From a virus: DNA of 39,769 nucleotides. The stretch spans positions 1 through 39,769 of IMG/VR virus record IMGVR_UViG_3300032011_000034. The stretch is one strand, 5' to 3'. Below, one piece after another: positions 1-39,769 of the stretch (within the stretch, counting starts at the first letter, position 1; every line of letters starts with the position of its first letter). A program made the position numbers and the translations under genes. Below the pieces are notes generated by a model. It worked only from the letters and a program-made list of their open reading frames with translations, was not told the DNA's origin and ran no database searches.

Positions 1-1
1 A

Positions 2-1537
2 AGAAATGGAAGGGTTGCACCTAATAAACCACTTCGTAAAGCTCGTAACGAAGATGGTTCAGAGGGTGAAGATAAATTCATAGGAGCATATGTAAAACAA
101 CCAAAACCTGGTCTTTACAAATGGGTTTATGATTTAGATTTAACATCACTATATCCATCAATCATTATGAGTATCAATATATCACCTGAAACCAAAATGG
201 GTAAGGTAAAAGGATATACTGCAGAATCTCATATGAAAGGTGAGTTGAAATCTTACTCAATCATAGATAATGAGGGTAATGAATCACAACCAATACCAAA
301 AGAAAACTTTATGAGTTTTATACAACAACAGAAACTATCAGTAGCTTCTAATGGTGTTTTATATAGAACTGATAAAGTAGGTATCATACCTGAGATTCTT
401 AATGTTTGGTTTGATAAGAGAGTTGAGTATAAGAATGAGATGAAGAAGTTTGGTAAAGCAGGTAATGATGAAAAGTATAAATTCTTTGCTCAAAGACAGT
501 TAGTACAAAAGATTATGTTGAATTCCCTTTATGGAGTATTGGGATTACCAGCATTCAGATTCTACGATGTTGATAATGCAGAAGCAGTAACACTTACAGG
601 TCAAACTGTAATTAAAACTACTGAGAAGATTGCAAATCAATATTATAGTAAAATTATTGGAGAGGAAAAGGATTATAATATCTATGTAGATACTGATTCG
701 GTATTCTATCAAGCCGCACCATTAGTAAAGGTTAGGAATCCTGAGATTGATGAAAACTCAGATGAACAAATGATTCCTGCGATTCTATCAGTTGCACAAG
801 AAGTTGAAGGACACATCAACAAAGTGTATGATACAATGGCATTAAAAATGTTTAACATTCATTCACATCGATTTGATATCAAACAAGAAACTATTGCCAA
901 AGGTGGATTTTGGGTATCAAAGAAAAGATATGCACAATGGATTATCAATGATAATACTGTTGATTGTGATAAATTAGATGTAAAAGGTTTGGATGTAAAA
1001 CGGAGTTCGTTCCCAACATACTTCAAAGAAGTTATGGGTACGGTGTTAATGGATATTCTGAAATCTACAGATAAAAATGAGATTGATGATTATATCCTCG
1101 CTAAGAAAGATGAAATGACAAAACGTAATTTCATTGATATTGCTAAAAACTCAGCTGTTAAAGGTATGAGTAAGTACACCTTTAAGAAACAAGCAATTGG
1201 TGAGTTTCAAAAAGGTACACCTGCTCACGTAAAGGCGGCGATAACGTATAATCAACTACTCAAATACTATAAAGTACCTTACAAGTATGAGCCGATGAAG
1301 GATGGTGATAAGATTAAGTGGGTATATCTAAAAAATAATCCGTTAGGACTGGATTCGGTTGGAATGACTGGTTACAATGACCCAAAGGAGATTTTAGATT
1401 TAGTAAAAGGGTATATTGATTATGATTTGATTTGGCAAAAAGAGTTGGAAAATAAATTAGATGATTTCTATTTGGCAATGGGTTGGGATAAACCTTCACC
1501 TAATATGAAAAAAGCTTCACAATTCTTTGGATTTTAA
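2..1537 (+). CDS. 43: Family B DNA polymerase (T4 gp43-like), 5'-truncated by window
   Basis: This is the polymerase half of a replicative family B DNA polymerase. The reading frame is open from base 2, so the gene begins before the window; the ATG at 167 lies inside motif A and is not the true start. Motif A (DLTSLYPSII) is at bases 137-166, motif B (LNSLYG) near 520-537, and motif C (YVDTDS) near 682-699, which supplies the second metal-binding aspartate. The 3'-5' exonuclease domain must lie upstream. About 465 residues follow motif A, close to T4 gp43. The next gene is the sliding clamp, its processivity partner. The -33 part of the clamp promoter lies inside the last codons. Identity is certain from the motifs; the T4-like assignment rests on the neighbouring clamp and clamp-loader genes. 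Confidence 0.96.
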   Translation, partial: RNGRVAPNKPLRKARNEDGSEGEDKFIGAYVKQPKPGLYKWVYDLDLTSLYPSIIMSINISPETKMGKVKGYTAESHMKGELKSYSIIDNEGNESQPIPKENFMSFIQQQKLSVASNGVLYRTDKVGIIPEILNVWFDKRVEYKNEMKKFGKAGNDEKYKFFAQRQLVQKIMLNSLYGVLGLPAFRFYDVDNAEAVTLTGQTVIKTTEKIANQYYSKIIGEEKDYNIYVDTDSVFYQAAPLVKVRNPEIDENSDEQMIPAILSVAQEVEGHINKVYDTMALKMFNIHSHRFDIKQETIAKGGFWVSKKRYAQWIINDNTVDCDKLDVKGLDVKRSSFPTYFKEVMGTVLMDILKSTDKNEIDDYILAKKDEMTKRNFIDIAKNSAVKGMSKYTFKKQAIGEFQKGTPAHVKAAITYNQLLKYYKVPYKYEPMKDGDKIKWVYLKNNPLGLDSVGMTGYNDPKEILDLVKGYIDYDLIWQKELENKLDDFYLAMGWDKPSPNMKKASQFFGF

Positions 1538-1557
1538 ATATATTTTTTGTATATTAG
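1526..1557 (+). promoter_or_regulatory. Class 1 promoter upstream of sliding clamp
   Basis: TTTGG at 1526-1530, a 19-base spacer, then TATATTAG at 1550-1557. The same pair with the same spacing recurs at five other places in the window. It resembles the Bacteroidetes -33 TTTG / -7 TAnnTTTG consensus. The clamp ATG is 38 bases beyond the -7 box, so this transcript would have a leader of about 30 bases. The upstream box overlaps the end of the polymerase gene. Confidence 0.7.
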
Positions 1558-1595
1558 TATAATATTAAATTTTAAAAAGTAAAAATAAGTAAATT

Positions 1596-2309
1596 ATGGA
1601 AAAAAGTCGTATTAATCGATTCGTACAAAAGTACAATCTTGCTGGTTTAATTGAATCAGTAAAATGGGATGTAGAGGGGACAACTCTATCTACATCATTT
1701 ATTTCAGATGATAAATCGGTATTGGGAACAGTAACAACAACAGATTTTGATTTTGATAAAGGAAGTTATGGTGTTTATGATACTACTAAGTTCACAAAAA
1801 TGTTATCTGTATTAGAAAACGATATTGAGTTATCAACTACAAATGTAGAGGGTAAAGTAGTATCACTTAATATTTCAGATAAAGGAACATCTGCAACTTA
1901 TATGTTGGCAGATTTATCAGTTATTCCTGTAGTACCTGATTTAAAACAATTACCTAACTTTAATGTGGATGTTACAATTGATTCTACATTTATTACAAGA
2001 TTCAATAAAGCAAAAGGAGCTTTAGCTGATGAAAAGAACTTTACGTTTGAATGTAAAGGTGGTAGTGGTAAAATAATTATTGGACACTCAAATATCAATA
2101 CCAATAGAATCTCTATTGATGTTGATTGTAAGTGTGATGGGGATATAGACCCAATCTCTTTCTCTGCAGATTTCTTAAAAGAAATCCTAAATGCAAACAG
2201 AGATGCAAAAACAGCTAGTTTGAAGATTTCAACTGATGGTTTGGCCCACCTACACTTTGAAGTTGATTCTTACATATCAGATTATTACTTAGTTCAAATA
2301 CAGGCATAA
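1596..2309 (+). CDS. 45: Sliding clamp (T4 gp45-like)
   Basis: Ring-forming DNA polymerase processivity factor of 237 residues; T4 gp45 has 228. It has no catalytic motif. The call rests on length, the beta-rich alternating sequence, a PCNA-like opening (INRFVQKYNLAGLIES) and its place directly after the polymerase and before the clamp-loader large subunit. In T4 the clamp also couples replication to late transcription, so it may act on the second promoter class described here; that is inference. It has its own class 1 promoter. The ATG at 1596 is the only sensible start after that promoter, and there is no strong Shine-Dalgarno sequence. Confidence 0.85.
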   Translation: MEKSRINRFVQKYNLAGLIESVKWDVEGTTLSTSFISDDKSVLGTVTTTDFDFDKGSYGVYDTTKFTKMLSVLENDIELSTTNVEGKVVSLNISDKGTSATYMLADLSVIPVVPDLKQLPNFNVDVTIDSTFITRFNKAKGALADEKNFTFECKGGSGKIIIGHSNINTNRISIDVDCKCDGDIDPISFSADFLKEILNANRDAKTASLKISTDGLAHLHFEVDSYISDYYLVQIQA

Positions 2310-2311
2310 GA

Positions 2312-3943
2312 ATGAATCATTTTTACGAAAGGTCACAATTTTCCAAATTTCAATCAAACACAACTTATCATCAGTTATTAGAAATGACTGATGGTGAGTT
2401 TACTGATTGGGCCAGAACTTTACGAAAAGAAGTTACTGAGCAGTGGGATGTATTTGGAACACCACCTGTGATTGGTAGAAATGAGGATGGTATCATTAAG
2501 AGTTTTAAGAAACTTAAATCTAATCCTGCAGATTATTGGGAAAAGGATTTAAGTGGGGATGATTTATCATTAGGTATTATTAAGAATTTTAACAAAGATG
2601 CATCAGTAGTAAATCAATTCTTTCCAACAATGTTGAAAACAAAGATTTCAACAGGCAAATCTGCGGATGGTGGATTATCTATATACGACCATTTCTCAGA
2701 CCCAGAGTTAGAAGAAAAGTTTGTTAGAATTATGAAACGAGCTGTTAAGAGGGATTCAATGTACTCTTGGTCACGTTCAGTTATTGATAAACGAGATGAG
2801 AATCCTTTTTGGAATGGACAAGGTGCTATTGATTTTATCAAAGATGTACATGATGGAAAAGTATTTAATGGTAAGTATTCTAATTTAGCTATTTGGATTT
2901 CAAAAGTAAACACAAGAACTCTTGAAAACTTCGGTACATTCAACAAAGAATATATTGGTAGTAAGAATCTTTATTTAAACTCAGAACAGGTACAGAAATT
3001 AAAAGATGATGGTTATCTTTCAGATACTCAATTATCAAATATTGATGAAATTGCAGATAGTTGGACATCTGAAGCTGGTACAACACAACATTATGCATAT
3101 CAGATAAGATGGTATGAAAAAGACTCAGGTATCTTTCCTAAGATATTACAAGTATTCAGATTAAGTTGTGGACAACCTGCGGTAAACTTTCCAGCATTAA
3201 CTGCGAAGTGGATTTATGAAAACTACACATCACATATCGATACCGATGAACCGTTACATATTTACGATTCATCTGCAGGTTGGGGTGGTAGAATCATAGG
3301 AGCAATGAGTAGTAGAAAGAAAACTCACTATATCGGTACAGACCCTAATCCTGATAATTTCATTGATGAGTTAGGTATTACAAGATATGAGTATGTTGCA
3401 AACTTCTATAACAAAAATTGTGTTGATGATTATTCAGATAAACTTACATCATTCTTTGATGTAAAACCACAATCAAATACTTTTGAAGTATTCCAAGATG
3501 GCTCTGAGTTGATTCAAAACAATCCTGAGTTTCAAAAGTACAAAGGTAAGTTAGATATATCATTTACATCACCACCTTACTTTAATAGAGAACAATATTC
3601 ACAAGATGAAAAACAATCATTTAAGGCATATGGGGAGTATGAAGATTGGAGAGATAATTTTCTCAAACCAACTCTAACTACAATCTATGATTATATGAAA
3701 AATGATAGATACATCTTATGGAATATTGCTGATATCAAAATAGGTGAAAGTACTTACTATCCATTAGAACAAGATTCAATTGATATCTTAGAAGAATTAG
3801 GTTGTGAGTATAAAGGTAAACTAAAGATGTTAATGACACGAATGGTTGGGTTAGACCCATCTAAGAGTGGAATTAAAAATGCAGTAGAGTATGACGGTAA
3901 ATCATACAAATTTGAACCAATATTTGTATTTCATAAAAAATAA
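2312..3943 (+). CDS. DNA N4-cytosine/N6-adenine methyltransferase-like protein
   Basis: A 543-residue protein whose C-terminal half carries amino-methyltransferase motifs. A motif I-like glycine-rich loop (DSSAGWGGR) is at residues 319-327 and a motif IV tetrapeptide (SPPY) at 420-423, typical of beta-class enzymes that methylate the exocyclic amine of adenine or cytosine. The first 270 residues match nothing I recognise and could hold target recognition or another activity. It sits 2 bases after the clamp gene and 3 bases before the clamp-loader large subunit, so it is co-transcribed with the replisome. Its target is unknown; since the window appears to lack GATC, it is unlikely to be a Dam protecting that site. 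A modification other than methylation is possible. Confidence 0.8.
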   Translation: MNHFYERSQFSKFQSNTTYHQLLEMTDGEFTDWARTLRKEVTEQWDVFGTPPVIGRNEDGIIKSFKKLKSNPADYWEKDLSGDDLSLGIIKNFNKDASVVNQFFPTMLKTKISTGKSADGGLSIYDHFSDPELEEKFVRIMKRAVKRDSMYSWSRSVIDKRDENPFWNGQGAIDFIKDVHDGKVFNGKYSNLAIWISKVNTRTLENFGTFNKEYIGSKNLYLNSEQVQKLKDDGYLSDTQLSNIDEIADSWTSEAGTTQHYAYQIRWYEKDSGIFPKILQVFRLSCGQPAVNFPALTAKWIYENYTSHIDTDEPLHIYDSSAGWGGRIIGAMSSRKKTHYIGTDPNPDNFIDELGITRYEYVANFYNKNCVDDYSDKLTSFFDVKPQSNTFEVFQDGSELIQNNPEFQKYKGKLDISFTSPPYFNREQYSQDEKQSFKAYGEYEDWRDNFLKPTLTTIYDYMKNDRYILWNIADIKIGESTYYPLEQDSIDILEELGCEYKGKLKMLMTRMVGLDPSKSGIKNAVEYDGKSYKFEPIFVFHKK

Positions 3944-3946
3944 GAA

Positions 3947-4876
3947 ATGACAAGAAAAGAAAACACATTGTGGGTTGAAAAATACAGACCCGATACATTG
4001 GAAGGGTATGTTGGTAATGAACATATCTTAGAAAAAGTAAAAATTTATATAGAGAATGAAGATGTACCACATCTACTTCTTTATGGACAGGCAGGTACTG
4101 GGAAAACAACATTAGCAAAAATCATAACAAATCAGATTGATTGTGATGTTATGTATATAAATGCTTCTGATGAAAACTCAGTAGATGCAGTAAGAGATAA
4201 GATTAGAGGATTTGCAGCAACAATTGGTTTTAGAAAATGGAAGGTTATCATCTTAGATGAATCTGATTATCTAACACCAAATGCACAAGCGGCACTTCGT
4301 AATCTAATGGAAACATTCTCAACATCTACAAGATTCATTTTGACTTGTAACTATGTAGAGAAAGTGATTGACCCGATTCAGAGTAGATGTCAAACATTTG
4401 GAATTACACCACCATCTAAGAAAGAGGTGGCAATCCGAATGAAACATATCTTAGATACTGAAGAAGTGAAATATGAGATGGGTGATTTGGTAACTTTAGT
4501 GAATAGTGGGTATCCTGATATTCGTAGAGTTCTCAACGCTGCTCAAAGACAAGTAGTGAAAGGTGAGTTGAAGATTGATAAAACATCAACAATTCAAGCA
4601 AACTATATGGATGAAGTTTTAAACTTATTAAAATCGAATGGAAGTGTAAAAGATACATTTACATCCGTTAGAAAAGTGATAGCTGATTCCAAAGTAAAAG
4701 ATTTTACACCATTCTACAGATTCATGTATGATAATGTAGATGATTACGCAAATGGTAAAGTGGGTAACACTATACTAAAGATTGCAGATGCTCAATACAA
4801 AGATGCATCTGTAGTGGATAAAGAGATTAACATTATGGCGATGATGTTAGAAATAATAATAGACATAAAACAATAA
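3947..4876 (+). CDS. 44: Clamp loader large subunit, AAA+ ATPase (T4 gp44-like)
   Basis: ATPase that opens the sliding clamp and loads it at primer-template junctions. It has 309 residues against 319 in T4 gp44. The N-terminal LWVEKYRP sequence is typical of replication factor C-like loaders. The Walker A motif GQAGTGKT is at residues 47-54, the Walker B/DExx region ILDESD at 102-107, and the SRC motif with the arginine finger at 146-148. The C-terminal third would be the collar domain. It starts 3 bases after the methyltransferase gene with GAAATGA and no clear Shine-Dalgarno sequence. Confidence 0.95.
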   Translation: MTRKENTLWVEKYRPDTLEGYVGNEHILEKVKIYIENEDVPHLLLYGQAGTGKTTLAKIITNQIDCDVMYINASDENSVDAVRDKIRGFAATIGFRKWKVIILDESDYLTPNAQAALRNLMETFSTSTRFILTCNYVEKVIDPIQSRCQTFGITPPSKKEVAIRMKHILDTEEVKYEMGDLVTLVNSGYPDIRRVLNAAQRQVVKGELKIDKTSTIQANYMDEVLNLLKSNGSVKDTFTSVRKVIADSKVKDFTPFYRFMYDNVDDYANGKVGNTILKIADAQYKDASVVDKEINIMAMMLEIIIDIKQ

Positions 4877-4887
4877 AAGGAGAAATT

Positions 4888-5058
4888 ATGGCAAAATCAA
4901 ATGAACTATTCGAACAGATAAAAGATTTATTTGTTGAATTTGAAACAAATCACAATGGTACAACTAAAGCATCTAAAGGTAGAGCTAGAAAAGCTATTGG
5001 TGAAATTAAAAAGTTAGTAACAGATTACAGAAAATCATCTGTAGAAGAAAATAAGTAA
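4888..5058 (+). CDS. Histone H1-like (Hc1-type) small DNA-binding protein
   Basis: A 56-residue basic helical protein preceded by a strong Shine-Dalgarno sequence (AAAGGAG, 4876-4882). The pattern of an opening LFEQIKDLFVEFE, a KASKGRARKAIGEIK core and a charged tail matches the small histone H1-like proteins common in Bacteroidetes (two helices with a conserved R-x-RK-x-hydrophobic core). It would bind DNA without sequence specificity. Placement between the two clamp-loader genes suggests a role with replicating phage DNA or in the nucleoid, but that is inference. Composition fits its neighbours, so any capture from a host is not recent. Confidence 0.7.
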   Translation: MAKSNELFEQIKDLFVEFETNHNGTTKASKGRARKAIGEIKKLVTDYRKSSVEENK

Positions 5059-5060
5059 TT

Positions 5061-5327
5061 ATGGCAAAAAAAGGAAAAGTAATCGGTATGGGTGGTAATA
5101 AACAAAAACCACCTCAAGCCCAACTAAAATTAGACCCTACAAAATTAGATACTGTAGAATGTGATAATTGTGGTGGTGTATTTTTTGAAGAAGTACAGAT
5201 GTTTAAAGAAGTACCTGCGGTTCAATCACCTACAGGTCAAAAAACATTATTGCCGATACCTGTACTCAGATGTGTAGAGTGTGGTAATGTTCCTGAAAGA
5301 TTTTTACCAAAAGAACTATTGGGTTAA
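5061..5327 (+). CDS. Small zinc-ribbon protein of unknown function
   Basis: An 88-residue protein with two CxxC pairs (CDNC near residue 36 and CVEC near residue 73) separated by about 37 residues, a spacing that can form one zinc ribbon. The N-terminus is basic and glycine/lysine-rich (MAKKGKVIGMGGNK) and probably disordered. It lies between the H1-like gene and the small clamp-loader subunit, overlapping the latter by one base. The context suggests a replication or transcription accessory factor, but no catalytic residues are visible and I cannot name a family. Confidence 0.8.
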   Translation: MAKKGKVIGMGGNKQKPPQAQLKLDPTKLDTVECDNCGGVFFEEVQMFKEVPAVQSPTGQKTLLPIPVLRCVECGNVPERFLPKELLG

Positions 5328-5761
5328 TGGCAAAGGCAAAAACTATATTTGAACACCTATCTGGTATTAAAGAAAAAAAGGTAAAGTGGAATTCGTTATC
5401 TGATATGGATAAGAAAACCTTTTCACCATTTATCATTAATAGATGGTTAAGTATGAATATGGGGTTATTACCTATCGTAAACATCTTACAGAAATATACT
5501 ATTGGGTTATTATCTGCTAGAGATGTTTATAAGGTATATTTTGATTACCTACCTAAACAAAAAACATTTGATAAATACATCAAAGGTAAAAAGGAAGGTA
5601 AACATAATAAAGAAATGTTATCACATCTATCTGATTGGTACGGTGTATCTAAACGTGAATGTATAGATTATTTAGATATCTTATCAAAAGATGATGTGAT
5701 TAATATTCTTATGAAATATGGATTAACAGAAAAAGAATCAAAAAAATTATTAAAAAAATGA
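5327..5761 (+). CDS. 62: Clamp loader small subunit (T4 gp62-like)
   Basis: Non-ATPase subunit that would complete the gp44/gp62 clamp-loader complex. It has 144 residues; T4 gp62 has 187. The segment FSPFIINRWLSMN followed by a helical region matches the pattern in gp62 proteins (a KDYxxFxxNxxLSQ-like stretch), and the C-terminal half has the gp62-like sequence YGVSKRECIDYLDIL. There is no P-loop. Position near gp45 and gp44 supports the call, though the order differs from T4, where 62-44-45 are adjacent. It overlaps both neighbours (1 and 4 bases). Confidence 0.75.
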   Translation: MAKAKTIFEHLSGIKEKKVKWNSLSDMDKKTFSPFIINRWLSMNMGLLPIVNILQKYTIGLLSARDVYKVYFDYLPKQKTFDKYIKGKKEGKHNKEMLSHLSDWYGVSKRECIDYLDILSKDDVINILMKYGLTEKESKKLLKK

Positions 5762-6057
5762 GTGAAGATTTAAAAACAGCAGCATCTGGTTCAGATAATT
5801 CTAATAAGTTAGAATTAGGATTAGATATCAAAAACGACCCATCTTATTGGAACTTTAGAGTTTTAAAATATGAAATAGATGGTCAACAGGTATGTGGAAT
5901 ACATGAAGTTCAATATAATGTTGATGGCGACATTGTTGGGTATGGTGAATATCCAACTGAAATTTATGGTGAAGATATAGAACAACTTAAAGAAGGTGTT
6001 GATAAACTTAGAGAAGCGTTTTCAAAAGATGTAATCGAATTACCTATTGAAGAATAA
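5758..6057 (+). CDS. Conserved-looking phage protein of unknown function
   Basis: A 99-residue acidic protein starting at an ATGA overlap with the preceding gene and ending one base into the next, so it is translationally coupled within the replication operon. The middle looks like a small antiparallel beta sheet (YWNFRVLKYEIDGQQVCGIHEVQY), followed by a helix (EDIEQLKEGVDKLREAF). I recognise no catalytic motif, signal peptide or membrane segment. A role in replication or nucleotide metabolism is only suggested by position. Confidence 0.8.
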   Translation: MSEDLKTAASGSDNSNKLELGLDIKNDPSYWNFRVLKYEIDGQQVCGIHEVQYNVDGDIVGYGEYPTEIYGEDIEQLKEGVDKLREAFSKDVIELPIEE

Positions 6058-6467
6058 TGGCAGAGATACTAAGAGAGGCAAAAACAAAAGTAGTTCACAG
6101 AGGTGAACGAACTTTGAAAGAAGAAAAAGAAGAAACTGCAATTCAGTATTGTGAAAGATTATATCCTGAAACCACAAAAGAGTTTCAAAAGATTTTGGAT
6201 GAAATGTATGAAACATTTTGTAAAAAACAAAGAAACTATGGGCCAGGTAACATCTCTGTTGGAACTAACTTAGAATCTGATGAAGATATTAAATTATCTT
6301 TAGTTGGATTGTGGTTTAGAAAGAATGATAAAATACAACGATTAAAGCAATTGGTTGTATTAGGACAACCTGATGAGGTTGGTGAGAATATACAAGATAC
6401 CTATGAGGATTTATCAGTATATGGAATTATCTCTCAGATAGTTCAAAGAAAGAAATGGGCTAAGTAA
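6057..6467 (+). CDS. DUF1599 / nucleotide-modification-associated domain 1 protein
   Basis: A 136-residue protein with the features of the DUF1599 (Nmad1) family: a helix followed by CKKQRNYGPGNIS (about residues 57-69), then LVGLWFRKNDKIQRLKQL and a conserved tail EDLSVYGIISQI. The helical fold resembles MazG-type nucleotide pyrophosphohydrolases. The family is linked by genome context to phages with modified nucleotides, so this gene hints at altered dNTP or base metabolism. It is the last gene of the replication operon; a class 1 promoter follows. Confidence 0.7.
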   Translation: MAEILREAKTKVVHRGERTLKEEKEETAIQYCERLYPETTKEFQKILDEMYETFCKKQRNYGPGNISVGTNLESDEDIKLSLVGLWFRKNDKIQRLKQLVVLGQPDEVGENIQDTYEDLSVYGIISQIVQRKKWAK

Positions 6468-6471
6468 AAAC

Positions 6472-6526
6472 TTAACAATTTAATAACATTAAAATTTGGT
6501 AGTTTCAAATAATTTTCGTATATTAG
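6472..6526 (+). promoter_or_regulatory. Class 1 promoter with upstream AT element, before Fe-S nuclease
   Basis: TTTGG at 6495-6499, a 19-base spacer and TATATTAG at 6519-6526. Upstream, 6472-6494 holds TTAACA-type AT-rich sequence that is almost repeated before the promoter at 38534. The ATG at 6531 is four bases past the -7 box, so the message is probably leaderless or nearly so. The 12 bases from 6494 (ATTTGGTAGTTT) recur in the promoter at 37327. Confidence 0.75.
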
Positions 6527-6530
6527 ACAT

Positions 6531-7478
6531 ATGAAAGATACAAAGATAAATAATGTCTTTAGACTTGGGGTAAAAGAACCACAACCTACTGATAAAAAAG
6601 TATCGTACTCCCAATATACAATGTATGCCAACTGTCCTCATCAATGGAAGTTGAACTATATGGATGGACTCCGAACATTCGACCCATCCATACATCTTGT
6701 ATTTGGGACTGCGATGCATGAAACACTACAAGAATGGTTAGATGTACTTTATAACAAATCCCCTAAAGAAGCTGGTGAGTTAGATTTAGGTAAGATGTTA
6801 TATGAAAGTATGGTTGATGAGTATAAAAAGATGAGAGACCAAACATCTGTAGAATTCAGTAACCCATCTCAGATGGAAGAATTCTTAGAGGATGGAATCA
6901 ACATCTTAAACTTCGTTACAAAGAATCGTTTAGATTACTTCAATACTCGTCATATGAAGTTGGTGGCTATTGAATTACCTATTTATTCCAAAGCTTTAGA
7001 ATCACACAATGTATATATGATGGGGTTCTTAGATTTGGTATTTGAAGATACATACGAAAACAAACTACAGATTTGGGATATCAAAACATCCACCAATGGT
7101 TGGAACAAATGGATGAAAGCAGATAAAACCAAAACAGCACAATTGGTATTATATAAGAAGTTCTTATCAGAACAATATGGTTATCCAATTGATAAAATCA
7201 GTACAAAGTATTTTATCGTAAAACGTAGGTTGATGGAAGGAATGATGTTCGCTCAAAAGAGAGTACAAACATTTGAACCTGCTAGTGGTAAACCTACATT
7301 AAATAAGATTACAAAAAGTTTCGAAGATTTCGTTAGGAACTCATTCAATGAGGATGGTTCTTATAGAACTGAATCAGAGTATCCTGCAATGGCTGGTAAA
7401 AACAATAAGAATTGTAAGTGGTGTCCATTCAAAAATGATTACGATAAATGCCCAAAAGAAAATAGACATAAAGTATGA
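6531..7478 (+). CDS. PD-(D/E)XK nuclease with Fe-S cluster (RecB/Cas4-like)
   Basis: A 315-residue nuclease of the RecB/AddB/Cas4 superfamily. A family-typical YSQYTMYANCP opening is at residues 26-36, GTAMH with the conserved His at 59-63, Glu148 in AIELP, Asp168 in GFLDLV, and the D-x-K pair at 183-185 (WDIKTS), followed by the QLVLY motif near 204-208. Cys35 pairs with Cys295, Cys298 and Cys307, the layout of a 4Fe-4S cluster that staples the nuclease domain. It probably trims DNA ends during recombination-dependent replication or degrades host DNA. There is no helicase domain. It has its own promoter and overlaps the next gene by ATGA. Confidence 0.9.
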   Translation: MKDTKINNVFRLGVKEPQPTDKKVSYSQYTMYANCPHQWKLNYMDGLRTFDPSIHLVFGTAMHETLQEWLDVLYNKSPKEAGELDLGKMLYESMVDEYKKMRDQTSVEFSNPSQMEEFLEDGINILNFVTKNRLDYFNTRHMKLVAIELPIYSKALESHNVYMMGFLDLVFEDTYENKLQIWDIKTSTNGWNKWMKADKTKTAQLVLYKKFLSEQYGYPIDKISTKYFIVKRRLMEGMMFAQKRVQTFEPASGKPTLNKITKSFEDFVRNSFNEDGSYRTESEYPAMAGKNNKNCKWCPFKNDYDKCPKENRHKV

Positions 7479-8008
7479 GAAAGTTAATGTTATTATTACT
7501 ACCTGTTTCATTTGGAATGGGTGGTTCAGAACCATACATAGAATCGGTTGAATCATTAGAACCGACTAAGATTGAAGTTGAGATAGTTGAACCCACATTT
7601 GTAAAACCAACATATACCTTAGATGTTGAACCATTGATTCAAGCGATGATTATGGTAGAAAGTGAGGGTAATGATTCTGCTTATCATAAAGGAGAAAAAG
7701 CAGCAGGTTGTTTACAAATCAGACCTATAATGGTTAGAGAAGTAAATCGTATATTAGATATTCAGAACTCTGAATTAGAATATACATTAGAGGATAGATG
7801 GAGTAGAGAGAAATCAATTGAAATGTTTCACATTGTGAATGGATATCACAACAAAAATAGTACATATGAAGAAATCGCACGAGCTTGGAATGGTGGTCCG
7901 AACTGGTTTAAGAAAAGTCTTACAAAAAGATATTGGAAACGGGTACAAAAGCAACTTAAAAAACAACAAAAAAATGAACGTAGCAATACTGAGTTCACCA
8001 AAGTATGA
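7475..8008 (+). CDS. Lytic transglycosylase (SLT-like), secreted
   Basis: A 177-residue protein with an N-terminal hydrophobic segment (about residues 3-14) that looks like a short signal peptide or anchor. The SLT-type catalytic region begins at AMIMVESEGN (Glu62 is the likely catalytic acid), continues with AAGCLQI at 76-82, and ends with ARAWNGGPNW at 135-144. Such enzymes cleave the MurNAc-GlcNAc bond of peptidoglycan. Unlike the amidase at 24399, this one is beside an early-type gene, so it could help in entry, wall remodelling or lysis. The tail is strongly basic. Confidence 0.8.
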   Translation: MRKLMLLLLPVSFGMGGSEPYIESVESLEPTKIEVEIVEPTFVKPTYTLDVEPLIQAMIMVESEGNDSAYHKGEKAAGCLQIRPIMVREVNRILDIQNSELEYTLEDRWSREKSIEMFHIVNGYHNKNSTYEEIARAWNGGPNWFKKSLTKRYWKRVQKQLKKQQKNERSNTEFTKV

Positions 8009-8369
8009 GAACGTTAGAAAGTTAAGAGAGTTTCTGTACACAATAAAGGAAAAATTAGGAACTGATGTTAACATTATAACAAGAGGTAACAAAAATGGTG
8101 GAGAAAAATATATTAGGAAATACGCAATTGAATTTGGGTTTAGATATACCGAATATAATCCAGCACATACTGTTAGAAACCTTTATAGTGGAATGAGTGA
8201 TGAATATTATGGACAACGATTTCATCCAACCCAAACACTACATCAGTATGATTGTGTTGTAAAACACGCAGACAAATTGTTTTACTTTGGTGGTATCAAA
8301 CCATCAGAACAAAAACACTTTGAAAAGATGTTAGAAAGATTTAACAAAAAAGTTAATTATATAAATTAA
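7974..8369 (+). CDS. SLOG / DUF2493-like nucleotide-binding protein
   Basis: A 131-residue protein with a Rossmann-like opening (MNVAILSSPKYENVRKL), a glycine-rich ITRGNKNGGEKYIRKYA segment and a downstream KLFYFGG strand-loop, matching the SLOG family (DprA/DUF2493 type) that binds nucleotides or their derivatives. An in-frame ATG at 7839 would add 45 residues that run far back over the preceding gene, so I chose 7974, which gives a 35-base overlap and starts the domain cleanly. Phages often carry such genes; the ligand is unknown. Confidence 0.65.
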   Translation: MNVAILSSPKYENVRKLREFLYTIKEKLGTDVNIITRGNKNGGEKYIRKYAIEFGFRYTEYNPAHTVRNLYSGMSDEYYGQRFHPTQTLHQYDCVVKHADKLFYFGGIKPSEQKHFEKMLERFNKKVNYIN

Positions 8370-8374
8370 TTATT

Positions 8375-8385
8375 ATATTTATTAG
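8375..8385 (+). promoter_or_regulatory. Class 2 (late-type) motif before the sugar cluster
   Basis: ATATTTATTAG at 8375-8385, 17 bases before the ATG at 8403. It shares the core ATATTTAT with five other intergenic sites in the window. No TTTG sits at the -33 distance. It would drive the long glycosyltransferase operon. Confidence 0.45.
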
Positions 8386-8402
8386 AAAAGAGAAAACAAG
8401 TT

Positions 8403-9803
8403 ATGAGTGATAAAAAGAAAAAACCTCTGATACTTCTATTATCAGATGATTTAAGATTACATAGTGGTATCGCCACAATGTCAAAGGAGATGGTTCTCCA
8501 TACAGCACATAAATATGATTGGTTACAAGTTGGAGCAGCGGTGAAACATCCTGATGAGGGTAAGTTTTTCGATGTATCTGATGATGTAAATGTAGAGAGA
8601 GGTATCTCTGATGCATCAGTTAGAATCATACCATCAAGTGGTTATGGTAATCCTGATTTAATTAGACAGATTCTAATTAATGAGCCTGTGGATGCAATCC
8701 TACACTTTACAGACCCACGTTTTTGGGGTTGGTTATATAATATGGAAGATGAGATTCGTAAACACGTTCCAATTATGTATCTAAACATATGGGATGATTT
8801 ACCAGACCCAATGTGGAACGCTCCGTTCTATGGAAGTTGTGATTTACTTATGAGTATTTCAAAACAAACATACGGTATTAATCGTAGGGTTATGAAAAAG
8901 TATGGTGAACATTATGAAGATTGGCAAATGAAATACATACCACATGGAGTATCTGAAAAGTTCAAACCAATTAAACATCTTCCTGATGGTAAAGAATTAG
9001 TTGAAGAAATGAGACGTAAGTTAGATATTCCTGAAAATAAAGATTTTATCGCTCTATGGAATAATCGTAACATTAGAAGAAAAAGTCCTGGTGATTTAAT
9101 CTTAGCTTATAAAGAGTTTTGTGATGGACTACCAAAAGAACAATCAGATAATTGTTTATTGTTATTACATACACAAGTATCAGATGAAAATGGAACAAAT
9201 CTTTTAGAAGTAATTGAAAATATTTGTCCTGATTATGATGTAATGTTTACCAATTCTCAGTTTAGTACAGATGATTTAAATGTATTATATAATATGTGTG
9301 ATGTTAATCTTAATATTGCATCTAATGAAGGGTTTGGATTGGCAAGTTGTGAATCTGTAAATGCAGGAACACCAATCATTGTTAACGTTACAGGTGGGTT
9401 ACAAGACCAATGTAACTTTACTATCGATGGTAAGTACATTACTGAAGATGATTATGTTGAATTAGGTTCACTACATGATAAAAAGAGATTACCACAAAAT
9501 TTAAGTTGGGGTAGTTGGGTAATCCCTGTATGGCCATCAAATCGTTCCCTACAAGGCTCACCACCGACACCATATATCTTTGATGACAGATGTTCGTATG
9601 AAGATGTTGCAAAAGCACTTAGACAATGGTATGATACCAAAACAGATAGACGAGTAGAATGTGGATTGGAAGGTTCAGAGTGGATGAAATCAAAGGAAGC
9701 TGGTATGAGTGCTAAGAATATGGGTGAGAGATATATTGAGGCAATCGATACTACATTTAAAAATTGGAAACCTAAAACAGAATTAGTATTATGGAAAGTA
9801 TAA
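8403..9803 (+). CDS. GT-B glycosyltransferase (GT4-like)
   Basis: A 466-residue retaining-type GT-B enzyme that would transfer a sugar from a nucleotide-sugar donor. The C-terminal donor-binding domain has the classic E-x7-E type region SNEGFGLASCE at residues 307-317, followed by AGTPIIVNVTGGLQD. The N-terminal acceptor domain contains ILHFTDPRFWGW and YLNIWDDLP. It opens a run of overlapping carbohydrate genes. There is no signal peptide or membrane segment, so it acts in the cytoplasm. Donor and acceptor cannot be read from the sequence. Confidence 0.9.
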   Translation: MSDKKKKPLILLLSDDLRLHSGIATMSKEMVLHTAHKYDWLQVGAAVKHPDEGKFFDVSDDVNVERGISDASVRIIPSSGYGNPDLIRQILINEPVDAILHFTDPRFWGWLYNMEDEIRKHVPIMYLNIWDDLPDPMWNAPFYGSCDLLMSISKQTYGINRRVMKKYGEHYEDWQMKYIPHGVSEKFKPIKHLPDGKELVEEMRRKLDIPENKDFIALWNNRNIRRKSPGDLILAYKEFCDGLPKEQSDNCLLLLHTQVSDENGTNLLEVIENICPDYDVMFTNSQFSTDDLNVLYNMCDVNLNIASNEGFGLASCESVNAGTPIIVNVTGGLQDQCNFTIDGKYITEDDYVELGSLHDKKRLPQNLSWGSWVIPVWPSNRSLQGSPPTPYIFDDRCSYEDVAKALRQWYDTKTDRRVECGLEGSEWMKSKEAGMSAKNMGERYIEAIDTTFKNWKPKTELVLWKV

Positions 9804-11122
9804 AAAAAGTATGTGTAATTAGTTGTCCTATATCTACAAGAAGTGGATATGGTTCAAGAAGTAGAGATTTCGTAAGAGCTCTAATAAAAGTAAGACCTGA
9901 TTGGGATATTAAAATCTTATCTCAGAGATGGGGTAATACACCAATGGATGCACTTAAAGTAGGTAAGGATGATGATTTATTAAACAGAATCTATATACCA
10001 GAACAGAAACCATCAAAACCAAATGTTTGGATTCAGATTACAGTTCCTAATGAATTTCAACCTGTAGGTGATTATAATATAGGTGTAACTGCAGGTGTTG
10101 AAACAACTGTAATGCCAGCTCATTGTTTAGAGGGTATTAATCGTATGGATAAAGTATTAGTTTCATCTAACTTTTCAAAACAATGTGCTGAAAATACAGT
10201 CTTTGATAAAAAAGATGAAAAAAGTGGAAAGACACTTGGAACTTTAAAATGTGAAAAACAAATTGATGTATTATTCGAAGGATATGATACTAAGATTTAT
10301 GATAACAAAGCACCATCTGAACCAAGAATAAATGATACATTATCTAAGATTGATGAATCATTTTGTTTCTTATTTGTAGGACATTGGTTGAAGGGTGATT
10401 TTGAACATGATAGAAAAAACATTAGTGGATTGATTTGGACATTCTTACAAGCATTTACTAACAAAAAGAACGCACCAGCTCTAATTCTAAAGACAAGTAG
10501 TGGTGGAACATCTTTACCTGATAGACATCGTATCCGAAGAATAATTAAAGATATGAGAAGTAAATTACCAGGTAGATTACCAAACGTTTATTTACTACAT
10601 TCTGATTTAACAGATAAAGAAGTAAATGCATTATACAATCACCCAAAGGTAAAAGCTCACGTTTCATTTACGAGAGGTGAAGGATTTGGTAGACCTTTAT
10701 TAGAGGCAACTATTAGTGGTAAACCGATGGTAGTATCAGCATGGAGTGGACATATGGATTTCTTAAATCCTGAATATATTTCTTGTATTACAGGTAAAAT
10801 GGATAAAGTACATAAATCAGCCGCTGATAAATTTTTGTTGAGAGATTCTGAGTGGTTTACAATTGATTACTCAATTGCAGGTGGTACTATGAAAGATATT
10901 CATAAAAACTATAAAAAGTATTTAGAAAAATCAAGAAAACATAGACAATACACAAAAGAAAGATTTACATTTGATAAAATGGCTGAAGTGTTAGATATTC
11001 ATCTAAAAGATGTAGATAGTAAACCTCAAACGGTTGGATTATCATTACCAAAATTAAAAAAAGTTGAAAAGAAAGTAGAAACACCAAAGGTTAATTTACC
11101 AAAATTAAAAAAGGTTAAATAG
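9791..11122 (+). CDS. GT-B glycosyltransferase with lysine-rich tail
   Basis: A 443-residue GT4-like glycosyltransferase overlapping the previous gene by 13 bases. The donor-binding signature FTRGEGFGRPLLEA is at residues 293-306, followed by GKPMVVSAWSGHMDFL. The N-terminus (VCVISCPISTRSGYGSRSRDF) has a small-residue loop typical of the acceptor domain. The last 30 residues repeat a LPKLKKV motif twice, a basic extension that could bind DNA, RNA or a membrane and is unusual for this family. Pairing with the upstream GT-B gene suggests sequential sugar additions. Confidence 0.9.
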   Translation: MESIKKVCVISCPISTRSGYGSRSRDFVRALIKVRPDWDIKILSQRWGNTPMDALKVGKDDDLLNRIYIPEQKPSKPNVWIQITVPNEFQPVGDYNIGVTAGVETTVMPAHCLEGINRMDKVLVSSNFSKQCAENTVFDKKDEKSGKTLGTLKCEKQIDVLFEGYDTKIYDNKAPSEPRINDTLSKIDESFCFLFVGHWLKGDFEHDRKNISGLIWTFLQAFTNKKNAPALILKTSSGGTSLPDRHRIRRIIKDMRSKLPGRLPNVYLLHSDLTDKEVNALYNHPKVKAHVSFTRGEGFGRPLLEATISGKPMVVSAWSGHMDFLNPEYISCITGKMDKVHKSAADKFLLRDSEWFTIDYSIAGGTMKDIHKNYKKYLEKSRKHRQYTKERFTFDKMAEVLDIHLKDVDSKPQTVGLSLPKLKKVEKKVETPKVNLPKLKKVK

Positions 11123-11634
11123 TGGCAGGATTTTACAATACCCATCTAAGAAAAACATCAGACCCTACTCCAATTAGTAAAACTAAGATGGAGAGGGGTA
11201 TGGTGGTTAAGATAAAGTATCAAAAGAGAGATAAATCTACAGGACTATATTTAGTATTCGTTCTTCAACCAAAGTGGCCTAATACAACAGAAGGTAAACT
11301 ACATGGGTTATCATTAGATGCAATACCACCTAACAAAATAAAAGAAATATCTGAAATTTATGATGAGGTTGTATCTCAATCATCTAAAGTTAAAAAGTTA
11401 GATTTAGCTAAGATTCAAATCAATGAGGGTTCTAAAGTATTCTACACATCAGAAATCAAAACTGAAAAACAATTAAGAGCAGGTTATAGAACATTCAATC
11501 TATTAGATATTAAATCTATTCAAGCAGTTAACTATGATTGGGGTAAATTTGATAAGATAGCAGATAGAGATGCGAGAAGAAAACAAATAGAAGAAGAAGC
11601 TAGACAAAGGAGAGATGCTGCACAAAATAAATAA
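11122..11634 (+). CDS. Unknown protein, SH3-like beta core plus charged coiled tail
   Basis: A 170-residue protein starting with GTG that overlaps the stop codon of the previous gene by one base. Residues about 25-70 form probable beta strands (GMVVKIKYQKRD, LYLVFVLQPKW, KLHGLSLDAI), a pattern reminiscent of small structural or DNA-binding proteins of T4-like phages. The C-terminal 25 residues are a charged helix (DARRKQIEEEARQRRD). It has no sugar-enzyme features although it sits within the glycosyltransferase operon. I cannot assign a function. Confidence 0.75.
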   Translation: MAGFYNTHLRKTSDPTPISKTKMERGMVVKIKYQKRDKSTGLYLVFVLQPKWPNTTEGKLHGLSLDAIPPNKIKEISEIYDEVVSQSSKVKKLDLAKIQINEGSKVFYTSEIKTEKQLRAGYRTFNLLDIKSIQAVNYDWGKFDKIADRDARRKQIEEEARQRRDAAQNK

Positions 11635-11637
11635 ATT

Positions 11638-12264
11638 ATGAAAATAAGTTACGCAATTACAGTATGTAATGAGTTTGTAGAAATACAAAACCTCATACCA
11701 TTTCTTTTGAAACACAAAAGACACGAAGATGAAATCGTAGTTCTATACGATTCTAAAAATGGTGATAAACGAATAGAAGAATTTCTAAGAGCAAAATCTA
11801 TTAATGCTGAATTCCAATGGTTCAAAGATGAGTTCGATGGGCATTTCGCTAATTGGAAAAACAAACTAAATTCTTTTTGTGGTGGTGATTGGATATTCCA
11901 AATCGATGCAGATGAGATTCCAAATGAAATATTGATAGAAAATCTACATGAGATTCTAACAAAAAATACTACAGTTGTAGATGTTGTATTAGTTCCAAGA
12001 GTAAATACAGTCGAAGGATTAACCGATGAACATATCCAAAAGTGGGGATGGAATGTAGATGAAAAAGGTTGGGTTAACTGGCCTGATTTTCAATATAGAT
12101 TATATAAGAAATCTGATGATATAAAATGGGTGAATAAAGTACATGAAGTATTAGAAGGATTCAAAACAATATCACATCTACCAATTGATGAAGATTTAGC
12201 ATTATATCATCCGAAAGAAATCAAAAGACAAGAGAAACAAAATGCTTATTACAATACTTTATGA
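11638..12264 (+). CDS. GT-A glycosyltransferase (GT2-like)
   Basis: A 208-residue GT-A enzyme. The N-terminal strand-loop SYAITVCNE is typical of family 2, and the metal-binding DxD region is DADE at residues 90-93 within IFQIDADEIP. A WPDFQYRLYKK stretch and a final HPKEIKRQEKQ segment match the acceptor side of this subfamily. It would invert a sugar from a nucleotide donor. It lies 3 bases after the preceding gene and shares the ATGA-type overlap with the next. Confidence 0.85.
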   Translation: MKISYAITVCNEFVEIQNLIPFLLKHKRHEDEIVVLYDSKNGDKRIEEFLRAKSINAEFQWFKDEFDGHFANWKNKLNSFCGGDWIFQIDADEIPNEILIENLHEILTKNTTVVDVVLVPRVNTVEGLTDEHIQKWGWNVDEKGWVNWPDFQYRLYKKSDDIKWVNKVHEVLEGFKTISHLPIDEDLALYHPKEIKRQEKQNAYYNTL

Positions 12265-14000
12265 TGAAAATAGGTATTATAGGAAAAGGTTACTTCGGTA
12301 AAAAAATACATAATACATTAGATGGTAAGTATGATATTAGGTTTTTTACTGGTAGGGATATGGATATCACTTATGAAATCGAATGGGTTGTTATCGCAAC
12401 ATCAGTAGATTCACACTATGAATTATGTAAAGAGTTTATAAGAAATGGTGTTAATGTATTCGTTGAAAAGCCAATGACATTATCTTGGTCTGAATCAAAA
12501 GAGTTATTTGATTTAGCTGATAAGTACGAAGTAAAAGTTTATGTTGATGATGTATTCACATATACTGAAACCTTCAGACGATTAAGGACACAGAATTTAG
12601 ATTACAATCCATTATACTTTGATTGGAAAAAGTATGGTTCATTTGGTGATACTATTTTTAATGCCCTAACATATCACGACATCTATATGGCCTTATCATT
12701 AGGTTATAATTTAGATGGTGAAATTGATTTTGAACATAACAGAGTAAACCAAAAATCATTTAGAATTGGTAATGTACATTTTAGATATGATAGAACTAAT
12801 CCTAAAAAACAAAAAACTCTTACTGTAAATAATAAAACATATGATTTTAGAACAAATCTAAATCCATTAGATTCTATGTTTTATAATGTATTTAATGGTA
12901 ATGTAAACTTTACTAAAAATAATCGTTTAGCTTTAGAATCACAAAAAGTATTAGATGATTTAAATTTTAGAAAACCAAAAGTAGCCGTAGTTGGTGCTGG
13001 TATATTTGGTATTACATCAGCTCTTAAATTAAGTGAAAATTTAAATGTTGTTTTATTTGAAAAAAATGATGATATATTACAAAATGCTAGTTCTATAAAT
13101 CAATACAGATTACATAGAGGATATCACTATCCAAGAAGTATAGAAACTGCATTAACCTCAAAGGAAGGGACAAACACATTTACGGATGTATTTAATGAAT
13201 GTGAGATGAAAGATACAAAGCAATTCTATGCAATAGCATCTATGGGTTCTAAGGTATCACCTGATGAGTATATAAATTTTATGGATAAATGTGATTTACA
13301 CTACAGAGTAGTTGAAAATGATTTAGTTACATCAAATGTTGCGGAACTATATGAGGTTTTTGAGGGATTGTTTGACCCTTGTAAACTATATAATTCCTGT
13401 AAAAAATATTTAGATAATTCGGAAGTAGATTTAAGATTAGGAACTCCATACAACGATGATTGGAATTATGATTATGTTATAAATTGTACATATTCAAATT
13501 TAAATGAAGTGTTTAATGGAGATGAAATATATCAGTTTGAAGTATGTGAAAAACCAGTAGTAAAATTACCAACTAAATACAAAGGTAAAGGTATTGTTGT
13601 GATGGATGGGCCATTTACTTGTATAGACCCATACTCAGATACAGATTACCATGTTGTTGGTAATGTTGTACATGCAATACATTCAACAAATGTTGGTAAA
13701 TATCCTGAAGTTGATGATAACATAAAACCATTTTTAAACAAAGGATTAATAAAGAATCCAACAATAACAAAATTTCCATTGTTCAAAGAATCACTAAAAC
13801 ATTTCTTTGGAATTAATGAGGTAGAACATATTGGTTCAATGTACACTATAAGAACTGTACTTGCAAACAGAGATTTTGATGATGCCAGACCTTCGATTGT
13901 AAAAAAAGAATCGATAGGTAAATATTCAGTATTTTCAGGTAAAATATCAACAGCCGTTGATACTGCTAATGAGTTAAATCAATATATAATGAAACAATAA
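12261..14000 (+). CDS. Fusion: Gfo/Idh/MocA oxidoreductase plus FAD-dependent oxidoreductase
   Basis: A 579-residue two-enzyme fusion. Residues 1-230 are a Gfo/Idh/MocA-type NAD(P)-binding dehydrogenase: dinucleotide loop GKGYFG at 8-13, VVIATSVDSHYE at 43-54 and the signature FVEKPM at 67-72. Residues from 241 begin a second Rossmann fold, VAVVGAGIFGITSALKLSE, with a FEKNDDILQNASS segment, typical of DAO-type FAD oxidoreductases that oxidise amino or hydroxy carbons. The Gfo C-terminal half looks short. In this operon it may make a keto or amino sugar together with the aminotransferase at 19881. The linkage in one reading frame is direct; cooperation on one substrate is inference. Confidence 0.85.
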   Translation: MMKIGIIGKGYFGKKIHNTLDGKYDIRFFTGRDMDITYEIEWVVIATSVDSHYELCKEFIRNGVNVFVEKPMTLSWSESKELFDLADKYEVKVYVDDVFTYTETFRRLRTQNLDYNPLYFDWKKYGSFGDTIFNALTYHDIYMALSLGYNLDGEIDFEHNRVNQKSFRIGNVHFRYDRTNPKKQKTLTVNNKTYDFRTNLNPLDSMFYNVFNGNVNFTKNNRLALESQKVLDDLNFRKPKVAVVGAGIFGITSALKLSENLNVVLFEKNDDILQNASSINQYRLHRGYHYPRSIETALTSKEGTNTFTDVFNECEMKDTKQFYAIASMGSKVSPDEYINFMDKCDLHYRVVENDLVTSNVAELYEVFEGLFDPCKLYNSCKKYLDNSEVDLRLGTPYNDDWNYDYVINCTYSNLNEVFNGDEIYQFEVCEKPVVKLPTKYKGKGIVVMDGPFTCIDPYSDTDYHVVGNVVHAIHSTNVGKYPEVDDNIKPFLNKGLIKNPTITKFPLFKESLKHFFGINEVEHIGSMYTIRTVLANRDFDDARPSIVKKESIGKYSVFSGKISTAVDTANELNQYIMKQ

Positions 14001-14001
14001 T

Positions 14002-15426
14002 ATGATATTTTATAGAACAGTAGATAACGAATTACATAATGCAGCTGTAGTTCCAAATGTAGGTTTTTCACTAGATGATGCATCATACATACCTGATGAA
14101 TATTTAGGAAAAGAAAACTTTGTAATCCTAAGAACTTGTTTTGGGTTGGGTGATTGGGGAATCGTATCAGCATTTCCAAAGAAGTTAAAAGAGAAATATC
14201 CTGATTGTAAGGTATGGATTCCGTCACCAAAGTTACTAAAACATTTATTTGGTCACTTAGAAAGCAATTGGAGCTCGTGGGATGACCCGTTTAAAGTAGT
14301 TCATACGATATTTGATAATAATCCTTATGTTGATGGGTTCATTGATGAATTCGTAGGTGAAGTATTCAATGACCACTATAAATTGTATGAACATCCAAGA
14401 GAAGATGTGCCTTTATTAGAACAGATTCTAAAGTTTTGGCAGTTTGATAACTTTGATGGTATTGAGCCTGAAATTTATTGGAGTGATTCGGAAAAAGAAT
14501 TAGGTGATAAAATTATCAAAGAACATACAGATGGTAACTTTGGTACATTACTAATAGCAAACAGATATAAAAACGATTCAGTTGATTTGATACAAAACAA
14601 ATTAGATGAATATGATTTACCTATGTTCTATTGGACTTCTGAAAAAGATAGTGGGTTTAAATTTAAAAAAGCTTTGGATTTAAGACACATTGATATTAGA
14701 GTACAGATGTATATAAAATCTAAAGCTAAATTTAATGTAGGAAATCAATGTGGTGTTAATGATACTATATCAAACTATGCACCTACATTTAGTGTTCCAA
14801 AGAATCAACTAAAATCTAATATAGTTAAATCACAAAACTATATGTACAAAGAGGTTACAAAAGTATTAAATGATTTACCTGATAAATGGGAAGTTAAAAC
14901 AACAACATCCAAAAAGTGGAAAGAGGCGTTGTATAATTTTATTAAGTATCACAATATTAAATCAGTTTTAGAGATAGGAACATCATTAGGACATACTACA
15001 TATTTTGTGGCTCATTTTGTTGATAAAGTAACAACTTTAGAGTATAATTTACCCAGAGTAATTGCAGCTAAAAAGTTATCTGAGAAACACAATAACATAA
15101 ATTTTATACATGGTAATGCATATAATCTGTGGAATTTTGATTACCACGATTTAGTAATAATTGATTGTATCCACGATTATAATCATATCAAAAAAGATAT
15201 TGAAAATGCAATAAACTTAGGCACTAAATATATTGCATTCGATGATTATGGTTTATTTCCTGAATTGAAAAAGGCAATAGATGAATCAATAAATTCAGGT
15301 AGAATAGAATTAGTAAGTAAAATAGGATACCCAGCAGGTACACATTTTTATATGTCGAAATCAACTAACGCTACATCTGATAAAGTATTGGCAGATAGTG
15401 AAGGTTTAATTTGTAGAGTATTATGA
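14002..15426 (+). CDS. Fusion: GT-B (GT9-like) glycosyltransferase plus SAM methyltransferase
   Basis: A 474-residue two-domain protein. Residues about 30-285 resemble a heptosyltransferase-like GT-B fold (FVILRTCFGLGDWGIVSAFP, later NVGNQCGVNDTISNYAP as the donor-site glycine loop). Residues 315-465 are a class I methyltransferase: SAM loop VLEIGTSLGHTT at 322-333, acidic strand-end near TLEYN, and LVIIDCIHDYNHIKKDI, as in the Methyltransf_24 group. It would add a sugar and methylate it, capping a glycan. It follows the oxidoreductase fusion by one base and overlaps the next gene by 4 bases. Which acceptor is used is unknown. Confidence 0.75.
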   Translation: MIFYRTVDNELHNAAVVPNVGFSLDDASYIPDEYLGKENFVILRTCFGLGDWGIVSAFPKKLKEKYPDCKVWIPSPKLLKHLFGHLESNWSSWDDPFKVVHTIFDNNPYVDGFIDEFVGEVFNDHYKLYEHPREDVPLLEQILKFWQFDNFDGIEPEIYWSDSEKELGDKIIKEHTDGNFGTLLIANRYKNDSVDLIQNKLDEYDLPMFYWTSEKDSGFKFKKALDLRHIDIRVQMYIKSKAKFNVGNQCGVNDTISNYAPTFSVPKNQLKSNIVKSQNYMYKEVTKVLNDLPDKWEVKTTTSKKWKEALYNFIKYHNIKSVLEIGTSLGHTTYFVAHFVDKVTTLEYNLPRVIAAKKLSEKHNNINFIHGNAYNLWNFDYHDLVIIDCIHDYNHIKKDIENAINLGTKYIAFDDYGLFPELKKAIDESINSGRIELVSKIGYPAGTHFYMSKSTNATSDKVLADSEGLICRVL

Positions 15427-16121
15427 GAATAGCAGTTTATACATCAATATTTGGTGGATATGATAATATCATAGATGACCAATTAAAAATGGATGGAGTT
15501 GATTACATTTGTTATACAGATGCTGATATAAAATCCGATATATGGGAAGTTAGGAAATCAACACCACTTTATACAGACCCTAATCGTAATGCAAAAAAGT
15601 ACAAAGTATTACCACATAGATATTTGAGTGAGTACGATTGGAGTGTATGGATTGATGGTAACATAAAAATCCATTCAGATATCAGACCACTATGTAGTGG
15701 TGAGCCATATAAGTTATATGACCATATGAAAGTATTTGATGCGAGAGATTGTATCTATGATGAAGCTGAAACTATTCTTAACTTTGGTAAAATTAACTCT
15801 GAAAGAAATCCACATAAAGGAATTAAAAATTGGAAAGATAACCCATCTCTTATTATGAAACAGATGGAACGATATCAGATGGAAGGGTATCCTACAAAAA
15901 ACGGATTGGCCACAACACCTATAATGGTTAGAAATCACAACCACTTAGATACCATCAAACACAACGAAGATTGGTGGAGTGAAATCAAACATAATTCAAA
16001 AAGAGACCAGTTAAGTTTTAACTATATTGCTTGGAAAAATCAATTTAATTTTGTATATTTGGAAGGTGATTCACGAAATAATGATTATTTTGTGAGTATG
16101 GGTAAACACATAGGAAAATAG
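15423..16121 (+). CDS. Glycosyltransferase-like protein (DUF616/TOD1-MUCI70 type)
   Basis: A 232-residue protein starting with RIAVYTSIFGGYDN and containing YICYTDAD and YDWSVWIDGNIKI (W76, D78), the pattern of the DUF616 glycosyltransferase-like family. The conserved RNAKKYKVLPHRYL segment between these fits that family, where it precedes the acidic metal site. It starts at an ATGA overlap. Donor and acceptor are unknown. Confidence 0.75.
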   Translation: MRIAVYTSIFGGYDNIIDDQLKMDGVDYICYTDADIKSDIWEVRKSTPLYTDPNRNAKKYKVLPHRYLSEYDWSVWIDGNIKIHSDIRPLCSGEPYKLYDHMKVFDARDCIYDEAETILNFGKINSERNPHKGIKNWKDNPSLIMKQMERYQMEGYPTKNGLATTPIMVRNHNHLDTIKHNEDWWSEIKHNSKRDQLSFNYIAWKNQFNFVYLEGDSRNNDYFVSMGKHIGK

Positions 16122-16123
16122 TT

Positions 16124-17551
16124 ATGGTATATTCACCGATAAATTTAGATTACTTTTTGAATATGGAAATCGCCAATGGTGGTATCAGTAAACAAATCGT
16201 AACATTAAATGGTAAACTAAAAACAATTAGAGATTTAGTTACATATTGGAAGGATGCACCTACACCTGAGTTAACATCTGAAACTTGGCAATACTATAAC
16301 TGTATGATTGCAGGATTTAGAAAAGGTGTAGAAAATCATCACAATATCGGATGGGATAATCTTACAAAAGAATATTATGATTCATTAGAACCAATGGATG
16401 ATGATGAGTTATCAGAATACTTAGAAAATAATCCTGTAGAGTTTAGTAACGGTTTTATAAAACATAGTTACCATCGAGCACTTGCTATGGTTGGTAGATT
16501 AATTAGAGGTGAGAGATACATTCCATTTTATATGGAAACATCTCAGATTTATGATTCACCTCGAAAGTTAGATGGTATAATGAGAACATCTAAATTAACA
16601 TCAAAAATAAAACATTTATCTAAATTAGATAAAATGGGTGTTAGTAGAGATGAATATTGTTTATGTCAGAGTTCCATCTTAACTGTTATGGGTGTTAGAG
16701 ATAATGATGATTTGGATATAATTATTTCATCTAAGTTAAGAAAACAAAATGTAAGATTTCCAAGCGGTATTGATATATTTGATGCTAATAGAAAGAAGTT
16801 TGATTATTTTGGTGCAGCTGGTGATGATGACATATTAGAAAATTATTGTATCACTATTGATGGATATAAGTTCTTAGAACCACGTTTTTACTTTGCAAGA
16901 AAGAATACACATACTGATAGAGATAAAAAAGATTGGGATGGTGTATCAAAGTTCTTTGAAAGAGAATCTGATTTAGGATATCCATTTAACTTTCAACCAT
17001 ACAAATGGGGATTACCATATTTTAGACCTCATATCAAATCAACATCATTAGATTTAGAATCACTAACATTAGTAAAAGATAAATACAATAGAATAGCGGA
17101 TGGTGTAAATCAAGGAAGAGCAGTTTATGCTGGTGATGGTTATTTTGTAAAGATATTTCATCCTGAATATTGTAGATTACAGAACTTTAGAGATGCATTA
17201 AGTAGTGGTTTCTTAAATGGATTAACACCTGCACTAACTCACATATTAGAAGATGATAACGGAAATATAAATGGTTACATTACTTTAAGTGGAGAAATGT
17301 TATCAGAAAGTGAAGTTGATTTTGAAAAGATTCCTCAATGGTTTATTAGAACTGTATTAAGAAATTGTCAAAAAAGAAATAAAGTATTTTATGATTTAGT
17401 TCCTATCAATATAATTAGAGATTCATACTTTAATCAAATCAGTTTGATTGATTTAGAAAGTGTTTACGATTTGGATAAATTAGAAGATATGAAAAAACAT
17501 AACGCAACATTAAAACCAATAAAATTATTAGAATGGATTCAATCGGTATAA
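16124..17551 (+). CDS. Composite protein: nucleotidyltransferase-like and kinase-like regions
   Basis: A 475-residue protein I cannot assign to one family. Residues about 100-155 contain a GFIKHSYHRALAMVGRLIRG stretch suggestive of a small DNA- or ligand-binding unit. Residues about 178-200 (CLCQSSILTVMGVRDNDDLD) match the start of nucleotidyltransferase folds, where the DD-x-D acidic cluster holds metal. From about 333 a kinase-like region begins (YAGDGYFVKIFHPEY, with Lys as a possible ATP contact), followed by a hinge-like ILEDDNGNINGYI, then YDLVPINII (422-431) and LIDLESV, matching the catalytic and DFG-like loops of aminoglycoside-phosphotransferase kinases, with variant residues. It could activate or phosphorylate a sugar. 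These similarities are by eye and weak. Confidence 0.5.
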   Translation: MVYSPINLDYFLNMEIANGGISKQIVTLNGKLKTIRDLVTYWKDAPTPELTSETWQYYNCMIAGFRKGVENHHNIGWDNLTKEYYDSLEPMDDDELSEYLENNPVEFSNGFIKHSYHRALAMVGRLIRGERYIPFYMETSQIYDSPRKLDGIMRTSKLTSKIKHLSKLDKMGVSRDEYCLCQSSILTVMGVRDNDDLDIIISSKLRKQNVRFPSGIDIFDANRKKFDYFGAAGDDDILENYCITIDGYKFLEPRFYFARKNTHTDRDKKDWDGVSKFFERESDLGYPFNFQPYKWGLPYFRPHIKSTSLDLESLTLVKDKYNRIADGVNQGRAVYAGDGYFVKIFHPEYCRLQNFRDALSSGFLNGLTPALTHILEDDNGNINGYITLSGEMLSESEVDFEKIPQWFIRTVLRNCQKRNKVFYDLVPINIIRDSYFNQISLIDLESVYDLDKLEDMKKHNATLKPIKLLEWIQSV

Positions 17552-18354
17552 TCGGACAGGGTTTCGTAGGAAACGCAATATATCAAAAGTTTAAAAATTA
17601 CTTTACGGTATATACATATGATTTGGATAACACAAGATGTAATTCATCATTAGAACAAGTTAGAGAATGTAAAACAATTTTCATTTGTTTACCAACTCCT
17701 ACTAATTCACAAGGTGAATGTGATACTTCTATTATAGAAAGTGTTCTTGATGATTTAGATAAAAGAAGTTATCACGATATCGTAATCAAATCAACAGTTG
17801 TACCTGGTACTACAGAAAGATTAAATAAAAAATACAAAGATTTAAGTATTGTATTTAATCCTGAGTTCTTAACTGAGGCAAATGCTGTACAAGATTTTGA
17901 GAATCAAAATAGAATTGTATTAGGTGGGCCACGTCCAACTACTACAAAGATTAAAAGAATTTACACCAAAGTATTTCCTGGTGTTCATATTATCAAAACA
18001 GGTTCTACTCATGCTGAAATGATTAAGTATGTAACAAACACATTTTTAGCTACTAAAGTATCATTCGCAAATGAAATATATCAGATATGTGAAAAGTTAG
18101 AATTAGATTACGATAAAGTGATTGAGTATTCTACATTTGATAAAAGATTAGGTAAATCACATTGGGCAGTACCAGGACCAGATGGTGATTTTGGATATGG
18201 GGGACATTGTTTTCCTAAAGATTTGAAAGCAATGATATCATTAGCACATGATTTAAATGTATCACCAAGAATACTAACAGCAGTTGATTGTAAAAACAAT
18301 GATGTTAGAACAGATAGAGATTGGGAAAAGATGAAAGGAAGAGCAGTATCATGA
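17533..18354 (+). CDS. UDP-glucose/GDP-mannose dehydrogenase family, C-terminally short
   Basis: A 273-residue NAD-dependent sugar-nucleotide dehydrogenase. The NAD loop GQGFVG is at residues 8-13, STVVPGT and FNPEFLTEA follow, and the catalytic cysteine is Cys226 in GGHCFPKD. Usual members are about 400-450 residues with a C-terminal UDP-binding domain; that domain is missing here, so the protein ends soon after the catalytic helix. Such short forms may depend on a partner or act on a different substrate. It overlaps the previous gene by 19 bases and the next by 4. It would produce a uronic acid donor for the cluster. Confidence 0.85.
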   Translation: MDSIGIIGQGFVGNAIYQKFKNYFTVYTYDLDNTRCNSSLEQVRECKTIFICLPTPTNSQGECDTSIIESVLDDLDKRSYHDIVIKSTVVPGTTERLNKKYKDLSIVFNPEFLTEANAVQDFENQNRIVLGGPRPTTTKIKRIYTKVFPGVHIIKTGSTHAEMIKYVTNTFLATKVSFANEIYQICEKLELDYDKVIEYSTFDKRLGKSHWAVPGPDGDFGYGGHCFPKDLKAMISLAHDLNVSPRILTAVDCKNNDVRTDRDWEKMKGRAVS

Positions 18355-19115
18355 AGAATGTAGTATTCATACCAAACGTTGATTTAGGTAACGGAAGAAG
18401 TACACCATATCATTACTCAGTAAAGAGTTGGAAGAAGTGGTGTGATAAGAACGATGTTATCTGTTTAGAGTGGACTGAACCAATTATGGATTCAGATACA
18501 TTCCCAATCATAATGCAACGAGAATGGGTATTTGATATTATAGAACATAATGAGATTGATTACGACCAGATTGCAATTGTAGATGCAGATACTATAGTTC
18601 ATCCTGATTGTCCCAACTTCTTTGAAGAAACTAATCACAAATATTCTGCTGTTGTAAACAATGGTTGTTATGAGTGGGTAACTCGAAGTGTAAGAGGATG
18701 GGGTGAGGCTATGTTTCCAAATGAACCATTGGTAAAACCATACGATTATTTTAACACTGGATTTGTAGTTGTAAACAAAAAACATAAACCATTCTTTGAT
18801 GAGATAAAAGATTTATATCTAAACAGAGGTGAAGAAATAAAACATTACAGAGATACCATAAAAGCAAGTACAGGTCAAACTATGGTAAACTTTATGTTAA
18901 AGAAAAATAATATAGAAGTAACCAAATTATCTGAAGGATACAATCTACAAGATTTATTTAGAAAGAATTTATTACACATACCCAATCACTCTTGGTTTAG
19001 TGATGAACTACATTTTTTAAATGCAGGTTGGGTATATCATTTTAACGCAATTCCACAAAACGATAGACACGTATCGTATTGGATGGAAAGAACATACAAA
19101 CACTTATATGAATAG
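18351..19115 (+). CDS. GT-A glycosyltransferase-like protein
   Basis: A 254-residue protein with a nucleotide-diphospho-sugar transferase layout. The DxD motif is DAD at residues 78-80 in AIVDADTIVHPD, and YFNTGFVVVNKKHKPFF further on is typical of GT8-like enzymes. The ATG at 18351 overlaps the previous stop as ATGA; the earlier in-frame ATG at 18321 adds ten residues that only overlap the dehydrogenase tail. The end of the protein overlaps the next gene by 8 bases. Confidence 0.8.
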   Translation: MKNVVFIPNVDLGNGRSTPYHYSVKSWKKWCDKNDVICLEWTEPIMDSDTFPIIMQREWVFDIIEHNEIDYDQIAIVDADTIVHPDCPNFFEETNHKYSAVVNNGCYEWVTRSVRGWGEAMFPNEPLVKPYDYFNTGFVVVNKKHKPFFDEIKDLYLNRGEEIKHYRDTIKASTGQTMVNFMLKKNNIEVTKLSEGYNLQDLFRKNLLHIPNHSWFSDELHFLNAGWVYHFNAIPQNDRHVSYWMERTYKHLYE

Positions 19116-19878
19116 AACAATACACATACTATCAGTACATTATGAAAATCCATTTTGGATTGATATACAATTAGAACAACTGAAAAAACATCTAAAAGTT
19201 CCTTATAAAACTTATATGGCTCATGCAAATATGCCTGAAGATTTAAAAGATTATAGTAACGATTTTGATGTTGTTATATCAGACCCTCGTAAAAAGTTCC
19301 ACAATACAGATGGACATAAATTATTATTACCACATATCAAAGAAAATATAAAACCTAATGATATTGTTGTAAAGTTAGATTCTGATGCATTCTTTATTAA
19401 GGATGTAGATGAATCCTTATTTGATTTAGTAGATGAGCATGGGTTTTTATCTATACACGAACCACGACATGAATTAGATTTGAATTACAAAACTCCACAT
19501 CCTGTATTTTACGCATTTAAAGGTGAGTACTTATCAGATGGATTGGATGTACAACTATGTACAATCAGAGTTGAGAACTCTAATTGGTGGGGAAGTGTTA
19601 ATGGTTGGATAAGAAGTAAAAATATTGATTGGTTTGCATTAGAAAGAAGTAATGAAACAAATTTACATCCAATATATTTTGCCATCTATGGTGATTTGAT
19701 ATACCACAATTGGGCTGGTTCGAGATTAATGAGAACGAGAGAAGATAGAAGAAGAGCGGCCAACGAAGGAATAAGTTTAGATGAGGTGATAAGACAGAAC
19801 CATCAACTAAATGAATCAGTTCTAAAGGCGTTGGATACTGATGTAGATGAATTTATAAAAGTATTAAAAACAAAGTAA
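19108..19878 (+). CDS. GT-A glycosyltransferase-like protein
   Basis: A 256-residue protein. It opens HILSVHYENPFWIDIQLEQL, and the acidic metal-binding motif DSD is at residues 91-93 in VVKLDSDAFFI. A later NWAGSRLM stretch with HNW fits a donor-site histidine region. The ATG at 19108 is within the last codons of the previous gene and begins the domain; an in-frame ATG at 19021 would add 29 residues lying over the previous gene. No membrane segment. Confidence 0.75.
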   Translation: MNRTIHILSVHYENPFWIDIQLEQLKKHLKVPYKTYMAHANMPEDLKDYSNDFDVVISDPRKKFHNTDGHKLLLPHIKENIKPNDIVVKLDSDAFFIKDVDESLFDLVDEHGFLSIHEPRHELDLNYKTPHPVFYAFKGEYLSDGLDVQLCTIRVENSNWWGSVNGWIRSKNIDWFALERSNETNLHPIYFAIYGDLIYHNWAGSRLMRTREDRRRAANEGISLDEVIRQNHQLNESVLKALDTDVDEFIKVLKTK

Positions 19879-19880
19879 AT

Positions 19881-21014
19881 ATGAAAATAAGAAAAACAAT
19901 GTTACCTGTACTAAGACCGTATGGGGGTAAAGAAGAAATAGAAGCATTAACTGAAGTTATTGAAAGTGGTTGGTGGGGTAAAGGCCCTAAAGTTGCAGAG
20001 TTCGAAAAGAAGTTTGCGGATTTAGTTGGAGCAAAATATGCAGTTGCAGTTACATCCAACTCACATGGACAAGATTTGGTTATGAAAGCTTTGGATATCA
20101 AAGATGGTGATGTAATCAATCCTACGATATCATTTATGGCAACGGCAATGATTCCATTATGGCAAGAAAACATAACTACAAATGTAGTTGATGTAGACCC
20201 ATATACAATGAATATGGATGTTGAGGATGTACGAAGAAGTATTACTCCAAATACAAAAGCAATTATTGCTGTAAATCAGGCAGGTGTACCAGCACCTATT
20301 GATGAAATCAGAGAATTTTATGATGGATTGATAATTGAAGATTGTGCTCATAGTTGTTATACTGAAGGAGCAGGACTTAAAGGTGATATTGCAATCTGGT
20401 CGTTTCAAGCAGTTAAAACAATGCCTTGTGGGGATGGTGGTATGATTACATTGGATGATGAAGAACTATACAACAAACTAAAAGAGATGACTTGGTTCGG
20501 TGTATCATCTACATATTCCAGAGTTGCAAAAGAAGATACAGTTACAGGTAAACCAGGTTACACTTGGGATTACGAAGTAGATAAGATTGGATACAAATGT
20601 TATATGATTGATATAAATGCAGCAATCTGTTTGGAACAACTTAAAAAGTTACCACAAATATTAGATTGGAGAAGGCACGTTCAAAAAAGATATAACGAAG
20701 GGCTATGTGAACACGTTGAAAGACCACCACATACTGAAACAGTACAATACTATTGCGCAAAAGTACCTTCCGAACATAGAGGTGATTTAATTGATTATCT
20801 TGCAAGTAAAAATGTACATACTTCTGTACACTTTAAACCATTACACAAATATGAGATAATTCAAAAACACTTAACTCATAAAGATAGAGAATGGCCAAAT
20901 GCAGAAAAAGAGTGGGAACGATTAATATCACTACCTGTTCATCCAGCGATGACAGAAGAAGATATTGATTATGTAATCTATTGGGTAAATCAATACTTTA
21001 AAGAAAATGGGTAA
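19881..21014 (+). CDS. DegT/DnrJ/EryC1/StrS sugar aminotransferase
   Basis: A 377-residue PLP-dependent enzyme that transaminates nucleotide-linked keto sugars. It opens LPVLRPYGGKEEIEAL and contains the substrate loop SGWWGKGPKVAEFEKKF. IIEDCAHSCY places the PLP-contacting Asp and His, and the catalytic lysine is Lys179 in SFQAVKTMPCGDGGM. Length is normal for the family. In the operon it would convert a keto sugar, possibly made by the dehydrogenase or the oxidoreductase fusion, into an amino sugar. It overlaps the next gene by 8 bases. Confidence 0.95.
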   Translation: MKIRKTMLPVLRPYGGKEEIEALTEVIESGWWGKGPKVAEFEKKFADLVGAKYAVAVTSNSHGQDLVMKALDIKDGDVINPTISFMATAMIPLWQENITTNVVDVDPYTMNMDVEDVRRSITPNTKAIIAVNQAGVPAPIDEIREFYDGLIIEDCAHSCYTEGAGLKGDIAIWSFQAVKTMPCGDGGMITLDDEELYNKLKEMTWFGVSSTYSRVAKEDTVTGKPGYTWDYEVDKIGYKCYMIDINAAICLEQLKKLPQILDWRRHVQKRYNEGLCEHVERPPHTETVQYYCAKVPSEHRGDLIDYLASKNVHTSVHFKPLHKYEIIQKHLTHKDREWPNAEKEWERLISLPVHPAMTEEDIDYVIYWVNQYFKENG

Positions 21015-21723
21015 TCTAATATTAGGATATGGTTTATTAGGTAAAGAGATGGTAAAACAGACCGGCTGGGACTACAAATGTAGAAAAAACGGATTTGATT
21101 TACTAACATCTAACTTAGAGGATGAGATAATCAACTACATTGATTTACCACATGAAGGTAGAGTTGGATATTCAACACCACCTGTAATAGTGAATTGTGT
21201 TGGTAATACCGATACATACTCATCTGATAAGAAATCTCATTGGGATGTAAATTATGTTGGAGTATCTAAATTGGTAGATTTCTGTAATAAATATAATATA
21301 AAATTAGTTCACATATCAACTGATTATGTATATGCTAATTCTAAGAATGGTAGAAGTGAAGAAGATATACCTGTTCATAATGAGGATTGGTATTCATATA
21401 CAAAATTATTAGCAGATGGTTATATAGAACTAAAATCAAAAAATTATCTAATAATCAGACCAGGTCATAAACCTAATCCGTTTCCCTATGATAAAGCTTG
21501 GGTTAATCAGTTAGGTAATTTTGATTATGTTGAAACTATTTGTAAACAAATGGTAGATTTGATTGATGAGGATATGAGTGGTGTTTATAATATAGGAACT
21601 GAGATGAAATCAATGTATGATTTGGCTGTAAAAACTAAACCAAATGTTAAAGAAGCATTTAAACCAAATCACATACCAACCGATGTTACTATGGATATTT
21701 CAAAATTTAGGAAAATAAAATGA
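21007..21723 (+). CDS. RmlD-like NAD(P)-dependent sugar reductase/epimerase (extended SDR)
   Basis: A 238-residue extended short-chain dehydrogenase. The nucleotide loop is GYGLLGKE at residues 7-14, VNCVGNTDT at 62-70 follows the Asn-Ala-type strand, STDYVY is at 104-109 and the YxxxK catalytic pair is Tyr129/Lys133. This is the layout of dTDP-4-dehydrorhamnose reductase, although the usual GxxGxxG is reduced to GYGLLG and the protein is shorter than typical RmlD (about 290). It would reduce a 4-keto sugar nucleotide. Confidence 0.85.
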   Translation: MGNLILGYGLLGKEMVKQTGWDYKCRKNGFDLLTSNLEDEIINYIDLPHEGRVGYSTPPVIVNCVGNTDTYSSDKKSHWDVNYVGVSKLVDFCNKYNIKLVHISTDYVYANSKNGRSEEDIPVHNEDWYSYTKLLADGYIELKSKNYLIIRPGHKPNPFPYDKAWVNQLGNFDYVETICKQMVDLIDEDMSGVYNIGTEMKSMYDLAVKTKPNVKEAFKPNHIPTDVTMDISKFRKIK

Positions 21724-22631
21724 AGATAGCATTTTTTACAGAGATGGAGTTTAAAGGAAAGATTGATAAGAATCATCCTAATATGAGAACTGAATTTGCA
21801 TGGATGTGTTCATTAGATGCAACACATATGAATCTAATGTATCATAGCACTGAAAAATTTGATTTAGGAATTGCTATAACTCCGAAAAATAATCCAACTG
21901 CGGTAAACATTGAACATTTAAAAACAATGTGTGATAAGGTGGGTGTAATGCAAGAGGGCCCATTTTGGTTGTTCCAAGATTATGATTTAGAAAAACAAAT
22001 ACATTATTATAATAATCTAATAGAATCTGATATAATCTTTACTCATAATGAGCAAGACAGAAAATACTATAAAGGATTAACAAATCACAAAGATGTAAGA
22101 GTACTACCATCTCTAATGATTTCAGAAGCAGTTGGTGAGTTACCAACTGAAGATAGAAGTGGTATTATGATTGGTGGTAATATGGTTAGTTGGTATGGTG
22201 GGTTTGATTCATTTATGTTAGCTAACTCAGTTACAGATGAAATCTATCAACCAAAGATGGGTAGAGCTCTACCTAACGAACAACAATTGGGTATCAACCA
22301 ATTACCATATCTACAATGGAATGATTGGGTAAAAGAATTAAACAAACGTAAGATGGGAATTCATATGATGAGAACTCATGCCGCTGGTACATTTGCACTT
22401 AATTGTTCATATGTAGGTATTCCTTGTGTTGGATATGAAGAATTAGATACTCAAAGATTACTTCACCCACATCTATCAGTAGAAAATGGTGATTTAGAAA
22501 AAGCAAGAGAATTAGTAAAAAAGTTGTGGAATGATTTGGATTTTTACAAAGAAAATTGTATATTAACACAACAACTATATAAAGAAAAGTATAGTGAAAA
22601 TAAATTTAAAGAAAGATTAAAGTTATGCTAA
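21720..22631 (+). CDS. Glycosyltransferase-like protein (GT-B)
   Basis: A 303-residue cytoplasmic protein that begins MKIAFFTEMEFKGK, like a GT-B N-terminal strand. The C-terminal half has LPYLQWNDWVKELNKRKMG followed by HAAGTFALNCSYVGIPCVGY, a region that corresponds to the donor-site turn where the G-x-P-x-V pattern is usual. No DxD motif is present. It overlaps both neighbours by 4-7 bases and is probably one more transferase of the operon, though the family cannot be fixed. Confidence 0.65.
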   Translation: MKIAFFTEMEFKGKIDKNHPNMRTEFAWMCSLDATHMNLMYHSTEKFDLGIAITPKNNPTAVNIEHLKTMCDKVGVMQEGPFWLFQDYDLEKQIHYYNNLIESDIIFTHNEQDRKYYKGLTNHKDVRVLPSLMISEAVGELPTEDRSGIMIGGNMVSWYGGFDSFMLANSVTDEIYQPKMGRALPNEQQLGINQLPYLQWNDWVKELNKRKMGIHMMRTHAAGTFALNCSYVGIPCVGYEELDTQRLLHPHLSVENGDLEKARELVKKLWNDLDFYKENCILTQQLYKEKYSENKFKERLKLC

Positions 22632-23833
22632 GTAAAAAAGATATAAGTTTCATTCAACCGAGTAGGAATAATCTAAAGTACCTAAAGTGGTCTTATGATT
22701 CTATCAGAAAGAACGGTGGGCCAGAACCAACCATATGTGTTGCCGATGATTTCAGTAACGATGGAACTTGGGAATGGTGTGAAGATATGATGGTAAAAGA
22801 CCCAAACTTCAAAGCAATCAGAAATGATGGGCCAACAAGATTAGGACATACAATTCTATATGATGAGTTAGTTGAGATAGCTGATACTCCGATTGTAGGA
22901 ATCTATCACGCAGATATGTATCTTATGCCAAAAGCATTGGATTTCGTACTAAAACATATCAAACCTATGAATGTGGTATCGTTGACAAGAATCGAACCAC
23001 CACTACATCCTGATGGGCCTGAAAAGATGTTAGTAGATTTTGGAATCGAACCTGAAGAATTCAAAGAAGAAGAATTATTAAAGTGGTTTGAAAAGGTACA
23101 GATGAATCAGGCAACTAAACAAACTGAAGGAATTTTTGCTCCCTGGTTCATCTTCAAAGAAGATTTTACATCAATCAATGGACATGACCCACTATTCGCT
23201 CCACAATCAAAAGAAGATACAGATATTTTTAACAGATTCCAATTGAACGGATATAAGTTTATTCAGACTTGGGGTGGTTGCGTATATCATATGACTTGTA
23301 GAGGTAGTAGATTTGCAGATGGGGCTGAAAGAAATCCTAACGGTGAAGTGTTTATGAAGAACAGAGAAACAAATGAATGGCTAACACAAAATATCCGTTC
23401 AACTCGTAACTTCCTTAGAAAGTGGGGACACTATTGTAAACATGATTCATTGATGAAACCAATAATTCCACCAAAGTATAATATTCAGTTTAACATAGAG
23501 AATTGCAATGAAAAATTGTTAGAGATATTAGAACCCTGGTGTGATGTAATAGTTACTGATTTAGATGAAGATATTGTACAAAAATATATTAAAAAAGAAC
23601 AGCCAGATACTCAGTTTGATTTGAGTAAAAGAATCAATGTAGATGTGGATTCTGATATAGAAGTTAGTTTTGATGCAAATAAATTATCAGAAAATTCTTA
23701 TAAATTAATAACCGAACTATCTACCATACTTGAGTCCTCTAATATTGAGGTTGGTGAGTTTGAAGTGGACATATATAGAGTGGTTGTGAATAGGGTAAAA
23801 ACATACGAACATAATTTAATTTACAGAAAGTAG
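22625..23833 (+). CDS. GT2-type glycosyltransferase with extra C-terminal domain
   Basis: A 402-residue protein. Residues 5-230 are a family 2 GT-A domain: ISFIQPSRNNLKYLKWSYDSI opening, CVADDFSNDGTWEW, and the metal site HADMY around residue 98 in place of a strict DxD. TWGGCVYHMTCRGSRF near 215-230 is the acceptor-side region. Residues from about 275 form an additional acidic domain of unknown role. It closes the carbohydrate operon; the next gene begins 16 bases later. Confidence 0.85.
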   Translation: MLSKKDISFIQPSRNNLKYLKWSYDSIRKNGGPEPTICVADDFSNDGTWEWCEDMMVKDPNFKAIRNDGPTRLGHTILYDELVEIADTPIVGIYHADMYLMPKALDFVLKHIKPMNVVSLTRIEPPLHPDGPEKMLVDFGIEPEEFKEEELLKWFEKVQMNQATKQTEGIFAPWFIFKEDFTSINGHDPLFAPQSKEDTDIFNRFQLNGYKFIQTWGGCVYHMTCRGSRFADGAERNPNGEVFMKNRETNEWLTQNIRSTRNFLRKWGHYCKHDSLMKPIIPPKYNIQFNIENCNEKLLEILEPWCDVIVTDLDEDIVQKYIKKEQPDTQFDLSKRINVDVDSDIEVSFDANKLSENSYKLITELSTILESSNIEVGEFEVDIYRVVVNRVKTYEHNLIYRK

Positions 23834-23849
23834 TATAGTTATATGTGTT

Positions 23850-24089
23850 ATGATGTATTATATTTTACTTCCAGATGACACCGATGAAGGTGTACAATAT
23901 TCCACAAATGTATTGGGTGAATCCTCTTTTAAAAACTTTTGGGCAGAACAAGGTTTTGGAATTTTTGAAAGATTAGTAAATAAATATCCTGATACATTAG
24001 ATGAAATAAAAATCAAAGATGAAAAATCTAAAGAATATACTGTAGAAGAATTTTTAAATATAATAGAGAAACTTAATTTGATTAAATAG
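23850..24089 (+). CDS. Small acidic protein of unknown function
   Basis: A 79-residue protein with a compact MMYYILLPDDTDEGVQYS opening, an aromatic middle (FKNFWAEQGFGIFERL) and a helical C-terminus. It starts with tandem ATG codons at 23850 and 23853; either could be used. It lies after the sugar cluster and before a run of tiny genes. No recognisable motif. Confidence 0.7.
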   Translation: MMYYILLPDDTDEGVQYSTNVLGESSFKNFWAEQGFGIFERLVNKYPDTLDEIKIKDEKSKEYTVEEFLNIIEKLNLIK

Positions 24090-24096
24090 GAGAAAG

Positions 24097-24315
24097 ATGA
24101 AAATTGATTATGATGCCTATGAGGATTTAGACGAAATGTTCTCAGAAATGGAACACAGCGAAAATCAAAAACGAAATAAAATCAGAAATGCAAAACAAAA
24201 GAAAAAAAACTACAATGAAAGAAACCTTCAACAACCACAAGGGTTGCCTTCCAATTGGAGAGAGGGTGATAGTCATATCGGTAGACAAAAAAAAGCAAGA
24301 AACTACAATAGTTGA
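24097..24315 (+). CDS. Small charged protein of unknown function
   Basis: A 72-residue protein with a good Shine-Dalgarno sequence (AGGAGA, 24088-24093) seven bases from the ATG start. It has an acidic N-terminus (DYDAYEDLDEMF) and a lysine/asparagine-rich, probably disordered C-terminus. The last 101 bases overlap another small reading frame starting at 24215. Unknown role. Confidence 0.65.
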   Translation: MKIDYDAYEDLDEMFSEMEHSENQKRNKIRNAKQKKKNYNERNLQQPQGLPSNWREGDSHIGRQKKARNYNS

Positions 24316-24361
24316 CCCGTTTGGTACAGAGTGGGTTATACCTTCTGAGTATGTTTCTTAA
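24215..24361 (+). CDS. Overlapping small protein with SH3-like beta sequence
   Basis: A 48-residue frame that begins inside the previous gene and extends 46 bases past its stop. The sequence GERVIVISVDKKKQETTIVD followed by PFGTEWVIPSEYVS alternates hydrophobic and charged residues like a small beta barrel, unlike a random shadow. A GTG at 24266 is an alternative start. No strong ribosome site is seen. It could be a small regulatory or structural protein. Confidence 0.5.
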   Translation: MKETFNNHKGCLPIGERVIVISVDKKKQETTIVDPFGTEWVIPSEYVS

Positions 24362-24369
24362 TCCTTCCT

Positions 24370-24379
24370 ATATTTATAA
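24370..24379 (+). promoter_or_regulatory. Class 2 (late-type) motif before amidase
   Basis: ATATTTATAA at 24370-24379, 19 bases before the ATG at 24399. It matches the motifs at 30899 and 33300 base for base. Position before a lysis gene fits a late promoter. Confidence 0.5.
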
Positions 24380-24398
24380 TAAACAAATGGAGTAAATT

Positions 24399-25280
24399 AT
24401 GTTGTTAAAAGTAGGTTCAAGAGGTAACGAAGTAAAATTGTTACAAGAATTCTTAGGAATTGGAGCAGATGGTATCTTTGGTAAAGGTACAGAGTTTGCA
24501 GTAAAAGAGTTTCAAAAATTAAACGGATTAACAGTTGATGGATTAGTAGGGCCTGGAACTTGGGATTGTATGGGATTAGCAACAACTGATGATTCAGAAA
24601 AAACATATACCACCGAAAACGGATTGGTAATCAATAGACACTTTTTACCGCCAGGTGAATATAAAAGTGGAATCACAAAAAAAGAATATTGTTTCTTACA
24701 CCATACGGCAGGATGGCAGAATCCTTACAGAACTGTAGACCATTGGGGTAGAGATAGTAGAGGTGCAGTAGCAACCGAATTCGTATTAGGTGGTCAATCA
24801 ATCAAAGGAAATGATGATAAGTACGATGGTGTTATGGTTCAAGCCTTTCCTGAAGGACATTATGGATGGCATTTAGGAAAGAATGGTTCACAACATATGC
24901 ATACACATTCTGTAGGTATCGAAGTAAATAACTTTGGATACTTAAAGAATGGTAAAACATATGCAGGAACTACGGCAGTTGAATCACAAATCGTAACATT
25001 AGATAAACCATTCAGAGGATTCAAAGAATGGCACAGATATTCAGATAAACAAATCGAAGCACTTCGTTTATGGATACTTTACATAGCAGATAGAGATGGA
25101 ATTGATGTTAGAAAAGGTTTAGTAGAGGAAATTAAGAAAAAAGGTGCAGATGGATTTGAGTTCAACGAAGATGCTTATTATGGTAGAGTAAAAGGTATGT
25201 GGACACATACAAATACTAGAAAAGATAAGTTCGATATGTTCCCACAATCTGAGCTCTTGGATATGTTAGTGAGTTTATAG
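24399..25280 (+). CDS. N-acetylmuramoyl-L-alanine amidase endolysin with peptidoglycan-binding domain
   Basis: A 293-residue endolysin. Residues 3-58 are a PG_binding_1 domain (VGSRGNEVKLLQEFLG, then DGIFGKGTEFAVKEFQ and DGLVGPGTW). Residues about 95-255 are an Amidase_2 (type 2) catalytic domain: LHHTAG with zinc-binding His101, DHWGRD, a GYH-like GWHLG, and HTHSVGIEVNNFG. It would cut the amide bond between MurNAc and the peptide. There is no signal peptide, so it needs a holin; holin-like genes lie at 30153 and 30423. A class 2 motif precedes it. Confidence 0.95.
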   Translation: MLLKVGSRGNEVKLLQEFLGIGADGIFGKGTEFAVKEFQKLNGLTVDGLVGPGTWDCMGLATTDDSEKTYTTENGLVINRHFLPPGEYKSGITKKEYCFLHHTAGWQNPYRTVDHWGRDSRGAVATEFVLGGQSIKGNDDKYDGVMVQAFPEGHYGWHLGKNGSQHMHTHSVGIEVNNFGYLKNGKTYAGTTAVESQIVTLDKPFRGFKEWHRYSDKQIEALRLWILYIADRDGIDVRKGLVEEIKKKGADGFEFNEDAYYGRVKGMWTHTNTRKDKFDMFPQSELLDMLVSL

Positions 25281-25311
25281 AATCATTTTAGTATTTTTAA
25301 TTATTTTTTTA

Positions 25312-25322
25312 CTATTTATAGG
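25312..25322 (+). promoter_or_regulatory. Class 2-like motif before the secreted repeat protein
   Basis: ACTATTTATAG at 25312-25322, 39 bases before the ATG at 25362; it differs from the other class 2 sites by one base in the ATATTTAT core. An AGGAGA follows at 25321 but is too far from the ATG to be its ribosome site. Confidence 0.4.
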
Positions 25323-25361
25323 AGAAAAAGTATAACCAAATAACATTTACGGAAATTTTCT

Positions 25362-28358
25362 ATGAAAAAGTATTTAATTTATCTGTTAATGATGATTCCT
25401 TTCTTCGGAATGGCTCAATCAAACGACAGTTGGTTCAAAGTGGAAGTTCAGTTTGATTACTACGCTCCCAGTGAATCATTCGCACTATTAACTCAAACAG
25501 GCGATACCTTAGTTAATTATCAACCTCAAAACCCATTTGAACTATGGTCAACTGTAGTTCAAGCGGATTCAGGAGATATCGATATCTCATTATTGGATTC
25601 TTACGGAGATGGTTGGCAAGGTGGCCCACAAAACAACAATTCAAACACAACGGCATTTATAAGAATATCAAATGAGTGTCAAGACACAATATTAGATTTA
25701 GATATAACAGCATTGGGAAATTTTACTCAATATGATACATCTTTTGTTTTAGACCCATGTGCACCACCTGTTTGTAATATTCAAAATGAAACCACATATC
25801 AGATATGTTTAAATGGGCCCAATTCAGCTGGTGAACAAGTATTAGTAGTATGGGAATGGGAAAACGAATGGTGTGACCCAGTCAATGTAATCTATGGTAA
25901 CGAAGAAGGATGGGGGCCATTTACACAAGGTGTAAACCCAGGTGCTACCAATTATGGAATGTTGGCAGGTAACGGACAAATGCCACCTAATTGGGAAGTA
26001 GAACATTATGCATATGTAGAATACGCAGATGGTTCAGTATCAGACACAATGACATTTACACCAACACCATGTATATCAGGATGTACAGATTCAACTCAAG
26101 AAGCATTTAACCCTTGGGCTAATGAAGATGATGGAAGTTGTAACGTAACTGTTTGCGACCCAGCAACTGAATATCCAATCACAATGGAAATCACATTAGA
26201 TAACTGGCCAAGTGAAACTGGTTGGACTATGAATAGTGGTGGTATTTTACAAGAAGTATTACCAGGTGAATATGATTACTCTGATTTTGGACAAACTTAT
26301 ACTTACAATTTTTGTGTATCTCAAACAGCAGGATTTGAATTAATCCTTACAGATACATATGGTGATGGTATGGGTGGTACTCAAACATCTGGACCAGGTA
26401 CAGTTGTTATAAAAGATTGTGCTGGTGATACTCTTTGGGAAATGACTAATCCAAACTTTGGAACTACACTTTATTCAGGTCAAACAATGGCAACTTCATG
26501 TCCTGTTATTCCTGATGTGTTCGGATGTACAGACCCAGATTATCAAGAATATAATGATTCAGCAAACGTAGATGATGGGAGTTGTGCTACACTTCACATT
26601 TATGGATGTATGGATACAAACTCAATTAACTATGATTCAACAGCAACAAAACAATCGATTGTAGAACAATGTGATTACACATTAACTATAGAAGATGCTG
26701 GTGGTGATGGTTGGGGTAACTCATACTTAGGTGTATCACAAGGTGGTGTACCTCTTGGAACTTATACAATGGGGCCAGGTTTATATGAACAATCATTCCA
26801 AATTCAATTGGAAACAGATAAAGAAGTAGATGTTTACTATTTCGAAGTTAAAGGACCTCAACAATCAAATCAACAAGTAGAGTTTCAAACTTTACAAAAC
26901 TCATTTACATTAGAAAATGCAGATAGTGTTGTTCTATTACAAGAAGGACAGAATCCATTCTCTAATAACGGAGCAGATGCATTACAATCATTTGAAGCCC
27001 CATTCTATACAGTTTATTCAGGATTACCTTATTGTGGTGATTATTGTATTCCAATCGTAGAAGGATGTATGGATTCAACTTCATTAAATTATAATCCTGA
27101 TGCGAATGTAGATGATGGAACTTGTATTCCTTATATTGAAGGATGTATGAATCCATTGGCATTTAATTATGATTCTACTGCAACTGTAGATGATGGTAGT
27201 TGTGTACCTGTAGTTGTAGGTTGTATGGATGATACACAATTCAACTATGATTCTACAGCAAATACACCAGGTACTTGTGTTCCATTTATCTATGGATGTA
27301 CAGACCCGAATTCATTTAACTATGACCCGAATGCTAATACAGACGATAGTAGTTGTGTACCAATCATTTATGGTTGTACAGACCCAACATCATTTAATTA
27401 TGATTCTACAGCAAATACGGATGATGGTTCGTGTATTGCTAGAATCTACGGATGTACTGATTCAACTCAGTTCAACTACGACCCAACAGCAAATACAGAT
27501 GATGGAAGTTGTCAACCATTTATATATGGGTGTATGGATGTTAACTCATTAAACTATGACCCAACCGCTAATACCAATCAGGTATCAGCAACGGATTTCA
27601 CAAATCCTTGTATTCCTATTGTATATGGATGTATGGATTCAACATCATTTAATTATGACCCAACCGCAAATGTAGATAACGGAAGTTGTGTACCATTTAT
27701 ATATGGTTGTATGGATGTTAATTCGTTTAATTACGACCCAACGGCAAATGTAAACCAAGTATCAGCAACCGATTTATCGAATCCTTGTATTCCGATTGTG
27801 TATGGTTGTACTGATTCAACTTCAGTAAACTATGACCCGAATGCAAATGTTGATAACGGAAGTTGTATTACGGCAGTTGTAGGATGTACGGATGTAGCAG
27901 CTTACAATTATGACCCGAACGCAAACGTATCTGATTCAACGGCTTGTTTATATGATGCAGGTTGTGTTGGTGGACCAGGTGAACCATATTGGTTAAACAA
28001 TCCTTGTTATGCGTGGGTAATTGATGTAGACCAATACTGTTGTGATACAGAATGGGATTCAGATTGTGCATCACTATATGATTATTGTGTAGATGGATAT
28101 CCATTAGATGTTGAAAGTTTAGGTGGAAACAGAATCGCTGTATTCCCAAATCCAACATCTGATAAAATTAATATAAGTACTACTTTGAAAGATGTAAATT
28201 ATGTTTTATATGATTTGACTGGTAGAGTACTAAAAAGTGGTGAAGATGTTAAACAAAGTGAGATTGATATAAGTATCTATCCAAATGCTGTTTACTTACT
28301 TCAAATAGAGTATGGTGGAAACATATACAATAAGAAAATTATAAAGGAGAACAGATAA
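25362..28358 (+). CDS. Secreted GCTD-repeat protein with type IX secretion C-terminal sorting domain
   Basis: A 998-residue exported protein. A signal peptide (residues 1-18, ending FFGMAQ) is followed by several beta-sandwich-like modules bearing a DSYGDGW / DTYGDGM / GGDGW motif. Fourteen copies of a GC(T/M)D-x-n-NYD-x-A-x-DDGSC motif run from residue 240 to 866, the last eleven in tandem. A cysteine-rich module (YCCDTEWDSDC) follows. Residues 922-998 form a type A type IX sorting domain: VFPNPTSDKINI, YDLTGRVL and YNKKIIK, as in the Por_Secre_tail family. Such domains direct a protein through the outer membrane of Bacteroidetes. Finding one in a phage implies use of the host secretion system; alternatively the protein is a virion component derived from a host adhesin. 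The next gene, a probable barrel, may be its partner. Confidence 0.9.
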   Translation: MKKYLIYLLMMIPFFGMAQSNDSWFKVEVQFDYYAPSESFALLTQTGDTLVNYQPQNPFELWSTVVQADSGDIDISLLDSYGDGWQGGPQNNNSNTTAFIRISNECQDTILDLDITALGNFTQYDTSFVLDPCAPPVCNIQNETTYQICLNGPNSAGEQVLVVWEWENEWCDPVNVIYGNEEGWGPFTQGVNPGATNYGMLAGNGQMPPNWEVEHYAYVEYADGSVSDTMTFTPTPCISGCTDSTQEAFNPWANEDDGSCNVTVCDPATEYPITMEITLDNWPSETGWTMNSGGILQEVLPGEYDYSDFGQTYTYNFCVSQTAGFELILTDTYGDGMGGTQTSGPGTVVIKDCAGDTLWEMTNPNFGTTLYSGQTMATSCPVIPDVFGCTDPDYQEYNDSANVDDGSCATLHIYGCMDTNSINYDSTATKQSIVEQCDYTLTIEDAGGDGWGNSYLGVSQGGVPLGTYTMGPGLYEQSFQIQLETDKEVDVYYFEVKGPQQSNQQVEFQTLQNSFTLENADSVVLLQEGQNPFSNNGADALQSFEAPFYTVYSGLPYCGDYCIPIVEGCMDSTSLNYNPDANVDDGTCIPYIEGCMNPLAFNYDSTATVDDGSCVPVVVGCMDDTQFNYDSTANTPGTCVPFIYGCTDPNSFNYDPNANTDDSSCVPIIYGCTDPTSFNYDSTANTDDGSCIARIYGCTDSTQFNYDPTANTDDGSCQPFIYGCMDVNSLNYDPTANTNQVSATDFTNPCIPIVYGCMDSTSFNYDPTANVDNGSCVPFIYGCMDVNSFNYDPTANVNQVSATDLSNPCIPIVYGCTDSTSVNYDPNANVDNGSCITAVVGCTDVAAYNYDPNANVSDSTACLYDAGCVGGPGEPYWLNNPCYAWVIDVDQYCCDTEWDSDCASLYDYCVDGYPLDVESLGGNRIAVFPNPTSDKINISTTLKDVNYVLYDLTGRVLKSGEDVKQSEIDISIYPNAVYLLQIEYGGNIYNKKIIKENR
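27060..27956 (+). repeat. Tandem coding repeats (11 GCTD units)
   Basis: Eleven units of mostly 24-26 codons, each with two cysteines, an NYD core and a D/N-rich end. Two longer units contain NQVSATD. The block 27525-27701 and the block 27702-27878 are 177 bases each and match as two-unit duplicates, a sign of internal expansion. The third-codon positions differ between units, so it is not a fresh slippage array. Confidence 0.85.
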
Positions 28359-28359
28359 A

Positions 28360-29481
28360 ATGAAAAAAATATTTATAGTATTATTATGTTTACCTTTCGT
28401 TATGTTAGGACAGGATACAAAAGTAATCCTTCCAGGTGTAGAACAGAAGAAAGAAGAAGTAAAAAAACCATCTGAATTTCAGAAGAAACTAAAAAGAGAG
28501 TTTAAGTTCTCTACATTCTATGTTGCATTCAATGGTAATAACTCTGTTTCAGATGTAACAAGTTATTCAGTAACAGATGGGTTGACATCAACTAGAACAT
28601 CAACACCATATGATTATTCAGCAGTATTTGGTATTAGAAAAATTCAAAGATTTGGATACGAACCAAATATTCAAAACAGATTTAAAAATGGTACTGAGAA
28701 CTCATTCTCAGATGCCGCAACTATCGGTAGTAAATCAAAAGGATTTGAATATCTATTTGAATTAGATTATAGAAGGCAACAAGGTAAATCATTCCTTAGT
28801 CAAGACCACTTCATAAGATATATTGCTGATAAGTATGTTTTAAAAGTTGAGTATTTAGAAGATGCATTTGCAGATATTAACTACTTTGAATCATCTCAGA
28901 GATATAGACATAAATTCAACAGAAAGTTCTCAGTAAATGTAGGTGCAGTACAGAGAATTTCAGAACCTTATGGATTCGACCCTTTAGCAGATTGGATATT
29001 ACAGACAGGTGATATTCACTTTACTAATTTAGCAATCGAAGAAATGGGTTATGGTGTAGATTTTTCTGATGTAGATAACATTCAATACTTAAATCCAGCT
29101 GGGAATGTGGTTGCAACGAGTACCGAAGTATGGGAAGCTGTCGTTATTCCACAAGTTTTATCAGATTATGTTGCCAGAGAAAGAGCATTACTTCCTCAAA
29201 AATGGGAATACTCTTTAGTATTGGGCTTCGATTACTATTATTATAGTAAAGATTTTTGGTTACACTCTTGGGGTAACTTACTGCCTTATCACCTAAAAAG
29301 TGATAAACAATACAGTTATCATAAGTACAATGGTGGAAATTGGATAGATTATTCAGGTGGTTTAGTATTTGGATATAGATTCACAAAATCATTAGGAATA
29401 TTTACAGAAGGTAAATACCACAAATATTGGAATCGTAGTTGGTACGATTTCTCAATGGGTGTTAACTTTATAATATTATAG
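28360..29481 (+). CDS. Probable outer-membrane beta-barrel protein
   Basis: A 373-residue protein with a signal peptide (residues 1-17, ending VMLGQ), a short charged linker, and then long alternating aromatic/polar segments ending YDFSMGVNFIIL, a typical outer-membrane C-terminal strand. It begins two bases after the secreted repeat protein, with a good Shine-Dalgarno sequence (AAAGGAG, 28344-28350), so the two are coupled. In Bacteroidetes, type IX cargo genes are often next to outer-membrane PorP/SprF proteins; this pair looks similar, although I do not see a clear PorP/SprF signature. Other ideas: a receptor mask blocking superinfection or a surface porin. Confidence 0.75.
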   Translation: MKKIFIVLLCLPFVMLGQDTKVILPGVEQKKEEVKKPSEFQKKLKREFKFSTFYVAFNGNNSVSDVTSYSVTDGLTSTRTSTPYDYSAVFGIRKIQRFGYEPNIQNRFKNGTENSFSDAATIGSKSKGFEYLFELDYRRQQGKSFLSQDHFIRYIADKYVLKVEYLEDAFADINYFESSQRYRHKFNRKFSVNVGAVQRISEPYGFDPLADWILQTGDIHFTNLAIEEMGYGVDFSDVDNIQYLNPAGNVVATSTEVWEAVVIPQVLSDYVARERALLPQKWEYSLVLGFDYYYYSKDFWLHSWGNLLPYHLKSDKQYSYHKYNGGNWIDYSGGLVFGYRFTKSLGIFTEGKYHKYWNRSWYDFSMGVNFIIL

Positions 29482-29491
29482 GGGTAAAAAG

Positions 29492-29776
29492 ATGGCAAAA
29501 CAAATAGGAGAAGAAACTAAAATTACATTAGATTTAAAAACGATTGCTATGATTTTAGTTGGGGTTGCAACAGTAGTAGGTATGTGGTTCGCTTTACAAG
29601 CGGATATAGAAGAAGCAAAAGAACTTCCAATAGCACCACCACCAGATGTAACTAGAATGGAATACGATATGAAAGACCAATTGATACGTCAAACAATTAT
29701 GACTACTCAAGAGGACGTTCAAGAACTTAAAGAAGATATGAAACGTATTGAAGAAAAAATAGACAAACTACGATAA
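29492..29776 (+). CDS. Membrane protein with coiled-coil tail
   Basis: A 94-residue protein with one membrane segment at about residues 17-36 (TIAMILVGVATVVGMWFALQ), a proline-rich linker (APPPDVT) and a C-terminal coiled coil (EDVQELKEDMKRIEEKIDKL). The layout resembles an inner-membrane spanin subunit or a structural accessory protein; no outer partner is certain. Lies between the barrel gene and a thioredoxin-fold gene. Confidence 0.7.
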   Translation: MAKQIGEETKITLDLKTIAMILVGVATVVGMWFALQADIEEAKELPIAPPPDVTRMEYDMKDQLIRQTIMTTQEDVQELKEDMKRIEEKIDKLR

Positions 29777-29788
29777 AAAGGGGTTCAT

Positions 29789-30115
29789 ATGAAAAAGTTT
29801 TTATTAATACCATTCATACTACTTAGTAACCTATTAGGAGCTCAAGTAGTAGTATTGCATTTTAATGCAGGATGGAATGAGGCTAACGATGTTACTTGGG
29901 TTGATGAGTTGGAAGATTGTGAGATTGAACATATTGATATTGCAAAAAAACCAAAGTTACAACAAAAATGGAAAGTAGTTGTTGTACCTACTGTACTAAT
30001 TCTTCAGTACGATGAAGAAAAGAAACGGTATCAAGCTGATTTAAGTTTTAAGATGGCAGCGACACGAGAAGAAGTTCAAAATAAAATAGATGAAATAATA
30101 ATGAGTGGATTTTAA
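29789..30115 (+). CDS. Exported thioredoxin-fold protein lacking the CxxC site
   Basis: A 108-residue protein with a signal peptide (residues 1-19, ending LLGAQ). VVVLHFNAGWN, DIAKKPKLQQKW and VVVVPTVLIL match the strands of thioredoxin, including the cis-proline VPT at 66-68. Where thioredoxins have WCxxC, this protein has WNEA (29-32), so both redox cysteines are absent. It would act in the periplasm as a binding or folding helper, not as a redox enzyme. Preceded by AAGGGG, a moderate ribosome site. Confidence 0.7.
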   Translation: MKKFLLIPFILLSNLLGAQVVVLHFNAGWNEANDVTWVDELEDCEIEHIDIAKKPKLQQKWKVVVVPTVLILQYDEEKKRYQADLSFKMAATREEVQNKIDEIIMSGF

Positions 30116-30152
30116 CATCTACTATACTTATCGATAGAAAGGAGTTACGTTT

Positions 30153-30398
30153 ATGAAATGGATTTGGAGAAAAATTATGGCTTTTGGAAACATATTTAAA
30201 GATGATAACGACATCAATGAAAAAAATGTAATTGGGTTTATGTCATTCGCAGTAATGACTATATTCGCAATTGTAGATTTAACAACAGGATATTTCGGAA
30301 AAGATTTAGTAATCAATGAGTTTATATACAATTCATTTGTATGGATTACATTAGGATGTTTCGGAATCGCTGGTATAGAGAAATTCGCAAAAAACTAA
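30153..30398 (+). CDS. Two-helix small membrane protein (holin-like)
   Basis: An 81-residue protein with a strong Shine-Dalgarno sequence (AAGGAG, 30139-30144) and a 5' codon run MKWIWRKIM. Two membrane segments are at about residues 27-44 and 58-75, separated by a short loop. This is the layout of small phage holins. A shorter start at the ATG at 30177 is possible. It is next to a larger holin-family gene, so either could set lysis timing or act as an antiholin. Confidence 0.65.
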   Translation: MKWIWRKIMAFGNIFKDDNDINEKNVIGFMSFAVMTIFAIVDLTTGYFGKDLVINEFIYNSFVWITLGCFGIAGIEKFAKN

Positions 30399-30422
30399 AT
30401 AAAAATAACTTACTTAATAACA

Positions 30423-30878
30423 ATGTTAAACATAGCGGAAGAAAAGATGATTTTACTTAAAAATACCTACCTAATAGGGGGAATGGGGATAACATCTCTA
30501 TGTGCTTTCTTAGGAAGTTACCTTATGGATTTGACAATGGGTAATGCAGAACAATATATGGCAGTGATGTTAGTATTATTGTTAGATGGATTCTTCGGAG
30601 TAATCGCAGGGATGAAAAGAGAGGGTTTCAAGACCTATAAAGCTCTCAAAGTTTTGAAAAATATGTTTGCGTGGGTGGTAATCCTCACCGTTATATTATC
30701 AATCGAATTAGGATTTAAGGGTACATCTTGGTTATCCGAAACAATTATAGCACCATTTATGGTATTTCAAATGATATCAGCACTCAAAAATGCATCAATG
30801 GCTGGATTCATTAAGAACGAACTTCTAAACGAAATCTTAGATAGAATCGACTCTCACAAAGGAAAACGTAGTAAATAA
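30423..30878 (+). CDS. Holin-family membrane protein
   Basis: A 151-residue protein with about three membrane helices at residues 17-38, 43-63 and 83-105, and a basic end (DSHKGKRSK). The segment MAVMLVLLLDGFFGVIAGMKREGF is like the toxin-secretion/phage-lysis holin family, in which an LLD-x-x-x-G core precedes a short basic loop. It would form the inner-membrane lesions that release the amidase. The start codon is not strongly supported; an ATG at 30447 is an alternative. Confidence 0.75.
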   Translation: MLNIAEEKMILLKNTYLIGGMGITSLCAFLGSYLMDLTMGNAEQYMAVMLVLLLDGFFGVIAGMKREGFKTYKALKVLKNMFAWVVILTVILSIELGFKGTSWLSETIIAPFMVFQMISALKNASMAGFIKNELLNEILDRIDSHKGKRSK

Positions 30879-30898
30879 CCTTTATTCCAAATAATTAC

Positions 30899-30908
30899 AT
30901 ATTTATAA
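30899..30908 (+). promoter_or_regulatory. Class 2 (late-type) motif
   Basis: ATATTTATAA at 30899-30908, four bases before the ATG at 30913. The spacing predicts a leaderless or almost leaderless message for the small gene cluster that follows. Confidence 0.5.
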
Positions 30909-30912
30909 CCGT

Positions 30913-31077
30913 ATGAACAATATAAGAGAATATGGTTGGAAAGATTGGATTTCAAATCCTCAGAACAAATCTTTATATGAAAAAGATATGAATGAAGGAT
31001 TACGTCAATTCAAAATTGAACAACAGAGAAGAAACAAATTAGTCCAAGTGGCTAGTTTTAACCAAAGAGGATATTAA
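30913..31077 (+). CDS. Small basic protein of unknown function
   Basis: A 54-residue frame (MNNIREYGWKDWISNPQNKS... ending NQRGY). It starts just after a class 2 motif and overlaps the next start by one base, which supports it as a real gene. No known motif. Composition suggests a helical, basic protein, possibly head- or tail-associated. Confidence 0.7.
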   Translation: MNNIREYGWKDWISNPQNKSLYEKDMNEGLRQFKIEQQRRNKLVQVASFNQRGY

Positions 31078-31274
31078 TGGAAAAGATAGATAAGTTAATT
31101 AATCTTCTTGAAAAGAAATATGGGAGTAAAACCATAACTGAAGGAAGTAAATTAAAAGTTAAAGATATAGTACATCAAGAGATAGGAAGGGTCATAGAGT
31201 CCCTTAAAGAAGTTGATGATTCTGATAATCCGATGACATTCAAATCACTTGAAAAGGTGATGAACAAAAAATGA
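31077..31274 (+). CDS. Small helical protein of unknown function
   Basis: A 65-residue acidic/basic helical protein, MEKIDKLINLLEKKYG followed by ITEGSKLKVKDIVHQEIG. The amphipathic start and the TEGSK sequence resemble the capsid-targeting leaders of T4-like internal head proteins, but that reading is tentative. Overlaps the previous gene by one base. Confidence 0.7.
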   Translation: MEKIDKLINLLEKKYGSKTITEGSKLKVKDIVHQEIGRVIESLKEVDDSDNPMTFKSLEKVMNKK

Positions 31275-31362
31275 GTGTTGATGGTTGGATTCGTTTGGAA
31301 ACAAGTCTTTTTGGAAGTTGTTTAACATTTAATATTATTTCAATGGTGTAGGACAATAATAT

Positions 31363-32433
31363 ATGCCGAAGTATAGTAGAAAAGATATGCCTCAAGTGAA
31401 TACCCAAAATCTGGGTAAAGCTATTTCTATGGCCAAATCCAAAGTGAAAGTAACCAAAGGAATGAATCTTGCTGCAGAACTCAAACCATCACAGAAAGAA
31501 CTCATACCATCTAAGGTAAAGGGAGTTGCTAAGAAATACGATAAACCTACAGATATGAAACCTTTAATCATATCTAAAGATAATTACATAATAGATGGAC
31601 ATCATCGTTGGGCGGCTGCAATATATAAGTTCGGTAACGATGTACAAATACCTACATTTACATTACATCTAAAAAGAGATAAGGCCATTGAAGTATATAA
31701 AATGATTTCAATATCATTAAATGAAGCCATGTCATTGGCGGCTAGAAAAAAATTAGCTCGTAAATCAAAATCCAAACTTAAAAGAGGAATGAAGAAACGT
31801 ATCAAAAAGATGAAGAAAAAACGTTCTAATTCAGATTTACAAAAAGCAGCGATAAGACAAGCAAAAAATATATTGATAAAAAAGATGATGAAGAAAGCTC
31901 CATCTGAATTATCGATACAACAAAAAATGAAGTTCTCAGAAAAGATAGCTAAAAAGCCTGGTAAGATTCAAAAGATAGCTAAAAAGATATTTCCAAAATT
32001 AAAACAAGCTGAAATAGAAAGAGTGAAAAAGATGAAGGCCAGAAACACTCAAAAGAACGAAGGGTGGAGTAACAAATACAAAAAAAGTATTGATTGTAAC
32101 AACCCAAAAGGATTCTCTCAAAAAGCACATTGTGATGGTAAAAAGAAAAGAGAATTAAAAGAAATTTACTTTGATAGGTTTGGTAATAAATGTAAAAACC
32201 CAACTACATTAGATGGTAGATGTATTGATAAGTACCATCCATCACCAAATATCAGAGAAACACTTCAGTACAATCAGATACCACCATCTATGATGAAAGA
32301 TTTTTTACCAACTGGGTATATGAGTTACACAACACCTGAAGAAAAGAAAAAAGCATTAAAATTGTATAAAGATTTAAAAAATACAATCAATAAGTTTTGG
32401 AAAGACCATAAAATTAATAGGAAGATAAAATGA
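31363..32433 (+). CDS. ParB-like N-terminal domain with lysine-rich body
   Basis: A 356-residue protein. Residues about 35-120 are ParB/sulfiredoxin-like, with the key strand IIDGHHRWAAA at 76-86. Residues about 120-240 are extremely Lys/Arg-rich (KSKLKRGMKKRIKKMKKKR), likely to bind DNA. A CNNPKGFSQKAHC-type segment follows near residue 244, a short cysteine motif I believe recurs in T4-like phage proteins, then a final helical tail. It may be a DNA-associated or packaged protein, or a ParB-type nuclease. Overlaps the next gene by 4 bases. Confidence 0.75.
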   Translation: MPKYSRKDMPQVNTQNLGKAISMAKSKVKVTKGMNLAAELKPSQKELIPSKVKGVAKKYDKPTDMKPLIISKDNYIIDGHHRWAAAIYKFGNDVQIPTFTLHLKRDKAIEVYKMISISLNEAMSLAARKKLARKSKSKLKRGMKKRIKKMKKKRSNSDLQKAAIRQAKNILIKKMMKKAPSELSIQQKMKFSEKIAKKPGKIQKIAKKIFPKLKQAEIERVKKMKARNTQKNEGWSNKYKKSIDCNNPKGFSQKAHCDGKKKRELKEIYFDRFGNKCKNPTTLDGRCIDKYHPSPNIRETLQYNQIPPSMMKDFLPTGYMSYTTPEEKKKALKLYKDLKNTINKFWKDHKINRKIK

Positions 32434-32621
32434 GAAAGAAACTTATATCTGTACTTTTAGTAAGTACATTGTTGGTTGGGTGTGGTAGCACAAAACCAAC
32501 TACTGAGGAATGTTGTAAAAACGAAACTGCTATAGAGAAGGTTGTATCTAAAGACCCAATAATGAAATTACTTGCAACTTCATTAATTATATATGCAATT
32601 CAGTTACTTGTAACAAAATAA
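32430..32621 (+). CDS. Small lipoprotein with C-terminal membrane segment (spanin candidate)
   Basis: A 63-residue lipoprotein: signal sequence, lipobox LVGC with Cys18 as the acylation site, a short middle and a C-terminal hydrophobic helix at about residues 44-61. This two-anchor plan is that of a unimolecular spanin (lipid anchor in the outer membrane, helix in the inner), although 63 residues is short compared with the T1 example. Starts at an ATGA overlap. Confidence 0.7.
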   Translation: MRKKLISVLLVSTLLVGCGSTKPTTEECCKNETAIEKVVSKDPIMKLLATSLIIYAIQLLVTK

Positions 32622-32622
32622 T

Positions 32623-32677
32623 TTAACAAATTTTAACAGAAATAATTTGGATAATTGAAATATTATTCGTATATTAG
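32623..32677 (+). promoter_or_regulatory. Class 1 promoter with upstream AT element, before HAD gene
   Basis: TTTGG at 32646-32650, 19-base spacer, TATATTAG at 32670-32677. TTAACA-type sequence repeats lie at 32623 and 32633. The ATG at 32681 (or 32684) is 3-6 bases past the -7 box, so the message is likely leaderless. Confidence 0.75.
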
Positions 32678-32680
32678 GGT

Positions 32681-33289
32681 ATGATGAGAAAAGTAGATTT
32701 TATAAATAAAGTGTTTGAAAACGAAATAAAGACTCTAAATGAGGGTGGTAGAATCCTCAGAGTTTTTGATTTCGATGATACTCTTGCTAAATCAACGGCA
32801 TTTATCTATGTAAAACACAAAGATGGTTCTGAATCAAAGTTAGACCCAGCTCAATATGCAAAGTACAACTCTAAATCAACGGATGTATTTGATTTTAGAG
32901 ATTTCAATAAATTACTAAATAACCCAAAGGTAATCCAAAAGAACTTTAAACTTCTACAAAGAATGTTGGATAACCCAAATAAAAAGGTTACAATACTTAC
33001 TGCAAGAAAACTTGCGTTCCCAATCAGAAAGTTCTTCAAAGATGAGTTTGATATGGAAGTTTATGTTGTGGCATTGGGTAGTAACAATCCAAAAGATAAA
33101 TCAGATTGGATTGAAAAACATATCAAAAAAGGATATACCGATATTGCATTTATGGACGATTCATCTAAGAACGTTAGAGCAGTTGATAAATTGAAATCAA
33201 AATATCCTGATGTTAGGATAAAAACCCACTTAGTTAGGGAACATATTGATGCGGAAGTACAAAAATATGTAAATAAACTAATTCACTAA
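32681..33289 (+). CDS. HAD-superfamily phosphatase
   Basis: A 202-residue HAD hydrolase. Motif I is DFDDT at residues 30-34 (Asp30 nucleophile, Asp32 general acid), motif II is the Thr/Ser strand TILTAR around 99-104, and motif III/IV is FMDDSSKN near 151-158. The cap insert holds a FDFRDF-rich segment. The substrate could be a nucleotide or sugar phosphate. The tandem ATG at 32681 and 32684 leaves the start open. Its own promoter suggests independent early or middle expression. Confidence 0.9.
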   Translation: MMRKVDFINKVFENEIKTLNEGGRILRVFDFDDTLAKSTAFIYVKHKDGSESKLDPAQYAKYNSKSTDVFDFRDFNKLLNNPKVIQKNFKLLQRMLDNPNKKVTILTARKLAFPIRKFFKDEFDMEVYVVALGSNNPKDKSDWIEKHIKKGYTDIAFMDDSSKNVRAVDKLKSKYPDVRIKTHLVREHIDAEVQKYVNKLIH

Positions 33290-33299
33290 TTTTAAAATC

Positions 33300-33309
33300 A
33301 TATTTATAA
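33300..33309 (+). promoter_or_regulatory. Class 2 (late-type) motif
   Basis: ATATTTATAA at 33300-33309, four bases before the ATG at 33314; same spacing to the start codon as the site at 30899. No good -33 element upstream. Confidence 0.5.
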
Positions 33310-33313
33310 GCAA

Positions 33314-33553
33314 ATGAACTACGAAAACAAAGTAATGAATTCTGCGTTTAGAATCCTAAAGAAAAATGGATTTAAGTGGAGTGATGAGTTTGATAACGGA
33401 ATGAAAAGCGAATTGTTAAATCTGTTATTAAAATACTTTACGGATATAGAGGAATATGAAAAGTGTGCTCATATCCATTCGATGTTAAAAGATTTGGAGA
33501 ATATGAATGAAAATATTAGTAAAACAATTGAGTCCGGAAGTGGAATCAGTTAG
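33314..33553 (+). CDS. Small helical protein of unknown function
   Basis: A 79-residue protein with two helical stretches (AFRILKKNGFKWSDEFDNG and LLLKYFTDIEEYEKCAHIHS). No signal, membrane or catalytic motif. Its end overlaps the next frame by 47 bases. It begins right after a class 2 motif. Confidence 0.7.
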   Translation: MNYENKVMNSAFRILKKNGFKWSDEFDNGMKSELLNLLLKYFTDIEEYEKCAHIHSMLKDLENMNENISKTIESGSGIS

Positions 33554-33668
33554 TGGTTGGATAGTTTACGTTATGGATGTAACTGGTAGACCATTGGAAG
33601 CAAAAATATGTGAATTAGATGATTTGGTGTCGACAATTAGAATCTTTGAATCAGTTTTTAATATATGA
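33507..33668 (+). CDS. Small protein of unknown function, overlapping frame
   Basis: A 53-residue frame (MKILVKQLSPEVESVSGWIV..., ending TIRIFESVFNI) starting inside the previous gene and ending with an ATGA overlap onto the ClpS gene. The beta-rich alternating sequence and the coupled stop/start support it. No match known to me. Confidence 0.65.
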   Translation: MKILVKQLSPEVESVSGWIVYVMDVTGRPLEAKICELDDLVSTIRIFESVFNI

Positions 33669-33895
33669 AACTATTTATACTAAATGATGATGTAAACTCA
33701 TTTGAACACGTTACCAGATGTATTCAAAAGTATTTAAATTATCCATATATGCAATCGGTTTCTATAACACATATAATTCATAATAATGGAAAGTGTTGTG
33801 TTAAAGAATCGGATGATGAATTATTGATAAAAGGAATATATACTGAATTAGTTTCAGAGGGACTACATTTAAGAATTGAGAATGGATATGAATAA
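33665..33895 (+). CDS. clpS: ClpS-like Clp protease adaptor
   Basis: A 76-residue protein covering the ClpS core. It has LNDDVNSFEHV (residues 6-16), the usual N-D-D loop that binds the N-terminal alpha-amino group of a substrate, a helix, IIHNNGKCCVK (37-47) with the conserved His39, and a closing GLHLRIE strand. The N-terminal arm that docks on ClpA or ClpC is almost absent: the core begins at residue 3. ClpS delivers N-degron proteins to ClpAP/ClpCP. A phage copy might redirect or block host proteolysis. It overlaps both neighbouring frames. Confidence 0.85.
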   Translation: MKLFILNDDVNSFEHVTRCIQKYLNYPYMQSVSITHIIHNNGKCCVKESDDELLIKGIYTELVSEGLHLRIENGYE

Positions 33896-34052
33896 GTCAA
33901 AAGGTTTAGGTGATACAATTAAGAAAGTGACTTCCGCTACGAAGTTAGATATACTCGCAGAAAAGATTGCTCATAAATTAGGTAAAGAAGATTGCGGTTG
34001 TAAAAAACGACAAGATTATCTAAATGTTAAATTTCCATATAAAGGAAGATAA
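33882..34052 (+). CDS. Small CGC-motif phage protein
   Basis: A 56-residue protein (or 54 from the ATG at 33888). It has GLGDTIKKVTSATKLDILAE, then EDCGCKKRQDYLN and FPYKGR. This glycine/threonine opening, CGC-x-x-R and terminal FPYK pattern is one I have seen in small proteins of many tailed phages; function unknown. It overlaps the ClpS gene and the next start by one base. Confidence 0.75.
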   Translation: MDMNKSKGLGDTIKKVTSATKLDILAEKIAHKLGKEDCGCKKRQDYLNVKFPYKGR

Positions 34053-36289
34053 TGAATTTAAAAAAATACATACAAAAAGAAATTAGAAATACTTTACTTG
34101 AATCTGTAAATGAGGATAGAGTAAATGATTTCTTTTATATGGATTTAAAATCCCATATGTGGAATCGTAGAAAAGATTACTCTAACAAAATTAAAAAACT
34201 TGGAAGTTTAGAGAAACTACAATACTTAGAAGATTTGTATGTAAAAATAAACGGTATTGAGGGAAAATCATCTGCTAGAGATATAAAAGGTAACGGAATT
34301 GATTTATACAAAAGATTAGTTAAAGATAAAGTTATCAGAGAAAATATAACAGTTCCTATTAAAGTAGGTGATACTGTATTGGGTGGTAAGTTCAAAAACA
34401 AAAGAATCGTTGTTAAATCAATCGGTAAGAACGAAAAAGGTGATATCACAATCAATAATAAACCACTCCTTAAATTTAGATTACTTCCTAAAACTGAAGA
34501 TGAGCAATTAGACCAGGCATTTAACGATGCAAAACCTGTTGAAGAAGAAACTAAGAGAGATTACAAAAAAGAGTACGCAAAGTACGGTAAATCTAAAAAA
34601 GCAAAGAAGTATAGAGCAGAACTAAATAAGTACAATAGACAAAAAGGTACTTATGGTAATGGTGATGGGAAAGATGCATCTCACAAAGGTGGAAAGATTG
34701 TTGGATTCGAAGATGAATCTAAGAACAGAGGCCGTAGAGAAAAGAGTAGATTGAAAAAAGAATCAGTAAACGAAGCTAAATATTACATTACTCGTAACTT
34801 AGGTAGAGGACAGGGTAAAGCTTTAGTTGGTGGATATGATTTAAAAAGAGATAAAAAATTACCACCTAAAGTATTCAAATCATACAAAGATGCTAAAAAA
34901 GAAGTTGAAAGATTACAAAGAGGTGGTTCTATGGGTGGACAGATGACTGCATATTATGTAACTGATAAAAATATGAATCCTGTAAAAGAATCTGTAGCTC
35001 CTAATCATAATGGTAAATCAGCACCATTTGGTAGTGGGTATGATGAACTCAAAGAAGCTTGTTGGAAGGGATATAAAGCAGTTGGTGGTAAGATGAAGAA
35101 TGGTAAGAGAGTTCCTAATTGTGTTCCTGAAAGTATTGTTAAAGAAGGTGTGATGAGTGATATTCATTATCTTATAAATAAATCTAAATCAGAAGATGAT
35201 TTCATCAAAATATTCTTTAAGGATTATGGTAAACAGGTTAAAAAATCCAAAGAATCCATAGAATGGGTTAAAGGGATGTACAACGATGTAAAAAACGAAG
35301 ATGTATCATCTGATTCATTAAAAGATATTCCAACTAAAGATGATAAGAAATTAGATGAAAAACTAATCACATTCTCTAACAGAGCTGCTTACGGACAGGT
35401 ATTGTTTATGGCAGGTGGAGCTGGTAGTGGTAAAGGATTCGCAAAAGATAACTTCATAGATGCCGCAGGATTCAAAGTAAGAGATGTTGATGATATGAAG
35501 AAACTTTTAGGTAAATTAGATGGAGTAAAAAACTACGATATGAAGAAGTGGTATAAAAAGTTCGGTAAGAACCTATCTACAAAACCACCTAAAAAGAATC
35601 CTAAAGGAATGAGTCCAAAACAACATTTCGAAGAATTTGTATTAGGTAAAGGATTATCTATTTCAGATTTATCAAAAGATTTAAAAAACCCAATTAATGT
35701 GGCATCACTACATTATATCGTAGATGCTATGGGATTAAAAGATAAGTGGTTAATCTCAATGTTGAGTGGTAAGGATAACAAAGAAACTTTACCAAATCTA
35801 TTGTTTGATATTACCGCTAAGAAAGTATCATCAATCACAGATGTAATCAAACCATTAATGGATGCTGGTTATGATTCTAATAATGTTCATTTGATTTGGG
35901 TACTAACTAATTATCAAATTGCTGTTGATAGAAACAAAGATAGAGATAGAGTTGTACCAGATGATATTTTATTAGATACACATGAAGGTGCTGGTAAAAC
36001 AATATGGAGTATCTTAACTAAAATATTACCAAACGGATTAAATGGTAGAATCGATGTTATTTTAAATAATACAGAAAATACCATATATCATATTCAACCA
36101 ACTATAAGAAAAGGTAAAAAAGTAGGAGTTGTATCTGATTTCTTATCACTTCCAGTCAAAAAGCAAGGTGGTGGTATAGTTCCTGAAAAAATATGGAAAT
36201 CACAATTATATAGTTGGATTAGAAAGAACGCACCTGCAACACTTGATTTAGACCAAACTATTAACAAAGATGAGGAATACATGATATGA
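34052..36289 (+). CDS. Large multidomain protein with P-loop kinase-like domain
   Basis: A 745-residue protein with several modules. An amphipathic start (MNLKKYIQKEIRNTLLE) is followed by a beta module (VPIKVGDTVLGGKFKNKRIVV), then a Lys/Arg-rich segment with DASH at 208-211 and NRGRREKSR, an HNH-like or related small fold. Two short LKKESVNEAKYY / ESVAPNHN linkers bracket a module, and a CWKGYKAVGGKMKNGKRVPNC segment near 337 is a short motif common in phage proteins. Residues from about 440 hold a Walker A loop, MAGGAGSGKG (453-462), in a zeta-toxin/kinase-like P-loop domain. It may be a virion-packaged, injected effector; function is unproven. No signal peptide. Confidence 0.8.
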   Translation: MNLKKYIQKEIRNTLLESVNEDRVNDFFYMDLKSHMWNRRKDYSNKIKKLGSLEKLQYLEDLYVKINGIEGKSSARDIKGNGIDLYKRLVKDKVIRENITVPIKVGDTVLGGKFKNKRIVVKSIGKNEKGDITINNKPLLKFRLLPKTEDEQLDQAFNDAKPVEEETKRDYKKEYAKYGKSKKAKKYRAELNKYNRQKGTYGNGDGKDASHKGGKIVGFEDESKNRGRREKSRLKKESVNEAKYYITRNLGRGQGKALVGGYDLKRDKKLPPKVFKSYKDAKKEVERLQRGGSMGGQMTAYYVTDKNMNPVKESVAPNHNGKSAPFGSGYDELKEACWKGYKAVGGKMKNGKRVPNCVPESIVKEGVMSDIHYLINKSKSEDDFIKIFFKDYGKQVKKSKESIEWVKGMYNDVKNEDVSSDSLKDIPTKDDKKLDEKLITFSNRAAYGQVLFMAGGAGSGKGFAKDNFIDAAGFKVRDVDDMKKLLGKLDGVKNYDMKKWYKKFGKNLSTKPPKKNPKGMSPKQHFEEFVLGKGLSISDLSKDLKNPINVASLHYIVDAMGLKDKWLISMLSGKDNKETLPNLLFDITAKKVSSITDVIKPLMDAGYDSNNVHLIWVLTNYQIAVDRNKDRDRVVPDDILLDTHEGAGKTIWSILTKILPNGLNGRIDVILNNTENTIYHIQPTIRKGKKVGVVSDFLSLPVKKQGGGIVPEKIWKSQLYSWIRKNAPATLDLDQTINKDEEYMI

Positions 36290-36564
36290 AGGTAGCATTC
36301 AAAGCAAAAGGTAAAAGATATAGTATTGATTTCAGAGTATCTACGAGTAGATTTACTGATATCATTTTATTGGCAAAATCATCTGCAGAGTTAGATACTC
36401 TAAACCCACTTACAGATGAAGATGGTGGTAGAGCAGTTAAAGAAGCGATAAAACAAAAATTAGAGTTTAGATTAGGTATTCCAATTAATATTGACCATAA
36501 TTACGATGGGGCTGGATTTGGATTCAATGTAGATTTTTACGGAGTTATAAAAAAATTAAAGTAG
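36286..36564 (+). CDS. Small protein of unknown function
   Basis: A 92-residue protein that begins at an ATGA overlap with the large P-loop gene. It has a KGKRYSIDFRV strand, an acidic middle and a FGFNVDFYGVIKKL end. No known motif. Possibly an accessory to the preceding protein. Confidence 0.75.
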   Translation: MKVAFKAKGKRYSIDFRVSTSRFTDIILLAKSSAELDTLNPLTDEDGGRAVKEAIKQKLEFRLGIPINIDHNYDGAGFGFNVDFYGVIKKLK

Positions 36565-36570
36565 GATAAA

Positions 36571-37326
36571 GTGAAAAATATTGTATTATTCTTAGTAATA
36601 ATTTTAAGTGGATGTGCTCCACTACAACTTCAGTACAATACACTCAACACAGCTGGTCAATTAGATTCAATCTATGGTGATGTTGAAATCATAGAATCAG
36701 AAACACAACTCAGACGTAAATTAGCCAGAGATTTCAGATTCAGATTAGATTTACAAAGATATTGGAACTCACAACCATATGGTATTGTGGCTCAATATTA
36801 TTGGAGTTTAGATAGAGGTTGGAGATATGGATTCAATAGCCCATATGAAATGTGGTCATCTTCTAATTGGTTTGATTATCCATTTGGGTATGGATATGGG
36901 TATGGTTGGAATCATTGGAATAGATGGAATCATTGGAATCATTGGAATGGTTGGGGATACTCATACTACAATTCATCATTTAATAATTGGAACGTAGGAC
37001 CATTTAGTAATAGAGGTTATAATGTAGTTTACAACGCAAGTAGAAGGGGTAGTTTAACATCTAACATATCAAATAGAGTTCGTACCAATACTAATAGGAG
37101 ACCTGTGGTAGTAAACAAACCAACTATCAGAGTAAACAAACCAAGAATCAATAACAACAATACAATCATAATAAATAATAATAACAGACCATCTTACAAT
37201 AATAATGTAAGGCCTCCTGTTAACAACAACCGACCATCTATCAATAGAAACTCTAAACCATCTATTAATAGAAATACAACTACACGTACTTCAAGACCAT
37301 CACCATCAAAAAGAGGTGGAAATTAA
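36571..37326 (+). CDS. Lipoprotein with Trp/Asn-rich repeats
   Basis: A 251-residue lipoprotein with a GTG start at 36571. Lipobox ILSGC places the acylated Cys at residue 15. The middle has a low-complexity GYGYGYGWNHWNRWNHWNH region (about 109-133), and the end is Asn/Arg/Pro-rich, with NNNN runs. This looks like a surface-exposed, disordered lipoprotein. It may coat the cell surface or help lysis or superinfection exclusion. A class 1 promoter follows. Confidence 0.8.
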   Translation: MKNIVLFLVIILSGCAPLQLQYNTLNTAGQLDSIYGDVEIIESETQLRRKLARDFRFRLDLQRYWNSQPYGIVAQYYWSLDRGWRYGFNSPYEMWSSSNWFDYPFGYGYGYGWNHWNRWNHWNHWNGWGYSYYNSSFNNWNVGPFSNRGYNVVYNASRRGSLTSNISNRVRTNTNRRPVVVNKPTIRVNKPRINNNNTIIINNNNRPSYNNNVRPPVNNNRPSINRNSKPSINRNTTTRTSRPSPSKRGGN

Positions 37327-37358
37327 TTTGGTAGTTTAAAATAAATTTTGTATATTTA
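37327..37358 (+). promoter_or_regulatory. Class 1 promoter before nucleotidyltransferase-like gene
   Basis: TTTGG at 37327-37331, 19-base spacer, TATATTTA at 37351-37358, one of two sites with a variant box. The 12 bases ATTTGGTAGTTT match the promoter at 6494. The ATG at 37372 lies 13 bases further, so there is a short leader. Confidence 0.65.
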
Positions 37359-37371
37359 CATAAATTAAGTT

Positions 37372-37905
37372 ATGATAAAAGATTTCTATTATAAGTTTGG
37401 GCCTGTAGAAACCACTAAAGTGTGGTACTCACCAATTCCTATTGAAAAGGTAAATGGGTGGATTAAAGATTTCAAAGAATTAGATTTAGGAGATTACAAA
37501 TTTTACTTAGGTGGTAAGTATGTAATAGACCCATTAAATACAGATGATATAGATATTTGTATGACAGGGCCAATCTATGATTATATGAAATTGTATGAGA
37601 TTATGAAAGAGGGTTATGATTTGGCACTAAACAAACACAACTTCTTTATTGATATTAAACATTACGATAATTTAGATTTCTTTAAATATCCAAGAATAAA
37701 AGGATTTAAAAGATATCATCTTATGACTGAGTTAGCTGGTGAAGAAATTAAAAAGATAGATGGTGAAGTAGTACATCAATCATTTAAGAAAACCCACATT
37801 AACTTAGATGGGATTCCAAAGGAGTTGGCAGTTAATCTTGCTATATTCCCAATGGATAAACAAATAGAGGATGGTAGAATTTATCAACCAATTAAACTTA
37901 ATTAA
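37372..37905 (+). CDS. Nucleotidyltransferase-fold protein
   Basis: A 177-residue protein with the Pol-beta-type nucleotidyltransferase signature: LGGK at 46-49, then TDDIDI (57-62) with the metal-binding acidic pair Asp59/Asp61. A later FIDIKHYD may supply the third acidic residue. Small families of this fold occur in T4-like phages. Substrate unknown. Expressed from its own class 1 promoter. Confidence 0.75.
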   Translation: MIKDFYYKFGPVETTKVWYSPIPIEKVNGWIKDFKELDLGDYKFYLGGKYVIDPLNTDDIDICMTGPIYDYMKLYEIMKEGYDLALNKHNFFIDIKHYDNLDFFKYPRIKGFKRYHLMTELAGEEIKKIDGEVVHQSFKKTHINLDGIPKELAVNLAIFPMDKQIEDGRIYQPIKLN

Positions 37906-37915
37906 AAAAAACAAC

Positions 37916-37926
37916 ATATTTATTAA
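37916..37926 (+). promoter_or_regulatory. Class 2 (late-type) motif
   Basis: ATATTTATTAA at 37916-37926, 25 bases before the ATG at 37952, with a Shine-Dalgarno sequence (AAAGGAG, 37939-37945) in between. Same core as the site at 8375. Confidence 0.5.
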
Positions 37927-37951
37927 TATAAAATTTTAAAAGGAGAAAATT

Positions 37952-38218
37952 ATGGCAATTACAAAAACAACACAATTACAATTCGCAGCTGTGTATCCAA
38001 AAACAGATTCATCGGCAGCTTCAACAACAAATGCAGGTAATCCTGGTATTCACGTTGTAGAAAGAATTACATTAGATGATTCAAGTGATGACCAGTTACC
38101 AATTACAACTCAAGCGGAAAGAAACATTTGGAGATATGTATCAGATGGTGGTTCGGCAACAGATGTATCATCTGAAGATGCATTAATTCAATCAATCGCA
38201 GGAGCTATTTGGAGCTAA
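37952..38218 (+). CDS. Small protein, possibly structural
   Basis: An 88-residue protein with a good Shine-Dalgarno sequence. It has a MAITKTTQLQFAAVYP opening, TTNAGNPG, a DSSDDQLPITTQAERN segment and an acidic VSSEDALIQSIAGAIW end. I recall similar short proteins in marine T4-like phages, without known function. The serine/threonine/acidic composition and the late-type promoter fit a structural or assembly role. Confidence 0.75.
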   Translation: MAITKTTQLQFAAVYPKTDSSAASTTNAGNPGIHVVERITLDDSSDDQLPITTQAERNIWRYVSDGGSATDVSSEDALIQSIAGAIWS

Positions 38219-38361
38219 TGGGTACAGACCAACAAGTTAATGGAAATCCTCAACTAAATGGGGAAAGAAATACATTTAATCAAAGAGTCAGTAGATTAGC
38301 GTATTTAGGAAAAAGTAGTAAAGTAAAATGGAGTGACCGTAGAAGGTACAGAAATATTTAA
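38218..38361 (+). CDS. Small basic protein of unknown function
   Basis: A 47-residue protein starting on the last base of the previous stop codon (TAATG). It has a polar, asparagine-rich start (MGTDQQVNGNPQLNG) and an Arg/Lys-rich end (SDRRRYRNI). The overlapping coupled start supports it. No motif recognised. Confidence 0.65.
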   Translation: MGTDQQVNGNPQLNGERNTFNQRVSRLAYLGKSSKVKWSDRRRYRNI

Positions 38362-38370
38362 AATAAAGTT

Positions 38371-38505
38371 ATGGCAAGAGTAATAGCATCACAACATACG
38401 AAACAACATAAGAAGAAAAGACCTGGTGTTCATTCTAAGTGTAAGAATTCAAATTCAAAGAATTCTAAACATTATAAGAAGAAGTATAGAGGGCAGGGTA
38501 AGTAA
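38371..38505 (+). CDS. Small highly basic conserved-looking phage protein
   Basis: A 44-residue protein with the pattern KKKRPGVHSK, NSKNSKHYKKKYRGQGK. Lys, Ser and Asn dominate, so it probably binds nucleic acid or another polyanion. I believe very similar short proteins occur in unrelated tailed phages, hence the call, but function is unknown. Confidence 0.7.
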   Translation: MARVIASQHTKQHKKKRPGVHSKCKNSNSKNSKHYKKKYRGQGK

Positions 38506-38509
38506 AAAT

Positions 38510-38565
38510 TTAACAATTTCTTAACATTAAAAGCTTGTTTAATCCAATTAATTGTCGTATATTAG
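38510..38565 (+). promoter_or_regulatory. Class 1 promoter with upstream AT element, before 5'-nucleotidase
   Basis: TTG at 38535-38537 (the T4 of TTTGG is replaced by CTTGT), a 20-base gap to TATATTAG at 38558-38565. The AT element 38510-38532 matches the one at 6472 in 21 of 23 positions. The gene start is 37 bases beyond the -7 box. Confidence 0.7.
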
Positions 38566-38602
38566 TACTGTAAAAAGATGAGTACTAACCTTAAATTAAT
38601 GA

Positions 38603-39055
38603 ATGGATAAAAAAATTGTTTATTTCGATATGGATGGCGTGTTGGTTAACTTCCAAAGTGGAATTGACCAACTTAATCACGTAGATTTAGAATTGTACAA
38701 AGGGAACTACGATAAAGTTCCTAATATATTCAGTACAATGAAACCCAATTTAGATATGATTTCCCTATGGGAACAAATGGTAGATGATGAAAGATATGAT
38801 TGTTACATATTATCTACATCTCCCTGGTACAATGCAACCGCTGCCTCTGATAAGGTAGAGTGGGTTAAAAAACACATCCCATCAGCTTTCAAAAGAGTAA
38901 TCCTATCTCACAACAAAAACCTAAACTATGGACACTATCTGATAGATGATAGAACGGCTAATGGGGCTGGTGATTTTATGGGAACATTACTGAAGTTCGG
39001 TGGTGAGGATGGACATACCGTAAAAAGTTTAATGGAAGTATTCGATATTAACTAA
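38603..39055 (+). CDS. 5'(3')-deoxyribonucleotidase-like HAD phosphatase
   Basis: A 150-residue HAD protein of the 5'-nucleotidase type. The nucleophile motif is FDMDGVL (8-14; Asp9, Asp11), followed by LSTSPWYN (about 75-82) and LIDDRTANG (about 115-123). The short length and the W-containing LSTSPWYN loop fit the phage and bacterial deoxyribonucleotidases that strip phosphate from dNMPs. It may balance the nucleotide pool for replication. There are two ATG codons, at 38599 and 38603, in different frames; only 38603 fits. Confidence 0.85.
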   Translation: MDKKIVYFDMDGVLVNFQSGIDQLNHVDLELYKGNYDKVPNIFSTMKPNLDMISLWEQMVDDERYDCYILSTSPWYNATAASDKVEWVKKHIPSAFKRVILSHNKNLNYGHYLIDDRTANGAGDFMGTLLKFGGEDGHTVKSLMEVFDIN

Positions 39056-39066
39056 AATAATAAAAA

Positions 39067-39237
39067 ATGATAAAAACGTTTTTAAAAACAGAATTAGTAA
39101 TAAACCTATGGGAAGGTTTAAATAATGGTTACATAACAACCGATGAATACGCAGAAATGCTAGAACTCCAATCTTTATCAGATTATTCTGACTTAGATAA
39201 AGAAATGGCATTGGATTCTGAAAACATAGAGTTTTAA
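39067..39237 (+). CDS. Small acidic protein of unknown function
   Basis: A 56-residue acidic protein (MIKTFLKTELVINLWEGLNN..., ending DSENIEF). The helical, Glu/Asp-rich sequence and tight spacing to neighbours support it. No motif recognised. Confidence 0.65.
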   Translation: MIKTFLKTELVINLWEGLNNGYITTDEYAEMLELQSLSDYSDLDKEMALDSENIEF

Positions 39238-39238
39238 T

Positions 39239-39430
39239 ATGAATTGTACTACAGTTGTTTACATCCCACCTCGTTGTAGGAAACCGAAGGTGGTTGTGTA
39301 TGATGTACATATTGATAGAGTGAACAATGTTCGCTCCAAATCTTTCATACCCGAAGGTTCTAAGATTTTAGAAATGGGTATGGGTGATTCATTTTATAAA
39401 AAATGGTGTAAAAAATATTTGGATAAGTAA
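39239..39430 (+). CDS. Small protein of unknown function
   Basis: A 63-residue basic protein with MNCTTVVYIPPRCRK, VVVYDVHIDRV and a SKILEMGMGDSFYKKW end. Starts one base after the previous stop. The next class 1 promoter begins in its last codons. Unknown role. Confidence 0.65.
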   Translation: MNCTTVVYIPPRCRKPKVVVYDVHIDRVNNVRSKSFIPEGSKILEMGMGDSFYKKWCKKYLDK

Positions 39431-39449
39431 AATAAAATTTGTATATTAG
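39418..39449 (+). promoter_or_regulatory. Class 1 promoter
   Basis: TTTGG at 39418-39422, 19-base spacer, TATATTAG at 39442-39449. The ATG at 39456 is six bases past the -7 box, so the message is probably leaderless. The -33 box overlaps the end of the preceding gene, as with the promoter at 1526. Confidence 0.7.
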
Positions 39450-39455
39450 TAAGAT

Positions 39456-39560
39456 ATGAAAAAGAAGTTAAGTAAAAAAGTACTACGAATGTCTATTAGA
39501 GAGAGGTTTGAGTATCTAAATAAGAAAAAGAATAATGAGTTTAACAAAAAAATGGATTGA
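39456..39560 (+). CDS. Small basic protein
   Basis: A 34-residue, lysine/arginine-rich frame (MKKKLSKKVLRMSIRERFEY...). It sits at the predicted start of a class 1 transcript, which is the main support. It overlaps the next frame by 26 bases. Very short, so uncertain. Confidence 0.5.
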   Translation: MKKKLSKKVLRMSIRERFEYLNKKKNNEFNKKMD

Positions 39561-39690
39561 TAAAAAGCTGGATGAGGGTGTAGATGTACTCCATCCTGAA
39601 TATCAACATTCAGATGATGAGTACGAATACGAAAAATGGTGTCATTACTCAGGAATGCCATCACCTAAAGCATACGAAAAGAATGAATAG
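39535..39690 (+). CDS. Small acidic protein of unknown function
   Basis: A 51-residue protein (MSLTKKWIDKKLDEGVDVLH, then DDEYEYEKW and YSGMPSPKAY). The amino acid pattern is protein-like rather than random. It overlaps the previous and next frames. No motif recognised. Confidence 0.6.
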   Translation: MSLTKKWIDKKLDEGVDVLHPEYQHSDDEYEYEKWCHYSGMPSPKAYEKNE

Positions 39691-39769
39691 TAATATATTA
39701 ATAGGAATATTTTGGTTCTTTGTAGCACATATTGCTGTATGGTTTCAACTTAACGGACAATTCAAATGG
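39683..39769 (+). CDS. Small membrane protein, 3' end cut off by window
   Basis: At least 29 residues, still open at the end of the window. It starts 8 bases inside the previous gene and has a hydrophobic helix (ILIGIFWFFVAHIAVWF) followed by QLNGQFKW. The WFQLNGQF ending looks like small T4-like phage membrane proteins, but the end of the gene is missing. Confidence 0.6.
   Translation, partial: MNSNILIGIFWFFVAHIAVWFQLNGQFKW

Follow-up and report, generated by a model that had tools for sequence, protein, structure and literature searches.

Organisation of the locus

The window analysed here is the 39,769 nt of IMGVR_UViG_3300032011_000034 (positions 1 to 39,769), and its carbohydrate locus occupies 8403-23833, where 15 open reading frames, all + strand, follow one another at spacings of -33 to +3 nt, confirming the fifteen consecutive, mostly overlapping genes of the first-pass annotation (Table 1). 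Judging from the translations, two gene starts are better placed at 18351 (ATG) than at 18321 (TTG) and at 19108 than at 19021. A second, independent contig holds all 15 genes at 99.6-100% identity, so the 15-gene run is no assembly artefact, and no isolate phage with DNA-level similarity to window positions 1-24000 was found.

Table 1. Genes and features of the carbohydrate locus and its boundaries
Feature	Coordinates	Strand	Evidence and remarks
PD-(D/E)XK nuclease, constant upstream neighbour	6531..7478	+	Pfam PF12705, E 1.7e-21; at most six genes upstream of GT4-2 in 83/88 related loci
Frame glycosyltransferase 1 (GT4-1)	8403..9803	+	PF00534 above cut-off; EX7E motif; immediately before GT4-2 in 89/90 loci
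Frame glycosyltransferase 2 (GT4-2)	9791..11122	+	PF00534 barely over cut-off; EX7E motif; at least 587 IMG/VR relatives
Conserved frame protein, 170 aa, no carbohydrate signature	11122..11634	+	21 members in collected loci
Frame glycosyltransferase 3 (GT2)	11638..12264	+	PF00535 above cut-off; 55/56 loci
Fusion, Gfo/Idh/MocA oxidoreductase and DAO-type FAD oxidoreductase	12261..14000	+	PF01408, PF01266
Fusion, putative transferase domain and class I methyltransferase	14002..15426	+	C-terminal methyltransferase matches below cut-off, E 1.8e-4
TOD1/MUCI70-type glycosyltransferase	15423..16121	+	PF04765, E 1e-13
Fusion, nucleotidyltransferase-like domain and kinase-fold domain	16124..17551	+	NDDLDI motif; structure matches
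Two-domain UDP-glucose-type dehydrogenase (UGDH)	17533..18354	+	PF00984, PF03721; TIGR03026 above cut-off
Putative GT-A transferase	18351..19115	+	VDADT (DxD) motif
Exchangeable sugar module (putative transferase, DegT, RmlD-like)	19097..21714	+	Missing in L087 and L088
Putative GT-A transferase of the exchangeable module	19108..19878	+	KLDSD (DxD) motif
DegT/DnrJ/EryC1/StrS sugar aminotransferase	19881..21014	+	PF01041, E 8.8e-83; nearest ArnB/PseC types
Short RmlD-like sugar reductase	21007..21723	+	PF04321, E 2.2e-13; PDB RmlD matches
Putative GT-B transferase, terminal frame in close relatives	21720..22631	+	Weak BshA-type PDB match, E 0.07; 18 cluster members
GT2 transferase, terminal frame	22625..23833	+	PF00535, E 1.3e-11; 45% to last transferase of the immuto block
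Endolysin (PG-binding and amidase), downstream boundary	24399..25280	+	PF01471, PF01510

Scores above curated Pfam cut-offs identify GT4 domains at 8403 and 9791, GT2 at 11638 and 22625, TOD1/MUCI70 at 15423, Gfo/Idh/MocA together with the DAO-type FAD domain at 12261, UDPG_MGDP_dh at 17533, DegT at 19881 and RmlD at 21007. The glycosyltransferases initially counted as about nine thus comprise five that stand by family scores and four weaker but likely ones (the N-terminal half at 14002, 18351, 19108 and 21720), proposed from DxD motifs (18351, 19108), the BshA-type match (21720) and genomic context. The annotated UDP-sugar dehydrogenase, aminotransferase and RmlD-like reductase are likewise recovered through PF03721, PF01041 and PF04321, and the proposal of a sugar-supply and transfer operon with fusion enzymes, able to build a chain, is supported.

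Membrane helices are predicted in none of the 15 locus proteins, and tRNA and Rfam scans returned no match. T4 late promoters (TATAAATA) are absent inside and just before the cassette and show no excess over chance, so expression timing cannot be deduced from them; sigma-70 and terminator scans likewise gave no excess over shuffled sequences.

Predicted sugar-supply and fusion enzymes of the middle region

The middle genes combine predicted sugar-supply enzymes with putative transferases, several of them as fusions. The two halves of the 12261 protein occur in many bacteria and archaea as separate, often adjacent genes, and a fused form is also present in a Marinoscillum genome. A genome scan with the full fusion as query returned no cellular relatives, and one with the FAD domain alone did; the FAD half is also poorly modelled in the predicted structure. 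The pairing hints at an uncharacterised two-step sugar oxidoreduction. In the 14002 protein, the N-terminal part stands by itself in most relatives, and neither this half nor the 18351 protein has a credible solved relative in profile searches. The 16124 protein has no Pfam match; its NDDLDI motif and residues K343, D424, N429 and D443 are invariant in 8 homologues, and its C-terminal half yields a good predicted model with kinase-fold matches. An 18351-type protein is fused with a 16124-type protein in two related loci (L092 and L093).

The UGDH has no Pfam match to a third domain. An assembly error as the origin of this shortened form is rejected, since the same short form (271-335 aa) recurs in relatives. 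Each of the superfamilies to which WbpA, WbpB and WbpE belong (UGDH, Gfo/Idh and DegT) is represented; the corresponding UDP-diamino-uronic acid pathway is nevertheless weakened, because the DegT protein scores ArnB/PseC types well above WbpE and lies in a module separate from UGDH. A route to UDP-L-Ara4N through UGDH, an SDR decarboxylase and ArnB was also considered, and here the SDR appears RmlD-like, not decarboxylase-like.

A constant frame encloses a variable middle

Relatives of the second GT4 gene are encoded in at least 587 IMG/VR stretches, and in the relatives examined a frame of PD-(D/E)XK nuclease, GT4, GT4, small gene and GT2 encloses a variable middle, often closed by a terminal GT-B and GT2. 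This frame is kept in 83-89 of about 90 loci. The locus is therefore a defined, recurring one and is not unique to the phage of the window. The 170-aa protein has no Pfam, PHROG or PDB match and no credible solved relative by profile search, and elsewhere a small protein of another cluster (c8) takes its place. Downstream of the frame, 205 protein clusters were collected, 109 of them present in one locus only, and the cassettes of siblings include enzymes of CapE/CapF or CMP-nonulosonate type.

Sequence exchange and the presence or absence of modules are shown among these relatives. Specifically, L087 and L088 lack the genes at 19108-21723, and the flanking genes overlap there at one ATGA. In L095, whose DegT is 97% identical to that of the window, the 19108-type transferase is fused to DegT, and in L005 identity reaches 80-84% in the GT2 and fusion genes vs 29-47% outside them.

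A further possibility is that frame and cassette have different targets, that of the frame being for example DNA or a virion protein, and that history alone has placed them side by side. Rhodothermus phage RM378 fits this mixed function, having a clear GT4-1 homologue and an adjoining possible GT4-2 homologue with no annotated sugar cassette nearby; frame and cassette are nevertheless contiguous in the mapped relatives, with the sugar genes downstream of the frame transferases, and we regard such a division of labour as quite improbable.

Phage type and host

The source phage is T4-like: the window encodes T4-type replication genes, and a gp23 capsid protein is found in nine related records including that of Microcystis phage Mel-JY01, though not in the 39.8-kb window. 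The designation as a cyanophage is doubtful. A protein with a T9SS C-terminal sorting domain is encoded in the window, such domains occur in 6 of 26 related records, and phage vB_FspM_immuto, isolated on Flavobacterium, carries the same frame; a counterpoint is Mel-JY01, which also shares the frame and is recorded from Microcystis. The host is probably a member of the Bacteroidota, among marine flavobacteria-type bacteria.

Export genes and the target of the glycan

A flippase and polymerase, first remarked as missing from view in the window, were not found in the records of ten relatives either. Wzx, Wzy and PHPT (PF01943, PF04932 and PF02397) gave no match in these records, nine of 139-191 kb and one of 79 kb, of unproven completeness, while positive controls matched; the search covered these three families. 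In organisation the locus resembles an O-antigen locus minus its export part, with constant flanks around a variable sugar-gene middle and no match to Wzx, Wzy or PHPT in these records.

Among the three targets originally listed (virion, DNA or host surface), the evidence shifts toward a cytoplasmic acceptor without settling the matter. On this reading a T4-like phage, probably with a Bacteroidota host, would use the operon to assemble a glycan in the cytoplasm: the constant glycosyltransferases (the front two GT4 and GT2, and often GT-B and GT2 at the end) would make a base oligosaccharide, and the variable middle set would make and then transfer activated rare sugars. In the window, the UDP-glucose dehydrogenase may supply a uronic-acid-type donor, the Gfo/Idh-FAD fusion an oxidised or reduced sugar, and DegT and RmlD, with their own putative transferase, an amino sugar, while methyl and phospho decoration of the chain is possible. 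Because no gene for lipid-carrier loading, flipping or polymerising was found here or in the relatives, the completed chain would most likely be placed on a virion protein in the cytoplasm. Whole sugar modules appear to come and go at gene boundaries, so the outer sugars would change while the attachment machinery is kept, as in bacterial O-antigen loci. We infer the enzyme activities, the sugar identities and the virion as acceptor, and we put the chance that the phage glycosylates its own virion in the cytoplasm with exchangeable sugars at about even. The lack of predicted membrane helices in the 15 proteins speaks for this explanation. Many O-antigen transferases are likewise soluble, which counts against it, as do the weaker support for four of the nine transferases and the fact that a lipid carrier and flippase could come from host machinery. 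A precedent is provided by the glycans of mycobacteriophage capsid and tail tube, cited in PMC12619734.

That host machinery is central to the alternative of host-surface remodelling, in which host lipid-linked glycans (LPS, capsule or Bacteroidota O-glycans) would be extended or replaced using the host initiating transferase and flippase, blocking superinfection or grazing. This is what has been proposed for cyanophage P-SSM2 with its 24 LPS genes (PMC2984593), and the idea is consistent with the exported proteins of the window, with the occurrence of the Gfo/Idh-FAD fusion in a Bacteroidota glycan-type gene neighbourhood, and with the 64% identity of the window DegT to a Salacisavirus DegT adjoining RmlA/RmlB/RmlC-like genes. 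Against it, initiating transferase, flippase, polymerase and ligase families were not found in the ten related records, and a fast lytic cycle would presumably leave little time for surface rebuilding. We consider host-surface remodelling unlikely, though a serious minority candidate.

Glycosylation of DNA would instead place the chain on hydroxymethylated phage bases as protection from restriction, and modification-dependent nucleases would select for diverse sugars. The transferase genes adjoin replication genes, hypermodification of DNA with varied glycans by phage glycosyltransferases is known (Pyle 2024, as cited in PMC12619734), and CMP 5-hydroxymethylase is the top PDB match of a divergent TS-like protein encoded by one relative. 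However, only 4 of 10 related records have TS-family genes and 1 of 16 encodes the hydroxymethylase-like protein, yet the frame is present in all, and DNA as the target appears improbable.

Should the glycan reside on virions, as in the favoured explanation, it would amount to antigen-like surface variation of phages, and adsorption, receptor decoys and persistence would be affected. By extension, T4-like phages of aquatic Bacteroidota may possess a viral equivalent of the O-antigen locus, in which rare-sugar modules anchored by the constant frame give each virion its distinct sugar 'serotype' and are traded among phages and with host glycan loci, a proposal we hold tentatively and at somewhat less than even confidence.

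Comparison with known systems

Carbohydrate genes of aquatic phages are usually listed singly and labelled LPS genes. The present set is instead a defined locus with a constant frame and swap-in modules that recurs across numerous environmental contigs and a Flavobacterium isolate, which makes the long-standing question of the targets of phage sugar genes directly testable.

The first-pass view that the locus is unlike ordinary O-antigen loci holds for the missing export part and is otherwise overstated, since the organisation is very O-antigen/capsule-like. Bacterial O-antigen and capsule loci share with it the constant flanks, a variable rare-sugar middle (CapE/CapF-type, nonulosonate-type) and modular exchange; unlike them, it lacks detectable Wzx, Wzy and PHPT, and its carriers are lytic-type T4-like phages. 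The LPS clusters of P-SSM2 and Salacisavirus resemble it in that phages carry glycosyltransferase and sugar-enzyme genes grouped together, although the examined Salacisavirus stretch matches no frame genes; the P-SSM2 cluster was reviewed in 2010 as unique to one cyanomyovirus genome (PMC2984593). Moraphages, likened here by description, have predicted Bacteroidota hosts and four glycosyltransferase groups in their core genome, but they are described as a jumbo-phage lineage, and the passages of PMC12619734 examined mention no exchangeable sugar cassette.

At 48.0-60.0 kb of its genome (MW353175), Flavobacterium phage vB_FspM_immuto of the genus Immutovirus carries a glycosyltransferase block with the same gene order as the window: PD-(D/E)XK, two GT4 (47-48%), small gene, GT2 (58%), DegT, sugar genes and terminal GT2 (45%). 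The 21720 protein has a 25% match in the region of its annotated mannosyltransferase. Its DegT, however, is 23% identical, and a pilin-glycosylation-type protein and an epimerase replace UGDH and the FAD fusion. Mel-JY01 (PP395634, region 82-90 kb) shares the replication genes and the PD-(D/E)XK-GT4-GT4-GT2 order, followed by glycosyltransferases and a methyltransferase; it differs in its recorded cyanobacterial host and in a short cassette without the nucleotide-sugar enzymes of the window, and its GT4-1 is split between two ORFs.

Gene content of the locus

The window, an IMG/VR virus record of 39,769 bases, opens with T4-type replication genes encoding a family B polymerase, a clamp, a gp44- and gp62-type clamp loader and a PD-(D/E)XK exonuclease. 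The sugar-gene operon claimed by the first-pass annotation is borne out by 15 genes with junctions of -33 to +3 nt. Pfam matches above curated cut-offs support five glycosyltransferases (8403, 9791, 11638, 15423 and 22625, named by start coordinate) and four sugar-nucleotide-type enzymes, namely a Gfo/Idh-FAD fusion, a two-domain UDP-glucose-type dehydrogenase, a DegT protein and an RmlD-like reductase. Four further transferases are only likely: the N-terminal half of 14002, 18351, 19108 and 21720. Starts 18351 and 19108 are improved positions judged from translations. Gene 11122 shows no carbohydrate signature.

Gene 16124 matches no Pfam family. Its C-terminal half yields a good model that matches protein-kinase folds with low whole-model TM-scores, and K343, D424, N429 and D443 (lysine, catalytic-loop and metal-binding residues) are invariant in eight homologues. 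Additionally, an invariant, nucleotidyltransferase-like NDDLDI motif lies mid-protein.

Features of the window and of related records
Feature	Record	Positions	Strand	Observation
15-gene block	window	8403-23833	+ (all 15)	between replication genes and endolysin
Endolysin, holin-like protein	window			downstream of block
Two long same-strand ORFs	window	7475-8008; 7839-8369		just 5' of locus, overlapping by 170 nt; the first a weak SLT transglycosylase match; each with homologues in relatives
Sugar-enzyme module	window	19097-21714		absent from L087
T9SS protein	window	25362-28358		998 aa; signal peptide-like start, T9SS type-A sorting domain, rich in GC(T/M)D..NYDP..DDGSC-type repeats
Signal peptide- or lipoprotein-like starts	window	28360-30115; 36571-37326		373 aa; 108-aa thioredoxin-like; 251 aa
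Weak Zeta-toxin-type kinase match	window	34052-36289		745 aa; strong match to phrog_5268, function unknown
Short DegT-family proteins	L018; L092	16166-16753; 6950-7537		195 aa; match family profile only in parts
Thymidylate-synthase-like protein	L098 (genome of L088)	2206-5238		divergent; best PDB hit CMP 5-hydroxymethylase
Gfo/Idh-FAD fusion	L119 (Marinoscillum, Bacteroidota, genome contig)	7344-8330		phage order, 37% identical

A constant frame with exchanged sugar genes

Relatives of the second GT4 (9791) are encoded in at least 587 IMG/VR stretches by an alignment-based scan, the best 80 of which were kept. The first GT4 (8403) lies immediately 5' of it in 89 of 90 loci examined, PD-(D/E)XK at most six genes upstream in 83/88, and the GT2 at most four genes downstream in 55/56. 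The 8 kb downstream of the second GT4 holds 205 protein clusters, frame genes included, 109 of them found in a single locus; in closer relatives, 21720- and 22625-type transferases close the variable middle. The proposed contrast with bacterial O-antigen loci fails for organisation, a constant frame with variable sugars being common to both, but stands for the export part, which the phage locus lacks.

The window and the related locus L005 are 29–47% identical in replication and GT4 genes, and 84%, 80% and 72% in the GT2, the Gfo/Idh-FAD fusion and 16124. With L095, DegT is 97% and 18351 91% identical, most other cassette genes reaching 62–83%. L087, which lacks the module, is 83–88% identical in DNA on both sides of it; there, as in L088, an ATGA overlap joins the two neighbouring genes directly. 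The window module has the same junction at its downstream end and overlaps its upstream neighbour by 8 nt. Other relatives fill this slot with a PIG-L-type deacetylase and a different partner, or with a transferase-DegT fusion, RmlD and PIG-L. Sibling cassettes differ in content: L005 has a CapE/CapF-type pair, L006 a UDP-GlcNAc 2-epimerase plus a cytidylyltransferase close to NeuB, and L015 a cytidylyltransferase fusion. Of 36 related records, 6 encode NeuB and 17 encode DegT. The short DegT, a short UGDH and RmlD together suggest compact sugar-enzyme versions in these phages.

Fusions join 18351- to 16124-type proteins (L092/L093) and a 19108-type protein to DegT (L095), and proteins so joined may share pathways. 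Cellular relatives of the FAD domain turn up in 25 genome contigs (from SAR202, Chloroflexi, Patescibacteria and DPANN archaea, among others), usually with a separate Gfo/Idh gene nearby, often directly adjacent; one Pacearchaeota contig carries the fusion in reversed order. The Marinoscillum fusion, from which the phage enzyme may derive, sits in a glycan-type neighbourhood alongside DegT-like, methyltransferase-like and second Gfo/Idh-like genes.

Candidate acceptors

No Wzx-type flippase, Wzy/ligase or PHPT initiating transferase was detectable in any of ten related records (nine of 139–191 kb, including Mel-JY01, and one of 79 kb), and control genomes were positive. This result and the solubility of the enzymes, a trait that many bacterial transferases nevertheless share, speak for an acceptor in the cytoplasm on which the chain is assembled. 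A virion protein would be the leading candidate, by elimination and by precedent (PMC12619734). The main rival is that lipid carriers of the host serve to modify its surface, a proposal made earlier for P-SSM2 (PMC2984593), and the annotation's caution about the target was justified. DNA is less likely as a general target because TS-family genes occur in 4/10 records and a hydroxymethylase-like protein in 1/16. In L098 the thymidylate-synthase-like gene adjoins asparagine synthetase-like and threonine dehydratase-like genes, possibly serving base modification in that single relative.

Host

The cyanophage framing is doubtful and unestablished. A Bacteroidota host is favoured because of the T9SS protein, T9SS domains in 6/26 related records, and the match of both GT4 proteins to Flavobacterium phage immuto (48%); their other best isolate match, Microcystis phage Mel-JY01 (44–50%), is a contrary datum. 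The T9SS protein may be phage cargo for the host type IX secretion system, for which Cryophage offers precedent (PMC7468147). From the signal peptide- and lipoprotein-like starts, several phage proteins seem to be sent to the host envelope.
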